A DNA stretch of 64,000 nucleotides. Source: Pseudomonas eutrophicaquae. GTDB taxonomy: Bacteria; Pseudomonadota; Gammaproteobacteria; Pseudomonadales; Pseudomonadaceae. A program made the position numbers and the translations under genes. The stretch lies in assembly GCF_023544715.1 (NCBI RefSeq), contig NZ_JAMJEZ010000006.1:1-64000 (forward strand), given 5' to 3'. Position 1 is the first letter of the stretch, and every line of letters begins with the position of its first letter. The notes beneath the pieces were generated by a model, which did not search any database, was not told the DNA's origin, and saw only the letters and a list, made by a program, of their open reading frames with translations. Positions 1-64,000 of the stretch are shown here, piece by piece.

Positions 1-200
1 ACTTCGTCGTCCTCTACGCTCACATCAGTTTCGTCAGCAGAATCACGCCGAGGCGCTGGCGTGTCACTGGCAGGCACGCGCGCACGGGCGCTGGCCAGGT
101 CGCGGGCGAAGTCGCCACTGCCGGCCGGGATCTGGGTGGCCGCTGCCGGGGAGGCAGCCTCGGCGGGAGCGGCAGGAATGGGCAGGGCAGTGATGTTCAT
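1..200 (-). CDS. fliK: Flagellar hook-length control protein FliK, N-terminal part (cut by window edge)
   Basis: Only the first 66 codons lie in the window. The frame opens with ATG at 198-200 (MNITALPIPAAPAEA) and continues as Ala/Pro-rich, then acidic sequence without a stop to base 1. An AGAGG ribosome site lies just upstream, and the fliJ stop is only 9 bases away. FliK measures hook length and switches the export gate from hook to filament substrates. Its N-terminus is typically low in complexity, so the call rests mainly on position directly after fliJ and on the Ala/Pro-rich start. The conserved C-terminal domain is outside the window. Confidence 0.75.
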   Translation of the reverse strand, partial: MNITALPIPAAPAEAASPAAATQIPAGSGDFARDLASARARVPASDTPAPRRDSADETDVSVEDDE

Positions 201-209
201 GGCGCCTCT

Positions 210-683
210 TTATGCACGGCGATCGAGAATCGAGGAGTTCGACAGAGCGGCATCCGTTCGCGAGCGGCTGCTGACCTCATCAGTATCGCGCTGTTCGCGG
301 CGATTGGCACGCAGGGTTTCCGCCTGCTGGCGGCGTTCGGACAAAGTGCAGTACGCATTGAGCGTGCGGTGCTGGGCCTGCCAGGCGCGCTGGCTGTTTT
401 CGACCTTCTGCTGCTGGGTGAGCAGCGTCTGACGGGCCCGGGTGATGGCCTGATCCAGCGAGGCGAGAAACTGCCGGTAGTTGGCGAGGCTGGCCGGATC
501 AATGCCCTGACACATAGCCTCCTGCATGCGCCGCGCATACTCCAGGCGATATTCATCCAGCATCTTCAACTGCTGCTGTACCTGCTGCTGGGTGGTGCGT
601 TCGCTGGCCAGCAGGCGGGCAGCCTGGTCTACGGCTTCGCGGGCCAGGCCAATCAGCGTATCGAGTGCCGAGGTTTTTGCCAT
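210..683 (-). CDS. fliJ: Flagellar export chaperone FliJ
   Basis: A 157-residue, Gln/Arg/Glu-rich, almost wholly helical protein, about the usual FliJ length. It has long heptad-like stretches (for example TTQQQVQQQLKMLDEYRLEY near residues 50-70), as expected of a two-helix coiled coil. FliJ is the central stalk of the FliI6-FliH export ATPase and escorts chaperone-substrate complexes to FlhA. It follows fliI by 29 bases and precedes fliK by 9 bases, so it is part of the fliF-fliK operon. The ATG start has only a weak GGA-type ribosome site. Confidence 0.9.
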   Translation of the reverse strand: MAKTSALDTLIGLAREAVDQAARLLASERTTQQQVQQQLKMLDEYRLEYARRMQEAMCQGIDPASLANYRQFLASLDQAITRARQTLLTQQQKVENSQRAWQAQHRTLNAYCTLSERRQQAETLRANRREQRDTDEVSSRSRTDAALSNSSILDRRA

Positions 684-712
684 CGAAAATCCGCTCGTGA
701 GGTGCCCGGCCG

Positions 713-2098
713 TCAGCCGGAAATCAGCGCATCAAGCGCCTGCCAGGTTTCTTCCAGTCCCGCCCGCTCCTGCACTCGCTGCTGCAAGAAGCGCTCGACC
801 TGAGGATACAGCGCCACCGCATGATCGAGCTGGGCATCGTGCCCGGCGGCGTAGGCGCCCACGCTGATCAGGTCACGGTTGCGTTGATATTTGGACAACA
901 CCCGTTTCAGTTGTTGCGCCTTGCGCTGCTGTTTTTCGCTGACGATCGACGACATCGCCCGGCTGATCGAGGCCTCCACATCAATGGCCGGGTAGTGGCC
1001 GCTCTCGGCCAGGCTGCGCGACAGCACGATGTGGCCGTCGAGAATCGCCCGTGCCGCATCGGCGATCGGGTCCTGCTGGTCGTCGCCCTCGCTGAGCACG
1101 GTGTAGAACGCGGTGACCGAGCCGCCGCCGCGCGGGCCATTGCCGGTCTTCTCCACCAGGCGCGGCAGCTTGGCAAACACCGAGGGCGGGTAACCCTTGG
1201 TGGCTGGCGGTTCGCCGATGGCCAGGGCAATCTCGCGCTGGGCCATGGCATAGCGGGTCAGCGAATCCATGATCAACAGTACATTCTGGCCACGATCACG
1301 GAAATCCTCGGCCAGACGAGTGGCATAGGCGGCGCCCTGCAGGCGCTTGAGGGGGGAAGTGTCGGCGGGAGCCGCCACCACCACCGAGCGCTTGAGACCT
1401 TCGGCGCCGAGGATGTTGTCGATGAAATCCTGCACCTCGCGGCCACGTTCCCCGATCAGGCCGACGATGATCACATCGGCCTTGGTGTAGCGGGCCATCA
1501 TGCCGAGCAACACGGATTTACCGACGCCGGAGCCGGCGAACAGGCCCATGCGCTGGCCGCGCCCGACACTGAGCAGGCCGTTGATGGCGCGGATGCCGAC
1601 ATCGATCTGGGTGTCGATCGGCGCCCGGTTCAGCGGGTTGATGGGCGGAGTGCTGAGAGGGGCATAGCGGGCCTCCAGCAGCGGGCCGGCGCTGTCAAGC
1701 GGCTCGCCGCTGCCATCGACCACTCGCCCCAGCAAGCTGTCGCCGAGCGGGAAGCGCCGGGCGCTGAGCGGATCATGGCCGCTGCCCAGCGGCAGAACCC
1801 GGGCGCCGGGGGGCAGGCCACCGAGCTCCTCGAGCGGCATCAGGAACAGCTGGTCACCGGCAAAGCCGACCACCTCGGCCTCGGCAAAGCGCAGCGCCTC
1901 CGGCAGATGCCCGGGGGGCGCCAGCTCAATGCGACAGCCGCTACCCAGCGGCAGGCGCAGGCCTGTGGCCTCCAACACCATGCCGGCCGCCCGCACGATA
2001 CGCCCGCTGCCCCGGTACAGCGGCAGGGTGTCGATCCGCTGGGCAACGCTCTGCAAGGTCTGTTGCCAGTGCCGGTGATAGTCGGCGGTCTGCTTCAT
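713..2098 (-). CDS. fliI: Flagellum-specific export ATPase FliI
   Basis: F1-beta-like ATPase that energises unfolding and delivery of flagellar substrates at the cytoplasmic face of the export gate. I chose the ATG at 2096-2098 ([11 protein letters not shown], 461 residues) because it overlaps the fliH stop as ATGA; the frame is open further upstream, but that would run deep into fliH. The Walker A motif GSGVGKS is at about residues 189-195, and the Walker B region [16 protein letters not shown] follows, then [14 protein letters not shown], a FliI/T3SS-ATPase signature. Length and motifs are normal. Confidence 0.97.
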
Positions 2099-2838
2099 GG
2101 GCTGGCCGGATCGCTGGGCCGCAGGTGATGGCGCAGCTGGGTCAGCAGCTGCTCCCAGCGGCTTTCCCAGGTCGCATCCAGCTCGCCGCTGGCGCTGCTG
2201 GCGCGACAGCCGCCGCGGCTGATCTGCTCGTCCGGGCGCAGCTCCCAGCCGGCGGCGTGCAGTTCGTGATCCAGGTGGCTGCGGACCATGGCCAGATCGG
2301 CAGGATTCAGCCACAGGCAGGGCTTGCCCTGCAGGGCCGGTTCGGCGTGCAGCAGGGTCTTGATGATGTCGAGGATCTGCTCGGGGCGGCTCTGTAGCTC
2401 GCAGCCGGCCATGTGCCGGCCAACCATCAGCGCGAGGCCGAGCAGGTGCTCGCTCACCTGCTCATCAAGGCTGCCCAGCGCTTGGCTGAACGCTTCGGCC
2501 AGTTGCGGCAGGGGCAGCAGGACCTCGCGGGCCTGCTGCTGCAGGGCTTGCTCGCCAGCCTGGCGGCCTTCCTCCAGCCCCTGAGAGTAGCCCTGGGCGC
2601 GGCCTTCGTTGAAGCCGGCCTCAAAGCCTTGCCGGTGCGCTTCTTCGCGGGCGGCGTTGCGCAATTCCTCGAGTTCGGCATTGCGGCGAAAAGCCTGCTG
2701 ACGCTGCGCTTCGCGCTGCAGGGCCTGGCGATCGATGCCGGGGGTGCTGGGCGAGCCGGCTGGGCGATCCAGGGCATCCATCTGCCAGCGCTGCCACTGA
2801 TCGCCGGCGCCCGGGCGGTGGCGATCAGACATACGCAT
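2095..2838 (-). CDS. fliH: Flagellar assembly protein FliH
   Basis: A 247-residue regulator of the FliI ATPase that links it to the C-ring. The middle holds an Ala/Glu/Gln-rich helical stretch with GxxxG-like spacing ([20 protein letters not shown], about residues 74-93), the recognisable FliH repeat region. The C-terminal part resembles V-type ATPase subunit E. Two ATGs are possible, at 2838 and 2832 (MSDRH); both overlap the fliG stop at 2825-2827. Its own stop overlaps the fliI start, so the three genes are probably translationally coupled. Confidence 0.93.
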
Positions 2839-3820
2839 CGTCCCCGCCGCCCAGCATGATCTCGCCGCTGTCGGCCAGGCGACGGACGATCTGCAGGATG
2901 GCCTTCTGCTCGGTCTCGACCTGGGAGATGCGGATCGGGCCGCGCGCTTCCATGTCTTCCTTCATCAGCTGGGCCGCACGGCTGGACATGTTCTGCAGGA
3001 ACTTCTCCAGCAGCGCCGGCGGCGCCCCCTTGAGGGCAATGACCAGCGAGTTGGTATCGACTTCCTTGAGGATGAGCTGGATGGCGCGGTTGTCCAGTTC
3101 CAGCAGATTCTCGAACAGGAACATCTCGTCGAGGATCTTCTGCGCCAGATCCTCGCTGTGGGCGCGCACGTTCTGGATGGCGAGCTCTTCCTGGGTGGAG
3201 TTCATCAGGTTGAGGATCTCGGCCGCGGTTCTCACGCCGCCCATCTTGCTGCGCTTGAGGTTCTGGCCGTCGAGCATGCCGCCTAGCACTTCGGTCAGCT
3301 CCTGCAACGCGACCGGCTGCACGCCGCTGAAGGTGGCGATCCGCAGCACGATGTCGTTGCGCAGGCGCTCATCGAATAGCTCCAGCACGTCGGCCGCCTG
3401 GCCGCGCTCCAGGTGCACGAGGATGGTGGCGATGATCTGCGGGTGCTCGTCGCGGATCATCTCGGCGACCGTCGAGGCTTCCATCAGATTGAGCTTGTCG
3501 ATGCCGCCGCCGGCGTTGTTGGTCTCGAGGATGTCCTCGATCAGGCTCTCGGCGCGCTCGCTGCCCAGCGCCTTGGTCAGCACGGCGCGGATGTGGTCGC
3601 TGGAGTGGATGTTGATCGCCGCATACTGCTCGGTCTCATCGAGAAAGTCCTCCAGCACCTGGCGCATCTCGTCGTGGGAGATCTGCGTCAGGCGGGCCAT
3701 CTCGGTACTGACCTCCTCGACATCCCGTGCCGGCAGGAACTTGATGACTTCCGCCGCGCTGTCCTCGTCCAGACACAGCATGAGGATGGCGCTGCGCCGT
3801 ACCGGGCTCATCTCAATCAT
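2825..3820 (-). CDS. fliG: Flagellar motor switch protein FliG
   Basis: C-ring protein that contacts the stator and sets torque direction. It has 331 residues, the typical length. The EHPQ motif linking the middle domain lies at residues 125-128 (RDEHPQIIATIL). The C-terminal domain carries the charged helix used for torque (LMKEDMEARGPIR). The start overlaps the end of fliF by 8 bases and its 3' end overlaps fliH, as in a tight fliFGH operon. Nothing abnormal is seen. Confidence 0.97.
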   Translation of the reverse strand: MIEMSPVRRSAILMLCLDEDSAAEVIKFLPARDVEEVSTEMARLTQISHDEMRQVLEDFLDETEQYAAINIHSSDHIRAVLTKALGSERAESLIEDILETNNAGGGIDKLNLMEASTVAEMIRDEHPQIIATILVHLERGQAADVLELFDERLRNDIVLRIATFSGVQPVALQELTEVLGGMLDGQNLKRSKMGGVRTAAEILNLMNSTQEELAIQNVRAHSEDLAQKILDEMFLFENLLELDNRAIQLILKEVDTNSLVIALKGAPPALLEKFLQNMSSRAAQLMKEDMEARGPIRISQVETEQKAILQIVRRLADSGEIMLGGGDDAYV

Positions 3821-5615
3821 CTTGTTTGCTCATCCAGGTCTTGACGATCATGGCGACCAGGCGTGGATCTTCCTTGGCCATTTCCCGCACGGTCTGCAGG
3901 TTCTGCTCATAGACCGACGACTTGCGCCGCTTCTTGCGCAGTTGCTGCAGCGCTTCCTCGCCCTCGGGCGTGCCGGGCTCGCCAGGCTCGCCGGTGGCGC
4001 CGGGGCTCGGCAGGCCGAGCTCGGCGGCGGCGGCCTCGCGGGCAGCGGCTTCGGCAGCCGCGGCGGCGGCCAGGGTTTCCTGATGACGGCGCTTGATCGG
4101 GCGCAGCACCATCAGCCACAGCAGCAGGGCAACGAAGGCCACCAGCAGGTAGCGCGACAGGCTGGAGGCGAGCTGGAAGAACTCCGGCGTCTGCCACCAC
4201 TCGACGGCCTCGATTGCGCCATCACGCTCGGCAAACGGGCTGTTGATGATTTCCAGGGCATCGCCACGGGTCGGCGAGAAGCCCATCGCCTGACGGACCA
4301 GACGGTTGATGCGCTCAAGCTCGGCCTCGTCCAGCGGCTCGCGCAGCGCTTCGCCTTCCTCGTTGATGCGCTCACGGTAGTTGATAACCACGGCGGCGGT
4401 CAGGCGCTGGATGTTGCCGCGCTGATGCTGGACATGCTCGATGCTGCGATCGACTTCATAGTTGATCAGCTGGTCGCGCTTGAGCGACGGCGGGCTGCTG
4501 GGCGGGGCAATGCCGGCGCCCTGTACCTCCGGGGCGATGGCGGTGGCTTCGCCTTCCGCGCCCTGAGCCTGTGCGGCGCCGCCAACATTCGCCTCGGCCT
4601 GCCCTTCGGCAGGTGCTGGCAGGTTGGGCGGCGTGTTGGTCAGCGCGCCCGGCACACCGCGGGGCGGCGTCTCGCCACCCAGGTAGTTGACGGAAATCTG
4701 CTGGCTGCGCACCGCCGCCTCGTTAGGCGGCTGGTTGGGGCCGAAGCGCTCGGCGGTCTGCTCGCGGGTGGAGAAGTCGATCTGGGCGACCACTTGGGCG
4801 CGCACGTTTTCCTTGCCGAAGATCGGCACCAAGATGTTCTCGATGCGCCGCTGATAGGAGCGCTCGACTTCTTCGATGTAGGTGAGCTGGGTGCCGTCCA
4901 GGTCGCGGCTGGCGGTCTGCGGCAGCGACAGCAGGCGCCCGCCCTGATCGACCACGGTCACTGCATCAGCGCTCAGGCCCGGCACGCTGGAGGAAACCAT
5001 GTGCACGATGCCATTGACCTGGCTCTCGCCGAGATTACGGCCGCTGTGCAGGGTCAGCACCACCGAAGCGCTGGCCGGCTCGCGCTCGCGCACGAACACC
5101 GACTGCCGGCCCATCGCCAGATGCACCCGGGCGCGGGCCACTGGGCCGAGGGATTCGATCGAGCGGGCCAGCTCGCCTTCCAGACCGCGCTGGAAGTTGA
5201 CCTGCTCGGCGAACTGGCTGACGCCAAAGGCCTGGTTGTCGAGCAGCTCGAAGCCGACATTGCCGCCCTGCGGCAGGCCCTGCTCGGCCAGTTGCAGGCG
5301 CAGCACATGCACCTGCTCGGCCGGGACCAGCAGCGTCTGCCCGCCACTGCCCAGCTGGTAGGGAACGCCGCGGGTCTCCAGCTCCCGGACAATACGTCCG
5401 CCATCGGCCTCGTTGAGGTTCGAGTAGATCACCCGGTATTCCGGTGCCTGCGCCCAGAGCAGCAGGGCGGCGACGATCAGCAGCGAGATCACCCCGGCGA
5501 TCATGAACATCAGCATGGGGTTGCTGCGCAGCTGGCCGAGCAGGCGTTGCGCGCCGCTGGCAGGCTCCGCGGCCGGGGTGAGGGCCTCGTTCGGGCCTGG
5601 GGTGCCGTTAGTCAA
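3813..5615 (-). CDS. fliF: Flagellar MS-ring protein FliF (TTG start)
   Basis: Forms the inner-membrane MS ring on which the basal body is built. It has 600 residues, with a membrane segment at about 35-54 (MFMIAGVISLLIVAALLLW), the YscJ/FliF ring-building domains after it, a Pro/Ala-rich variable region near residues 330-370, a second membrane helix near 485-505 (YLLVAFVALLLWLMVL) and a cytoplasmic FliG-binding tail. No ATG or GTG fits the N-terminus. TTG at 5613-5615 reads MTNGTPGPNE and has GGAGG 5 bases upstream, so I take TTG as start. It is the first gene of the minus-strand operon, divergent from fliE. Confidence 0.95.
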   Translation of the reverse strand: MTNGTPGPNEALTPAAEPASGAQRLLGQLRSNPMLMFMIAGVISLLIVAALLLWAQAPEYRVIYSNLNEADGGRIVRELETRGVPYQLGSGGQTLLVPAEQVHVLRLQLAEQGLPQGGNVGFELLDNQAFGVSQFAEQVNFQRGLEGELARSIESLGPVARARVHLAMGRQSVFVREREPASASVVLTLHSGRNLGESQVNGIVHMVSSSVPGLSADAVTVVDQGGRLLSLPQTASRDLDGTQLTYIEEVERSYQRRIENILVPIFGKENVRAQVVAQIDFSTREQTAERFGPNQPPNEAAVRSQQISVNYLGGETPPRGVPGALTNTPPNLPAPAEGQAEANVGGAAQAQGAEGEATAIAPEVQGAGIAPPSSPPSLKRDQLINYEVDRSIEHVQHQRGNIQRLTAAVVINYRERINEEGEALREPLDEAELERINRLVRQAMGFSPTRGDALEIINSPFAERDGAIEAVEWWQTPEFFQLASSLSRYLLVAFVALLLWLMVLRPIKRRHQETLAAAAAAEAAAREAAAAELGLPSPGATGEPGEPGTPEGEEALQQLRKKRRKSSVYEQNLQTVREMAKEDPRLVAMIVKTWMSKQDD

Positions 5616-5790
5616 GCAAACCTCCGGCAGCAGGGCAGGGTGGCTGCCGAGCGGGCAGGCAGACGTGCGCTGCGGTCAGCGGCAGGGTGCGCCAGCGGTG
5701 GCGCCCCCGGTAATAGCGGGCCTGCGGTGCAGGAAACGGGCATGTGTGCGGCTCTGTCATGCAATCGGGCATCAGTGACGGCGGAAGGGC

Positions 5791-5806
5791 GGACGATCGG
5801 ACGATC
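5791..5806. repeat. Tandem GGACGATC repeat in the fliF/fliE region
   Basis: Two exact, adjacent copies of GGACGATC, with CGATCG palindromes formed inside. It sits midway between the divergent fliF and fliE starts. It could be part of an activator site or be chance in GC-rich DNA. Confidence 0.35.
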
Positions 5807-5854
5807 GGCGGACAGTATTCCGGCAGAGACTGGCGTAGTAAGCGTGTATTCTAT

Positions 5855-5881
5855 CGCGCAAGCGTGTCGATTGCTTGCGCG
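5855..5881. promoter_or_regulatory. 9-bp inverted repeat upstream of fliE (possible operator)
   Basis: Left arm CGCGCAAGC (5855-5863) and right arm GCTTGCGCG (5873-5881) are perfect complements separated by 9 bases. The centre lies about 46 bases before the fliE ATG, and the element overlaps the end of a possible -10. It could be a repressor or activator site, or a hairpin in the fliE leader. Confidence 0.4.
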
Positions 5882-5913
5882 CCTGGTTTCATCCTTTTCG
5901 GGGGTACGCCCAT

Positions 5914-6243
5914 ATGAGCACACCAGCCATTCAGTCCACCCTGCAGCAGATGCAGATCATGGCCGCCCAAGCCGCCGGCAGCAAGGCGGTTCAGCCGGCT
6001 GCTGTGAATGCGGCGCTGGCGGGTGGTTTTGCCGGCGAGCTGCAATCGGCGGTCCATCGTATCAACCGTCTGCAGCAGACGGCCAGCGCCCAGGCCGAGG
6101 CCTTTCAGTCCGGCGATCCGCGTGTGGCCCTCAATGATGTGATCGTGGATATGCAGAAGGCCAGCGTGGCCTTCCAGATGGGCATGCAGGTCCGCAACCG
6201 CCTGATCGGTGCCTATAAAGAAGTGATGAACATGCAGGTCTGA
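5914..6243 (+). CDS. fliE: Flagellar hook-basal body protein FliE
   Basis: MS-ring-to-rod junction protein, exported early. I use ATG 5914 ([12 protein letters not shown]), 109 residues, with a G-rich ribosome site at about 5900; the upstream extension ([10 protein letters not shown]) is unlike FliE. The C-terminus has the family hallmark: [19 protein letters not shown] followed by [13 protein letters not shown]. It stands alone, divergent from fliF, with a sigma28-type site before the next gene. Confidence 0.95.
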
Positions 6244-6278
6244 CCGGGCCGGTCATCAGGCGGTCAGGGGCGCTTCGC

Positions 6279-6306
6279 TAAAGTTGGGCGCGCGGCCCGC
6301 CGATGG
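6279..6306 (+). promoter_or_regulatory. Sigma28 (FliA) type promoter for fliD
   Basis: TAAAGTT at 6279-6285 and GCCGATGG at 6299-6306, with 16 bases after TAAA. The known FliA consensus is TAAA-N15-GCCGATAA, so the -35 is very good, 6 of 8 positions match in the -10, and the spacer is one base long. It lies about 70 bases before the fliD ATG. FliD, FliS and FliT are late genes under FliA in enteric bacteria, which supports it. Confidence 0.65.
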
Positions 6307-6376
6307 TATCTATATTGTTACAGGCCGCACGATCGTTCATCCCCGTGTCGGCGCAGCGAATCGAGGAGCGCAATCC

Positions 6377-7756
6377 ATGGCAGCCATCACTTCCCTTGGC
6401 GTCGGCTCAGGCCTTGATCTCTCGGGACTGCTCAACCAGCTGGATAGCGCCGAGCGCCTCAAGCTGCAGCCGCTGACCCAGCAGAAAGCCGCCAACCAGA
6501 GCAAGATTTCCGCCTATGGGCGCCTGCAGGGCGGCCTTTCCAGCCTGCAAGCGGCGGTAGGGCGCCTGAACGATCCCAAGACCTTCGAGGGCATGAGCAG
6601 CACGCTCAGTGGCAGCGGTCTGGCGGTGGCGACGACCAGCAGTGCAGCGCCGGGCACCTATCAGGTCAAGGTGGATAAGCTGGCGCAGGCGCAGAGCTTG
6701 GCGACGGGCGGCGTTGATGACAGGGCGGCGCCGCTCGGTACCGGCACGCTGGCGATCACGGCGGGCGACTCCAGCCTGTCGATCACGCTGGATGAGAGCA
6801 ACAACAGCCTTGAGGGTATCCGCAACGCGATCAATGCCGAGAAGGCGGGTGTCACGGCCAGTATCGTCAATACCGGCACCGATACCGGCAGCCGTCTGGT
6901 GCTGACGTCGGATCAGACAGGCACTGCTTCAACGCTCGACGTGACCTTTACTGAGGCCAGCAGCGGTAGTGGTGGCCAGCTGAATTCCTTGTTTTTGGAC
7001 CTGGAGCAAACCGTTGAGGCACAAGATGCCGAGCTCACCGTCAACGGTATCACCCTGACCAGCCAGAGCAATACCTTCGAGGACTCACTGGAAGGCATCA
7101 CCCTGACGGCCTCGGCCGTCGGCGAGCAGCAGACCCTGACCATCAGTCGCGACACTTCCACGATGAAGGGTGCGGTCAATAACTTCATCGAAGCCTACAA
7201 CACGCTGGTCGGCACCATGTCCAGCCTGACCTCCTATAACGCTGAAACCCGCGTGGCCGGTGAGCTGCTCGGCGATGCCGCCCTGCGTGGCGTGCAGAGC
7301 CAGCTGCGCTCGGCGCTGGCCGGGCTGAGCGAGGAGGGCGCCTACAAGGGGTTGTCTGATCTGGGGATCAGCCTGCAGCTCGATGGCAAGCTCAAGCTCG
7401 AGAAGCCCGAGCGTCTGGATGCGGCGCTGAGCGGCAATATCACCGATCTTTCGACCTTCTTCGCCGGCACCAGCAGTGTGTCCAGCACCGACGGCTTTGC
7501 TGGCAAGCTCGGCAGCACCCTGACCAGCCTGCTGGACAGCAACAGCGCGCTCAATCGCTCGGTCGAGGGGCTGAAAACCCGCAACAAGGGGCTGGATGAG
7601 CGCTATGCTCGTATGGAGTCTGGCATCGAGCAGGTGGTGGAGCGCTACCGCAGCCAGTTCGCCCAGCTGGATTCGCTGATTGCCAACATGAACGCGACCA
7701 GCACGTACGTGTCTCAGCAATTCGATGCGCTCAACGCACAGCTGGGCCGCGAATAA
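6377..7756 (+). CDS. fliD: Flagellar filament cap protein FliD
   Basis: Cap (HAP2) that helps flagellin fold at the filament tip. I chose ATG 6377 (MAAITSLGVGSGLDLSGLL), 459 residues, because the N-terminal signature GVGSGLDLSGLLNQL is present and GAGGAG lies 8 bases upstream. The middle is Ser/Thr/Gly-rich and variable. The C-terminal coiled coil (YARMESGIEQVVERYRSQFA, LDSLIANMNATSTYVSQQFD) is conserved. It is the first gene of the fliDST cluster behind a sigma28-like site, with fliS 30 bases on. Confidence 0.96.
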   Translation: MAAITSLGVGSGLDLSGLLNQLDSAERLKLQPLTQQKAANQSKISAYGRLQGGLSSLQAAVGRLNDPKTFEGMSSTLSGSGLAVATTSSAAPGTYQVKVDKLAQAQSLATGGVDDRAAPLGTGTLAITAGDSSLSITLDESNNSLEGIRNAINAEKAGVTASIVNTGTDTGSRLVLTSDQTGTASTLDVTFTEASSGSGGQLNSLFLDLEQTVEAQDAELTVNGITLTSQSNTFEDSLEGITLTASAVGEQQTLTISRDTSTMKGAVNNFIEAYNTLVGTMSSLTSYNAETRVAGELLGDAALRGVQSQLRSALAGLSEEGAYKGLSDLGISLQLDGKLKLEKPERLDAALSGNITDLSTFFAGTSSVSSTDGFAGKLGSTLTSLLDSNSALNRSVEGLKTRNKGLDERYARMESGIEQVVERYRSQFAQLDSLIANMNATSTYVSQQFDALNAQLGRE

Positions 7757-7786
7757 ACATTCATTCAAACGAGGAAGACCCCTTCT

Positions 7787-8185
7787 ATGAGCAATGACGC
7801 AAATGTTTACGCAAAGATGGGCGTACAGACCGGCGTGATGTCCGCATCGCCCCACAAGCTGATCGTCATGCTGTTCGACGGTGCGCTGACTTCCGTTCGT
7901 CTGGCTCGCCTGCACATGGAATGCGGCAATGTCACCGAGAAATGCGAGGCCATTTCCAAGGCGGTCGATATCATCCAGAACGGCCTGTGGGCGGCGCTGG
8001 ACATGGAGCAGGGTGGCGAAGTGGCTCAGGGGCTCGAGCAGCTCTATGACCGCATGGTGACCCAGCTGCTCAATGCCAACCTGCGCAACGAGCCGCAGCT
8101 GCTCGACGAAGTGGAAGGGCTGCTGGAAAACATCGCCTCGGCCTGGCGCGAGATCGCTCCGCAGGCGGCAGGCGAAGGAGCCTGA
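7787..8185 (+). CDS. fliS: Flagellin export chaperone FliS
   Basis: Binds the C-terminal helices of flagellin and prevents early polymerisation. It has 132 residues, the usual size, with the family core SPHKLIVMLFDGAL near residues 20-33 and all-helical composition. A GAGGAAG ribosome site precedes the ATG. It lies between fliD and fliT. Flagellin itself is not in the window. Confidence 0.96.
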   Translation: MSNDANVYAKMGVQTGVMSASPHKLIVMLFDGALTSVRLARLHMECGNVTEKCEAISKAVDIIQNGLWAALDMEQGGEVAQGLEQLYDRMVTQLLNANLRNEPQLLDEVEGLLENIASAWREIAPQAAGEGA

Positions 8186-8188
8186 GCC

Positions 8189-8566
8189 ATGTCGCCAGCA
8201 GACCATGATCTTGATCCCTATCAGCGCCTGCTGGCGCAATCCCAGCGCCTGCTGGCGCTGGCGCGGGCGGGGGACTGGTCTGAGCTGCTGAGTCTGGCCA
8301 ATGATGAAGCGTGGGTCGATGTCGAGCAGCTGCGTGCCTGTGACGCGGCTGCCCGCCGAGATCCTCAGCAGCAACAAGCCCTGCATGCATTACTGACGCA
8401 GATCCGCACGCTGGACGATGAGCTGCGCCAGCGGCTCAGCGCCCGGCGTGACGAGCTGGCCGAACTGGCTGGCCAAGCGCGCCAGCGTGCCGGTAGCGAC
8501 CTGCGCCCCGGTGAAGGCGCCGCCGCCTACGAAGCGGCCGCCCGTACCGGTAAAGGGTCGGTGTGA
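8189..8566 (+). CDS. fliT: FliT-like flagellar chaperone
   Basis: A 125-residue, helix-rich protein 3 bases after fliS, with the length and place of FliT, the FliD chaperone that in enteric bacteria also inhibits FlhDC. Recognisable features are the N-terminal amphipathic helices (YQRLLAQSQRLLALARAGDW) and the central RTLDDELRQRLSARRDEL helix. FliT sequences diverge strongly, so the name leans on context. The stop overlaps the GTG of the next gene (GTGTGA). Confidence 0.8.
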   Translation: MSPADHDLDPYQRLLAQSQRLLALARAGDWSELLSLANDEAWVDVEQLRACDAAARRDPQQQQALHALLTQIRTLDDELRQRLSARRDELAELAGQARQRAGSDLRPGEGAAAYEAAARTGKGSV

Positions 8567-9696
8567 GTGGCATCACGCCGCTGCTCGACACCCTGCTGCA
8601 TCAGGTGCTGGGCAAGCGGGTCGATCTGCCGCTGAGCAAACCGCTGAACCAGCCGGTCACCCCACTCCTGCCTGCAGAGGCCGTTCGCGCCCTGCAGAGT
8701 GATTCTCGCCTCGAACCTTCCGCCCTGCAGGCGCGTCCGCAAGCGCCGGTGCCGATCCTTGATGGTCAGCCTGCGGCAGGTGGGCGGGCCGCCAAAGCAC
8801 CTGCGCTGCCACCGTCGGCAACCACCACCCTGAGCCCCGCGGCCCGGCTGATTGCCGATGTGCTGAGCGGCTACTCTGGGCAGCCATCTGTACTGAAACC
8901 CGCGGCCCCGCTGCTCATGCCGGGGGAGCTGCCCTCCCTGGACACCCCGAAGCTGGCAAATCAGCTGCAGCAGAGCATCAGCAGCAGCGGGCTGTTCTAT
9001 GAGGCCCATCTGGCGCGCTGGCAGCGGGGCGAACTGCCCTTGCCGCTGCTGCAGCGCGAGCCGCAGGCCTGGCTGCTGGCCGCGCGTCCTGAGTCGGCAA
9101 CGGCCCGCCCGGGGAGCGCTGAGGTTGCGGCCTCGGCAAATCCTGCTGGCGTCGGGCAACCCGCGCCTGCGCTGGTAGGAGGGCTGCTGGATCGGGCCGT
9201 GCAGCTGTTGGCGCGCAGCGGCGCAGTGCCGCTCGAGGCGGGCGATGAAGGGGCGCGCGCTCCGGTGTTGCCGCAGGATCCAGCCAGTATCCGCGAATCC
9301 CTGCACGGTCTGATTCGCCATCAGCTGGAGCTGCTGGTAACCCCTTCGCTGCGCTGGGAAGGGGCGATCTGGCCGGGCACCTTCATGAGCCTGCTACTGG
9401 AGCGGGTCGATGAGGATGACGCACGCCAGGAGGCCTCCGCGCAGGATGGTGAGGAGGCGGGCAGCACGCCGGAATGGCAGGTGCAGTTTTCGGTACGCTT
9501 CGAGCGGCTGGGGGAGCTGAGTGTGGCGGCGCGCTGGAAGGGCGAGCAACTGTCGATGGCGCTGGGCAGTGATTCGCTGGCACTGCTGGAGCGCTTTGCC
9601 GTGGATCGGGCGCAGCTGCGTGAGCGCCTGCTGGACTACGGGTTCGCCGAGGTCGAGCTGCAGGCCATCGACAGTCGCGAGGAGCGCCCCCTGTGA
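8563..9696 (+). CDS. Second FliK-like (hook-length control C-terminal domain) protein
   Basis: A 377-residue protein starting with GTG inside the fliT stop overlap. The first 200 residues are Ala/Pro-rich and variable. The last ~130 (from about residue 245, RESLHGLIRHQLELL) resemble the FliK C-terminal fold: a substrate-switch-like beta region (WQVQFSVRFERLGELSVAAR) and terminal helices (LRERLLDYGFAEVELQAID). The canonical fliK is at the left edge of the window, so this is a paralogue. It overlaps by 4 bases with a gene for a free FlhB C-domain, the natural partner of a FliK C-domain. Its role is unknown. Confidence 0.75.
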   Translation: MSGITPLLDTLLHQVLGKRVDLPLSKPLNQPVTPLLPAEAVRALQSDSRLEPSALQARPQAPVPILDGQPAAGGRAAKAPALPPSATTTLSPAARLIADVLSGYSGQPSVLKPAAPLLMPGELPSLDTPKLANQLQQSISSSGLFYEAHLARWQRGELPLPLLQREPQAWLLAARPESATARPGSAEVAASANPAGVGQPAPALVGGLLDRAVQLLARSGAVPLEAGDEGARAPVLPQDPASIRESLHGLIRHQLELLVTPSLRWEGAIWPGTFMSLLLERVDEDDARQEASAQDGEEAGSTPEWQVQFSVRFERLGELSVAARWKGEQLSMALGSDSLALLERFAVDRAQLRERLLDYGFAEVELQAIDSREERPL

Positions 9697-9986
9697 GCCC
9701 CAAGGATGACAAGACCCCGGCCCATCGCCGTCAGCAGGCGCTGGCGCTGTCCTATGCCGAGGGCGATGTCGCGCCCCGGGTGGTCGCCAAGGGTTATGGT
9801 GCGGTGGCCGAGCGGATCATCGCCGAGGCGCGCCAGTATGACATTCCGGTGCATGGCTCCCCGGAGCTGGTCAATCTGCTGATGCAGGTCGATCTGGATG
9901 CACATATTCCACCGCAGCTCTATCAGGTGGTCGCTGAGTTGCTGGTCTGGGCCTACAATCTCGAGCGCGAGCAGGCGCCGCGCTGA
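9693..9986 (+). CDS. Free-standing FlhB C-terminal-domain-like protein (FhlB/FlhX type)
   Basis: A 97-residue soluble protein that aligns with the part of FlhB after its self-cleavage site. ALALSYAEGDVAPRVVAKG here matches AVALAYREGQMEAPQVIAKG in FlhB (23328-24500), and the tail PPQLYQVVAELLVWAYNLE matches PAELYTAVAEVLAWAYRL. It has no membrane helices and no NPTH motif. Related stand-alone FlhB-C proteins exist in other bacteria and can partly replace the cleaved FlhB-CC. The GTG start overlaps the stop of the FliK-like gene (GTGA). Confidence 0.88.
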   Translation: MSPKDDKTPAHRRQQALALSYAEGDVAPRVVAKGYGAVAERIIAEARQYDIPVHGSPELVNLLMQVDLDAHIPPQLYQVVAELLVWAYNLEREQAPR

Positions 9987-10267
9987 AGGGCGCGCACCGC
10001 GCTGTTTTCCCTGCAATGTTTCCCATCCGAGCGCTGTGCGCCGTCGACGAACACGATATGCTGAGAGGGTGCAGGGGGCGTTTTGCGTGCTCTGTCGGTA
10101 TCGCCTAGGGTGATGCCGGGGGATGTGAAGACCGTTATGCCGGACAGGGGCCGGCTGCAGGGGCGGTCCGCAGGCCGGGCGGAGCGGTGTCTTTGCCCAG
10201 ACTGCCATCATTCACTGTTTGAGAATGCGCTGCTGACCTGCCAGCGCCCATCAAGGATTTGCCCACC
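9987..10267 (+). promoter_or_regulatory. fhlB-motA intergenic region
   Basis: A 281-base non-coding interval before the motor-chemotaxis operon. It should hold the motA promoter and possibly a terminator. GC-rich inverted sequences occur around 10140-10185 (GCCGG...CCGGC). I could not find a TAAA-N15-GCCGATAA sigma28 site or a clear sigma70 pair. Confidence 0.4.
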
Positions 10268-11137
10268 GTGCTCATCGCCATCGGATTCGTCGTTCTCATC
10301 CTGTCGGTCTTCGGCGGCTTCGTGCTGTCTGGCGGCAGCCTTGGACCGCTCTATCAGCCCACCGAGTTCCTGATGATCGGCGGGGCGGCTATCGGCACCT
10401 TCATTGCCGCCAACAACGGCAAGGTCATGAAGGCCACCCTCAAGGTCACCCCGCGTCTCAAGTACACCCTCAAGTACAACAAGGCGCTGTACATGGACCT
10501 GATGGCGCTGCTCTACACCGTGCTGTCCAAGGCGCGGCGCGAGGGCATGCTGTCGATCGAGAAGGATGTCGAAAACCCCGCAGAAAGTCCGCTGTTCAAG
10601 GATTATCCGCGCCTTCTGGCTGACTCGATGATCCTCAACTTCCTCACCGACTACCTGCGTCTGATGATCAGCGGCAACATGAATGCCCACGAACTCGACG
10701 AGCTGATGCTTCACGAAATCGAGGAGTTCGAGCACGAATCGCACCTGCCTTCCGATGCCCTGACCAAGGTCAGTGACGCCCTGCCGGCCTTCGGTATCGT
10801 CGCGGCGGTGATGGGGGTGGTGAAGGCACTGACCGCCGCCGACGCCTCGCCGGATGTGATGGGGCAGATGATTGCTCACGCCCTGGTCGGTACCTTTGTC
10901 GGTATTCTGCTGGCCTATGGCTTCATCACCCCGCTGGCCAACCGGATCGACCGCCAGGTTGCCGAGGCGATGAAGGTGCTGCAGTGCATGCGTGTCACCC
11001 TGCTGGCCAGCCTCAACGGTTATGCCCCGCAGCTGGCCGTGGAGTTCGGCCGCAAGGCGCTGCACAGTGCCGAGCGCCCTGGCGCGGCCGAGCTTGAGGA
11101 GCATGTGCGTAACAGCAAGTCGGGAGGCGCCAGCTGA
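10268..11137 (+). CDS. motA: Flagellar stator protein MotA
   Basis: Inner-membrane proton-channel subunit of the stator, partner of MotB. I prefer GTG 10268 (MLIAIGFVVLILSVFGGFVL, 289 residues), which has AAGGA about 10 bases upstream; a TTG at 10259 is too close to that ribosome site. There are four hydrophobic segments: two N-terminal, and two around residues 170-220 (FGIVAAVMGVVKAL and a following helix). A large cytoplasmic loop lies between them. The sequence is enteric-like in the loop and end. Overlaps motB by one base (TGATG). Confidence 0.96.
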   Translation: MLIAIGFVVLILSVFGGFVLSGGSLGPLYQPTEFLMIGGAAIGTFIAANNGKVMKATLKVTPRLKYTLKYNKALYMDLMALLYTVLSKARREGMLSIEKDVENPAESPLFKDYPRLLADSMILNFLTDYLRLMISGNMNAHELDELMLHEIEEFEHESHLPSDALTKVSDALPAFGIVAAVMGVVKALTAADASPDVMGQMIAHALVGTFVGILLAYGFITPLANRIDRQVAEAMKVLQCMRVTLLASLNGYAPQLAVEFGRKALHSAERPGAAELEEHVRNSKSGGAS

Positions 11138-12117
11138 TGGCAGGGGGTGACGAACACCGGCCAATCATCATTGTCCGGCGCAAGAAGGTGGTGCATGGCC
11201 ACCACGGCGGCGCCTGGAAGATTGCCTTTGCCGACTTCATGACCGCACTGATGGCACTGTTTCTGGTGCTCTGGGTGCTGTCCTCTTCCAGCCCCGAGCA
11301 GAAGCAGGCGGTGGCGGAGTACTTCCGCACGCCGCTGGTGGTGGCGATGGCCGGTGGCGATCGCAACACCGCCAGCACCAGCGTGATTCCGGGCGGTGGC
11401 CCGGATGCCAGCTTCTCCGAAGGGGAGCGTGACCGCATCGACCCGCGCGAGCAGCAGCTCCTGGCTGAGGAGCGCGAGCGGATGTCCGATCTTGAGGAGC
11501 GCATCGAGGCGGTGATCAGCAATGACCCGCTGCTGAGTGATCTGCGTGAGCAGATCCTCATTGAGGCGACTCAGGAGGGCTTGCGCATCCAGCTGGTGGA
11601 TACCGAGCAGCGCCCGATGTTCGAGCGCGGCAGCGAGCGGGTGGCGCCCTACATGCGCAGCCTGCTGCGCACCCTAGCGCCGATGCTCAATGAGCTGCCC
11701 AACAGCATCCAGATCAGTGGCCACACCGACAGCGTGCCCTACGCTGGTGGCGAGTCCGGGTACAGCAACTGGGAGCTGTCGGCGGATCGTGCCGGTGCCT
11801 CGCGCCGTGAGCTGATCGCCGGCGGCCTGGACCCCAACAAGTTGCTGCGGGTATCTGGCATGGCTGACCGTCTGGTGCTGGAGGGGGCGGAGCCCTCAGA
11901 TGCACGCAACCGGCGCATCACCGTGGTCGTGCTCAATAACCGGGTGGCCGAGGCGATCCTCAATCCGCGGGAAACTGATCTGAAGCAATCCGCGGCGCCT
12001 GCATCGGCTATACCTTCTGCCAACGAGGCGAGCGCGCCGGCCGCGCCGTCGGTCATTGCGCCGGTCAACAGTGCGCCGGGTATCTCGATACCCGCCGTGC
12101 CGGGCAACGCGCGTTAA
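11137..12117 (+). CDS. motB: Flagellar stator protein MotB
   Basis: A 326-residue peptidoglycan anchor of the stator. A short cytoplasmic head (PIIIVRRKKVVHGHHGGAWK) precedes the single helix whose ADFMTALMALFLVLWVL carries the proton-binding Asp of ADFMTA. A plug/linker and an OmpA-like peptidoglycan-binding domain follow (SGHTDSVPYAGG, YSNWELSADRAGASRREL). The GGYSNWELSADRA region and the PGGG/EYFRTPL stretch strongly recall E. coli MotB. The C-terminus is Ala/Pro-rich. Confidence 0.97.
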   Translation: MAGGDEHRPIIIVRRKKVVHGHHGGAWKIAFADFMTALMALFLVLWVLSSSSPEQKQAVAEYFRTPLVVAMAGGDRNTASTSVIPGGGPDASFSEGERDRIDPREQQLLAEERERMSDLEERIEAVISNDPLLSDLREQILIEATQEGLRIQLVDTEQRPMFERGSERVAPYMRSLLRTLAPMLNELPNSIQISGHTDSVPYAGGESGYSNWELSADRAGASRRELIAGGLDPNKLLRVSGMADRLVLEGAEPSDARNRRITVVVLNNRVAEAILNPRETDLKQSAAPASAIPSANEASAPAAPSVIAPVNSAPGISIPAVPGNAR

Positions 12118-12138
12118 CCCCACAGCCTGGATGCTTGC

Positions 12139-14451
12139 ATGGATATCACTGATTTCTACGATACCTTCTTCGAGGAAGCTGCCGAGCTGCTGGGTGACAT
12201 GGAGCGTTACCTGCTGGAGCTGGATATCGAGCATCCGGACCCGGAGCACCTCAACGCCATCTTCCGCGCCGCCCACTCGATCAAGGGTGGCGCGGGCACC
12301 TTCGGCTTCGATGTGCTGCAGAAGACCACGCACATCTTCGAGAACCTGCTCGACCACCTGCGCCGCGGTGAACTGACCCTGCGCCGCGATATCGTCGACC
12401 TCTTTCTGGAAACCAAAGACATGCTGCAAGATCAGCTGGACGCCTATCGCAACAGTGCCGAGCCGGATGCGGAAGCCTTTGCGCGCATCTGTCGGGTCCT
12501 GCAGCAGCTGGCCGAGGAGGAAATCGGTCAGGCCGGTGCGCCGGCGGCAGCGCCTGCAGCGGCGGCGCCGACTCCGGCCCCTGCACCGGTCGCCACATCC
12601 GCGAGCGTCGCCCCGAGCGAAGCCATCGAGGCCCAAGATGGCGAGGCTCGCCTGTGCGTGGCCCTGCTGGGGGTCGCCGAGAAGGATCGTCAGCTGCTGG
12701 TCGAGGAGCTGGGGCAGTTCGGGCGCATCATCAAGACCTCGGGCGATGAGCAGCGCTATGAAGTCGAGCTGTTGAGCAGTGAGGAGCCGGACGACATCGA
12801 GGCGGTGCTGTGCTTCGTGGTCGATGCCGACCAGCTGGAAATCTGTGTGCTTGGCATTGCCGACAGCCCCGCCGCTGAAGCAGCGCCTGCGCCGGCACCC
12901 ACGCCGCCGGCCGCCCCCGTGCCGGCCGCGCCCAGCAGCCCGGCGGCCAGTGGCGATGACGACGATCTGGAAGCCCTGTTCGAAGCCAACCAGAGCCTGT
13001 TCGCGGCCCTGCACAGCCAGGGCGCGGTCGAGCCAGCGGGCGCCGTAGCGCCTGCTGCTGTTGAACCGCCTGTGGTTGAACCGCCAGTCAGTACACCGGC
13101 GCCGGCCCCGATCGCCGCTCCCGTGGCGCCTGCGGCCCCGGCACCCAGCGCGCCAGCGCCCCGTGCCCCCGCTGCGCCGGCCAGTCCGCGCCCGGCGGCG
13201 GACAGCAAGCCTGCGGCGGCCAGCAGTGAGTCCACCAGTCTGCGGGTGCCGGTCGATAAGGTCGATCAGATCATCAACCTGGTCGGTGAGCTGGTCATCA
13301 CCCAGTCGATGCTCGAGCAGACCGTCAGCCAGCTGGGTGGCGCGCTGCATGGCGATCTGGTCAACAGCATGAGCCTGTTGCAGCGCAATGCCCGCGATCT
13401 GCAGGAAGCGGTGATGTCGATCCGTATGGTGCCGATGGACTTTGTGTTCAGCCGCTTCCCGCGCCAGGTCCGTGATCTGGCCGGCAAGCTGGGCAAGGAC
13501 ATCGAGCTGGTCACCGAGGGCAAATCCACCGAGCTGGACAAGAGCCTCGTCGAGCGGATCATCGACCCGCTCAACCACCTGGTACGCAACAGCCTCGATC
13601 ACGGCATCGAGATGCCCGCCGTGCGTGAGGCGGCCGGCAAGCCGCGCACCGGCCGGCTGACTCTCTCTGCCCAGCATCAGGGCGGCAACATCGTGATCGA
13701 TGTGATCGACGATGGCGCGGGGCTGGATCGCGAGAAGATTCTCGCCAAGGCGCGCAGCAACGGTCTGGCCGTCTCCGACAACATGAGCGATGAGGACGTC
13801 TACCAGCTGATCTTCGCTCCGGGCTTCTCCACCGCGGAGAAGGTCACCGACGTTTCCGGGCGCGGTGTGGGCATGGATGTGGTCAAGCGCAACATCCAGT
13901 CACTGGGCGGGCACGTACAGATCCTCTCGCGCAAGGGGCAGGGCACCACCACGCGCATCGTCCTGCCGCTTACCTTGGCGATCCTCGATGGCATGTCGAT
14001 CCGCGCCGCCAACGAGATCTTCATCCTGCCGCTTAGTGCGGTGCTTGAATCCCTGCAGCCGCGCAGCGAGGACATCTACTCGATGGCCGGCACCGATCAG
14101 CTGCTCAAGGTGCGCGAGGAGTACCTGCCGCTGGTGGCGCTGCATCAGGTGTTCAGTGTTGCCGGGGCGCGCACCGAACCGACCGAATGCATCGCGGTGA
14201 TCGTACAGGGCGAGGGGCGCCGCTATGCCCTGCTGGTCGATGAGCTGATCGGTCAGCAGCAGGTGGTGGTCAAGAACCTGGAAACCAACTACCGCAAGGT
14301 GCCCGGCGTGTCCGCGGCGACCATTCTCGGTGATGGCAGTGTCGCGCTGATTCTCGACATCGCCGATCTTTATCGTCTCAGCCGCAACCCGGCTGTCACG
14401 CCGGCCCTGTCGGGGCCGGTGCCTTCTGCACAGGAGAAGATGCTGTCATGA
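12139..14451 (+). CDS. cheA: Chemotaxis histidine kinase CheA
   Basis: Central kinase that phosphorylates CheY and CheB. It has 770 residues. The HPt domain has phosphoacceptor His at residue 46 ([10 protein letters not shown]); a P2-like domain is at about 170-240; the dimerisation domain starts near 365 ([20 protein letters not shown]); the ATPase has [14 protein letters not shown] near 477 and [12 protein letters not shown] near 575; a CheW-like receptor-coupling domain closes the protein. It is longer than E. coli CheA (654) because Ala/Pro-rich linkers at about 133-160 and 245-360 are expanded. The stop overlaps the cheW start (ATGA). Confidence 0.97.
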
Positions 14452-14948
14452 CTCAACTGAACGAAACCGGCCTGCCGGCGGCCATGCTCGACGGCCACAG
14501 TCGCGAGTACCTGGTGTTCTCCCTGGGCAGTGAGGAATACGCCATTGATATCCTCAAAGCGCAGGAGATTCGCGGCTATGAAAACGTCACGCGGATTGCC
14601 AACACCCCAGCGTTCATCAAAGGGGTGACCAACCTGCGCGGTGTGATCGTGCCGATCGTCGATCTGCGCATCAAGTTCAACCTGCCGCGCGTCGAGTACG
14701 GCGGTCAGACGGTGGTGATCGTGGTCAATGTCGGGGCGCGGGTGGTGGGCGTGGTGGTCGATGGGGTGTCCGATGTGATGACCCTGACCCAGGAGCAGAT
14801 CAAGCCGGCGCCTGAGTTCAGCCTGTCGCTGTCCTCCGATTACCTGAGCGGGCTGGCCAGTGTCGGTGAGCGGATGCTGGTGCTGGTGGATATCGAGAAG
14901 CTGCTGAACAGCGAAGAAATGGCCCTGGTCGATCGCGTTGCGTCCTGA
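14448..14948 (+). CDS. cheW: Chemotaxis coupling protein CheW
   Basis: Scaffold joining receptors to CheA. 166 residues; the core reads [18 protein letters not shown], then [13 protein letters not shown], the usual receptor/CheA-binding beta-barrel pattern. Translationally coupled to cheA. Its closeness to enteric CheW ([17 protein letters not shown]) fits the enteric-like character of the locus. Confidence 0.97.
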
Positions 14949-15090
14949 GACCCGGCAACGCTGATCCAGAGCAATAACCTGTGCACCTCAGCACCGCATT
15001 CTGAACAACAGGACTGCTCAGGCAGGGCAGCAACAGGCAGACTCACCCTCAAGGCCCGGTAGCGGCCCGCAGGGCACAGTAGGGGGTAAT

Positions 15091-16404
15091 GTGAGCGTTC
15101 TCGACAACATGACCGTGCGCGCCAGCTGGGCGCTGATTCTCGCGGTATTCGCTGTGCTGACCCTGCTGCTGGGTGGCCTAGGCCTGTACGGCCTGAGTGC
15201 TGCAGAGGCGTTGCTGGCCGGCAGCCGGAGCCCCGCGCTGGCCGAGTTTTCGAGCCTGGCGACCACGCTGCGCTGGATAACCATCCTGCTTATGGCTGGC
15301 GTCGGCATTGTGGTGGTCGCAGTGCTGGCGGGGGTGTCGAAGAACGTCATTCAGCCGCTGCAGCGGGTGGTCGAGCACTGCGAGCAGATCGCCGCCGGCG
15401 ATCTGGCCGGGCAGATCAGCGTGCGTAACCAGAACGAGATCGGCAAGCTGTTCACGGCGCTGACCCACATCCAGCAGCGCCTGTCGGAAACCGTCGGCAC
15501 CGTGCGGCACAGCAGCCAGCTGATCGATGAGGGGGCGCAGGAGATTGCCGACGGCAGTAGCAGCCTGTCCAACCGGACCGTGCAGCAGGCCGCCTCCCTC
15601 GAGGACACCGCCAGCAGCATGGAGCAGATCACCTCGACCGTGGATCAGAACGCCGATAACGCCCGTCAGGCCACCCGTCTGGCTGACAGCGCCGCCCAGG
15701 CGGCTCGTCGCGGCGGGCAGGTGGTGGGCGAGGTGGTGCAGACCATGGGCGAGATCAGCAGCAGCTCGCAGAAGATCACCGAGATTATCAAGCTGATCGA
15801 CTCGATTGCCTTCCAGACCAACATCCTCGCCCTGAACGCCTCGGTGGAAGCCGCGCGCGCCGGTGAGCAGGGCCGCGGCTTTGCCGTGGTAGCCGGTGAG
15901 GTGCGTAGCCTGGCCAGCCGCAGCGCCGAGGCCTCGCAGGAGATTCGTGCCCTGATCACCACCTCGGTTGAGCAGGTGGATGCCGGCAGCCGTCTGGTCA
16001 CCCAGGCTGGGGGCGCCATGCAGGAGATCGTCGAGTCGGTGCAGAAAGTGGCCGACATCATGGACGAGATCGCCGCGGCCTCCCAGGAGCAGAGCAAGGG
16101 CATCGCGCTGGTCAATCAGGCGGTCACCCAGATGGATACCGCGACCCAGCAGAACGCATCGCTGGTGCAGGACGCAACGCGCGCTGCCGAGGAGCTGGTC
16201 GGTGAGGCGCGGCGTCTGCGTCAGGCGGTTGATGGTTTTCGCGTGCGCAGCGAGTTCGAGCAGCGCCAGCATCGTGGGCGTACGCCGGCGCGGCCGCAGG
16301 CGGCACAGGCATTAGCCAGCAGTCGACCCCAGTCGCGCCCGGCGGCGCCCAGCGCTTCGTCGGCTCCGAGTGCGGCGGCGGATGACGACTGGCAGAGTTT
16401 CTGA
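15091..16404 (+). CDS. Methyl-accepting chemotaxis protein with almost no periplasmic domain
   Basis: A 437-residue receptor. GTG at 15091 ([13 protein letters not shown]) has GGGGG 4 bases upstream. Membrane helices lie at about 12-34 and 61-82 and leave only about 25 periplasmic residues, too few for a ligand domain. A HAMP domain, methylation helices and the invariant hairpin tip ([20 protein letters not shown]) follow. The C-terminus ends in DWQSF, an xWxxF pentapeptide like the CheR/CheB tether NWETF of E. coli Tsr. It may sense membrane state, cytoplasmic signals or act with the neighbouring Aer-like receptor. Confidence 0.93.
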
Positions 16405-16428
16405 GTTCATAATGAAAAAAGATCAACG

Positions 16429-16455
16429 GTGTGCGCGCTGTCTGAATGCGCACAC
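16429..16455 (+). terminator. Hairpin between two receptor genes
   Basis: Perfect 8-bp stem GTGTGCGC/GCGCACAC with an 11-base loop, 24 bases after the receptor stop and just before the ribosome site of the Aer-like gene. No T-run follows, so it may be an mRNA-stabilising or partial-termination hairpin rather than a full terminator. Confidence 0.4.
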
Positions 16456-16481
16456 CACCCATGCCCTGGAGAGCAGTCCGC

Positions 16482-18278
16482 ATGCGCATCAATCAGCCAG
16501 TCACCCAGCGTGAGTACGAACTGCAGGATGATGACTTCCTGATTTCCCGTACCGATCTCAAGGGCGTCATCACCTATGCCAACCCGGCGTTCGTCAAGGT
16601 CAGCGGCTTTACCCATGAGGAGCTGATCGGCGAGAACCATAACCTGGTGCGCCATCCGGACATGCCGCCGGTGGCGTTCGCCAACCTGTGGAGCACCGTC
16701 GAGGCCGGTCACAGCTGGAACGGCTATGTGAAGAACCGGCGCAAGAACGGTGACCACTACTGGGTGCGCGCCAACGTCACGCCCTATTACGAGAACGGCC
16801 GTCTGGCCGGTTATGCCTCGGTGCGGGTGCGTCCGAGCCGTGAGGAAGTGGCGCGCCATGATGCCGCCTACCGTGAAATCATGGCCGGCCGCGGCAAGCA
16901 TCTGACCCTGGATCGTGGCCAGCTGGTTCAGCGCGGCCTGCCGGGCTTGCTGGCCAAGCTGAGCCGGGTCAGCTCGCTGCGCGGGCGCCTGACCGTGATG
17001 GCCGGCAGCTCCATCCTGCTGCTGCTGCTGAGCGGCCTGATCGGACACCTGGGCCAGCAGCCGGGCGCTTCGGCCGCCTATCCGTACCTGCAGATGGGGC
17101 TGGTGGTGATCGGCCTGCTGCTGCTGGGCATGCTGGGCTACTCCACGGCGCGCTCGGTCAACCGGCCGCTGCAGGCGTCACTGGACTTCACGGCCCAGCT
17201 GGCGGCCGGCAACCTGAGCAGCAGCATGCCGGACTTCGGTGACCATGAGCTGGGCAAGATGACCCGTCTGCTGGAAACCATGCGCAAGAGCCTGACCAGC
17301 ATTGCTACCGACGTGAATGCCGGTATCGACACCTTCTCCCACTCCGCCAACGAGATTGCCCGCGGCAACGAAAACCTCGCCTCGCGCACCGAGCAGCAGG
17401 CGGCCTCACTGCAGGAAACGGCAGCGAGCATGGAGGAGCTGACCGGTACCGTGCAGCAGAACACCGCCAACGCCCGTCAGGCCAGCCAGCTGGCCGGGGA
17501 TGCTTCCTCGACCGTGCGCGACAGCGGCCATGTAATGCATCAGGTGGTCGATACCATGGGCGAGATCACCGCGACCTCGCGCAAGATGACCGAGATCATC
17601 AACGTGATCGACTCGATTGCCTTCCAGACCAACATCCTCGCTCTGAACGCCTCGGTGGAAGCGGCGCGCGCGGGTGAGCAGGGCCGCGGCTTTGCCGTGG
17701 TTGCCAGCGAGGTGCGCAATCTGGCTACCCGCTCGGCCGCGGCGGCCAAGGAGATCCGCAGCCTGATCGACAGCTCCTCACGGCAGATCGATGCTGGCGC
17801 CGAGATGGTGCGTACCGCCGAGCAGCGCATCGAGAGCGTGGTGGCGGCGGTGACCCGCGTCAACGACATCATGGGTGAGATTGCCGCGGCCTCGGACGAG
17901 CAGAGCCACGGCATCTCGCAGATCAACCAGGCGGTGGCGCAGATGGATGACGTCACCCAGCAGAACGCCGGGCTGGTGCAAAGCGCCGCTCAGGTGGCCA
18001 AGCGCCTGGAGGATCAGGTGGCTGAGGTGGAACGGGCGATCTCGATCTTCTGCCTGCGCAGTGGCAGTAGTAATGGCAGTGGCCGCGCTGCTGCAGCGAG
18101 CGGCGCCGCCGCGCAGACCACGGCATCCCGCACGACAACGCCCGCCCGGACGACGACCAGTCGCCCCGCGGTCGCACACAGGGAACAGGAGCCTGCGGCC
18201 CCGGTGGCCAAGGGTAATTCAGGCACGTCAGCATCGGGCCGCACTGTGCCGGTCGTCGATGAGTGGGAGTCGTTTTGA
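16482..18278 (+). CDS. aer: Aer-like PAS-domain chemoreceptor (aerotaxis/energy taxis)
   Basis: Receptor of 598 residues from ATG 16482 ([20 protein letters not shown]), with GGAGAG upstream. The N-terminal PAS domain (about 10-125) carries Aer-type sequence: [54 protein letters not shown]. In Aer this domain binds FAD and reads the redox state. Two membrane helices at about 172-190 and 203-222 have almost no periplasmic part, followed by HAMP and the signalling hairpin. It ends in EWESF, a possible CheR/CheB tether, whereas E. coli Aer lacks one. The stop overlaps the cheR TTG. Confidence 0.92.
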
Positions 18279-19129
18279 GCATCCAGACAAGCAGCAGCCT
18301 GGGCGGGCGTGATCTGGTTCTGACCGATGCGGACTTCAACCGTATCTGCCAGCTGATCTACGAGCGCGCCGGCATCGTCCTCGCCGACAACAAGCGCGAG
18401 ATGGTCTACAGCCGTCTGGCCAAGCGCCTGCGCCTGCACGGCATCAGCCACTTTGGTGATTACCTGGACCGGCTGGCGCGCCAGCCGGCAGCGCGTGAGT
18501 GGGAGGCCTTCACCAATGCGCTGACCACTAACCTCACCGCCTTCTTCCGTGAGGCGCACCACTTCCCGCTGCTGGCCCAGCACATTGCCGGGCGCAACGA
18601 GCCGGTGCGTGTCTGGTGTGCGGCGGCCTCCACCGGCGAGGAGCCTTATTCGATCGCCATGACCCTGCTGGAAACCCTGCCCTCCAGCGTGGCCAGTCTG
18701 TCCCAGGTGGTGGCAACCGACATTGATACCGAGGCGCTGTCCAAGGCCAAGATGGGCATCTACCCGCTCAAGCAGGTGCTGGAAGTCGGCGAGGAGCGCG
18801 CCCGGCGCTTCTTCCTGCGCGGCAGCGGCGATCGGGTCGGTCTGGCGCGGATTCGTCCGGAGGTGGCCAAGCTGGTGGACTTTCGCCAGCTCAACCTGCA
18901 CTCGCCGCGCTGGGACATCAACGGGCCTTTTGATGTGATCTTCTGCCGCAACATCATGATCTACTTCGACAAGCCGAGTCAGACGCAGATCCTCAAGCGC
19001 TTCGTCAGCTACATCAAGCCCGATGGCCTGCTGATTACCGGCCACTCGGAGAACTTCACCTACCTGACTGAAGACTTCAAGCTGCGAGGCCAGACCGTCT
19101 ATACCCTCGCCGCCAGCGCCAGAAGCTGA
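18275..19129 (+). CDS. cheR: Chemotaxis receptor methyltransferase CheR (TTG start)
   Basis: S-adenosylmethionine-dependent glutamate methyltransferase for receptors. TTG at 18275 overlaps the preceding stop (TTTTGA) and has GGGAG 6 bases upstream, giving [11 protein letters not shown], 284 residues; a GTG at 18263 would lie inside that ribosome site. An N-terminal helical domain ([13 protein letters not shown]...) is followed by the methyltransferase fold with [17 protein letters not shown] and [13 protein letters not shown]. Length and motifs match enteric CheR. The three receptors here carry xWxxF tails that a CheR beta-subdomain could bind. Confidence 0.96.
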
Positions 19130-19158
19130 AACCCGGCCCTGCACCCGTTCAGGACCTG

Positions 19159-19176
19159 AGCCCTGCAGGCAGGGCT
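19159..19176 (+). other. Intercistronic hairpin between cheR and cheB
   Basis: AGCCCTG/CAGGGCT, 7 bp with a CAGG loop, 29 bases after the cheR stop and 55 before cheB. The 102-base gap is where cheD often sits in betaproteobacteria, but no coding frame was seen. No T-run, so termination is doubtful. Confidence 0.35.
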
Positions 19177-19231
19177 GGGTTGCAGGCGTGCCAGCGGAAG
19201 ACCGGTCTGCGGGCCGTATAGGAGATTTGCC

Positions 19232-20299
19232 GTGAGTAGTTCCAAGATCAGGGTGCTGTGTGTCGATGATTCGGCACTGATTCGCGACCTGCTGAGCGAG
19301 ATCATCAATGCCCAGCCCGACATGGAGGTGGTGGCGGTTGCCCCCGATCCTCTGGTGGCGCGCGACCTGATCAAGCAGTACAACCCCGATGTGCTGACCC
19401 TTGATGTGGAAATGCCGCGCATGGATGGCCTCGACTTTCTCGAGCGCCTGATGCGCCTGCGTCCGATGCCGGTGCTGATGGTGTCCTCGCTGACCCAGGC
19501 GGGGTCCGAGGTGACCCTGCGGGCACTGGAGCTCGGTGCCGTGGACTTCATCGCCAAACCCTCGGTGGGCATTCGTGGCGGCATGCTCGAATACAGCGAC
19601 CTGATCGCCGACAAGATTCGTGGCGCGGCGCGTGCGCGCCCGCGTGTCGCGGTGCCGCGCACGGCCAGCACGCCGCGCCCGGCCACCTTGCGCGCACCGA
19701 TGATTTCCAGTGAGAAGCTGGTGATCATCGGCTCCTCGACCGGCGGCACCGAAGCGCTGCGCGTGCTGCTCGAGCCGTTGCCGGCCAACAGCCCCGCCAT
19801 CCTGATTGCCCAGCACATGCCCGGCGGCTTCACCCGCTCGTTTGCCGAGCGGCTGGACCGGCTGTGCAACATCGCGGTGAAGGAAGCCGAAGATGGCGAG
19901 CGCATCCTGCCCGGCCATGCCTACATTGCGCCGGGCACCGCGCACCTCAAGCTGGCGCGCAGCGGGGCCAACTACATCGCTCGCCTTGATGATGGTCCGC
20001 CGGTCAATCGTCATCGCCCCTCGGTGGATGTGCTGTTCCACTCGGCCGCCGAGTGTGCTGGCCGTAACGCGTTGGGGGTGCTGCTGACCGGCATGGGCAA
20101 GGACGGTGCGCGTGGCCTTTTGGAGATGCGCGAGGCCGGTGCTCACACCTTTGCTCAGGATGAGGCCAGCTGCGTGGTGTTCGGTATGCCGCGCGAGGCC
20201 ATTGCCCTGGGGGCGGCCTGCGAGGTGGTACCGCTTGATCAGATGGCCGAGCGTATCCTGCGCCAGGTCGCCGCCTCCGGACGCGCTCAGCGCGTCTGA
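19232..20299 (+). CDS. cheB: Chemotaxis response regulator and methylesterase CheB
   Basis: A 355-residue protein: receiver domain (about 5-125) with phosphoacceptor Asp58 ([12 protein letters not shown]), then a methylesterase domain with the catalytic serine region [10 protein letters not shown] near 167-176, the His in LIAQHMPGG and the Asp in GMGKDGARG. It demethylates and deamidates receptors when phosphorylated by CheA. GTG at 19232 has AGGAG about 8 bases upstream. It sits between cheR and a third receptor. Confidence 0.97.
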
Positions 20300-20324
20300 T
20301 TTTTCAGTCTTTCAGGAGTCAACC

Positions 20325-22022
20325 GTGCACGCTCTGCTCAGTCGGATCAGCGTCAAGAACCTCATCAATGCCGTGCTGGCAGCTTTCATGCTGCTGCTGT
20401 TGCTGCTGGCAGGACTCGGTTACGTCAACGGTCGCCAGGGGCTGGCCATGCTGCACGAACTGGATCGCGTGGCTGTGGTGCAGGTCGATCAGGTCTCGCG
20501 GGCCAACCTGCATTATCTGCGGGGTGTGGAGCAGCTGAGCCGTCTGGCCAGTGGCCTGCGCACCACGCAGGACATCAGCGTGGACGAGCGCCGGGCACTG
20601 TTCGAGTCGGTCCGCGCCGATTATCAGCAGGCGAGTACCTTCCTGGCCGACTATGCCGCAGGCAAGGCGGCGGGTGAGGAGTCGGCGCTAGTCGAGGGCG
20701 TGGTGCAGGGCATGCAGCCCCTGCTGGCCAGCCTCGAGCGTCAGCTGGCGGCCATGGAGCGTGAGGATTATGCGAACTATCACGCGCTGCGCTTTGCCGA
20801 TCGTGCCCCGCTGGCAACGCTGCAGCAGGCGCTGGAGGCTTACCTGGCCTACACCGATCGCCTCGATGAGCAGCTGGTCAGCGCCTATGACCAGCAATAC
20901 AACCGCTCCATGCTGCTGGGCGCGGTGCTGCTCGGCATTGCGCTGGTGATCCTGCTGGTGATGCGCAGTGCGCTGACGCTGGTGCTGATCCGCCCGCTGC
21001 AGACGGCGGTGGGCAACCTGCAGCAGCTGGCCAAGGCCGATCTGGCGCAGCCGATCAGCAGTGCCCTGCAGAACGAGGTGGGCCAGCTGTTCCAGGCCAT
21101 GCGCGAGATGCAGGACAACCTTGGGCGCATCGTCGGGACCGTGCGTGAAAGCAGCTACCTGATCCTCGATGGCGCAGAGGGCATTGCCCATGGCAACGCC
21201 GATCTGTCCTCGCGTACCGACCAGCAGGCCGCCTCCCTGCAGGAAACCGCAGCGAGCATGGAGCAGCTGACCTCCACGGTGCGCCAGAACGCCGACAACG
21301 CTCGCCAGGCCAGTGCGCTGGCCAACGACGCCTCGACCACCGCCGATCATGGCCGTGACGTGGTGCGTCAGGTGGTGGAAACCATGGTCGGCATCACCGA
21401 CAGTTCCCAGCGTATTGCCAGCATCATCAACGTGATCGACTCGATCGCCTTCCAGACCAACATCCTTGCCCTCAACGCCTCGGTCGAGGCGGCGCGCGCC
21501 GGTGAGCAGGGCCGCGGCTTTGCGGTGGTGGCCGGCGAGGTGCGCAACCTTGCCAGCCGCAGTGCCGATGCCGCCCGTGAGATCAAGGCGCTGATTGAGG
21601 ACTCCGGGCGCCGGGTCGAGGACGGCTCGCAGTTGGTCGAGCAGGCCGGACGCACCATGGCCGATGTGGTCAGTGCGGTACGCCGGGTGACGGACATCAT
21701 CGACGAGATTTCCGCCGCCTCCCAGGAGCAGAGCGACGGCATTGCCCAGGTCAACGTGGCCGTGGCGCAGATGGATCGGGTCACCCAGCAGAATGCCGGG
21801 CTGGTGCAGGAGGCAACAGTGGCGTCGTCGACGCTGGCCGAGCAGGCCCAGCGCCTCGAGCAGGCGGTGGCTGCCTTCCGCATTGCCGGTGAGCAGCGCC
21901 ATACTGGGAGTGACAAGCGCAGCCGCGTCCAGCCGGCCCGTGCGCCGGGCGGCAGCGCCCCGGCACGCCGCGAGCCCGCCCAGCCGGCCGCGCAGGCCAG
22001 CGATGACTGGCAGGAATTTTGA
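20325..22022 (+). CDS. Methyl-accepting chemotaxis protein with a four-helix-type sensor domain
   Basis: A 565-residue receptor from GTG 20325 ([12 protein letters not shown]), with CAGGAG 6 bases upstream. Membrane helices lie at about 14-36 and 193-215. The ~155-residue periplasmic part is helical and charged, like 4HB/TarH sensor domains; its ligand is unknown. HAMP follows, then methylation helices and the hairpin tip [20 protein letters not shown]. The C-terminus ends DWQEF, another xWxxF tether. Receptor methylation sites appear as paired Gln/Glu around [17 protein letters not shown]. Confidence 0.94.
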
Positions 22023-22091
22023 GCCGGTGCAGGCACCGCCGGTCCTGCACCCATTTACATGCCGTATGCCGTGAGATAACGAGGAAACAAG

Positions 22092-22481
22092 ATGACCGAC
22101 AAGAACATGAGCATCCTGGTGGTGGACGACTTCCCGACCATGCGCCGGATCGTGCGCGGCCTGCTCAAGGAGCTGGGCTTCAATAACGTCGAGGAGGCCG
22201 AGGACGGTCAGGATGCGCTCAACAAGCTGCGCAGCGGCAAGTTCGAGTTCGTGGTGTCGGACTGGAACATGCCCAATCTCGATGGTCTGGACATGCTCAA
22301 GGCGATTCGTGCCGACGCCGCCTTGCAGCATCTGCCGGTGCTGATGGTCACTGCCGAGGCCAAGAAGGAAAACATCATTGCTGCCGCCCAGGCCGGTGCC
22401 AACGGCTATGTGGTCAAGCCCTTCACCGCAGCGACCCTCGAAGAGAAGCTGAACAAGATCTTCGAGAAACTGGGCAAATAA
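22092..22481 (+). CDS. cheY: Chemotaxis response regulator CheY
   Basis: 129-residue single-domain receiver that binds FliM and changes motor direction. It has acidic pocket residues in [13 protein letters not shown], phosphoacceptor Asp57 in VVSDWNMPN, and the Thr/Lys signature in [11 protein letters not shown] and [15 protein letters not shown]. The sequence is very close to E. coli CheY as I remember it ([25 protein letters not shown]), more than to Pseudomonas CheY. A GAGGAAA ribosome site precedes it. Confidence 0.98.
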
Positions 22482-22504
22482 GAGCCGATTGAGGAGGCAG
22501 ACGC

Positions 22505-23191
22505 ATGAGCGACAAGATGCCAAACGAGGATAACGACTGGGGCCCGGCTTCCCCGGACGAGCTGATCCAGCGTATCGGTCATGTAACCCGCATGCTGCGC
22601 GAAAGCATGCGCGAGCTCGGTCTGGACCGCGAGATCGAGAAGGCCGCCCAGGCCATTCCCGACGCCCGCGATCGCCTGACCTATGTGGCCGCGATGACCG
22701 AGCAGGCCGCCGAGCGGGCGCTCAATGCCGTCGATCGTGCCCAGCCGATCCAGGATGAGCTGGCCAAGGGCGCTGAGGAGCTTGATCGCCGCTGGCAGGA
22801 ATGGTTCAGCAAGCCGCTGGATCTGGAAGATGCCCGCGCGCTGGTCCAGGAAACCCGTGCCTACCTGCACGAGGTGCCGCGCCGCACCCAGGCTACCCAG
22901 AGCGAGCTTTTGGAAATCCTCATGGCGCAGGACTTCCAGGATCTCACCGGGCAGGTCATCAAGAAGATGAACGAGGTGATCCGCGAGATCGAGCACCAGC
23001 TGGTGCAGGTGCTGATCGACAGCGTGCCGGAAGGCGCCGAACAGGCCGCCCTCAAGCGCCTGGCCGAGGCGGAGTGGGAAGAAGAGAAGCCCGCCAGCCT
23101 GCTCAACGGGCCGCAGATCAAGCCGACTGAGGGGGATGCGGTGGCCAACCAGGATCAGGTCGATGACCTCCTGGAACAGCTGGGATTCTGA
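22505..23191 (+). CDS. cheZ: CheY-P phosphatase CheZ
   Basis: 228-residue, mostly helical protein that speeds CheY-P dephosphorylation. The long helical hairpin contains the catalytic region QDFQDLTGQVIKKMNEVI (about residues 142-159), with the active-site Gln in it. The extreme C-terminus, QDQVDDLLEQLGF, is the CheY-binding helix and nearly matches that of E. coli. It lies 23 bases after cheY and ends the chemotaxis block before flhB. Confidence 0.97.
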   Translation: MSDKMPNEDNDWGPASPDELIQRIGHVTRMLRESMRELGLDREIEKAAQAIPDARDRLTYVAAMTEQAAERALNAVDRAQPIQDELAKGAEELDRRWQEWFSKPLDLEDARALVQETRAYLHEVPRRTQATQSELLEILMAQDFQDLTGQVIKKMNEVIREIEHQLVQVLIDSVPEGAEQAALKRLAEAEWEEEKPASLLNGPQIKPTEGDAVANQDQVDDLLEQLGF

Positions 23192-23220
23192 TCAACCCAC
23201 TCGCCGGAACGTGCGACAAT

Positions 23221-23240
23221 CGCCGCCTGCGCAGGCGGCG
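23221..23240 (+). terminator. Perfect 20-base palindrome after cheZ
   Basis: CGCCGCCTGC joined to GCAGGCGGCG; as a hairpin about 8 bp of very GC-rich stem with a TGCA-type loop, 29 bases after the cheZ stop. It could be a terminator or attenuator between chemotaxis and export-gate genes. No T-run follows, so a Rho-independent role is uncertain. Confidence 0.45.
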
Positions 23241-23327
23241 TCCTGACCGGGAGTCGGTCGCCGCCCAGGGTGGGTGCCCCGGCGTCCCTGCCCCGCAGCG
23301 TGACCCTCACCGACCTTGCAGAGCGCC

Positions 23328-24500
23328 ATGGCCGACGACAGCAGCGATCAGGACAAGACAGAACCCGCAACGCCCCGACGCATCGAGAAAGCGCGTGAAG
23401 AAGGCCAGGTTCCCCGCTCGCGGGAGCTGACCACCTTCCTGATGCTGCTGGCGGGTGTGGCGGGGCTCTGGGGCATGGGTGGGCTGCTCTACAGTCAGCT
23501 GGGCACGGTGATGGAGCAGGCCATGCTGTTCCAGCGCCAGCAGGCCTTCGATGCCGCCAGCATGCTGGCGCATTTCTGGATTCTCGGCGAGCGCACGCTG
23601 TTTGCGCTGCTGCCGCTGTTTCTGCTGATGACCGTGGCGGCGCTGGTGGCCCCTTCGCTGCTGGGCGGGCTGCTGATTTCGACCAAATCCCTGCAGCCGC
23701 AGCTGTCCAAGCTCAACCCGATCAAGGGACTGGCGCGGATTTTCTCCAGTCAAGCCCTGGCCGAGCTGGGCAAGGCGATTGCCAAGAGCCTCTTGGTCGG
23801 CTCGGTTGCGGTGTTCTTTCTCAAGGCGCACGTCGGCGAGCTGATGAGCCTCTCGCAGATGCCGGTGCAGCAGGCGCTGGCGTCCGCGCTGCGTTTGGCG
23901 GCCATGGCCTGCGGGCTGATGGTGCTGACCCTGATCGTGGTGGTGGCCATTGATGTGCCCTACCAGCTGTGGAGCCATGCCAAGAAGCTGCGCATGAGCA
24001 AGGAAGAGATCCGCAAGGAGTACAAGGAGTCCGAGGGCGATCCGCACATCAAGGGCCGGATCCGCGCCCAGCAGCAGGCGATGGCCCGCTCGCGGATGAT
24101 GAGCAAGGTGCCCAGCGCCGATGTGATCGTCACCAACCCGACCCGCTACGCGGTGGCGCTGGCCTACCGCGAAGGGCAGATGGAAGCGCCGCAGGTGATC
24201 GCCAAGGGCGTCGATCTGGTCGCGGCGCGGATCCGCGAGCTGGGCGAGGAGCACCAGATTCCGTTGCTGGAAGCGCCGCCGCTGGCGCGTGCGCTCTATT
24301 ACCATGTCGACCTTGACCGGGAAATCCCGGCTGAACTTTACACGGCCGTCGCCGAAGTGCTGGCCTGGGCCTACCGCCTGCGGCGTGTCGAAGCCGAAGG
24401 CGGCGAGCAGCCCCCCGCGCCCCGTGATCTGCCCGTGCCCGATGGCATGGATCAGCGTTCGCAGCGTGGTCCGTTATCTGAGGATGCGCAGGATCGATGA
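23328..24500 (+). CDS. flhB: Flagellar export gate / specificity-switch protein FlhB with NPTR motif
   Basis: 390-residue export-gate protein that self-cleaves to change substrate class. ATG 23328 opens the normal FlhB start (MADDSSDQDKTEPATPRRIE). Four membrane segments lie between about 35 and 215. The cytoplasmic domain carries the autocleavage site as N270-P271-T272-R273 (VTNPTRYAVALAY); the family motif is NPTH, so the final His is Arg. The Asn-Pro scissile pair is kept. The C-tail is Pro/Gly-rich beyond residue 350. The stop overlaps the flhA start (ATGA). Confidence 0.96.
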   Translation: MADDSSDQDKTEPATPRRIEKAREEGQVPRSRELTTFLMLLAGVAGLWGMGGLLYSQLGTVMEQAMLFQRQQAFDAASMLAHFWILGERTLFALLPLFLLMTVAALVAPSLLGGLLISTKSLQPQLSKLNPIKGLARIFSSQALAELGKAIAKSLLVGSVAVFFLKAHVGELMSLSQMPVQQALASALRLAAMACGLMVLTLIVVVAIDVPYQLWSHAKKLRMSKEEIRKEYKESEGDPHIKGRIRAQQQAMARSRMMSKVPSADVIVTNPTRYAVALAYREGQMEAPQVIAKGVDLVAARIRELGEEHQIPLLEAPPLARALYYHVDLDREIPAELYTAVAEVLAWAYRLRRVEAEGGEQPPAPRDLPVPDGMDQRSQRGPLSEDAQDR

Positions 24501-26572
24501 AAGCGTTGAACACTCTGCTGGGCCGCCAGCGCTGGCTGGCCGATGCCAACATGCGCGTGCTGGCCGGGCCCATTCTCATCATCCTGATTCTGGCGATGAT
24601 GGTTTTACCCCTGCCGCCGTTCCTGCTCGATTTGCTGTTCACCTTCAATATCGCCCTGGCGATCATGGTGCTGCTGGTCAGCATGTTCACCCAGAAACCG
24701 CTGGATTTTGCCGCCTTCCCGGCGGTGCTGCTGTTCACCACCTTGCTGCGGCTGTCGCTGAACGTCGCCTCGACCCGGGTGGTGCTGCTGGAGGGCCACC
24801 AGGGCGGTGATGCGGCGGGCAAGGTGATCGAGGCCTTTGGCCAGTTTCTGGTCGGCGGCAACTTTGCGGTCGGTCTGGCGGTGTTCCTGATTCTGGTGAT
24901 CATCAACTTCATGGTGATCACCAAGGGTGCCGGGCGGATTGCCGAGGTCGGTGCGCGCTTCACCCTCGATGCGATGCCCGGCAAGCAGATGGCCATCGAT
25001 GCCGACCTTAACGCCGGCCTGATCGGTGAAGAGGACGCCCGCGCCCGGCGCAAGGAGATCTCCCAGGAAGCCGACTTCTACGGCTCGATGGACGGTGCCA
25101 GCAAGTTCGTGCGCGGCGATGCGGTGGCCGGCCTGGTGATCATGGCGGTGAACATTATCGGCGGCCTGCTGATCGGCATGCTGCAGCACGACATGGGCTT
25201 TGGCCAGGCGGCGCAGAGCTATGTGCTGCTGACCATCGGTGATGGTCTGGTGGCGCAAATTCCCGCGCTGATGATTTCGGTCGCCGCCGGTGTGGTGGTG
25301 TCGCGGGTCAACACCGAAGAAGACGTGGGCCAGCAGATGCTCGGCCAGCTGTTCAACAGCCCGCGGGTGATGTTCCTCGCCGCCGGCCTGATCGGTCTGC
25401 TGGGGCTGATTCCCGGCATGCCCAACGTGGTATTCCTGCTGTTCACCGTGCTGCTGGGCGCGCTGGGCTGGCACCTGATGAAGCGCGGCGAGCAGCAGCA
25501 GATCGAGCGGGTCGAGCGGGCGCCGCCGCCGGCCGCCATGGAAGCGCCCGAGGCCAGCTGGGACGATGTGCAGCTGGTCGACACCCTCGGCATGGAGGTT
25601 GGCCACCGGCTGATCCCGCTGGTGGACAGTCGCCAGCAAGGCGAGCTGCTGGCCCGGATCAAGAGTGTGCGCAAGAAGTTCGCCCAGGAGGTGGGCTTTC
25701 TGCCGCCGGTGGTGCATATCCGCGACAACCTGGAGCTGCCGCCCAATACCTACGTGCTGACCCTCAAGGGGGTGGAAATCGGCCGGGGCGAGCTGTATCC
25801 GGGCAAGTGGCTGGCCATCGATCCCGGTCAGGTCAGCGGCCGTCTGGAAGGGCTGCCGACTCAGGATCCGGCCTTCGGCCTGCCGGCGGTGTGGATCGAG
25901 ACCGCACTGCGCGAGCACGCCCAGGTCTATGGCTACACGGTGGTCGATCCCAGCACGGTGGCGGCGACCCACTTCAACCATCTGCTGCGCCGCAATGCCA
26001 GCGATCTGCTCGGCCGCGGCGAGGTGCAGGCGCTGCTCGACAAGCTGGACAAGCAGCAGGTCGAGGAGCTGGTGCCCAAGGTGCTGGCGCTCAGCAGCCT
26101 GCAGCGTATCCTGCAGTCGCTGCTGGATGAGGATGTGTCGATCCGTGACATGCGCACCATCCTCGACACCCTGGCCGAGCTGGCCCCGCAGCAGAGCGAT
26201 CTGCAGGAGCTGGTGGCGATGGTGCGGGTGGCGCTGGGCCGGGCGATTACCCAGCAATGGTTTGCCGGCCTGCCGGAGCTGCATGTGATTGGCCTTGAGG
26301 TCGGGCTGGAGCAGGTACTGACCCAGGCGGTGGGCGGCAGCGGCGCGCTGGAGCCGGGGCTGGCCAGCACCCTGATGCAGCAGGCGGAAACCGCGCTGGC
26401 GCGTCAGGAGTCCAACGGCGAGCCACCGGTTCTGGTGGTACCGCATAAGCTGCGTCCGCTATTGTCTCGCTTCCTGCGCCGACGCATGCCGCAACTGGTG
26501 GTCATGTCACTGGCCGAAATTCCCGATGACCGCATACTGCGCGTCACGAGCCTGATCGGAGCTTCTAACTGA
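24497..26572 (+). CDS. flhA: Flagellar export gate protein FlhA
   Basis: 691-residue central ring of the export gate. The N-terminal half has about eight membrane helices (ILIILILAMMVLPLPPFLLD onward). The FHIPEP-family loop ARFTLDAMPGKQMAIDADL is near residues 155-173. The cytoplasmic C-terminal half binds chaperones and FliJ. The end (VMSLAEIPDDRILRVTSLIGA) is typical. Translationally coupled to flhB upstream and to flhF downstream (TGATG). Confidence 0.98.
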   Translation: MKALNTLLGRQRWLADANMRVLAGPILIILILAMMVLPLPPFLLDLLFTFNIALAIMVLLVSMFTQKPLDFAAFPAVLLFTTLLRLSLNVASTRVVLLEGHQGGDAAGKVIEAFGQFLVGGNFAVGLAVFLILVIINFMVITKGAGRIAEVGARFTLDAMPGKQMAIDADLNAGLIGEEDARARRKEISQEADFYGSMDGASKFVRGDAVAGLVIMAVNIIGGLLIGMLQHDMGFGQAAQSYVLLTIGDGLVAQIPALMISVAAGVVVSRVNTEEDVGQQMLGQLFNSPRVMFLAAGLIGLLGLIPGMPNVVFLLFTVLLGALGWHLMKRGEQQQIERVERAPPPAAMEAPEASWDDVQLVDTLGMEVGHRLIPLVDSRQQGELLARIKSVRKKFAQEVGFLPPVVHIRDNLELPPNTYVLTLKGVEIGRGELYPGKWLAIDPGQVSGRLEGLPTQDPAFGLPAVWIETALREHAQVYGYTVVDPSTVAATHFNHLLRRNASDLLGRGEVQALLDKLDKQQVEELVPKVLALSSLQRILQSLLDEDVSIRDMRTILDTLAELAPQQSDLQELVAMVRVALGRAITQQWFAGLPELHVIGLEVGLEQVLTQAVGGSGALEPGLASTLMQQAETALARQESNGEPPVLVVPHKLRPLLSRFLRRRMPQLVVMSLAEIPDDRILRVTSLIGASN

Positions 26573-29232
26573 TGAGCGTCAGACGCTTTTTCGGTGCCAA
26601 CAGCCGCGATGTCATGCGCCAGGTGCGAGCTGCCCTGGGCGATGATGCGCTGATCCTGTCCAACCGCAGCACCCCTGAGGGGGTGGAAATCCTCGCCATG
26701 GCCGACGATGCCCATCGTCAGCTGGCCGGTGATCCACCGCCGGCCTCCCCGCCACCACCCGCGGCGGCGCCGGCCCCCTCGGGTGGACTGCCACCGCGCT
26801 TTGGTGCGCGCCCAGGCTTTGAACCGGCGCCGACAGGCCCGGCGCGGCCGTTCGGTGCACCGGCCTCGGCTGAGCCGCCACGCTTTGGCGCAGCCAGTAC
26901 CGGGGAGGGGGCGTCGGCTTTTGCCGACAGCCGCCAGCCGCCTGCGGAGCGGCCGTTCGCGGCCGAGTCGGCACCGGGTGAGGGCGGTTTTGTGCCGGGT
27001 GGCGTCAGCGCCTATCAGCGCGCTGCCAGCATGGCCGCATATGCCGCGCAGACTCCGCCACTGCCGGTCGGCATGCCGCCCAGTGCGGCCCCTGCACCGG
27101 CGGCGCCGATGTCTGCCCCACCGGCACCCCCGGCGCCGGAAGCGCCGGCTCGCCCGGATACCAGTGCTGCGCCGCCACCGCCGAGCGCCGCCTTTGCCGC
27201 CGAAGCCCTGGCCAGCCCCCATGCGCCGGTCGATTTTGCCGCGCTGAGCGAGCGGCTGTTCAGTGAACTGCAGAGCATGCGCGAGCTGCTCAATCGCCAG
27301 GCCAGCAGTGCCGCGACCCGGACCGACTGTGGCGGGCAGCTGTATCAGCGTTTGCTGAGTGCCGGCTTCGGGCCGCTGTTGGCCTCCGAAGTGCTGGCCG
27401 CACTGCCCGGCGAGCTGGCCGATGCCCCCGCCGATGCCCCGCCTGTGCTGGCTTGGCTGGAGCGTCAGCTGGCCGCCCGGCTGCCGGTCCTGGATGACGA
27501 GGCGGCGCTGCTGGATGCCGGCGGGGTGATCGCCCTGGTCGGGCCGACCGGGGTCGGCAAGACCACCACCACCGCCAAGCTGGCGGCGCGTTATGTGATG
27601 CGCCACGGCGGCAGTCAGGTGGCGCTGGTCACCACCGACAGCTTCCGGATCGGTGCCCATGAGCAGCTGCGCATCTATGCGCGCCTGTTGGGCGTCGAGG
27701 TCTATGCGCTGGCCGCCGATGCACCGCTCGATGAGCTGCTGCGCCAGCTGGCCAGCAAGCGGCTGGTGATCATCGACACCGTGGGCATGAGTCAGCGCGA
27801 CCAGCGCCTGCTCACCCAGATCGGCCAGCTGGGTGCCGCGGGGCGGCCGATCCGCCTGATGCTGCTGCTCAACGCCGCCAGCCACGGCGATACCCTTGAA
27901 GAAGTGGTCGATATCTACCAGCGCGCGGCGCTGGCGGCGGGCAGCGTGCTCAGCGACTGCATCGTCAGTAAATGCGATGAGGCAGCGCGGCTCGGCTCGG
28001 TGCTGGACATCCTGATCCGCCACGGCCTGCGCCTGAACTACGTGGCCACCGGCCAGCAGGTGCCGGAAGATTTGCAGCTGGCCGAAGCCCTGCCGCTGAT
28101 GCGTCAGGCGCTGGCGGTCAGTCAGGCTTCGCCCTTCGTGCAGCCGGATCGTGCCCCGGCCAATGCCGCCCAGCGTCTAGAGGCGCTCTCGCGCGGGCTG
28201 CTGGGCCAGGGCCGCGCCCTGGCGACCACGCTGGATACCCTGCGCCGCGAAATCGACGGCTTTGCCCTGCTCGAATCGGCCTGGAGTCTTGGCTCCTTGC
28301 CGCGCAGCCTGCAGGGCGAGCGACTGGCGCAGATGCTCGCCGCCCTGGATGCAGGCAGCCCGCCGACGGCAAGCACGCTGCTCTGGGGCCGCAGTACCGC
28401 GGTCAGTGGGGCCGGCTGGCAGATGCCGCTGCTCGGGCTGGATACACAGGGCGATCTGCAGGTACGCCCCTGGCTGATGCACCAGCTGCCGGCGGGACAA
28501 GAGCGGCGCCTGCAGTGGGCGCTGCAGCAGCTGGGGACGCGGCGTCATCTGCTCAGCGCCCCGCCCGATGCGCCGGCACTGGCCGAACTGCAGGTTCAGC
28601 GTAGTGCCTGGATGGCCCCTGCACGCGCCAGCAGCCGGGTCGAATATCAGGGCATGCGCCACACCCTGGCGCAGCTGCAGGCGCTGGCCAGCGCCCAGCA
28701 CAACAGTGACCTGCGCCACCGGGGCCGGACGTTGCGTCTGCAGCTGGCGCGCCTGCCGGTGCAGATCCGTCCGGCGGGCAGTCGTCAGGGCGCCGCCGCG
28801 CTGACCCTGCAGGCCTGGTTCGGGCGTCTGCATGATGAGGGCGAAGCCCGTCCGGCGGCCATGCGCTACTGGCTGGCCTGGAGCTCGGACGAGAGTGCGG
28901 CCGGGTTGGCCGGTCAGGTCGAGGATCTGCGCCGCCAGCTGGCGCTGGATGACCTGCCCTCGCTGACCCTGCGCGCCTGGCAGGCCCTGGCCGATGCCAA
29001 TCACCCGCTGCAGCAGGAGCTGCGGCTGTTCCTGGCGGCGGGCCTCGCAGCCACCGCCAGCCGCCTTGAGCAGGCCGAGGGCGACTGGGCGATGGATGTG
29101 CGCGCCCAGCTGCTCAACCTCAGCGGCAGCCGCAAGCCGCGCTCGGCGGCCCAGCAGCTGGAAGCGCTGCTGCATCTGTTGACCGCCCGCGATGCCCTGC
29201 AGCGCATGGGCTCCCAGGGAGGGATTGTCTGA
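26572..29232 (+). CDS. flhF: SRP-type GTPase FlhF with a long extra C-terminal region
   Basis: FlhF recruits early flagellar parts to their site. The N-terminus is typical (MSVRRFFGANSRDVMRQVR, LILSNRSTPEGVEILAMAD). Residues ~45-220 are Pro/Ala-rich low complexity. The NG GTPase spans about 235-515, with G1 at 324-332 (GPTGVGKTT), the LVTTDSFRIGAHEQL element, a DTVGMSQRD switch and SKCDEAARLGS. FlhF proteins I know are about 400-520 residues and end after this domain. Here about 365 further residues follow (520-886), Leu/Ala/Gln/Arg-rich and without any domain I recognise. Codon use and GC look like the rest of the gene. The stop overlaps the next start. Confidence 0.93.
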   Translation: MSVRRFFGANSRDVMRQVRAALGDDALILSNRSTPEGVEILAMADDAHRQLAGDPPPASPPPPAAAPAPSGGLPPRFGARPGFEPAPTGPARPFGAPASAEPPRFGAASTGEGASAFADSRQPPAERPFAAESAPGEGGFVPGGVSAYQRAASMAAYAAQTPPLPVGMPPSAAPAPAAPMSAPPAPPAPEAPARPDTSAAPPPPSAAFAAEALASPHAPVDFAALSERLFSELQSMRELLNRQASSAATRTDCGGQLYQRLLSAGFGPLLASEVLAALPGELADAPADAPPVLAWLERQLAARLPVLDDEAALLDAGGVIALVGPTGVGKTTTTAKLAARYVMRHGGSQVALVTTDSFRIGAHEQLRIYARLLGVEVYALAADAPLDELLRQLASKRLVIIDTVGMSQRDQRLLTQIGQLGAAGRPIRLMLLLNAASHGDTLEEVVDIYQRAALAAGSVLSDCIVSKCDEAARLGSVLDILIRHGLRLNYVATGQQVPEDLQLAEALPLMRQALAVSQASPFVQPDRAPANAAQRLEALSRGLLGQGRALATTLDTLRREIDGFALLESAWSLGSLPRSLQGERLAQMLAALDAGSPPTASTLLWGRSTAVSGAGWQMPLLGLDTQGDLQVRPWLMHQLPAGQERRLQWALQQLGTRRHLLSAPPDAPALAELQVQRSAWMAPARASSRVEYQGMRHTLAQLQALASAQHNSDLRHRGRTLRLQLARLPVQIRPAGSRQGAAALTLQAWFGRLHDEGEARPAAMRYWLAWSSDESAAGLAGQVEDLRRQLALDDLPSLTLRAWQALADANHPLQQELRLFLAAGLAATASRLEQAEGDWAMDVRAQLLNLSGSRKPRSAAQQLEALLHLLTARDALQRMGSQGGIV

Positions 29233-29783
29233 TGTTCGAAGCACACGACAGCGCAGCGCCGGCCAGCAATGGCCTGGGCGCCAGCGATCAGGCGGCGGGC
29301 CTGCGCCGCTGGGCCGAGCAGCAGGGGCTGCAGCGCAGCCATGAACCCGCCGAGGCGGGGCGTGCCGCGTCGAGCGGCTTGCGCCATACCCTGATGGTCA
29401 TCGGCCTGCCGGACCCGGATGATGCGCAGTGCGCGCGGGCCTGGCGCACGCTGCAGCGCTGGCACGTCAACGGCCATCGCTGGATCGGTCATCCGGATGA
29501 CTGGCAGATCACCGCAGTGGATACCAGCGATGCACAGCTGGCGCAGCAGATTGCCAGCCAGTCGCGCTGGGCGTTGTGGGTCGACAGCGATCTGGACAGC
29601 TTCCGGCGGGCTTACCTCAACCTGCGTCGCCTGCGCGATGCCGGCGGTCCGCGCCGGCTGCTGGTGCTGCACCCGGGAATCAGCTCCTGTCGCGGCTTGC
29701 TGGGTAATCTGCAGCAGGCGGCGGCGAGTTTTCTCGGCGTCGACCTGCTGCTGCTCTCCGAGCAGCCGCCGGGGGGGCGATGA
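29232..29783 (+). CDS. P-loop-less FlhG/FleN-like protein (probable degenerate FlhG)
   Basis: 183 residues, in the slot between flhF and fliA where flhG/fleN is expected. FlhG is a MinD-type ATPase limiting flagellar number. No Walker A (GGxGGxGKT) occurs here, and the first 50 residues are low in complexity. The last ~70 residues do resemble the FlhG C-terminal half by eye: LWVDSDLDSFRRAYLNLRRL, LLVLHPG, and AAASFLGVDLLLL correspond to the FleN elements DEPTSITDAYALIKLL, RVLANM and VTDRFLDVALQYVG as I remember them. I infer a remnant or pseudo-ATPase. Both ends overlap neighbours, so it is under translational coupling, not obviously decayed. Confidence 0.6.
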   Translation: MFEAHDSAAPASNGLGASDQAAGLRRWAEQQGLQRSHEPAEAGRAASSGLRHTLMVIGLPDPDDAQCARAWRTLQRWHVNGHRWIGHPDDWQITAVDTSDAQLAQQIASQSRWALWVDSDLDSFRRAYLNLRRLRDAGGPRRLLVLHPGISSCRGLLGNLQQAAASFLGVDLLLLSEQPPGGR

Positions 29784-30241
29784 AGGCAGCCGGTGCACTC
29801 TGGCAGGGCGTGCTGGGCAGCGTCCTGCTGCTGCTCGCCAGCGCACTGCCGGCTGAGCTGCGCAGTCACCGCGTCCCGGTCAGTGCCGAAGGGCCGCTAT
29901 TGACCGAGCCGGTGCGCGGTAGCTGGCAGGGGCAGATCGCCCGCCTGAGCGTGGCCGTGCAGGGCCGCGACACCCAGAGTGAGCGCCTGCAGCCGCCAGC
30001 CGAGGCGCAGGGCCGGCGACTGGCACATATCCGCTGGCAGTTTCGCCTGAGCGGAGTGCACTACCTGCCGGCCTGGCTGTGCCATCCGCAGCAATGCGTA
30101 CCGCTGCCGGCCTCCCGGGGGGTGACGCAGGCACTGGCGGGGCTGGATGCGGGGGCGCCGCTGCAGCTGCGCTTTCGTCGCCTGCCCGGCATGCCTGTGG
30201 TCGAATTGCACGACCTGCAGCTGCTGGTTCACTACCGCTGA
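29780..30241 (+). CDS. flhE: Periplasmic flagellar protein FlhE
   Basis: 153 residues with an N-terminal signal-like segment (LWQGVLGSVLLLLASALPA). The pattern matches FlhE of enteric bacteria as I recall it: an IRWQFRLSG strand, a Cys pair Cys101-Cys106 in WLCHPQQCVPL, and the ending LQLLVHYR (E. coli ends QVIVNYR). FlhE is encoded after flhB-flhA in E. coli and Salmonella and affects export-gate proton leakage and rod completion. It is not part of normal Pseudomonas loci. ATGA overlap with the FlhG-like gene. Confidence 0.82.
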   Translation: MKAAGALWQGVLGSVLLLLASALPAELRSHRVPVSAEGPLLTEPVRGSWQGQIARLSVAVQGRDTQSERLQPPAEAQGRRLAHIRWQFRLSGVHYLPAWLCHPQQCVPLPASRGVTQALAGLDAGAPLQLRFRRLPGMPVVELHDLQLLVHYR

Positions 30242-30265
30242 GCCATATCGGCCTGCTATAACTCC

Positions 30266-30279
30266 ACCGGCAAGCCGGT
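30266..30279 (+). other. Short inverted repeat after flhE
   Basis: ACCGGC-AA-GCCGGT, 24 bases past the flhE stop, in the 136-base flhE-fliA gap. The loop is too short for a stable hairpin unless the inner pairs open. A TATAAC sequence nearby (about 30256) might be a -10 for fliA, but no -35 is clear. Confidence 0.3.
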
Positions 30280-30377
30280 CGATTGAGGCGCCAGGGGCGC
30301 AGGCCAGACACCTGGCGTAGATTCACAGCGCTGTTTCAGCGACCGGCTGGGCAGGTCCATGAGGTACGGGGTAAGGG

Positions 30378-31076
30378 ATGTATACGGCGCAGGGCAAACT
30401 CAAGCAGCAGTACATGATCGAGCAGCACCTGCCGCTGGTCAGGCGCCAGGCGCTCAATCTGCGTGCCCGGCTGCCGGCCAGTGTCGAGCTGGATGACCTG
30501 ATCCAGGCCGGCACCATCGGTCTGATCGATGCCGTGCGCCGTTTTGATCCGGAGCAGGGTGTGACCCTGGTCACCTTTGCCACCCAGCGTATTCGCGGGG
30601 CGATGCTCGATGAGCTGCGCAGCCGCGACTGGGTGCCGCGCAGTGTCCGGCGTAATGTGCGCACCCTGGACACCGCTCTGCGCCAGCTGGAACAGCGCCT
30701 CGGGCGTCACCCGGAGGAGCGCGAGATCGCCGCTGAGCTGGACCTGCCACTCGAGGAGTACCGCCAGCTGCTGCTGGATGCTAATGGCAGCCACTTGCTG
30801 GCGCTCGATGAAATGGCCAGTGACGAGGTGGATGCCCGCAGCACCGCCACCCACAGTCCTTCACCCTTTGCCGAGCTGGTCGATGGCCGTGATCGCCAGC
30901 GGCTGGTTCAGGCCATCGACAATCTGCCAGAGCGGGAAAAGCTGCTGATGGCGCTCTACTACCAGGAAGATCTCAACCTCAAGGAAATCGGTGCCGTGCT
31001 CGGTGTCAGTGAGTCACGGGTGTGTCAGCTGCACAGTCAGGCGGTCGCCCGCCTGCGTAACTGGCTTGCCGAATGA
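30378..31076 (+). CDS. fliA: RNA polymerase sigma factor FliA (sigma28)
   Basis: 232-residue sigma factor for late flagellar genes. Region 2 is QHLPLVRRQALNLRARLP and DDLIQAGTIGLIDAVRRFDP, with VTFATQRIRGAMLDELR; region 4 holds LPEREKLLMALYYQEDLNLK then EIGAVLGVSESRVCQLHSQA. The start ATG has GTAAGGG directly before it. It would serve the sigma28-type sites before fliD and flaG. Its anti-sigma FlgM is not in this window. Confidence 0.98.
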   Translation: MYTAQGKLKQQYMIEQHLPLVRRQALNLRARLPASVELDDLIQAGTIGLIDAVRRFDPEQGVTLVTFATQRIRGAMLDELRSRDWVPRSVRRNVRTLDTALRQLEQRLGRHPEEREIAAELDLPLEEYRQLLLDANGSHLLALDEMASDEVDARSTATHSPSPFAELVDGRDRQRLVQAIDNLPEREKLLMALYYQEDLNLKEIGAVLGVSESRVCQLHSQAVARLRNWLAE

Positions 31077-31131
31077 CGTTTGCCCAACAGGGCATTCGGT
31101 GCTTGCAGCCTACATCTGAGAAGAGAATCCC

Positions 31132-32838
31132 ATGTCGGAACATCCCCAAGAGTTATTGAGCTGCCAGGAGCACCCGCAGCGCTGCCAGACATTGCTGGAG
31201 GATCTGAGCCTGCAGCATGACCTGCAGCTGCTCAACATCCACCAGCCGGAGCAGCCCCTGCCGGTGCTGCTGTCCGGCGTGCAGGCGGGGCAGGCGCTGG
31301 TGCTGGATCTGACCGCCACCCCCGGCATTGCCGACATGCTGGAAAACCTGCCCGAGTCCTTCCAGCTGGCCGGGCGCAGTGGTCCGGCGCTGGTACGCAC
31401 CTCGGTGCTGCGCGTGCGCGGGCGCATGCCGCCAGATGGCCGTATCCAGCTGCGCTGCGACTGGCCTGAGAGCCTTGAGGTGCTGCACCGGCGCCATGAT
31501 TTCCGTGCCGAACTGAACCGGCGCATGGAGGTGCAGGTCAGCCTGCAGCTTGCCGAGAGCGATAAGCCCCTGAAAGGGCGCCTGTGCGACCTATCTCTAG
31601 GCGGCTGCCGGATTCAGATCGCCGCCACCGGCGGGGCCAACGAGCTGTTGGCCGAGCAGGTGCTGGAGCGGATCGAGCTGACCTTCCCGTCCGGTGAGCG
31701 GGCCGTGCTGCAGGGCAGCATCCGCCATGCCCAGATCAGCCATGACCTGCAGAGCGTGTACTTTGGCTGTGCCTTTGCGGAGCTGGCCAATGATCAGGAG
31801 CGGCGGCTGTGGTTCTATGTGCGCGAGATCGAGCGTGAAGCCAGCCGGATTGCCGCCGGCGGTGATCCGCAACTGGCGCCTTCGGGGCTGTTCCAGCGCC
31901 CCGAGCGTAGCCGCGCCACGGAGCTGTCCCGCCAGCATGGTCTGGACTATGTGACGCCCATGGCGCGCCGTCTGGCCCGGGTGGCGGTCTATCTGAATGC
32001 CCAGTTGCTGCGCCTGCAGCAGGGCGGCGAGATCGACCCGGTGCAGCTGTCCCGCCAGAGCGAATTTCTGCTGGGGCTGCTGGAGGATGATCGCGAGGCG
32101 CTGCTGTTTGCCAGTCACTGTCTGGTCGATGACCTGCCGCTGGTGCAGCACTGCATCGCCGTGGCTGTGCGCCTCTGCGACCTGCTCAAGGTGCGGCGCA
32201 TGCCGGCCGAGCAGCTCAAGGCCGTGGCCGCCTGTGCGCTGGTCCATGACCTGGGCAAGGCCTTGCTGCCGCCGGCGCTGCTGCGCTGCACCCGGATGGA
32301 CGAGGCGCAGCGCGCCGAGTTCGCCAGCCACGTGGCCCTGCTGCGGGCACGGATGAGCAACTGCACCTGGCTGCCGCGTCCGGTCATTCAGGGGGTGATC
32401 TATGGCATCAACGAGCGACTCGATGGCAGTGGTTATCCGCGCGGTCTCAAGGCCGAAGAGCTCAGTGAGCTGGCGCGAGCGGCGGCGGTGGTGGATGTCA
32501 TCGATGCCATGAGCCGGGCGCGCCCGGATCGCGCGGCGCGTACCGTGACCGGCATCTATCGCCATCTGGTCGAGCAGCGCGAGGCACTGGACCGGCAGTG
32601 GTGCGGGCAATATGTGCGGCACTTCGGGGTGATCCCCATCGGCGCGCTGGTGCGCTTTGAGGCCGGTCAGCTGGGCTGGGTGCAGGCGCTGGATGCCCAG
32701 CAGCGGGTGGCTCGGGTGCTACTCAGCGAGCGTCCGAGTCTGGTGGGCGCGACCGAGGCGCAGGTGGTCAGTGCGGAAGCGCTCAGCCGGCTGGGGCGGA
32801 TCGAGGGGATCATCGTGCCGGCGGAGATGTTGCCCTGA
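31132..32838 (+). CDS. YcgR-type PilZ protein fused to a degenerate HD-GYP domain
   Basis: 568 residues. An N-terminal YcgR-like domain (1-~115) is followed by PilZ (about 118-235) with both c-di-GMP motifs intact: R121-HDF-R125 and D153-LSLGG158. The HD-GYP domain spans about 300-500, with H372-D373 (VHDLGKALLP) and the DGSGYP element at 431-436. The usual HHE before it is INE at 426-428, so two metal-binding His are gone. YcgR brakes the motor when it binds c-di-GMP; here a likely inactive or altered phosphodiesterase is attached. It follows fliA by 55 bases and a strong hairpin follows it. Confidence 0.9.
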   Translation: MSEHPQELLSCQEHPQRCQTLLEDLSLQHDLQLLNIHQPEQPLPVLLSGVQAGQALVLDLTATPGIADMLENLPESFQLAGRSGPALVRTSVLRVRGRMPPDGRIQLRCDWPESLEVLHRRHDFRAELNRRMEVQVSLQLAESDKPLKGRLCDLSLGGCRIQIAATGGANELLAEQVLERIELTFPSGERAVLQGSIRHAQISHDLQSVYFGCAFAELANDQERRLWFYVREIEREASRIAAGGDPQLAPSGLFQRPERSRATELSRQHGLDYVTPMARRLARVAVYLNAQLLRLQQGGEIDPVQLSRQSEFLLGLLEDDREALLFASHCLVDDLPLVQHCIAVAVRLCDLLKVRRMPAEQLKAVAACALVHDLGKALLPPALLRCTRMDEAQRAEFASHVALLRARMSNCTWLPRPVIQGVIYGINERLDGSGYPRGLKAEELSELARAAAVVDVIDAMSRARPDRAARTVTGIYRHLVEQREALDRQWCGQYVRHFGVIPIGALVRFEAGQLGWVQALDAQQRVARVLLSERPSLVGATEAQVVSAEALSRLGRIEGIIVPAEMLP

Positions 32839-32844
32839 ATGCAT

Positions 32845-32867
32845 CACGGCCCGCAAAGCGGGCCGTG
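32845..32867. terminator. Terminator hairpin at the convergent end of the flagellar cluster
   Basis: Perfect 10-bp stem CACGGCCCGC/GCGGGCCGTG with an AAA loop, 6 bases after the PilZ-HD-GYP stop and 45 bases beyond the flaG stop on the other strand. It could end transcription from both sides. No long T-run on either strand. Confidence 0.6.
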
Positions 32868-32912
32868 GGAGCAAAACGGTTCAGGCTGCGCTGAAAGACC
32901 GCGCAGCCAGAC

Positions 32913-33290
32913 TCAAGCCTGCTGATCGAGCAAAAAACCCGCGCCGGTTTCTGCGAGGCGCTCGGCCAGACGCAGGACTTCATCGCTGGGGATCTGGCGG
33001 ATCAGGTCACCACTCTCGCGGTCGATCACGCGGGTGACCAGACGCTGGCCCGGATCGCTGAGCTGAAACTCCACGCCGAAGCTGCTCAGGGTTTCATTGA
33101 TACGCTGCACCGGCTTGACCAGCTCATCACGGGTGATCAGGGCTGCCTGATTGCTGGCGCTCTGGGCATCGGCAGTGCCAGGCGCTGGCAGTTTCTGGCT
33201 CAGGGCTTCCTCCAGGCGCTGTCGTGGAGTGATGTTGGCAGTGGCCGGGTTGGGATTGACGCTGCCGGCATCCAGCAAGGGTGAACTCAT
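32913..33290 (-). CDS. flaG: FlaG-family flagellar protein
   Basis: 125-residue protein. The second half has the FlaG pattern: VQRINETLSSFGVEFQLSD, then VTRVIDRESGDLIRQIPSDE and a C-terminal helix. FlaG proteins influence filament length in some bacteria and usually sit beside fliC and fliD; here it lies alone and convergent to the flagellar cluster. The ATG has GGGAGG 7 bases upstream. A sigma28-type promoter lies about 60 bases before it, which supports late expression. Confidence 0.92.
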   Translation of the reverse strand: MSSPLLDAGSVNPNPATANITPRQRLEEALSQKLPAPGTADAQSASNQAALITRDELVKPVQRINETLSSFGVEFQLSDPGQRLVTRVIDRESGDLIRQIPSDEVLRLAERLAETGAGFLLDQQA

Positions 33291-33304
33291 CGGGGTACCT
33301 CCCT

Positions 33305-33319
33305 TTCTCGTAACGAGAA
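33305..33319 (-). other. 15-base palindrome in the flaG leader
   Basis: TTCTCG-TAA-CGAGAA, a perfect 6-bp inverted repeat lying between the sigma28-like promoter and the flaG ribosome site. It might be a leader hairpin or a binding site. Confidence 0.35.
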
Positions 33320-33348
33320 CTTACTGTTTTTATAGATCATTGACAGGC

Positions 33349-33375
33349 ATATCGGGCAGTGGAAGCGGATCTTTA
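33349..33375 (-). promoter_or_regulatory. Sigma28 (FliA) type promoter for flaG
   Basis: Read on the minus strand: TAAA (33372-33375), exactly 15 bases, then CCCGATAT (33349-33356). This matches the TAAA-N15-GCCGATAA consensus at 6 of 8 positions in the -10, with the ideal spacing, about 60 bases before the flaG ATG. Confidence 0.7.
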
Positions 33376-33544
33376 GCGCCGAACGGTCATGATCTTGCAT
33401 ACAGTGTGGATTTTCTGACGCAGATCGCTGTCGCCGCGATACCGCCGCAACGCCTGCGCGTGCGGCCCCTCGGGCGCGCTGCCGCGCTGTGCTACCCTGC
33501 GCGGCAGTTTGGCGGGGCCTGCCCGCGCGCATTCGAGGTCATCC

Positions 33545-34924
33545 ATGCATATCCATATTCTCGGCATCTGCGGCACCTTCATGGGCTCGCTGGCGGTGCT
33601 GGCCAAGGAACTCGGTCATCGGGTCACCGGCTCCGATGCCAATGTCTATCCGCCGATGAGCACGCAGCTGGCGGCGCTGGGGATCGAGCTGCTGGAGGGC
33701 TATGACCCCGCGCATCTGGAGCCGGCGCCGGATCTGGTGGTAATCGGCAATGCCCTGTCGCGCGGCAATCCGGCGGTCGAGCAGGTGCTGGAGCGTGGGC
33801 TGCCGTATGTCAGCGGGCCGCAGTGGCTGGCGGATCATGTGCTGCAGGGCCGCTGGGTGCTGGCGGTGGCCGGTACCCACGGCAAGACCACCACCAGCAG
33901 CATGCTGGCCTGGGTGCTGGAAGAGGCCGGGATGAGTCCGGGCTTTCTGATCGGCGGGGTGCCGCAGAACTTCGGCATCTCGGCGCGCCTCGGTGACATG
34001 CCGTTCTTCGTGGTCGAGGCCGACGAGTACGACAGCGCGTTCTTCGACAAGCGCAGCAAATTCGTCCACTACCGCCCGCGCACGGTGATTCTCAATAACC
34101 TTGAGTTTGATCACGCGGACATTTTCCCGGATCTGGCAGCCATCGAGCGGCAGTTCCACCATCTGCTGCGCACCGTGCCCGGTGGTGGTCTGATTGTCCG
34201 CCCGGCCGAGGACGAGGCGCTGGCGCGGGTGCTGGCAATGGGGCACTGGACGCCGGTGCAGACCACCGGCCGTCATGGCCAGTGGCAGGCGCGCCTGCTC
34301 GCCGAGGATGGCTCGCACTTTGCTGTGCTGCTGGAGGGCGTCGAGCAGGGTGTCGTCGAGTGGCCGCTGACCGGCCAGCACAACGTGGCTAATGCGCTGG
34401 CGGCGCTGGCGGCGGCGCGGCACGTTGGTGTGACGCCGGCCCAGGGCTGTGCGGCGCTATCGCGGTTTCGCAGCGTCAAGCGGCGCATGGAGCAGCTGGC
34501 CGAAATCGGCGGCGTGACCGTCTATGACGATTTCGCCCACCATCCGACCGCCATCGCCACCACCCTTGAGGGCCTGCGCAAGCGGGTGGGGGATGCGCCG
34601 ATCCTAGCGGTGATCGAGCCGCGCTCCAATTCGATGAAGCTCGGCGCGCACCGCGACGGGCTGGCCGCCTCGGTGGCGGCCGCCGATCAGGTCTACTGGT
34701 ACGCCCCGCCGGGGCTCGGCTGGGATCTGGCCGCCAGCGTGGCCCACGCCCAGGTGCCGAGCGCGGTGCTCGATTCGCTGGAGGGGATCGTCACTGCGGT
34801 CTGCGCCGCGGCGCAGCCGGGCAGTCATGTGGTGATCATGAGTAACGGCGGCTTTGGCGGGCTGCACGGTCAGCTGCAGAGCGCGCTGGCGGCCCGCGCC
34901 GCTTGCGGGGTGCAGGGGGGATGA
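33545..34924 (+). CDS. mpl: UDP-MurNAc:L-Ala-gamma-D-Glu-meso-DAP ligase Mpl
   Basis: 459-residue Mur-ligase-family enzyme that re-attaches the recycled murein tripeptide to UDP-MurNAc. ATG 33545 ([20 protein letters not shown]) has GAGGTC upstream; an earlier in-frame start would add residues unlike the family. The ATP site is [18 protein letters not shown], and [14 protein letters not shown] and [11 protein letters not shown] are conserved Mur motifs. Its last bases overlap ubiX (ATGA), an mpl-ubiX pair also found in Pseudomonas. Confidence 0.96.
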
Positions 34925-35559
34925 GCATGTACAAGGGACCCGAGCGCATCACCCTGGCGATGACCGGCGCCTCCGGCGCGCAATACGGCCTGCGGCTGCT
35001 CGACTGCCTGGTGCAGGAGGAGCGCGAGGTGCATTTCCTGATTTCCAAGGCCGCCCAGCTGGTGATGGCCACCGAAACCGACGTGGCGCTGCCGGCCAAG
35101 CCGCAGGCCATGCAGGCTTTTCTTACCGAGTACACCGGTGCGGCGGCCGGGCAGATCCGGGTGTTTGGCAGCAATGACTGGATGGCGCCCCCGGCCTCGG
35201 GCTCCAGTGCGCCGGCGGCAATGGTGGTGGTACCCTGCTCGACCGGCTCGCTGTCGGCGATTGCCACCGGCGCCAGCAACAACCTGATCGAGCGGGCGGC
35301 CGACGTGGCGCTCAAAGAGCGCCGCCAGCTGATCCTGGTGCCCCGCGAGGCGCCCTATTCGAGCATCCATCTGGAGCACATGCTCAAGCTCTCCAACATG
35401 GGCGCAGTGATCCTGCCGGCGTCTCCCGGCTTCTACCATCAGCCACAGAGCATCGATGATCTGATCGACTTCATCGTCGCCCGGATCCTCAATCTGCTGG
35501 GGATTCCCCAGGACATGCTGGCCCGCTGGGGCGAGCATCACCGGGTCAGCAGCGAGTGA
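34921..35559 (+). CDS. ubiX: Flavin prenyltransferase UbiX
   Basis: 212-residue enzyme that makes prenylated FMN, the cofactor of the ubiquinone decarboxylase UbiD. Motifs: [16 protein letters not shown] at the N-terminus (flavin binding), [20 protein letters not shown], and [20 protein letters not shown] 34921 overlaps the mpl stop; a second ATG two codons on (MYKGPER) is also possible. Length is normal. Confidence 0.96.
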
Positions 35560-35852
35560 GACGCCTGCTGGTGCTGCTGGTACTGCTGGGGCTGGCGCTG
35601 TCGCTGGGCGGCTGCGCCAGCGTGCGGGTGCTGGATGCGGCCCAGCCCGAGGCGCCGCTGATCTACGCTGGCACCCGGCTGGACTGGTACGCCCTGCAAG
35701 GCGGCTGCTGCGCCCGTGAGCGCTTCGGGGCCGAGGCGCCGGCGCATCCGGGGCTGGACCTGCCAGCCAGCCTGCTGCTGGATACGCTGCTGCTGCCCTT
35801 GGCCGTGGCGCAGGAGCTGGGCATCTCGCTGCTGATCCAGGGCGGGCGTTAG
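35556..35852 (+). CDS. Small YceK/YidQ-family (DUF1375) lipoprotein
   Basis: 98 residues starting with GTG in a GTGA overlap with ubiX. A signal peptide ([19 protein letters not shown]) ends in a lipobox with Cys at about residue 19, predicting a lipid-anchored protein. The core [11 protein letters not shown] and [17 protein letters not shown] fit the DUF1375 pattern. A CC pair lies near residue 50. Function unknown. Its stop overlaps the stop of a tiny minus-strand frame. Confidence 0.8.
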
Positions 35853-35935
35853 CGGCGCGTCTCCTCGACGGCGCGTCCGCAGCTGGCGCAGGCGTAGCTG
35901 CAGAACAACTGGCTGAGCATCTGGGCAAGGTTCAT
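35849..35935 (-). CDS. Possible 28-residue Cys-rich small protein
   Basis: ATG at 35933-35935 to TAA at 35849-35851 reads MNLAQMLSQLFCSYACASCG followed by RAVEETRR. A clear ribosome site (GCGGAG, 8 bases before the ATG) and G/C-ending codons support translation. Three Cys (12, 16, 19) could bind metal. It follows the hybrid kinase by 70 bases on the same strand. I know no family for it, and chance cannot be excluded at this length. Confidence 0.45.
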   Translation of the reverse strand: MNLAQMLSQLFCSYACASCGRAVEETRR

Positions 35936-36005
35936 GGCGTGTACTCCGCAAATCCGTTCACGCCGATTGTCGGTGAGCCGCCGCTGGCTGGCTGCTGGAT
36001 TGCCT

Positions 36006-37961
36006 CTATCGGAGCGATAGGGCGCGCTGCGCCAGGCAGTGCTCGATCAGGCGGCGCAGCTGGGTCAGCTCCACCGGCTTGGTCAGGTGCTCGTCCATGC
36101 CGGCGCGCTGCGCCTGCTCGCGGTGGCTGGCGAGGATATGGGCGCTGAGGGCCACGATCGGTGTGTGCGGCAGGCCGCGGGCCTGCTCCTCGGCGCGCCA
36201 GCGCTGGGTGGCGGCGAAGCCATCGAGCACCGGCATCTCGCAGTCCATCAGCACCAGATCGTAGCGCTGGCGCTGCAGCGCCCGCAGCGCTTCCTCGCCG
36301 TTTTCCACGGTATCCGGGGTGACATTGAGCTTGGCCAGCATGCCGCAGATCACCTTGGTGGAGATGCTGTTGTCCTCGGCGACCAGCACCCGCAGCGTTT
36401 CCAGTGGCGCTGGCGGCGTGGTCCCCGCCCGCGGCAGGGCCGGCTGGAAGGGCTGACTGCCCAGCACGTCGATCAGCGTGGCGCGCAGCGCGTAGCCGGC
36501 CACAGGCTTGGCCAGCAGACGAGCAATGCCGGTATTGCGCAGGGTGACCGGCCCCGGCGGCTGCGCCTGGCTGCCGAGCATGATCAGCGGCAGCGCCTGG
36601 TTGATGAGCGGGTCCGACTGGATGCGCACCGCCAGCTGCAGGCCATCCATGCCCGGCATCGCCTCGTCGAGCAGCACCACATCGAAGTAGTCCTGCAGGT
36701 TGGCCTTGGTGCGCAGCAGCGCCAGCGCTTCGACGCCGCTGGCCGCCGCCGTGGCCTGCATGCCCCAGCTGCTGCATTGCTGCAGCAGGATCGTGCGCGA
36801 GGTTGGATTGTCATCCACCACCAGCACCCGCACATCTCGCAGTGGCTGGTGCAGATCCGGCCGCCACGCCTCACGCTGGGCGGCGCGCAGTGGCAGGTCG
36901 ATCCGGTAGGTCGAGCCTTGGGCATCGCTGTCGATGCTGAAGGTGCCGCCCATCTGCACGGCCAGCTGCCGGCAGATCAGCAGGCCCAGCGGACCTTCAT
37001 GGCGGCGCCCGCTCAGGTAGTTGTGCCGGCCCAGCGGGGTGTTCAGCACGGCCTGACGGGTGGTGTGATCCAGCGGCGTGCCGCTGTCGCGCACGCTCAG
37101 GCAGAGGCGCTGGCCGGTGTCATCGGTGCTGGCGCTGAGCAGGATTTCCCCCTCGCGGGTCTGGCGAAAGGCCTGTTCGAGCAGGTTGAGCAGGCTGTGG
37201 CGCAGGCGACCCGGATCACCGCTGAGGTGGTGGGGCAGGCGTGGGTCGATCGAGCCGATCAGCTCCAGACGCTGGCGGGCGGCCTTGGCACGGAAGATGT
37301 TCAGGCACTCATCGATCAGCGCCTGCAGGTCGAACTGCACATCATCCGGGGCTTCGGCGCCGCTGCTCAGGGCATTGAGATCCAGCAGTTCATTGAGGCG
37401 CACCAGCAGCTCGTTGCCCGCGCTGTGAATGGTCTGCACGTAATCGCGCTGGCGCTCGGAGAGGGGGGTGTCGAGCAGCAGTTCGGTCATGCCCAGCACG
37501 CCGTTGAGGGGCGTGCGCATGTCGTGGCTGAGCTCCTCGAGCAGGGTGGTCTTGCCGGCCAGTGCGGCGCGGTTGGTGTCCTCGGCGCGGCTGGCGTCCA
37601 GGTGCTCGGAGTGGCGGCGGCGCTGCAAGTGGCTGAGGTAAGCACCCAGGCCAAGCAGGCTGGCGAGCAGGCTCAGCAGCAGGACGCTACTGGCCAGATT
37701 AGCCGGCAGCCACAGGCTGGTCGCGGCACTCAGCAGGCCCAGCAGGGCGAGGATCAGGTTGCGATAGTCGCGCGCGGGGCGGCGCAGAAACCGTAGCAGG
37801 TGCTGGCCACCCAGCAAGAGCAGGGCGCCGGGCAGCATGCCGTAGAGCAGCAGTGGCAGGGGCACAGCGGCAGCCATCACCGGCTCGCTGGCCAGCAGCG
37901 GGGCGGGCAGGCTCGCGGTCAGGCCGATCAGCGGGGTCAGGCAGGTCTGCAGCCAGCGCAC
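36006..37961 (-). CDS. RetS-like hybrid histidine kinase with a shortened sensor region
   Basis: 651 residues from GTG 37959-37961 (MRWLQTCLTPLIGL), with AGAGGGA 6 bases upstream. About three membrane helices lie in residues 30-110. HisKA has His146 (LEELSHDMRTPLNGVLGM), an ATPase-like domain follows, then two receivers: REC1 (VRVLVVDDNPTSRTIL, LLDEAMPGMDGL) and REC2 (LRVLVAEDNSISTKV, LMDCEMPVLDGF). P. aeruginosa retS sits next to purD with the same kinase-REC-REC order, but has a periplasmic 7TMR-DISMED2 domain and seven helices (about 940 residues). Both are missing or reduced here. RetS opposes GacS signalling; whether this protein does is unknown. Confidence 0.8.
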   Translation of the reverse strand: MRWLQTCLTPLIGLTASLPAPLLASEPVMAAAVPLPLLLYGMLPGALLLLGGQHLLRFLRRPARDYRNLILALLGLLSAATSLWLPANLASSVLLLSLLASLLGLGAYLSHLQRRRHSEHLDASRAEDTNRAALAGKTTLLEELSHDMRTPLNGVLGMTELLLDTPLSERQRDYVQTIHSAGNELLVRLNELLDLNALSSGAEAPDDVQFDLQALIDECLNIFRAKAARQRLELIGSIDPRLPHHLSGDPGRLRHSLLNLLEQAFRQTREGEILLSASTDDTGQRLCLSVRDSGTPLDHTTRQAVLNTPLGRHNYLSGRRHEGPLGLLICRQLAVQMGGTFSIDSDAQGSTYRIDLPLRAAQREAWRPDLHQPLRDVRVLVVDDNPTSRTILLQQCSSWGMQATAAASGVEALALLRTKANLQDYFDVVLLDEAMPGMDGLQLAVRIQSDPLINQALPLIMLGSQAQPPGPVTLRNTGIARLLAKPVAGYALRATLIDVLGSQPFQPALPRAGTTPPAPLETLRVLVAEDNSISTKVICGMLAKLNVTPDTVENGEEALRALQRQRYDLVLMDCEMPVLDGFAATQRWRAEEQARGLPHTPIVALSAHILASHREQAQRAGMDEHLTKPVELTQLRRLIEHCLAQRALSLR

Positions 37962-38080
37962 GGACAGTCCCTCTCGGGGCGGGTGACAGATGGCTGGGCA
38001 GGGTACGGGCAGAACTCCCCGTGGTGCAACAGGCAGGATGCCGTCCCCGGCCACCTGCACGGGCGACCGGGGAGGGGCGA

Positions 38081-39373
38081 TCAGGCTTCGCCGCGCTCGC
38101 GGGCAATGGCGCGATAGCCGATGTCCTTGCGGTAGAAGCAGCCGTTCCAGTCGATCTGCGCCGCCAGGGCGTAGGCCTTCTGCTGGGCTTCGGTGACGCT
38201 GGCACCGATTGCGGTGGCGCACAGCACGCGCCCGCCGCTGGTGACCACCCGGTTGGCGGTATCCAGGCTAGTGCCGGCGTGGAACACCTTGCCTTGCAGC
38301 GCCGCGGCTGCGTCGAGGCCGGCGATCACGTGGCCCTTGTCGTAGTCGCCCGGGTAGCCGCCAGCGGCCAGTACCACGCCGACGGTCGGACGCGGATCCC
38401 ACTGCGCTTCGATCTTGTCCAGCGCCTTGGCCAGCGCGCCTTCGATCAGCAGCACCAGCGAGGACTCCAGGCGCAGCATCACCGGCTGGGTTTCTGGATC
38501 GCCGAAGCGGCAGTTGAACTCGATGACCTTGGGCGCACCGCTCTTGTCGATCATCAGGCCGGCATACAGGAAGCCGGTGTAGACGTTGCCCTCGGCCGCC
38601 ATGCCGCGCACGGTCGGGTAGATGATTTCGTCCATCACTCGCTGGTGCACCTCGGCGGTGACCACCGGGGCCGGCGAGTAGGCACCCATGCCGCCGGTGT
38701 TCGGGCCGGTGTCGCCGTCGCCGACGCGCTTGTGGTCCTGGCTGGTGGCCATCGGCAGCACGTGCTCGCCGTCGACCATGACGATGAAGCTGGCTTCCTC
38801 GCCATCGAGGAAGTCCTCGATCACTACCCGCGAGCCGGCCTCACCGAAGGCATTGCCGGAGAGCATGTCCTTGATCGCTACTTCGGCCTCGGAGAAGGTG
38901 GTGGCGACAATCACGCCCTTGCCCGCGGCCAGGCCATCGGCCTTGACCACGATCGGCACGCCGCGCGCGCGCAGGTATTCCAGCGCCGGCTGCACTTCGG
39001 TGAAGTTCTGGTAGGCGGCGGTGGGGATGTTGTGGCGGGCGAGAAAATCCTTGGTGAAGGCCTTGGAGCCTTCCAGCTGCGCGGCGCCGGCGGTCGGGCC
39101 GAAGATGTCCAGGCCGCGCGCGCGGAACAGATCGACCACCCCGGCGACCAGCGGCGCCTCGGGGCCGACGATGGTCAGCTGCACGTTGGCGGCGGCGAAG
39201 TCGGCCAGACGCTCCAGCTCCAGCACGCCGATCTCGACGTTTTCGCACTTGTCTTCCAGCGCGGTACCGGCGTTGCCCGGGGCGACGAAGACTTTCTCGA
39301 CGCGCGGGTCCTGGGCGACTTTCCAGGCCAGGGCGTGCTCGCGGCCGCCGTTGCCGATGATCAGTACATTCAT
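38081..39373 (-). CDS. purD: Phosphoribosylamine-glycine ligase PurD
   Basis: 430-residue ATP-grasp enzyme for step two of purine synthesis. Start MNVLIIGNGGREHALAWK with AGGAG 6 bases upstream. Conserved elements include FVAPGNAGTA, VVKADGLAAGKGVIVA (ATP-grasp) and FNCRFGDPETQ (metal/ATP site). It follows purH by 146 bases with a hairpin in between. Confidence 0.98.
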   Translation of the reverse strand: MNVLIIGNGGREHALAWKVAQDPRVEKVFVAPGNAGTALEDKCENVEIGVLELERLADFAAANVQLTIVGPEAPLVAGVVDLFRARGLDIFGPTAGAAQLEGSKAFTKDFLARHNIPTAAYQNFTEVQPALEYLRARGVPIVVKADGLAAGKGVIVATTFSEAEVAIKDMLSGNAFGEAGSRVVIEDFLDGEEASFIVMVDGEHVLPMATSQDHKRVGDGDTGPNTGGMGAYSPAPVVTAEVHQRVMDEIIYPTVRGMAAEGNVYTGFLYAGLMIDKSGAPKVIEFNCRFGDPETQPVMLRLESSLVLLIEGALAKALDKIEAQWDPRPTVGVVLAAGGYPGDYDKGHVIAGLDAAAALQGKVFHAGTSLDTANRVVTSGGRVLCATAIGASVTEAQQKAYALAAQIDWNGCFYRKDIGYRAIARERGEA

Positions 39374-39490
39374 TGCATGCTCCTTGGAGAGGCGGGCTGC
39401 GGACCCGCGCGGTGGATGGCCTCAGCCCGCCACCCTACGAAAAAAGATGCCCTGCGGCGAGCGCGCTGACAGGGCGCCCGCCCGGAGCAA

Positions 39491-39513
39491 CGGGCCGCCT
39501 TGCACGCGGCCCG
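39491..39513 (-). terminator. Hairpin after purH
   Basis: 8-bp stem CGGGCCGC/GCGGCCCG with a 7-base loop, starting 6 bases past the purH stop on the minus strand. No T-run, so it may reduce rather than stop read-through into purD. Confidence 0.45.
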
Positions 39514-39519
39514 CTCATC

Positions 39520-41127
39520 TTAGTGACGGAAGTGACGCATGCCGGTGAACACCATGGCCATGCCGGCTTCATCGGCGGCGGCGATCACCTCGGCGTCGCG
39601 CATCGAGCCGCCCGGCTGGATCACCGCAGTGATGCCGGCCTTGGCGGCGTTGTCGATGCCGTCGCGGAACGGGAAGAAGGCGTCCGAGGCCATCACCGCG
39701 CCCGGGACCGGCAGGCCCGCGTGCTCGGCCTTGATCGCGGCGATGCGCGCCGAGTTGACGCGGCTCATCTGCCCGGCGCCGACGCCGACGGTCTGGCGGT
39801 TCTTGGCGTAGACGATGGCGTTGGATTTGACGAACTTGGCCACCTTCCAGGCGAAGATCAGGTCATGCAGCTCCTGCTCGCTCGGCGCGCGCTGGGTGAC
39901 GACCTTCAGATCCGCTTCAGTGATCATGCCGATGTCGCGGCTCTGCACCAGCAGGCCACCGTTAACGCGCTTGTAGTCCAGACCGTTGATACGCTCGGCC
40001 GGCCACTGGCCGCACTCGAGTAGGCGCACGTTGGCCTTGGCCGCGACCACTTCACGGGCCTCGGCGGACACGCTCGGGGCGATGATCACCTCGACGAACT
40101 GGCGTTCGACGATCGCTTTGGCCGTTTCGCCATCCAGCTCGCGGTTGAAGGCGATGATGCCGCCGAAGGCGGATTCGGCATCGGTGGCATAGGCCAGATC
40201 GTAGGCCTTGCGGATGCCGCCTTCATTCTCCGGCACCACCGCCACGCCGCACGGGTTGGCGTGCTTGACGATCACGCAGGCCGGCTTGGTGAAGCTCTTC
40301 ACGCACTCCAACGCGGCGTCGGTGTCAGCCACGTTGTTGTAGGACAGTTCCTTGCCCTGCAGCTGCTTGGCGGTGGCGATGCTGGCCTCGGCCGGGTTGG
40401 CCTCGACGTAGAAGGCCGCGTTCTGGTGCGGGTTCTCGCCGTAGCGCATGTCCTGCGCCTTGATGAACTGGCTGTTGAAGGTGCGCGGGAATTCGCTGCG
40501 GCCCTCAGTGCCCAGGGTCTCGGCCTGCTGGTCGATGGTGCCCAGGTAGTTGGCGATCATGCCGTCGTAGGCGGCGGTGTGCTCGAAGGCCTTGAGCGCC
40601 AGATCAAAGCGCTGGGCGTAGCTCAGGCCGCCATCTTTCAGCGATTCGATGATGCTGGCGTAGTCGCCAGCATTGACCACGATGGCGACGTCTTTGTGGT
40701 TCTTCGCCGCCGAGCGGACCATGGTCGGGCCGCCGATGTCGATGTTCTCGATGGCGTCCGGCAGGGTGCAGCCCGGCTTGGCCACGGTGGCGGCGAACGG
40801 GTAGAGGTTGACCGCGACCAGATCGATCGGGCGGATGCCGTGTTCTTCCATCACCGCGCCATCGAGGTCGCGACGACCGAGAATGCCGCCGTGGATCTTC
40901 GGGTGCAGGGTCTTCACCCGGCCGTCCATCATTTCCGGGAAGCCGGTGTAGTCGGCCACTTCCACGGCGTTGATGCCATTGTCACGCAGCAGCTTGAAGG
41001 TGCCGCCGGTGGAGAGGATTTCGACGCCAAGGGCGGCGAGCTCGCGGGCGAAATCGACGACGCCGGTCTTGTCGGACACGCTGATCAGCGCGCGGCGGAC
41101 GGGCAGGCGGGTGGTCTGGTCGGTCAT
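39520..41127 (-). CDS. purH: Bifunctional AICAR transformylase / IMP cyclohydrolase PurH
   Basis: 535 residues from ATG 41125-41127 ([20 protein letters not shown]), the usual length; an upstream ATG (MESEM, 41139) has a poorer ribosome site. The N-terminal cyclohydrolase domain ([20 protein letters not shown]) is followed by the transformylase domain, with [10 protein letters not shown] (catalytic Lys-His) and the ending [17 protein letters not shown]. It catalyses the last two steps of IMP synthesis. Lies 68 bases downstream of fis. Confidence 0.98.
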
Positions 41128-41195
41128 CTCGGATTCCATCAGGACAGTCAGGATCGGGGAATGGGTGCAGCGCAGTGCACCCGCGGGCAAAGGAT

Positions 41196-41516
41196 TTACA
41201 GCAGATCGTACTGCTTGAGCTTCTTGCGCAGGGTGCCGCGGTTGAGGCCGAGCAGCTCGGAGGCCTTGGTCTGGTTACCCTTGACGTAGCGCATCACGGT
41301 CTCCAGCAGCGGCGCCTCCACCTCGGAGAGCACCAGATTGTAGACATCGGTGACCGGCTGGCCATCCAGGTGGGCGAAGTAGTTCTGCAGCGCCTGACCA
41401 ACGCTGTCGCGCAGGGTCTGCCGCTCCTCGCTGGGGGTCACAAGGTGGTGCTTGAGGTTGGCGTTGTCGCTCACGGCAGTCATTCCACTCACAAAATTCT
41501 CGTTCAGGGTCATCAT
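41196..41516 (-). CDS. fis: DNA-binding protein Fis
   Basis: 106-residue nucleoid protein. The C-terminal helix-turn-helix [20 protein letters not shown] is nearly invariant, and [20 protein letters not shown] is the dimerisation region. ATG 41514-41516 overlaps the dusB stop (ATGA); the dusB-fis operon is general in gammaproteobacteria. Confidence 0.98.
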
Positions 41517-42511
41517 GCGGCCGTTTCCGTATCGGCTCCCTGGTGTGTGGCCAGGAATGCGCACACCGCCTGGCGCTGGGCGTCCGGGCAATCCAGCTGG
41601 TTGAAGTGGCTTCTGAAATCACGGGCGCCGGCGAGGGTCGCCAGGTACCAGCCGACGTGCTTGCGGGCGATGCGCACGCCCTGTTCGGCGCCGTAGAAGG
41701 CATGCAGCGCCGCCAGGTGCTCCAAAAGGATGCTCTGGCGCTCATCGGCACTCGGCGGCGGCAGGTGCTGGCCGGTCGCAAGGTAGTGATTGATCTCGCG
41801 GAAGATCCACGGCCGGCCCTGGGCGGCGCGGCCGATCATCACCGCATCGGCGCCGGTGGCCTCGAGCACGGCGCGGGCCTTCTCCGGCGAGTCGATGTCG
41901 CCATTGGCAAACAGCGGCAGGCTGACCGCCTCGCGGATCGCGGCGATGGTCTGGTACTCGGCCTCGCCGGTGTACAGATCCGCGCGGGTGCGCCCGTGCA
42001 CGGAGAGGGCGGCAATGCCGGCCTGCTCGGCAATCCGCGCGATGCGCACGCCGTTCTTGTTGTCACGGTCCCAGCCGGTGCGGATCTTCAGGGTCACCGG
42101 CACGTCCACCGCCGCCACCACCGCATCGAGGATCTGCCCGACCAGCTGCTCGTCCTTCATCAGCGCGGAACCGGCGGCCTTGTTGCAGACCTTCTTGGCC
42201 GGGCAGCCCATGTTGATGTCGATGATCTGCGCGCCGAGCTCGACGTTGCGCCGCGCCGCCTCAGCAAGCATCTGCGGATCACCGCCGGCGATCTGCACCG
42301 AGCGCGGCTCGGGGTCGCCCTCATGGAGCATGCGCAGGCGCGACTTGCGGCTGTGCCACAGGCGCACGTCGCTGGTGAGCATTTCGGCCACCACAAGGCC
42401 GGCGCCCAGGCGGCGGCACAGTTGGCGGAACGGGCGATCGGTGACGCCGGCCATCGGGGCCAGGATCACGCGATTGGGGAGTGTGTAGGGGCCGATGCGA
42501 ACCACCGACAT
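41513..42511 (-). CDS. dusB: tRNA-dihydrouridine synthase DusB
   Basis: 332-residue flavoenzyme reducing uridines in tRNA. N-terminus [29 protein letters not shown] is typical; the catalytic Cys lies in [17 protein letters not shown]; the FMN phosphate site is near [20 protein letters not shown]. Upstream gene of the fis operon. Confidence 0.97.
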
Positions 42512-42622
42512 GGAATCATCCCTGCCGCAGGGGCAAATCAGCTGCTGGAAAAGGGTGGCGATGATACCCGCTCCACCGATGGGGATAAAGCAGTTCTGGC
42601 TGATTTTTGAACAGCCGCGCCC

Positions 42623-43567
42623 TCAGTCCGGCGAGTGGAAGACCAGCTTATAACTGCTGGCGCGTACCCGTGGGTCGAGCAGATCCATGCCGATGTGAAT
42701 GGGGATCTGCGGCGGCATGCCATCGGTTTCGCGGCGCGGCGGGCTCAGGTATTCGCTGGGGCGAAACCGCTGGCTGTGCAGCAGACGGGCATTGCTGTCC
42801 AGCAGTTGCAGCTCCAGTACCGGCAGCGGCTGGGTGAAGCTGGCGCGGTTGTAGAGCACCGCCTCGGCGACCAGCACGCCCGGACGCCGCGGGTGGCGAC
42901 CGACGCTGAGGTTGCTGCTGCGCAGCTGCTCGACGTCCACCCGGCTCGGCAGGCTGCAGCCGAGTGTCGGGCAGATTCGCTCGAACCAGGGCCGCCACTG
43001 ATCCTGGCGGGCCAGGTTATCGAAGTTCAGGTACAGGTACTGGGCGAGTAGGGCCAGCACGGCCAGCAGACCGAGCAGCCACCACAGGCCGTGGCGGCGG
43101 CGCGGCGGCGTCCCGAGCGGCCGCTCGTCATCCTCGGTGAGATCCCGCTCCAGCTCCTGCAGGCGCGGCTCCTGACGGCTGCGCGGCGTATCGGCCTGGC
43201 TGCGCCGCCGGCTGGCGGGCGCGGGGGTGACGTCCTCGCGCTGGGCGCTCAGGCGCTCCTCACGCCGGCGTGGCGCTTCACTGGGCTCGGCCGCGCCAAA
43301 GGCGGGCGTTGCCGCGGGGGGCGTCGGGCGTCGGGGCGGTGGCTCGCGGGTGGCGGCACTGCGCGGCGCCGGCGAAACCGGCGCACGGGCCTGTTCAGGC
43401 GGTGCGGTGACAGCCGGCGGTACACGCAGGCCCAGCTGGCCGGCGGCATCGAAGATCTGCTGGCACTGGCCACAACGAACCTTGCCGGCCGCCTGGGCCA
43501 GCTGCGCCGGGGTGACCCGGAAGCGGGCCTGGCAGTGCGGGCATTCGGTGATGTGCTGGGTGCTCAT
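42623..43567 (-). CDS. Zinc-ribbon / DUF3426 membrane protein
   Basis: 314 residues. The N-terminus is an MJ0042-type zinc ribbon (ECPHCQARFRVTPAQL then VRCGQCQQIFD) with two CxxC pairs. A long Pro/Arg/Ala-rich linker (about 50-145) leads to one membrane helix (LWWLLGLLAVLALLAQYLYL, ~153-172), then a DUF3426 C-terminal domain (LVAEAVLYNRASFTQPLPVL). Function unknown. It lies between prmA and dusB as in Pseudomonas. Confidence 0.88.
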   Translation of the reverse strand: MSTQHITECPHCQARFRVTPAQLAQAAGKVRCGQCQQIFDAAGQLGLRVPPAVTAPPEQARAPVSPAPRSAATREPPPRRPTPPAATPAFGAAEPSEAPRRREERLSAQREDVTPAPASRRRSQADTPRSRQEPRLQELERDLTEDDERPLGTPPRRRHGLWWLLGLLAVLALLAQYLYLNFDNLARQDQWRPWFERICPTLGCSLPSRVDVEQLRSSNLSVGRHPRRPGVLVAEAVLYNRASFTQPLPVLELQLLDSNARLLHSQRFRPSEYLSPPRRETDGMPPQIPIHIGMDLLDPRVRASSYKLVFHSPD

Positions 43568-43594
43568 GAACAGACTCCGTGATCCGCGACTGCT

Positions 43595-44473
43595 TCAGCG
43601 CCGTACGCCGCTGATCCGTACCCAACCGTCCTTCTCGGCGGTCGAATCGAGAGTGAAGGCCTCGGCATAGGCGGCGCGCACCTCCTCGGCCTGCTCGGCG
43701 AGGATGCCGGACAGCGCCAGACGCCCGCCGCTCTTGACCAGCGCGGTGATGGTCGGCGCCAGCTCGACCAGCGGACCGGCGAGGATGTTGGCCAGTACCA
43801 CATCGGCCTGCTGCGCCGGCAGATCGGCGGGCAGATAGACCGGGAAGCGCGCCGGGTCGATGCCGTTGCGGCTGGCGTTGTCGCGGGAGGCTTCCAGCGC
43901 CTGGGGGTCGATGTCGGTGCCGACCGCCTGACGCGCGCCGAGCAGCAGCGCGGCGATGGCGAGGATGCCCGAGCCGCAGCCAAAGTCCAGCACCGCGCAG
44001 TCAGCCAGCGGCTGGCCATCCAGCCATTCCAGGCACAGCGCGGTGGTCGGGTGGGTGCCGGTGCCGAAGGCCAGGCCCGGGTCCAGCAGCAGGTTGACCG
44101 CCGAAGGCTCGGGCGCGGCATGCCAGCTCGGCACGATCCACAGGCGCTGGCCAAAGCGCATCGGCTGGAAGTTGTCCATCCAGCTGCGCTCCCAGTCCTG
44201 ATCCTCGATGTGCTCGACCTGATGCTCGGGCAGCTCGCCGCCGCGCAGCAGACGCAGATGCGCGAGCAGGGCCGCGGAGTCGGTATCGGCCTCGAACAGG
44301 GCCAGCAGGTGGGTGTGGGTCCACAGCGGGGTGGTGCCCAGATCCGGCTCGAAGATCGGCTGATCTTCGGCGTCCATGAAGGTCACCGAAACAGCGCCCA
44401 GTTCCAGTAGCTGGTCTTCCAGCACGCTGGCCTGGTCGGGGGTGATGGCGAGTCGGACTTGCAGCCAGGGCAT
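43595..44473 (-). CDS. prmA: Ribosomal protein L11 methyltransferase PrmA
   Basis: 292 residues from ATG 44471-44473 ([20 protein letters not shown]), with AGAGG 8 bases upstream. AdoMet site: [20 protein letters not shown]; active region [16 protein letters not shown] and [12 protein letters not shown]. Trimethylates L11. Follows accC after a 158-base gap that contains a strong hairpin. Confidence 0.97.
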
Positions 44474-44583
44474 GGGCGGGGCCTCTTGGGATTCGGGCAA
44501 AGAAGGCGCGCAAGCTTACTGGAGGGCGCAAGGCGCGGCCAGCGCCCCTGTGCATCGACGCACTGTACCGGCGGCGCGCAATG

Positions 44584-44611
44584 ACAGAGGCCGCCCGAAG
44601 GCGGCCTCTGT
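44584..44611 (-). terminator. Strong UUCG-tetraloop hairpin after accC
   Basis: Perfect 12-bp stem ACAGAGGCCGCC/GGCGGCCTCTGT. On the minus strand the loop reads TTCG closed by C-G, the very stable cUUCGg tetraloop. It starts 20 bases past the accC stop. No T-run follows, so it may act as a 3'-end stabiliser or Rho-assisted terminator before prmA. Confidence 0.65.
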
Positions 44612-44631
44612 GTACAGCATCACATCACGGC

Positions 44632-45981
44632 TCAGTGCTTGTTCATGCCGAGCTTCTTCTCGAGGTAGTGAATGTTGACACCCCCCTTGCAGAAACCGGC
44701 ATCGCGCACCAGATTCCGGTGCAGCGGCGCGTTGGTCTTGATCCCATCGACGATCAGCTCGCCCAGCGCATTGCGCATGCGGCCCATGGCCTCCTCGCGG
44801 GTCGCCCCGAAGGTGATCAGCTTGCCGATCAGCGAGTCGTAGTACGGCGGTACCGCATAGCCGTCGTAGAGGTGCGAATCGACGCGCACGCCGTTGCCGC
44901 CCGGGGCGTGGAAGTGCTTGACCTTGCCGGGGCTCGGCATGAAGGTCGCCGGGTCTTCGGCGTTGATCCGGCACTCGATGGAGTGGCCGCGGATCACCAC
45001 ATCCTCCTGCTTGATCGACAGCTTCTCGCCGCCGGCGATGCGGATCATCTCCTTGACGATGTCCACACCGGTGACCATCTCGGTGACCGGGTGCTCGACC
45101 TGCACGCGGGTGTTCATCTCGATGAAGTAGAAGTGGCCGTCTTCATAGAGGAACTCGAAGGTGCCGGCGCCGCGGTAGCCGATGTCGATGCAGGCCTGCA
45201 CGCAGTGCGCCTGGACCTTGCGGCGGGCGTCTTCGTCGATCAGCGGAGCGGGTGCTTCCTCGATGACCTTCTGGTGGCGGCGCTGCAGCGAGCAGTCACG
45301 GTCACCCAGGTGGATGGCGTTGCCCTGGCCGTCGGCCAGCACCTGCACTTCCACGTGGCGCGGGTTGACCAGGAATTTCTCCAGGTAAACCATCGGGTTG
45401 CCGAACGCCGCGCCGGCCTCGGTGCGGGTCAGTTTGGCGGAGGCGATCAGATCTTCCTCCTTGTGCACCACGCGCATGCCGCGACCACCACCGCCACCAG
45501 CGGCCTTGATGATCACCGGATAGCCCACTTCACGGGCGATGCGCAGGGCCTCCTGCTCGTCTTCAGGCAGCGGGCCGTCGGAGCCCGGTACGGTCGGCAC
45601 ACCGGCTTTTTTCATCGCATCCTTGGCCGAGACCTTGTCGCCCATCAGGCGGATCACGTCGGCAGTCGGGCCGATGAAGGTGAAGCCGGAGTTCTCCACC
45701 TGCTCGGCGAAGTCGGCGTTTTCGGCGAGGAAGCCATAGCCTGGGTGGATGCCGTCGGCACCGGTCACCTCGGCAGCGGCGATGAGCGCCGGGATGCTCA
45801 GGTAGGACTGGGCCGCCGCCGCCGGGCCGATGCACACGGATTCATCGGCCAGGGAGACATGCATCAGATCACGGTCGGCCGTCGAGTGCACCGCCACGGT
45901 CTTGATGCCCAGTTCCTTGCAGGCGCGCAGCACGCGCAGGGCGATCTCGCCGCGGTTGGCAATCAGGACTTTTTGCAGCAT
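44632..45981 (-). CDS. accC: Acetyl-CoA carboxylase biotin carboxylase subunit AccC
   Basis: 449 residues from ATG 45979-45981 ([20 protein letters not shown]), with GGAG 8 bases upstream; the frame extends further 5' but would overrun accB. ATP-grasp glycine loop [18 protein letters not shown] and biotin-carboxylase sites [18 protein letters not shown] are intact. First half-reaction of malonyl-CoA synthesis. 17 bases after accB. Confidence 0.98.
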
Positions 45982-45998
45982 CGCAGGATCTCCGCGGG

Positions 45999-46457
45999 TC
46001 AGACGATGGTGAACAGCGGCTGGTCGAATTCGACCGGCTGGCCGTTCTCCACCAGGATCTGGCCGATGGTGCCGCTGGCTTCGGCTTCGATGTGGTTCAT
46101 CATCTTCATCGCTTCGACGATGCACAGGATGTCGCCTTTCTTGACGCTCTGGCCGACTTCAACGAAGGCCTTGGCTTCCGGCGAGGAGGCACGGTAGAAG
46201 GTGCCGACCATCGGCGAGCGCACCACGTTGCCGCTCAGGGCCGGGGCGGCCGGTGCGGCAGCCGCAGCCGGAGCGGCCGGTGCCGGGGCGGCGACCGGGG
46301 TGGGCGCGGCAACCTGCATCGGCTGCGGGGCGTACTGCACCGCACGATTGCTGTGGCGGCTGATGCGTACCGACTCTTCGCCTTCACAGATTTCCAGCTC
46401 GTCGATACCGGACTCTTCCAGCAGTTCGATCAGTTTCTTGACTTTACGAATGTCCAT
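45999..46457 (-). CDS. accB: Acetyl-CoA carboxylase biotin carrier protein AccB
   Basis: 152 residues. N-terminus [20 protein letters not shown], an Ala/Pro-rich linker (about 50-80), and a biotinyl domain with the biotin Lys in [16 protein letters not shown]. Between aroQ (20 bases upstream) and accC: the aroQ-accB-accC order of gammaproteobacteria. Confidence 0.98.
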
Positions 46458-46477
46458 CAGTCACTCCAGAAAGGGGC

Positions 46478-46921
46478 TCAGGGGCGTTGCAGTTGTTCGA
46501 GGGCGGCCTGCAGGGCCAGGCGGTAGCCGCCAGCGCCGAGGCCACAGATCACACCGACCGCCACATCGGAGAAGTACGAGTGATGGCGGAACGGCTCGCG
46601 TTTGTGCACGTTCGACAGGTGAATCTCGATGAATGGGATGCTCACCGCCAGCAGCGCGTCACGCAATGCGACACTGGTATGGGTGAAGGCCGCCGGGTTG
46701 ATCAGGATGAAGTCCACCCCCTCCAGGCGCGCGGCATGAATGCGCTCGATCAGCTCATGCTCGGCGTTGCTCTGCAGGTGGTGCAGGACATGCCCGCCGG
46801 CCTCGGCCAGCTGCTCAAGCTCGCGGTTGATGTCGGCCAAAGTGGTCGCACCATAGACACCCGGCTCGCGGGTGCCGAGCAGGTTGAGATTGGGGCCGTG
46901 CAGCACCAGGATGGTGGCCAT
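46478..46921 (-). CDS. aroQ: Type II 3-dehydroquinate dehydratase AroQ
   Basis: 147 residues from ATG 46919-46921 ([20 protein letters not shown]), with AGGAGG just upstream. Third shikimate-pathway step. Conserved [16 protein letters not shown], the loop [16 protein letters not shown], and [18 protein letters not shown] with the catalytic His. It heads the accBC operon. Confidence 0.98.
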
Positions 46922-47046
46922 GAAGCCTCCTGTCAGCGGGGTCGGGGAATCTTTCGGACTATGCCGGAAAACCCGCTGGGCTGTCCAGTCGCCGTTATTT
47001 TGCCGTAGATGTCCGCATGTTGGCGGCCAATGGCCGGAGTCGCGCC
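46922..47046 (-). promoter_or_regulatory. dsbD-aroQ intergenic region
   Basis: 125 non-coding bases that must hold the aroQ-accB-accC promoter. I saw no strong sigma70 pair and no T-rich terminator for dsbD in it. Confidence 0.4.
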
Positions 47047-48852
47047 TCAGAGACGGGCGCGGGCCTGTGCCAGACGCTCGGCAAAGGCAGCAGCGTCGAT
47101 TTCCCCGATCACCCGCAGATCGCGCCACTCATCGCCGCCGGCAGCAAACAGCTGCAGCGCCGGTGGGCCGAACAGCCCGTAGCGATCGAGCAGGGCGCGC
47201 TGCTCGGCGGTGCTGGCGGTCATGTCGAAGCGGATCAGCTGCCAGCCCTGTAGGGTCTGGCGCACCGCGGGAGCCTGCAGCACCTCGCGTTCGATCACCT
47301 TGCAGCTGATGCACCAGTCGGCGTACCAGTCGAGCAGCAGCGGCTGGCCGGCGGCACGGGCACTGGCCAGAGCGCTGTCCAGATCCGCAGCGCTTTCCAG
47401 CGTCTGCCAGCCATCCTCGGTGGCTGCCGGCGAGCTGGCGCCATTGCCTGCCAAACCCAGCGGGCGCAGCGGATCGCTCTCGCCACGCAGGGCGCCGACC
47501 CAAGCGGCCAGGGCGTAGACCAGCAGCAACAGCCCCAGCAGCTGGGCGAGTTTCTGGCGATGGGTCTTGGGCGTCAGCTCCAGGGTGCCGAGCCACAGCG
47601 CCACGCCGCCGGCCAGCAAGCCCCAGAGAGCCAGGCTCAGGGCGCCGGGCAAAACCCGCTCCAGCAGCCAGATCGCCACCGCCAGCAGCAGCACGCCAAA
47701 GGCATTGCGCACCGAGACCATCCACGCGCCGGCACGCGGCAAGAGCGCATTGCCGCCCGAGGCGAACAGCACCAGCGGCGCCCCCATGCCAAGGCCCAGG
47801 GCGAACAGGCGCAGACCGCCGCCCAGCGCATCGCCACTGGCACTGATGTACAGCAGCGCCCCGGCCAGCGGTGCCGAGACGCAGGGCGAGACCAGCAGGC
47901 TGGACAGCACGCCGAGCAGCGCCGCGCCGAGCAGCGAGCCGCCCCGTGCGTTGCCGGCCAGCCGATCCAGCGGTTCGCGGACGAACGCCGGCAGGCGCAG
48001 CTCGAACACGCCAAACATCGCCAGCGCAAAGGTGGCAAAGAACAGCGCAAAGGGCACCAGCACCCAGGGCGACTGCAGGCGCGCCTGCAGATTCAGCTCC
48101 GCGCCGAACAGCCCCATCAGCGCGCCGAGCACGGCAAAGCAGGCGGCCATTGGCAAGACATAGGCCAGCGAGAGCAGCAGCCCGCGCGCCCCGCCGACCT
48201 GGCCGCGCAGCACCACCCCGGAGAGGATCGGCAGCATCGGCAGCACGCAGGGGGTGAAGGTCAGGCCGAGGCCGGCGAGGAAGAACAGCGCCAGCGCCTG
48301 CCAGTCCCAGGCGCCTTGCCCGTTGCCATCCAGCGGCATGCCGAACAGCCCGCTCCCCGTGGCCGCGTTCGCGGCGGGGGCGGCCCCGCCATTGACCGGC
48401 AGACGCGTGACCTCCGGGGGATAGCAAAGTCCCTTGTCGGCGCAGCCTTGGTAGCCGAGCAGCACGCTGAAGGGGGTATCCGGCCCGGCGCGCAGCGGCA
48501 CCTCCAGCAGCAGGTCGCCGTAGTAGACCTCGACCTCGCCGAAGAACTCATCCTGCTTGCGCAGCCCGGTAGGCAGCACCGGCTCGCCGAGCAGCCCCGG
48601 TGGTTCACTGGCCACGCTCAGGCGATGGCGATAGAGGTAGTAGCCTTCGGCGCTGCGGATGCGCAGCGTCAGGTGCTGGGGCTCGACGCGCAGCACCTCG
48701 GCACGAAACGCTTCCTCGACCGGCAGAAAATCAGCGCTGTTATTCAGCGCCGCGCCCAGCACGCCGGAGCTGGGGGCCGGTTTGTCGGTCAGCAGCGCAT
48801 TGGCGCTGGCGGGCAGGGTGAACAGCAGCAGGATCAGCAGCAGACGGTACAT
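47047..48852 (-). CDS. dsbD: Thiol:disulfide interchange protein DsbD
   Basis: 601 residues from ATG 48850-48852 ([20 protein letters not shown], a signal peptide). The periplasmic alpha domain has the [11 protein letters not shown] Cys pair; the membrane domain has eight helices with [15 protein letters not shown] and [13 protein letters not shown]; the C-terminal thioredoxin-like domain has [17 protein letters not shown]. It passes electrons from cytoplasmic thioredoxin to periplasmic DsbC/CcmG. Divergent from the DUF2333 gene. Confidence 0.97.
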
Positions 48853-48912
48853 GGGCGGCTCTCGTGCGGGGAGGGCTGGATGATAACGGAAAGCACCGCA
48901 GGGCGGCCTGCG

Positions 48913-48972
48913 GCACGCCATCCCTTTCGGGCGCCGCCGATGGGCGTCTCGCTGCGCGGGGGGATGGCATGC
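48913..48972. promoter_or_regulatory. Long-arm inverted repeat between dsbD and the DUF2333 gene
   Basis: GCACGCCATCCC (48913-48924) and GGGATGGCATGC (48961-48972) match as inverted arms at 11 of 12 positions, 36 bases apart, in the 189-base divergent intergenic region. A possible -10 (TATAGT, 48975-48980) facing the DUF2333 gene lies just beside the right arm. Possible operator; untested. Confidence 0.35.
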
Positions 48973-49041
48973 TTTATAGTGGCGCCTCAACCGGCGTGCC
49001 GCGGTGCGCGCCCTCCCACGATCCTCAGGGGTGCAAGTCAC

Positions 49042-50088
49042 ATGCTCAACTGGAAGAACAAAACCGCGGCGGCGCAGCCGAGCACCGCCACGCCCGCCGC
49101 CGCGCGGCGCCTGCTGCCGGGCAATGGTCTGGCCAAGGTCGCCAGCGGTGTGCTGAGTGCCTATCTGGTCGGTGCGCTGGTGGTCGGCTGGTACTGGAGC
49201 CTGGAGCCTGAGCGCCTGGCGGTGCTGGAAGTGGCCCAGCAGTCGGCCGAGCAGGCCGGCGTGCAGCGCGTCACCGGTTACACCACCGCCGAAACCCTGC
49301 AGCAGGTCGCCCGTACCCTGCTCGACAAGCCCGGTGGCTATCTGTCCAACGACCTCGCCCCGCCGGGGCTGTGGCTGGACAACATGCCCAACTGGGAATA
49401 CGGCGTACTGGTGCAGGTGCGTGATCTGGCCCGCGCCCTGCGCAAGGACTTCGCCCGCTCCCAGTCGCAGTCCACCGAGGATGCGGACCTGGCGCGTGCC
49501 GAGCCGCGTTTCAACTTCGACAACGACAGCTGGGCGCTGCCGGCCAGTGAGGACGAGTACCGCGCGGCGATTCGCTCGCTGGAGCGCTTCCAGATGCGCC
49601 TCGCTGATCCTGCGCAGAGTCAGGCGCAGTTCCACGCCCGCGCCGACAATCTGCGCAACTGGCTGACCGATGTGGAGACCCGGCTGGGCTCGCTGTCCCA
49701 GCGCCTGTCGGCCAGCGTCGGCCAGCTGCGCCTGAATACCGACAACGCCGGCGCACTCCCAGGCAGCGGCGAGGAAGTGGTCAAGACGCCGTGGCTGCAG
49801 ATTGATGACGTGTTCTACGAGGCCCGCGGCCAGGCCTGGGCGCTGGCGCATTTTCTGCGCGCCATCGAGGTCGATTTTGCCGACGTGCTGGCCAAGAAGA
49901 ACGCCACGGTCAGCGTGCGGCAGATCATCCGCGAGCTGGAAGCGGCGCAAGAGCCGCTGTGGAGTCCGATGGTGCTCAATGGCGACGGCTTTGGCATCCT
50001 CGCCAACCACTCGCTGGTGATGGCCAACTACATCTCGCGGGCTAACGCGGCGATCATCGACCTGCGCCAGCTGCTCGAGCAGGGTTGA
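49042..50088 (+). CDS. DUF2333-family membrane protein
   Basis: 348 residues from ATG 49042 (MLNWKNKTAAAQPSTAT). One membrane helix at about 35-55 (VASGVLSAYLVGALVVGWYW), then a periplasmic helical domain typical of DUF2333 (TLLDKPGGYLSNDLAPPGLW, FNFDNDSWALPASEDEYRAA). Function unknown. The frame is open far upstream but that part lies antisense to dsbD. Probably co-transcribed with yciH (10-base gap). Confidence 0.9.
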   Translation: MLNWKNKTAAAQPSTATPAAARRLLPGNGLAKVASGVLSAYLVGALVVGWYWSLEPERLAVLEVAQQSAEQAGVQRVTGYTTAETLQQVARTLLDKPGGYLSNDLAPPGLWLDNMPNWEYGVLVQVRDLARALRKDFARSQSQSTEDADLARAEPRFNFDNDSWALPASEDEYRAAIRSLERFQMRLADPAQSQAQFHARADNLRNWLTDVETRLGSLSQRLSASVGQLRLNTDNAGALPGSGEEVVKTPWLQIDDVFYEARGQAWALAHFLRAIEVDFADVLAKKNATVSVRQIIRELEAAQEPLWSPMVLNGDGFGILANHSLVMANYISRANAAIIDLRQLLEQG

Positions 50089-50098
50089 GGGACGCGGT

Positions 50099-50470
50099 AT
50101 GAGCAAGAAGCTGTCCTCGCTCGCCGCCCTCGGCGGGCTGGTGTATTCCACCGATGCCGGGCGCCATTGCCCGGATTGCTCACGGCCGGTCGCCGAGTGC
50201 GTCTGCGGTCAGCCGGCGCTGCCGGCGGGCGATGGCATCGCCCGGGTGCGCCGCGAGAGCAAGGGCCGCGGCGGCAAGACGGTGACCACCATCACCGGCG
50301 TGCCGCTGGCCGGCGAAGAACTCAAGGCGCTGGCCACGGCGCTGAAAAAGCGCTGCGGCACCGGTGGTGCCCTCAAGGACGGGGTGATCGAGATCCAGGG
50401 CGAGCACGTCGAGCTGCTGATCGCCGAGCTGGAGAAGCGCGGCTTCAAGGCCAAGAAGTCCGGCGGCTGA
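50099..50470 (+). CDS. yciH: SUI1/eIF1-like translation factor YciH
   Basis: 123 residues. N-terminal CPDCSRPVAECVCG Cys cluster, then the SUI1 domain (GGKTVTTITGVPLAGEELKA, KRCGTGGALKDGVIEIQG). YciH is thought to influence start-codon fidelity. Same neighbour set (DUF2333-yciH-speA) as in P. aeruginosa. Confidence 0.95.
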   Translation: MSKKLSSLAALGGLVYSTDAGRHCPDCSRPVAECVCGQPALPAGDGIARVRRESKGRGGKTVTTITGVPLAGEELKALATALKKRCGTGGALKDGVIEIQGEHVELLIAELEKRGFKAKKSGG

Positions 50471-50558
50471 GTCAGCGGGTGCGTTGCGCGGGCCTGGCCG
50501 TCATCAGAACCGGCTATGGTGAAAGGACTTCCTTTCACCGCACGGCAGGAGCAGCGTC

Positions 50559-52466
50559 ATGGCCTCAGCACACACCGATCCCACCCACGGCTGGAGCGTG
50601 GCCGACAGTCGGCGCGTCTACGGCATCCGCCACTGGGGAGCCGGCTACTACGCGATCAATGAGGCGGGCAATGTCGAGGTGCGCCCCGACGGCCCGCACA
50701 GCACGCCGATTGATCTTAACCAGCTGATCGCCCAGCTGCGTGAGGCCGGGCTGTCGCTGCCGCTGCTGGTGCGCTTCCCGGCCATCCTGCAGGACCGGGT
50801 GCGCCGGCTGACCGGCGCCTTCGATGCGAGCATCCAGAGCCACGACTATCAGGGCAGCTACACCGCGCTGTACCCGATCAAGGTCAACCAGCAGCAGGCG
50901 GTGATCGACAGCATCATCGCCACCGAGCATGTGGCGGTCGGCCTTGAGGCCGGCTCCAAGGCCGAGCTGATGGCGGTGCTGGCGTTGGCGCCGCGTGCCA
51001 GCACGCTGGTGTGCAACGGCTACAAGGATCGCGAGTTCATCCATCTGGCGCTGATCGGCCAGAAGCTCGGCCATCGGGTGTTCATCGTCATCGAGAAGGA
51101 GTCCGAGGTGGGGCTGCTGATCGAGGAGGCGGCGGCGCTGGCGGTCGAGCCGCTGATCGGGCTGCGGGTGCGGTTGTCCTCGCTGGCCTCCAGCAAGTGG
51201 GCGGATACCGGCGGTGAGAAGTCCAAATTCGGCCTCTCGGCAGCGCAGATTCTTGCAGTGGTCGAGCGGCTGCGCGCCGCCGGGCTGGCGCAGAGCGTGC
51301 GCCTGCTGCACTTTCATATGGGCTCGCAAATCTCCAACATCGCCGACTACCGCAAGGGCTTTCGCGAGGCGGTGCGCTATTACGGTGAGCTGCGCACGCT
51401 GGGGCTGCCGGTCGATCACGTCGATGTCGGCGGCGGGCTGGGGGTGGACTATGACGGCACCCACTCACGCAATCCCAGCTCGATCAACTACAGCCTGGAG
51501 GACTACGCCTCGACGGTGGTCAGCATGCTCGGCGAGTTCTGCGACCGGCAGGCGCTGCCGCATCCGCACATCCTCTCCGAAAGTGGCCGAGCGCTGACCG
51601 CGCACCATGCGGTGCTGGTGGTACAGGTCACCGATGTCGAGCGGCCCAACGATGCGCGGCCCGTGCTGGACGCGGGCGTGGAGTACCCGCCGCCTCTGCA
51701 GGCATTGATCGAGCTGCTGGATGACACCGACCCCGAGCAGGTGGCCGAGACGTACTGGCGGGCCAGTCATTTCATCGCCGAGGTGGCGGCGCAGTATGCC
51801 GCCGGCAAGCTGTCGCTGGCTGAAAAGGCGCTGGCCGAGCAGTGCCACGCGGCGCTGTGCCGGCGCCTCTATGAGCAGCTCAAGGTGCGCCAGCGCGCGC
51901 ATCGCGAGCTGCTCGACGAGCTGCATGATCGGCAGGCCGACAAGTACATCTGCAACTTCTCGGTGTTCCAGAGCCTGCCCGACACCTGGGCGATTGCGCA
52001 GATCCTGCCGATCCTGCCGATCCAGCGCCTGGATGAGGCGCCGACCCGCCGTGCGGTGCTGCAGGATCTGACCTGCGATTCCGACGGCAAGATCCGCCAG
52101 TACGTCGATGAGCAAAGCCTTGAGAGCAGTCTGCCGGTACATGCCCTGCGCGAGGGCGAGGATTACCTGCTCGGGGTGTTCCTGGTCGGTGCCTATCAGG
52201 AGATTCTCGGCGACATGCACAACCTGTTCGGCGACACCGATTCGGTCAACGTCTACCAGCGCGCCGACGGCAGCCTGCAGCACAGCGGCGTGGAAACCCA
52301 CGACACCATCGAGGACATGCTGCGCTATGTGCACCTGCAGCCGGAGCAGCTGATGGCCCGCTACCGCGAGAAGGTCGCCAGCACGGCGCTGAGCGGTGCC
52401 GAGCGCGTGCAGTTTCTCGATGCGCTGCGCCTGGGGCTGACCCGCTCGACCTATCTGGCGCCCTGA
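50559..52466 (+). CDS. speA: Biosynthetic arginine decarboxylase SpeA
   Basis: 635-residue PLP enzyme making agmatine for putrescine synthesis. Start [23 protein letters not shown] Lys region [15 protein letters not shown] (Lys in YPIKVN), glycine-rich [12 protein letters not shown], and the family end regions. An 88-base gap separates it from yciH. Its TGA abuts the stop of the opposite gene (TGATCA at 52464-52469). Confidence 0.97.
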
Positions 52467-53381
52467 TCAGGACAGGCCAAAGGCGCGCCAGGCCTGCATG
52501 GCGGTGTGTTCGAGGATCGCATGCCGGCGGGCCAGGCGTGCGTGGTCGGGGTGATAGCCACCGCCGATCACGCAGGCCACCGGAATGTCGCGCCCCAGGC
52601 ACTGCTCGAACACATGCCAATCGCGCGCGGCAATCCCGGCATCGCTGAGCGCCAGCTTGCCCAGCGCGTCCTCGGCATGCACATCGACGCCGCCGTCATA
52701 GAGCACCAGATCCGGCTGGTAGAGCGCCAGCAGGTAGCTGAGCAGGCCATCGAGCTGGCGCAGGTACTCGGCGTCCCCGGTGCCGCTGGCCAGCGGAAGA
52801 TCCCAGTCGCTGCAGGCCTTGTCGAAGGGGAAGTTGTCGGCGCCGTGCAGCGAGACGGTGATCAGTTCCGGCTCCTCGGCCAGAATCCGCGCGGTGCCAT
52901 CGCCTTGGTGTACGTCGCAGTCGAGGATCAGGATGCGGCTGGCCTCACCGCGCGCCTGCAGGGTGCGGGCCATCACCGCTAGGTCGTTGAACACGCAAAA
53001 GCCCGCCGGGTGCGCCCAGTGGGCATGATGGGTGCCGCCGGCCAGGTTGCAGGCCAGGCCATGGTGCAGCGCGAGCTCGGCGGTCAGCAGCGAGCCGCCG
53101 ACCGCGCGCAGGGTGCGGCGCACCAGCGCTTCGCTCCACGGCAGACCCAGCTGGCGCTCCTCGCGCGGGCTCAGCGCCCCGGCGAGAAAACGCTCGATAT
53201 AGCTGCGCTCATGGGCGAGGGCGATGCAGTCCAGCCCGGCGTCCTCCGGCGTGTGATAGCGCGCCTCGGGCAGGGTCTCGCGCAGGTGCTCGTGCAGCAG
53301 GCGGTACTTGAGCATCGGGAAGCGGTGGCCCGCCGGCAGCGGCGGGCTGTAATCGGGATGAAAGACCAGCGGCAGGGACAT
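52467..53381 (-). CDS. Histone-deacetylase-fold zinc hydrolase
   Basis: 304 residues from ATG 53379-53381 (MSLPLVFHPDYSPPLPAGHR); a GTG 12 bases upstream is an alternative. HDAC-type zinc site: HHAHWAHPAGFCVFNDLAV (catalytic His region), LILDCDVHQGDGTA (zinc Asp/His), and YDGGVDVHAEDALG. Related bacterial enzymes act on acetylated polyamines or acetoin-type substrates; facing speA, a polyamine link is possible but not shown. Confidence 0.9.
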   Translation of the reverse strand: MSLPLVFHPDYSPPLPAGHRFPMLKYRLLHEHLRETLPEARYHTPEDAGLDCIALAHERSYIERFLAGALSPREERQLGLPWSEALVRRTLRAVGGSLLTAELALHHGLACNLAGGTHHAHWAHPAGFCVFNDLAVMARTLQARGEASRILILDCDVHQGDGTARILAEEPELITVSLHGADNFPFDKACSDWDLPLASGTGDAEYLRQLDGLLSYLLALYQPDLVLYDGGVDVHAEDALGKLALSDAGIAARDWHVFEQCLGRDIPVACVIGGGYHPDHARLARRHAILEHTAMQAWRAFGLS

Positions 53382-53543
53382 GGCAGGCACCAAAGCGAAA
53401 CATCGCCCGGCATTATGCCGCGACCGGCGGCAGGTCAGCGCGGCGGCGGGAAATTCATTACCATGGCGCCCAGCAGGCCGCCAGACGGCCGCAACCCCCG
53501 TGCCAGACCGCCGCCGCGGTCGCCAAGCGTGAAGGAGAATTGC

Positions 53544-54413
53544 ATGACTCAGGTGCTCGACGAGCTGGTGGCGCTACTGAGCCTTGAAACCATCGAGGAG
53601 AACCTGTTCCGTGGCGTCAGCCAGGATCTGGGCTTTCGTCAGCTGTTTGGTGGACAGGTGATCGGCCAGTCCCTGTCGGCGGCCAGCCAGACCGTGCCGC
53701 CGGACCGGCCAGTGCATTCGATGCATGGCTACTTCCTGCGTCCAGGGGACGCGACCCGCCCGGTGCTCTATCAGGTCGACCGGGTGCGCGACGGTGGCAG
53801 CTTCACCACCCGCCGGGTGCTAGCGATCCAGAAGGGCCAGCCGATCTTCTCGGCCAGTGCCTCGTTCCAGCGTGTTGAGGAGGGCTTTACCCACCAGCAG
53901 GCGATGCCCGAGGTACCGGCGCCGGAAACCCTGCTCAGCGAGCAGGAACTGAGCCGGCGCAACATCTACCTGCTGCCCGAAGGGGTGCGCGAGCGGATGA
54001 ACTTCGACATGCCGATCGAAATCCGTCCGGTGCGCCCGCTCGATGCGGTATGCCCGGAGCGGATCGAGCCGGTCAAGCACCTGTGGTTCCGCGCCGATGG
54101 CAGCCTGCCGGACAACCCGGCGCTGCACAAATACCTGCTGGCCTACGCCAGCGACTTTGGCCTCTTGACCACCGCCCTGCAGCCGCACGGGGCGAGCTTC
54201 TGGCAGCGTTCGATGCAGATTGCCAGCCTCGATCACGCCCTGTGGTTCCACCGCGAGGTGCGGGCCGATGAGTGGCTGCTCTACAGCATGGACAGCCCGT
54301 GGGCCGGCGGAGGACGTGGTCTCAGCCGGGGCAGCATCTTCAATCGTGCTGGGGAGCTGGTGGCCTCGGTGGCGCAGGAGGGGCTGATTCGCCAGCGGCC
54401 TGATTGGGCATGA
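53544..54413 (+). CDS. tesB: Acyl-CoA thioesterase II TesB
   Basis: 289 residues from ATG 53544 (MTQVLDELVALLSLETIEEN), with AAGGAGA upstream. Double hot-dog fold; motifs GGQVIGQSLSAASQTV, VHSMHGYFLRPGD, and the second-half LDHALWFHREVRADEWLLYS, SRGSIFNRAGELVASV. Hydrolyses acyl-CoAs. Its stop overlaps the start of the HAD gene. Confidence 0.97.
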   Translation: MTQVLDELVALLSLETIEENLFRGVSQDLGFRQLFGGQVIGQSLSAASQTVPPDRPVHSMHGYFLRPGDATRPVLYQVDRVRDGGSFTTRRVLAIQKGQPIFSASASFQRVEEGFTHQQAMPEVPAPETLLSEQELSRRNIYLLPEGVRERMNFDMPIEIRPVRPLDAVCPERIEPVKHLWFRADGSLPDNPALHKYLLAYASDFGLLTTALQPHGASFWQRSMQIASLDHALWFHREVRADEWLLYSMDSPWAGGGRGLSRGSIFNRAGELVASVAQEGLIRQRPDWA

Positions 54414-55003
54414 GGGCGCTGCGCGAGCGCCAGCACTGGGTGTTCGACATGGACGGCACCCTGACCCTGGCGGTGCATGACTTTGCCGAAATCCGCCGGG
54501 CACTGGCGATTCCCGCCGAGGCAGACATCCTCGCCCATCTGGCCAGCCTGCCAGAACCCGAGGCAGCGCGCTGTCATGCCTGGCTGCTGGAGCATGAGCG
54601 GGCGCTGGCCGAGGCGGCGCAGCCGGCGCCGGGTGCGGTGGCGCTGGTCCGTGACCTGCATGCGCGCGGGGTGCGGCTGGGCATCCTGACCCGCAACGCC
54701 CGCCCGCTGGCGCAGATCACCCTGCGCAGCATTGGCCTGCTCGACTGCTTTGCCGAGGTGGACATCCTCGGCCGTGACGAGGCGGCGCCCAAACCGCAGC
54801 CCGATGGCCTGCTCCAGCTGGCGGCGCGCTGGGCTGTGCCGCCTGCGCAGCTGGTGATGGTCGGGGATTACCACTACGACCTTAACTGCGCCCGCGCCGC
54901 CGGGGCGCTGGCGGTGCTGGTCAACTGCGTCGACAATCCCTGGCCGCACCTGAGCGATCACCACGCCCGCGACTGCCACGCGCTGCATCAGCTGCTCGGC
55001 TAA
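54410..55003 (+). CDS. HAD-superfamily phosphatase
   Basis: 197 residues from ATG 54410, overlapping the tesB stop. HAD motif I VFDMDGTLTL (nucleophile Asp), motif II LGILTRNA, motif III near KPQPDGLLQL, motif IV MVGDYHYDLNCARAAG. Phosphoglycolate-phosphatase-like. Substrate unknown. Confidence 0.9.
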   Translation: MRALRERQHWVFDMDGTLTLAVHDFAEIRRALAIPAEADILAHLASLPEPEAARCHAWLLEHERALAEAAQPAPGAVALVRDLHARGVRLGILTRNARPLAQITLRSIGLLDCFAEVDILGRDEAAPKPQPDGLLQLAARWAVPPAQLVMVGDYHYDLNCARAAGALAVLVNCVDNPWPHLSDHHARDCHALHQLLG

Positions 55004-55016
55004 GGCCCGCGGTGGT

Positions 55017-57554
55017 TCAGGTGGCGAGCGGGGCGTGCGTCTGTAGCTGCCACGCGCTGGCCCAGGCGGTAAACGCCTCGGCCGGCAGGGCAGGGCTGAA
55101 CAGGTAACCCTGCATCTCGTCACAGCCCAGCTGGGTGAGCAGCTGGTACTGCGCCGCGCTCTCCACCCCCTCGGCGATCACCCGCATCCCAAGGTTATGG
55201 GCCAGGCCAATGATCGCCTGCACGATTGAGCGGTCGCTGTCATCGTCCTCAAGGTGGCGGACGAAGGACTGGTCGATCTTCAGCTTGTGCACCTCCAGCC
55301 GCTTCAGGTAGTTGAGCGAGGAGTAGCCGGTGCCAAAATCATCGATGGCCAGGTGTACGCCGCGCTGGCTGAGGCGCTGAGTCAGCGCGATGACCCGCTC
55401 GGGCTGGTGCATGGCCACGCTTTCGGTCAGCTCCAGTTCCAGATGCTGTGCCTGCAGGCCGCTGTCGCTCAGCACCTGCTCGATCGTGGTTTCCAGTTGC
55501 GGATCATTGAACTGCGCCAGCGACAGGTTGACCGACAGGCGCAGATCACCGCTCCAGGCGCAGTCTCGCCAGGCCTTGCGCTGGCGCACCGCCTCGCGCA
55601 GTACCCAGTGGCCGATCGGCACGATCAGACCACAGCCCTCGGCGACGGGGATGAACTCCCCCGGACTGATCGGCCCCAGCTGCGGGTGCTGCCAGCGCAG
55701 CAGCGCCTCGATGCCGCACAGCCGGTTGCGGCAATCGACCTGTGGCTGGTAATAGAGCTGCAGCTCGTTGCGCTCCAGCGCCTGGCGCAGGGCATTTTCC
55801 AGCGAGAGGGTGCGCAGCGACTGGGCCTGCAGTTCGGCGGTAAATAGCCGATAGCGATCACGCCCCTCCTGCTTGGCGCGGTACATCGCCGCGTCTGCAT
55901 GCTGGGTGAGCTGCTCGCAGTCGTCACCATCTTGCGGATACAGGGCAATGCCGATCGAGGCGCTGACGGTCAGGGTGTGCTCCTGAACCGCAAAGGGCAG
56001 CGCCAGCAGGGTACGCAGGCGCTCAGCGGTATGCACCGCCCCGGCTGCGTTGGTGTCCGGCAGGCAGAGCATGAACTCATCCCCACCCTGACGCGACAGG
56101 GTGTCCTCGTCGCGCAAGGCGGCCTGTAGGCGCCGGGCGATCTGCTTTAGCAGCACATCGCCGATGCGATGGCCGAGAGAATCGTTGATGTACTTGAAGT
56201 GGTCGATGTCGAGGAACAGCAGCGCCAGCGGCCGGCCATGGCGCTCGGCGATGCCCAGCACTTGCTCCAGGCGCGACTGGAACAGCACGCGGTTGGGCAG
56301 GCCGGTCAGCGGGTCGAAGTGCGCCAGATAGTCGATGCGTTGCTGGTCACGGCTGCGCTGGGTGATGTCGCGCGACAGTACGATGAAATGCTCATCCGCA
56401 GAATCCCGGCGCAGCAGGTGACTGACCGACAGCTCGAAGCGCCGCTCGCTGCCATCGGGCAGCGCCAGGGTCAGCTGGTGCCCGCTGGAGCGTCCGTGCC
56501 GGCGGGCCTCGGCAAACGCCTCCAGGCAGATGGTGGCCGCCTCGCTCGGCAGTACATCGCGCAGGTTGCGTCCCAGTAGCTGCTCGGGCGGGGCGCGCAG
56601 CAGCTCGTTGCTGGCGGTATGCACGGCCAGATAGCGGCCTTCGCCATCCAGCTCGAACAGCGCATCGGGGATGGCATCGAGGATCGCCTGATTGTGCTGG
56701 CGGGCCTGCTCCAGCGCGCGGTAGGGCGTGGCAATGGTCTGCACGAAGATCGCCTGATAGAGCAGCAGGTAGGCGACCAGTTTGTAGACATGCCCGCCGA
56801 GGTTGTAGACATCGGTGGCCGAGCGGTACACGGCAAAGGGCAGCTCGCCGAGGGTCATGGCCAGCAGGCTGAGCAGCAGCAGGGGGATGTTCAGCTGGGA
56901 GGGTTCGCGCAAGCGGGTGAGCAGCACGGCAATGACCAGCAGCAGTACCGCTACCACGCCCAATTCCGCCAGCTGCTTGAACAGGGTCAGTCCGCTGCCG
57001 GGCAGGTAGGTGGCCGGGATCAGCTCTGGCTGCCAGAGTGCCAACCAGTGCACCGGCAGCAGAAGCAGCAAGACGCCCGGCAGAAACAGGCGGTGCCAGC
57101 GCGGGCTGTTCGGCATATCGCTCGGGGAGAGCAGCGGCCAGGGGCGCCAGATCATCGCCAGCAGGGCGAAGGCAGCCAGATAACGGGCCGGCAGCCAGAA
57201 GTGGATGCCCTTTTCCACATCACTGGGGGTGACAAAATCCGGCATGCCGGGGAAGGACAGCATGTGGGAGAAGTCGAGGACCGCCACGCCGAGAAAGGCG
57301 CAGGAGGCCAGCAGCACATTGCCCTGCCGGTGCAGCGTGCGGGTATGCCAGCCCACCGCGAAGATCAGTGCCGCCACCACGATCGACAGGGTTTCCAGCA
57401 GCATATGCCAGCTGAGAAAGCCCGGAATCGGCGGCTCCTGATGCTCGAGCAGCGCCAGCAGCGGCAGACCGCCCAAAAGCGCCAGCAGCCAGGGCAGCGT
57501 GCGCCGCAGGGGCCTTCGGTGTTGCGGGTGGATCCAGTGGCCGTCGATAGGCAC
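55017..57554 (-). CDS. MASE3-PAS-GGDEF-EAL membrane protein
   Basis: 845 residues from GTG 57552-57554 (GAGG 6 bases upstream). A MASE3-like sensor with about seven helices (30-265; LDFSHMLSFPGMPDFVTPS is typical), PAS (~280-395), GGDEF (~405-570) and EAL (~585-840). The GGDEF motif is intact (RQGGDEFM) with an I-site RDED five residues before it. EAL residues are also present (EALLRW, DDFGTGYSSLNYLK, EGVES). It could make or break c-di-GMP; which activity dominates is unknown. Confidence 0.93.
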   Translation of the reverse strand: MPIDGHWIHPQHRRPLRRTLPWLLALLGGLPLLALLEHQEPPIPGFLSWHMLLETLSIVVAALIFAVGWHTRTLHRQGNVLLASCAFLGVAVLDFSHMLSFPGMPDFVTPSDVEKGIHFWLPARYLAAFALLAMIWRPWPLLSPSDMPNSPRWHRLFLPGVLLLLLPVHWLALWQPELIPATYLPGSGLTLFKQLAELGVVAVLLLVIAVLLTRLREPSQLNIPLLLLSLLAMTLGELPFAVYRSATDVYNLGGHVYKLVAYLLLYQAIFVQTIATPYRALEQARQHNQAILDAIPDALFELDGEGRYLAVHTASNELLRAPPEQLLGRNLRDVLPSEAATICLEAFAEARRHGRSSGHQLTLALPDGSERRFELSVSHLLRRDSADEHFIVLSRDITQRSRDQQRIDYLAHFDPLTGLPNRVLFQSRLEQVLGIAERHGRPLALLFLDIDHFKYINDSLGHRIGDVLLKQIARRLQAALRDEDTLSRQGGDEFMLCLPDTNAAGAVHTAERLRTLLALPFAVQEHTLTVSASIGIALYPQDGDDCEQLTQHADAAMYRAKQEGRDRYRLFTAELQAQSLRTLSLENALRQALERNELQLYYQPQVDCRNRLCGIEALLRWQHPQLGPISPGEFIPVAEGCGLIVPIGHWVLREAVRQRKAWRDCAWSGDLRLSVNLSLAQFNDPQLETTIEQVLSDSGLQAQHLELELTESVAMHQPERVIALTQRLSQRGVHLAIDDFGTGYSSLNYLKRLEVHKLKIDQSFVRHLEDDDSDRSIVQAIIGLAHNLGMRVIAEGVESAAQYQLLTQLGCDEMQGYLFSPALPAEAFTAWASAWQLQTHAPLAT

Positions 57555-57607
57555 GGTGCGCCTCGCTTGCAGGTGACCCGCCGTGGGTCACCGGGGTGGT
57601 CCGGGAC

Positions 57608-58687
57608 TCAGCGCCGCTCCAGCAGCACGCCGCTCTCCATGTGGTGAGTCCAGGGGAACTGGTCGAACAGGGCGCAGCGAACGATACGGTGGGTGTCGTG
57701 GAGCTGGGCGATGTTGGCTGCCAGGGTCTCGGGGTTGCAGGAAATGTACAGAATGCGCTCAAAGCGGCGCGTCAGCTCACAGGTATCCGGGTCCATGCCG
57801 GCGCGCGGCGGATCAACAAAAACACTGCCAAAAGCGTAGCTGCCAAGGTCGATGCCGGCCAGTCGGCGGAACGGACGCACCCTGTTGAGTGCCTGGGTCA
57901 GCTCCTCGGCGGACAGGCGCACCAGCTCAATATTGTCTGCACCGTTGTCCTCGATATTGGCCAGCGCGGCATTTACCGAGGTCTTGCTGATCTCGGTGGC
58001 CAGCACCCGGCGCACGCGGGTGGCTAGCGGCAGGGTGAAGTTGCCGTTGCCGCAGTAGAGCTCCAGCAGGTCGTCATCGCGCTCGCCCAGCGCCTCGTAG
58101 GCCCAGTTGAGCATCTTCTCGCAGACCACCCCGTTGGGCTGGGTGAAGGCACCTTCCGGCTGGCGGTAGCGGAACAGCCGTCCGGCGACGCTCAGCTCCT
58201 CCTCCACATAATCCTTGCCGATGACGATGCGCTTGCCACGCGAGCGGCCGATCAGGCTGGCGCCAAGCTGCGCCGCGAGCCGCTCGGCCTCTGCCTGCCA
58301 GACGTCGTCGATCGGCCGGTGGTAGCACAGGGTGATCAGCGCATCGCCCTTGAGGGTGGTGAGGAACTCGACCTGAAACAGCTTGTGGGACAGGGTTTCG
58401 CTGGCCTGCCAGGCGGCTTTGAGCTGCGGCATCAGCGCGTTGATGCGCGCACTGGCAATCGGGAACTGCTCGATCAGCACCGGGGTGTGCTTGTCGCCCT
58501 CGAACATGGCGTAGTGGCGCTGGCCATCTTCGCGCCACAGGCGGAACTCGGTACGCAGCCGATAATGCTCGGCGGGGGAGTCGAAGACCTCGGGCTCGGG
58601 GGCCGCAAAGGGCGCCAGCAGGGCCTTGAGGCGGGCGGTCTTTTCGGCCAGCTGGGCGGCGTAGAGGGTCGGATCGTTCGGGATCAT
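57608..58687 (-). CDS. trmA: tRNA (uracil-5-)-methyltransferase TrmA
   Basis: 359 residues, the usual TrmA size. Makes T54 in tRNA. AdoMet site [24 protein letters not shown], and the catalytic Cys in [15 protein letters not shown]. The N-terminus lacks the FeS cluster found in RlmD. The gene lies 53 bases upstream of the GGDEF-EAL gene on the same strand. Confidence 0.97.
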
Positions 58688-58839
58688 CGGTCGCTCGTCG
58701 GGTACGGGGCGAACACGGTCGCCGTCTGTTGGAATGCCGGGGCGTGGGCCCGGAAAAAGCAGGCGCGCATCATACCAGCCGCCGCGTGCTCCCTTGCAGA
58801 AGGGTGCGCGCCGGCTGGGCCGATCCCGAAGGCTGGCGT

Positions 58840-58861
58840 GGGGCGCTACGCGAGGCGCCCC
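58840..58861 (-). terminator. Hairpin after rlmG
   Basis: 7-bp stem GGGGCGC/GCGCCCC with an 8-base loop, 25 bases after the rlmG stop in the 199-base rlmG-trmA gap. No T-run. The rest of the gap must hold the trmA promoter; none was clear. Confidence 0.45.
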
Positions 58862-58886
58862 CCGTTCATACCGGCATCAGCCGTCC

Positions 58887-60029
58887 TCAGCCCTTGCGGG
58901 CACGGAGGATGACGAACTTGGGCGTGGCACCGATTTGGCTCACCTCGCGGAACAGGCGCTTGAGCTTGGCGTGATAGCCCAGGTGCCGGTTGCCGACGAT
59001 CCACAGCGCACCCCCCGGCACCAGCGCGGCATGGGCCTGCTGGAACATCCGCCAGGCCAGAAAGTCGCCGACCACCTGCTGCTGATGGAACGGCGGGTTG
59101 CACAGCACCACCTCCAGCGAAGCTGGCGGCTGACCGGCCAGACCGTCGGCGGCGCGCATTTGTACCGGCCGCTCGCCCAGTGCGGCGCGCCAGTTGTCCT
59201 GCGCCGACTGCACGGCCATGAACGACTCATCCACCAGGGTGTATTCGGCCTCGGGATTGGCCAGCGCGCTGGCAATCGCCAGCACACCGTTGCCACAGCC
59301 CAGATCCGCGACACGGGCACGGCCAAGGCCGCTGGGCAGGAACGGCAGGAAGGCGCGGGTGCCGATGTCCAGCCCCTCGCGGCAGAACACGTTGGCCTGG
59401 TTGAGCAGCGTCAGGGGGCGGCCTAGCAGGGCCGGCTCGTTGAGGGTGTAGCGGCTCGGGTAGGGTGAAACCGGCTGCGGGCGCGCGGCGGGCGTGCACA
59501 GCAGCAAGCGGGCTTTCTTCACCGCCAGCGAGGCCTGTACCGGGCCGATATAGCGCTCCAGCAGCTCACCGGCGGCGCGCGGCAGGTGCTTGAGCATCCC
59601 GGCGGCGATCACCTGCGCGCCGGGGGCGAGCTGGCCGTGCAGGCGGATCAGCTGCTCCTCAAGCAGCGCCAGGGTCTTTGGTACGCGGATCAGCACCACG
59701 TCGAACGGCCCCGCAGGCACTGCGCTGGCGGGGACAAACTCGACCGCCTCAAGCGCCAGACCGTTGCGGGCCAGATTCTTCTGCAGCGCCAGAGCGCCGA
59801 GGAACGAGTCGCCACTGCTGACCACCCGGGCGTGGGTGGCCAGCGCGCAGCCCAGCGCGCCGAAGCTGTCGTTGAGCAGCAGCACCCGGCTGCCGGGTGT
59901 CAGGCCCTGTGCGTGCAGGTGGGTGAGCAGGTACTCGTCGGCGGCGTCGAAGGCCTGCAGCGGATCGTCACGCTGCGTGGGCTGGCGCAGCAGATCGAGT
60001 GAGGCAAAGGGGGGCACGAACAGGGGCAT
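58887..60029 (-). CDS. rlmG: 23S rRNA (guanine-1835-N2)-methyltransferase RlmG
   Basis: 380 residues. The N-terminal half fits RlmG (LQAFDAADEYLLTHLHAQG, LLLNDSFGALGCALATH). The C-terminal catalytic half has RVADLGCGNGVLAIASALA and the LCNPPFHQQQ motif for guanine N2 methylation. RsmC is a close relative, but the N-terminal PLQA(F/W)xAADEYLL pattern favours RlmG. Divergent from radA. Confidence 0.92.
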   Translation of the reverse strand: MPLFVPPFASLDLLRQPTQRDDPLQAFDAADEYLLTHLHAQGLTPGSRVLLLNDSFGALGCALATHARVVSSGDSFLGALALQKNLARNGLALEAVEFVPASAVPAGPFDVVLIRVPKTLALLEEQLIRLHGQLAPGAQVIAAGMLKHLPRAAGELLERYIGPVQASLAVKKARLLLCTPAARPQPVSPYPSRYTLNEPALLGRPLTLLNQANVFCREGLDIGTRAFLPFLPSGLGRARVADLGCGNGVLAIASALANPEAEYTLVDESFMAVQSAQDNWRAALGERPVQMRAADGLAGQPPASLEVVLCNPPFHQQQVVGDFLAWRMFQQAHAALVPGGALWIVGNRHLGYHAKLKRLFREVSQIGATPKFVILRARKG

Positions 60030-60089
60030 GGCGGACGACTCGGCGGCGACGGGGGCGCTATTATCGCCCTTTTATGGACGGAGACCGCC
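60030..60089. promoter_or_regulatory. Short divergent rlmG / radA promoter region
   Basis: 60 bases between start codons. It holds GGGCG-CTATTAT-CGCCC (60054-60070), a small inverted repeat with a TATTAT that could be the radA -10, and GGAGA 6 bases before the radA ATG. Confidence 0.45.
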
Positions 60090-61451
60090 ATGGCCAAGGC
60101 CAAGCGCATGTACGGCTGCACTGAATGCGGCGCCACCTTCCCCAAATGGGCCGGCCAGTGCGGCGAATGCGGCGCCTGGAACACCCTGGTGGAAACCGTG
60201 CTGGAAGGCGCGGCGACGCCCGCCGGGCGCGGTGGCTGGGCGGGGCAGCAGGCCAACGTCAAGACCCTGGCCGAGGTCAGCGTCGAGGAGACGCCGCGCT
60301 TCTCCACCGCCTCCAGCGAGCTGGACCGGGTACTGGGCGGCGGGCTGGTCGATGGCTCGGTGGTGCTGATCGGCGGCGACCCGGGGATCGGCAAGTCGAC
60401 CATCCTGCTGCAGACCCTGTGCCGCATCGCCGAGCGCATGCCGGCGCTCTACGTCACCGGCGAGGAATCCCAGCAGCAGGTGGCGATGCGCGCGCGCCGG
60501 CTCGGCCTGCCCGAGGACAAGCTCAAGGTGATGACCGAGACCAACATCGAATCGATCATCGCCACCGCGCGCCACGAGCAGCCACGGGTGATGGTGATCG
60601 ACTCGATCCAGACCATTTTCACCGAGCAGCTGCAGTCGGCGCCCGGCGGCGTCGCCCAGGTGCGCGAGAGCGCGGCGCTGCTGGTGCGCTTCGCCAAGCA
60701 GAGCGGCACTGCGGTGTTTCTGGTCGGCCACGTCACCAAGGAGGGCGCGCTGGCCGGGCCGCGGGTGCTGGAGCACATGGTCGATACGGTGCTGTATTTC
60801 GAGGGCGAGTCGGACGGGCGCCTGCGCCTGTTGCGGGCGGTGAAGAACCGCTTCGGCGCTGTCAACGAGCTGGGGGTATTCGCGATGACTGACCGCGGCC
60901 TCAAGGAGGTCAGCAACCCCTCGGCGATCTTCCTGACCCGCGCCGCCGAGTCGGTGCCGGGCAGCGTGGTGATGGCCACCTGGGAAGGCTCACGGCCGAT
61001 GCTGGTGGAGGTGCAGGCGCTGGTCGACACCAGCCATCTGGCCAACCCGCGCCGCGTCACCCTGGGGCTGGACCCCAACCGGCTGGCGATGCTGCTGGCC
61101 GTGCTGCACCGCCACGGCAGCATCCCGACCTACGATCAGGACGTGTTCCTCAACGTGGTTGGCGGGGTGAAGGTGCTGGAAACCGCCTCGGATCTGGCGC
61201 TGCTTGCCGCGGTGATGTCCAGCCTGCGCAACCGGCCGCTGGCCCATGATCTTTTGGTGTTCGGCGAGATCGGCCTGTCCGGGGAGATCCGTCCGGTGCC
61301 GAGCGGCCAGGAGCGGCTCAAGGAGGCCGCCAAGCATGGCTTCAAGCGCGCCATCGTGCCCAAGGGCAATGCGCCCAAGGAGGCGCCACCCGGCCTTGAG
61401 GTGGCGGCGGTGACGCGCCTGGATCAGGCGCTGGATGCGCTGTTCGAGTGA
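60090..61451 (+). CDS. radA: DNA repair protein RadA
   Basis: 453 residues. N-terminal zinc finger CTECGATFPKWAGQCGECGA, RecA-like ATPase with Walker A GGDPGIGKST and the RadA-specific KNRFG (VKNRFGAVNELGVFA), and a Lon-protease-like C-terminal domain (GEIGLSGEIRPVPSGQERL). RadA drives branch migration in recombination. Convergent with mapZ, 9 bases apart. Confidence 0.98.
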   Translation: MAKAKRMYGCTECGATFPKWAGQCGECGAWNTLVETVLEGAATPAGRGGWAGQQANVKTLAEVSVEETPRFSTASSELDRVLGGGLVDGSVVLIGGDPGIGKSTILLQTLCRIAERMPALYVTGEESQQQVAMRARRLGLPEDKLKVMTETNIESIIATARHEQPRVMVIDSIQTIFTEQLQSAPGGVAQVRESAALLVRFAKQSGTAVFLVGHVTKEGALAGPRVLEHMVDTVLYFEGESDGRLRLLRAVKNRFGAVNELGVFAMTDRGLKEVSNPSAIFLTRAAESVPGSVVMATWEGSRPMLVEVQALVDTSHLANPRRVTLGLDPNRLAMLLAVLHRHGSIPTYDQDVFLNVVGGVKVLETASDLALLAAVMSSLRNRPLAHDLLVFGEIGLSGEIRPVPSGQERLKEAAKHGFKRAIVPKGNAPKEAPPGLEVAAVTRLDQALDALFE

Positions 61452-61460
61452 GCGGCCTGC

Positions 61461-61817
61461 TCAGCCGTAGAGCAGCGCGGCAAGGTCCCGTTCGAGCAGG
61501 CTGCTGCTGCCAATGTTCAGCTCCAGCAGGCGGCGCAGGTGGGTGATGGAGTCGAGATCGATTTCATCGCAGTGAAAACCCAGCCAGTCGGCTTCCTGAT
61601 GGGCCAGGCTGACCGTCATCACCACTTCGGCATCCACGCCAAGCGGGATGCGCACCCGGCAGCGAGCCTCAGGCTGGGCAGACCAGTCAGCTGGCCGGCT
61701 GACCAGCACGCCGCGCAGGGACAGATCATGCAGCTCGACCAGCCATTGCTGCTGGCCCTGCTGCAGTTCGGCCTCGGTGACGAAGGGGATACGCTGGAAG
61801 CGGCGACGTTCGGACAT
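61461..61817 (-). CDS. mapZ: Single-domain PilZ protein MapZ (PA4608 type)
   Basis: 118 residues, all PilZ. RRRFQR (about residues 4-9) holds the RxxxR motif, and HDLSLRGVLVSRP holds DxSxxG, so c-di-GMP binding is expected. SVTHLRRLLELN-like text near the end (DLDSITHLRRLLELNIG) closely follows P. aeruginosa PA4608 as I recall it, and radA is the neighbour there too (PA4609). MapZ bound to c-di-GMP inhibits the methyltransferase CheR1 in that species. Confidence 0.9.
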   Translation of the reverse strand: MSERRRFQRIPFVTEAELQQGQQQWLVELHDLSLRGVLVSRPADWSAQPEARCRVRIPLGVDAEVVMTVSLAHQEADWLGFHCDEIDLDSITHLRRLLELNIGSSSLLERDLAALLYG

Positions 61818-61907
61818 GATGGCAGTTCCTCAAAGGGGGCTCTCTGCACTATAGCCCGGCGTCGCCGGCCCTGCAGTGCGCGGCGGATCTTGCCTTGCAG
61901 GCAAAAA

Positions 61908-61931
61908 GAAACCCGGCCGAGGCCGGGTTTC
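61908..61931 (-). terminator. Rho-independent terminator of glyA
   Basis: Perfect 11-bp stem GAAACCCGGCC/GGCCGGGTTTC with a 2-base apparent loop (inner pairs likely open). On the minus strand it starts 20 bases past the glyA stop and is followed by TTTTT. The clearest intrinsic terminator in the window. Confidence 0.88.
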
Positions 61932-61951
61932 TTCACTGCAGCGGATCTGGC

Positions 61952-63208
61952 TTAGTGGCCGTACACCGGCAGGCGCGCGCAGATGGCCTTGACCTTCTCG
62001 CGCACGGCATCGATCACCGACTCGTCGCCCATGTTCTGCAGGATGTCGCAGATCCAGCCGGCCAGCTCGCGGCAGTCAGCTTCCTGGAAGCCGCGGGTGG
62101 TGACCGCCGGGGTGCCGATACGCAGGCCAGAGGTGACGAACGGCGAGCGCGGATCGTTCGGTACGGCGTTCTTGTTCACGGTGATGAAGGCGCGGCCGAG
62201 GGCAGCGTCCGCATCCTTGCCGGTGATGTCCTGCTTGATCAGGCTGAGCAGGAACAGGTGATTCTGGGTACCACCGGAGACCACATCAAAGCCGCGCTCG
62301 ACGAACACGGCAGCCATGGCCTGAGCGTTCTTCACCACCTGCTGCTGGTAGGCCTTGAACTCGTCGGAGAGGGCTTCCTTGAAGCACACCGCCTTGGCAG
62401 CGATCACGTGCATCAGCGGGCCGCCCTGGCCGCCCGGGAACACCGCGGAGTTGAGCTTCTTCTCGATCTCCTCGTTGGCACGGGCGAGGATCAGGCCGCC
62501 GCGCGGGCCGCGCAGGGTCTTGTGGGTGGTGGTGGTGACCACGTCAGCGAACGGTACCGGGTTCGGGTACACGCCAGCGGCGACCAGACCGGCGACGTGG
62601 GCCATGTCGACAAACAGGTAGGCACCGACCTTGTCGGCGATTTCGCGGAAGCGGGCGAAGTCCAGCACCTGCGAGTAGGCGGAGAAGCCGGCGATGATCA
62701 TCTTCGGCTGGTGCTCGACGGCCAGACGCTCGATCTCGTCGTAGTCGATCAGACCGGTTTCCGGGTTCAGGCCGTACTGCACGGCGTTGTAGATCTTGCC
62801 GGAGAAGTTGACGCTGGCGCCGTGGGTCAGGTGACCGCCGTGGGCCAGGCTCATACCGAGGATGGTGTCGCCCGGCTTGACCAGCGCCTGGAATACCGCG
62901 GCGTTGGCCTGCGAGCCGGCGTGCGGCTGGACGTTGGCGTAGTCGGCACCGAACAGCGCCTTGGCGCGGTCTATGGCCAGCTGCTCGACGATGTCGACGT
63001 ACTCGCAGCCGCCGTAGTAGCGCTTGTGCGGGTAGCCTTCGGCGTACTTGTTGGTCAGCACGCTGCCCTGGGCTTCCATCACCGCCGGGCTGGTGTAGTT
63101 CTCGGAGGCGATCAGCTCGATGTGGTCTTCCTGGCGCTGGGCTTCTTGCTCCATGGCGGCAAACAGGTCGGCATCATAGCGGGCGAGGGTCAAATCACGG
63201 CTGAACAT
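61952..63208 (-). CDS. glyA: Serine hydroxymethyltransferase GlyA
   Basis: 418 residues from ATG 63206-63208 ([20 protein letters not shown]), with GAGG 6 bases upstream. PLP Lys in [34 protein letters not shown] and [14 protein letters not shown] are family signatures. Interconverts serine and glycine with tetrahydrofolate. Divergent from ettA; earlier in-frame codons would run through the promoter region. Confidence 0.98.
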
Positions 63209-63433
63209 GGCGGTCCTCAGGGGATCTGGGCAGAAATGAAGCCGCATTCTACCCCAATGCCTGCGCGCTGGCACATGAATGGCGATCAAGTGAATACGAC
63301 AAAGTGCGCAAGGGCCGCGAGGCGTGCCTGGGCGGTGGTTTGCCCTGTCCTGCGCATTCGGGTAGCTTTGCGCCACGCCCGCAAGGCCCCGTCTGCCTTG
63401 CCTGTTAACCCCTGCAATTACCTCAGGTCCGTC
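63209..63433. promoter_or_regulatory. Divergent glyA / ettA intergenic region
   Basis: 225 non-coding bases carrying the promoters of both genes. AT-richer sequence at 63285-63305 (AAGTGAATACGACAAAGTG) may hold one. No riboswitch-like fold or repressor palindrome was recognised. Confidence 0.4.
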
Positions 63434-64000
63434 ATGGCTCAATACGTGTTCACGATGCATAGGCTCGGCAAGATCGTGCCGCCTAAGCGTGAGATTCTCA
63501 AGAACATCTCCCTGTCGTTCTTCCCCGGCGCCAAGATCGGCGTGCTCGGCCTGAACGGCGCGGGCAAGTCGACCCTGCTGCGCATCATGGCCGGCGTGGA
63601 TACCGAGTTCGAGGGCGAGGCCCGGCCGATGCCGGGGATCAAGATCGGCTACCTGCCCCAGGAGCCGCAGCTTGATCCGCAGAAGACCGTGCGCGAGATC
63701 GTCGAGGAGGCGGTCGGCGAGATCAAGGCCGCCCAAGCGCGTCTGGATGAGGTGTACGCCGCCTACGCCGAGCCGGACGCCGACTTCGACGCGCTGGCCG
63801 CCGAGCAGGCCAAGCTGGAGTCGATCCTGCAGGCGGCCGATGGCCACAACCTCGAGCGTCAGCTGGAAGTCGCCGCCGATGCGCTGCGCCTGCCGGCCTG
63901 GGAGGCGAAGATCGAGCACCTCTCCGGTGGCGAGAAGCGCCGTGTGGCGCTGTGCCGCCTGCTGCTCTCCGCCCCCGACATGCTGCTGCTCGACGAGCCG
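63434..64000 (+). CDS. ettA: Energy-dependent translational throttle protein EttA (cut by window edge)
   Basis: The first 189 codons of an ABC-F ATPase that gates the first translation steps by ATP/ADP ratio. Start [20 protein letters not shown]. Walker [10 protein letters not shown] near residues 38-46, the arm insert of about 95-140 ([20 protein letters not shown]), signature [16 protein letters not shown], and Walker B LLLDEP exactly at the right edge. Full family length is about 555 residues. Confidence 0.97.

Follow-up and report, generated by a model that had tools for sequence, protein, structure and literature searches.

An FlhG descendant without a Walker A motif beside an enlarged FlhF in a flagellar cluster of Pseudomonas eutrophicaquae, and its relation to the FlhG of Burkholderiales

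Accounts of the FlhF/FlhG switch usually place the ATPase of FlhG (FleN, YlxH), a MinD-like protein, at its base. A 2025 review calls FlhG an ATPase, leaving P-loop-less forms unmentioned, and states that FlhF and FlhG are much less understood outside monotrichous bacteria; it also ascribes to FlhG an "enhancer helix" defined by the motif DQAxxLR, the glutamine of which serves FlhF as a co-catalytic element (PMC12826062). As to the C-ring, the contact of FlhG with FliY is reported to be nucleotide-independent in Bacillus and Geobacillus and to depend on residues 177, 207, and 215 (PMC12327844); the same text prints both Arg 277 and R207E. At the level of gene clusters, flhE-containing flagellar operons are reported for Pseudomonadales and Burkholderiales, some of them interrupted by flhF and flhG (PMC11247099), and the flagellar genes of Azotobacter vinelandii are reported to be closest to those of Chromohalobacter salexigens and Cupriavidus necator (PMC2885672). 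In the open-access literature, as far as titles and abstract openings go, we found no paper on Walker A loss in FlhG.

The gene considered here, whose product we refer to as X, occupies the flhG position in a flagellar cluster of Pseudomonas eutrophicaquae, within a stretch of 64,000 nucleotides (positions 1 to 64,000 of contig NZ_JAMJEZ010000006.1, hereafter the window; Table 1). The gene order is flhB-flhA-flhF-X-flhE-fliA, with a motAB-che set upstream of this block (mot and che being named from reading the translations). The preliminary description of this DNA had placed X between flhF and fliA, and the position holds in that flhF is directly upstream and fliA downstream, but flhE intervenes before fliA. 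The open reading frame is genuine: its base composition is of the coding type (G+C of 0.75/0.54/0.83 per codon position), its ATG shares 1 base with the stop of flhF, and its stop overlaps the following flhE ATG by 4 bases.

Table 1. Features of the flagellar cluster, in coordinates of the window.
Feature	Coordinates	Strand	Basis or remark
flhDC site before motA, empty here	9988..10258	.	two same-genus relatives carry flhDC there
flhB	23316..24500	+	Pfam Bac_export_2, E 4.3e-129
flhA	24497..26572	+	Pfam FHIPEP, E 4.3e-267
flhF, 886 aa, SRP-type GTPase	26572..29232	+	Pfam SRP54, residues 319-513
FlhF C-terminal extension, 363 aa	28141..29229	+	fold predicted to resemble Tn5 transposase, without a complete conserved acidic triad
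X, pseudo-ATPase FlhG, 183 aa, flhG position	29232..29783	+	ATG 29232, stop 29783
X predicted helix, residues 18-35, with DQAAGLR (residues 19-25), FlhG-type enhancer helix	29283..29336	+	DSSP of AF2 model
X Rossmann-like core, residues 50-176	29379..29759	+	AF2 model; last ~100 residues FlhG-homologous
flhE	29780..30241	+	Pfam PF06366 (FlhE), E 3.9e-12
fliA	30378..31076	+	NCBIfam FliA, E 7e-93

To judge by its sequence, X is an ATPase-less descendant of FlhG whose C-terminal ~100 residues are homologous to that protein. The absence of a Walker A motif, noticed from the start, is borne out by the translation, which contains none, including the deviant Walker A KGGxGK[ST]; the DQAAGLR motif near the N terminus had been overlooked. 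In an alignment of X relatives (46 rows), D19, Q20, A21, G23, L24, and R25 are invariant, and seven of the 18 invariant columns lie at the enhancer helix. Among relatives from named genomes, where 97 stretches encode one and the best 80 were retained, DQA[ASD]GLR is found in 80/80, and neither a GxxxxGK[ST] Walker A nor the C-terminal membrane-helix motif, sought with a loose pattern, is found in any (0/80 each). Resemblance of the "last 70 residues" to FleN had been proposed from alignment by eye, and profile-profile comparison confirms and extends it: with the helix removed, the X relatives match the C-terminal half of the Burkholderiales FlhG over 99 columns (hhalign probability 96.2, E 2.6e-9), reversed X controls scoring 0.2-0.5. 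The match to canonical gammaproteobacterial FlhG is weak (probability 3.3, E 0.013), and still weak with a broader canonical set (7.1, E 0.005), part of this score gap being possibly explained by the shallower canonical profile (Neff 2.8-3.6 vs. 7.1). The AF2 model, for which 46 of 81 X sequences were used, is predicted with a pLDDT of 84.9 and combines the helix at residues 18-35 with a five-strand alpha/beta core. In searches with this model, FleN and FlhG take ranks 2, 3, 7, and 8 in Foldseek, with no match below E 0.001, and FlhG takes ranks 2 and 4 in VIA-align, with generic GTPases scoring close in both. X shares with FlhG/FleN/YlxH the post-flhF position, the DQAxxLR helix, and a homologous C-terminal half, and its model suggests a related fold, but it is shorter and lacks the P-loop and the C-terminal membrane-helix motif, and it should not dimerize on ATP.

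The closest profile to X is the FlhG of Burkholderiales, exemplified by Burkholderia glumae BGR1, which has DQAEGLR and no Walker A lysine (GGPVGVGCTS), and Cupriavidus metallidurans CH34, which has DQAESLR and likewise no Walker A lysine. The gene following flhF was examined in 85 genomes outside Burkholderiales (from 139 with an flhF match, among them the window, G036, G417, and G533) and in 89 genomes (from 102 with such a match) belonging to the same order as G533, a group that we label Burkholderiales because the FlhG of a member, G683, best matches plasmid records of Cupriavidus, Burkholderia, and Paraburkholderia. An FlhG reading frame was not found at two loci per group, one of which, L176, stops at a contig end. 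KGGxGK is encoded by 82/83 non-Burkholderiales FlhGs and 0/87 Burkholderiales ones, and the sole non-Burkholderiales exception, L192, is a split reading frame with GKGGVGKS in its upstream piece. Among the 87, five (L166, L242, L243, L244, and L253) are assigned by position, with an FlhG profile E of at least 0.9 or no match. With the pattern relaxed to any [GAS]xxxxGK[ST], the counts are 82/83 and 19/87. The strict C-terminal tail motif is found in 80/83 canonical (non-Burkholderiales) FlhGs vs. 0/87 in Burkholderiales, where a looser tail of the F-x-x-[RKQ]-L type is present in 21/81. DQAxxLR, which is not universal in FlhG, is found in 47/83 canonical and 82/87 Burkholderiales proteins. The Burkholderiales FlhGs differ from X in that some retain these Walker A or tail remnants and most are longer, with about 260-290 aa when counted from the motif (15/17 measured, range 261-292). 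With KGGxGK missing from all 87 Burkholderiales FlhGs read, X is not unique in its Walker A loss; it represents the same state in much reduced form, and the original observation holds and reaches further than described.

Further reduction is seen elsewhere. In two Burkholderiales genomes (G806, L257; G695, L232) a mini-FlhG has, like X, the enhancer helix fused directly to the FlhG C-terminal half, but is shorter still, with a reading frame of 133 aa, about 110 of these from the motif on. Its FlhF (L232) groups with Burkholderiales, away from X, and this grouping and the smaller size suggest that its truncation is probably independent of that of X. In the FlhF GTPase-domain tree, built by a quick method from 77 of 143 collected rows and with SH-aLRT as its only support measure, all 19 X rows cluster together (support 97), the distant X-like L115 among them, and X plus Burkholderiales are split from the other 28 gammaproteobacteria with a support of 99.

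X itself has a patchy distribution. In the same order, 14/293 genomes, our own included, show matches: nine others were accepted (L014-L022), with L027 and L028 being N-terminal pieces in two of those nine, and four (L023-L026) contain internal stops and were treated as noise. Within the family, X is present in 10/149 genomes and 2/19 genera, and a class-wide search of 369 genomes with the X profile resulted in three matches, our own, G073, and a weak G612. Of the best 80 of the 97 stretches from named genomes, 74 belong to Halomonas and allied genera, and the other six to A. vinelandii, Pseudomonas linyingensis, Pseudomonas sagittaria, one Stutzerimonas, and two Aliidiomarina.

The FlhF encoded next to X is enlarged. 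The tail after the GTPase domain measures 329-412 residues in 85/85 X-clade proteins measured, as compared to 24-62 residues in 28/28 other gammaproteobacteria and 26-56 in 28/30 Burkholderiales; the two remaining Burkholderiales tails, of 424 and 449 residues, match the extension profile (G683, E 9.1e-17; G812, E 2e-4). The extension model (pLDDT 91.6, 30 of 81 sequences used) has a predicted Tn5-type fold, with Tn5 transposase and its inhibitor as top matches, far above all else. Sequence homology to IS4 transposases was sought and not found, with an hhalign probability of 0.1 against 10 of them and no transposase among the Pfam/NCBIfam matches; as there is no sequence signal for such descent, we limit the claim to fold likeness in the predicted model and do not extend it to origin. 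No column between residues 46 and 171 is at least 80% acidic in 81 rows, the place of the DDE triad being mapped only roughly. The FlhF G3 motif is DTAG in 27/28 gammaproteobacteria, DTVG in 73/85 X rows (seven were missed by the pattern), and DTVG or DTIG in 28/30 Burkholderiales.

The regulators of the flagellar genes also differ between the two groups. FleQ is detected at E <= 1e-5 in 35/37 non-Burkholderiales vs. 5/29 Burkholderiales genomes tested, the latter with E of 3e-7 to 9e-6 and some of the former equally weak (6.5e-7 in G527), while FlhC is found in 28/41 Burkholderiales and, weakly, in 2/38 non-Burkholderiales tested. Among Burkholderiales, the association of FlhC with Walker A is not significant. 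Our inference is that selection on the FlhG ATPase is maintained by FleQ; the contrast between the two groups comes down largely to a single split in the tree. FlhC is present in 22/22 other X carriers tested, and in all six other X-carrying members of the genus searched; in two of these six flhC is immediately upstream of motA, preceded in G877 by flhD (by reading). Here the corresponding place, inside the contig, holds just about 270 bp, and no match to FlhD or FlhC is found in the genome (99.85% complete, 57 contigs). The suggestion that flagellar control has been rebuilt, drawn from an ATPase-less FlhG next to an enlarged FlhF, is sustained, in the form of a cluster of the FlhDC type from which flhDC subsequently went missing. 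The flagellar genes examined in the window have intact reading frames, and relaxed selection after flhDC loss was looked for and not seen, with flhA, flhB, and fliA showing omega of 0.16-0.31 in window pairs vs. 0.15-0.37 between A. vinelandii and P. linyingensis. Of sigma-54 sites, which would point to FleQ control, none with at most one mismatch and seven loose ones with two were found in positions 1-33000 of the window, a count that is not evidence of absence.

The further suggestion, of a change from polar to peritrichous flagella, does not follow. A. vinelandii, which encodes X (L031), is reported to be peritrichous (PMC2885672), and B. glumae BGR1, with its Walker-less FlhG, is reported to have polar flagella (PMC3885665); with X or a Walker-less FlhG in species of both kinds, X is no predictor of the flagellation pattern. 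Other reports describe a polar tuft for the flhDC-driven second flagellum of Pseudomonas fluorescens F113 (PMC5031763), and peritrichous flagella for Bordetella bronchiseptica, which encodes FlhF (PMC7064773).

How, then, is X to be interpreted? We consider it likely that X is a selected FlhG remnant, an ATP-independent regulator of FlhF and an adaptor, in an FlhDC-type cluster kin to that of Burkholderiales. Against the preliminary interpretation, for which an intact flhG elsewhere doing the job had been named as a refutation, stands half of such a finding: an intact FleN-type ATPase (L008 on G000:C43, E 8.3e-77 with the FlhG profile) carries KGGVGKT and overlaps fleQ, but it has no DQAxxLR and lies unlinked to the flagellar cluster of the window. 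(These fleN and fleQ genes adjoin genes reading like cytochrome c maturation.) The two jobs of FlhG look divided between X and FleN in this genome. That FleN would act in trans, with X supplying just the FlhF-activating helix, is an arrangement for which the composition of this FleN speaks, as do A. vinelandii, which is reported to keep fleQ and fleN likewise unlinked to its flagellar genes (PMC2885672), and the presence of FleQ in five of 13 X carriers tested, those being Pseudomonadaceae (G000, G293, G295, G297, and G306). However, of the remaining eight carriers tested, seven show no FleQ match (G182, G237, G296, G299, G302, G304, and G310) and G311 a weak one (E 8.8e-7), and the flagella of A. 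vinelandii are reported to require flhDC, not fleQ (PMC2885672). We judge such an arrangement rather unlikely.

It has also to be asked whether X does anything at all. In favor of a functionless, decaying relic, retained through a translationally coupled operon, are the omega of 0.63-0.74 in Pseudomonadaceae, indicating fast evolution, the variable length of its relatives (149-241 aa), and the two Burkholderiales without an flhG-like frame after flhF. We nevertheless hold decay to be very unlikely: a motif-bearing open frame is kept in 80/80 relatives (best 80 of 97), omega is 0.06-0.31 in 11/13 chosen pairs, and the invariant columns, seven of 18 at the helix, and the confident predicted fold argue against it as well. 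Comparisons of X, flhE, and flhF with A. vinelandii covered just 55, 60, and 89 codons and were left unused. Finally, it is hardly credible that flhG was replaced by a SulA-like inhibitor of cell division or by some other Rossmann protein. Against Pfam and NCBIfam, X obtains chance-level matches only, the best being SulA (E 0.043 and 0.098), and this top Pfam match covers 17 residues (103-119), far below the cut-off, whereas motif, gene position, and profile homology all tie X to FlhG; we have rejected this candidate. SulA is absent among the 50 VIA matches listed for the X model, which excludes nothing.

If X is such a selected remnant, its enhancer helix would dock on the FlhF GTPase dimer, and Q20 would speed GTP hydrolysis, leading to release of FlhF from the nascent basal body. 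The retained half-domain would act as an adaptor whose most likely target is the C-ring (FliM/FliN). The FlhG C-ring residues, mapped onto X via a PDB alignment with an inferred offset of 8, correspond to R132, N159, and F167, and in 46 rows these positions are basic in 38, asparagine in all 46, and aromatic in 44, respectively. By this mapping, docking of X on the C-ring could be independent of ATP, though the invariant asparagine N159 counts against a simple carry-over of the FlhG contact. The ATP-driven dimer and the membrane and FleQ-binding functions would be gone from X, its working being ATP-independent, and the separate FleN beside fleQ may retain the FleQ part in this genome. The probable cause of the ATPase loss is that FlhDC took over from FleQ/FlrA as the master regulator, removing the partner that needed the ATP switch of FlhG.

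More broadly, and tentatively, as we put the chance of it being correct somewhat below even, the two functions of FlhG may have become uncoupled in Pseudomonadota at large. In genomes that lack FleQ, most of them under FlhDC, a pseudo-ATPase FlhG would be an ATP-free, SRP-RNA-like activator of FlhF, reduced to the helix and a docking half in halomonads and Azotobacter relatives, whose FlhF gained a catalytically dead Tn5-transposase-like domain, maybe as a scaffold; in Pseudomonadaceae carriers, FleN, next to FleQ or together with it, would be all that is left of the ATPase half. Natural FlhGs that keep the helix and lack the ATPase offer a direct way to ask which of the two halves governs the number of flagella, which one their place, and what the ATP cycle does.

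Two loci, L257 and L232, of an order named here Burkholderiales by the best matches of one member's FlhG, encode a mini-FlhG in which a DQAEGLR helix is fused to the C-terminal half of FlhG, probably a truncation independent of X, the FlhG-derived pseudo-ATPase of the window. In family f153, four loci (L166, L242, L243, and L244) possess ORFs of 286–348 aa in the FlhG position, all lacking Walker A, with the DQAxxLR motif likewise lost or broken. In genome G612, the C-terminal part of a 297-aa ORF matches the X profile weakly (E 6.5e-4), and the same stretch also encodes a ParA-like protein. In G036 an X-like ORF is found 3' of a long flhF, with neither flhE nor fliA found after it within the stretch read.

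As to FlhF, the C-terminal extension of the window's protein is predicted to adopt a Tn5-transposase-like fold, with no conserved catalytic triad. A long C-terminal tail on flhF is also present at L237 (G796) and L238 (G763); no FlhG-like ORF follows flhF at either locus within the stretch read, and at E 1e-3 the extension profile of the X clade does not match the tail.

Positions of the features discussed
Locus	Positions	Feature
Window	9694-9987	small ORF
Window	9988-10258	flhDC site of relatives
Window	28141-29229	FlhF C-terminal extension
Window	31132-32838	PilZ + HD protein
L113 (G612)	1075-1965	weakly X-like ORF
L144 (G036)	2757-3263	X-like ORF
L257	158-556	mini-FlhG
L298 (G000:C43)	5493-7807	fleQ-fleN pair

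With respect to regulatory genes, flhDC is absent from the site that it occupies in same-genus relatives, and neither FlhD nor FlhC has a match elsewhere in the window's own genome. The small ORF directly 5' of this gap resembles, by eye, the FlhB C-terminal domain. On another contig of this genome, a fleQ-fleN pair adjoins cytochrome c maturation-like genes, with no linkage to the window's flagellar cluster. Immediately 3' of fliA, a protein with PilZ and HD domains (Pfam) is encoded, possibly a c-di-GMP-linked regulator of motility.
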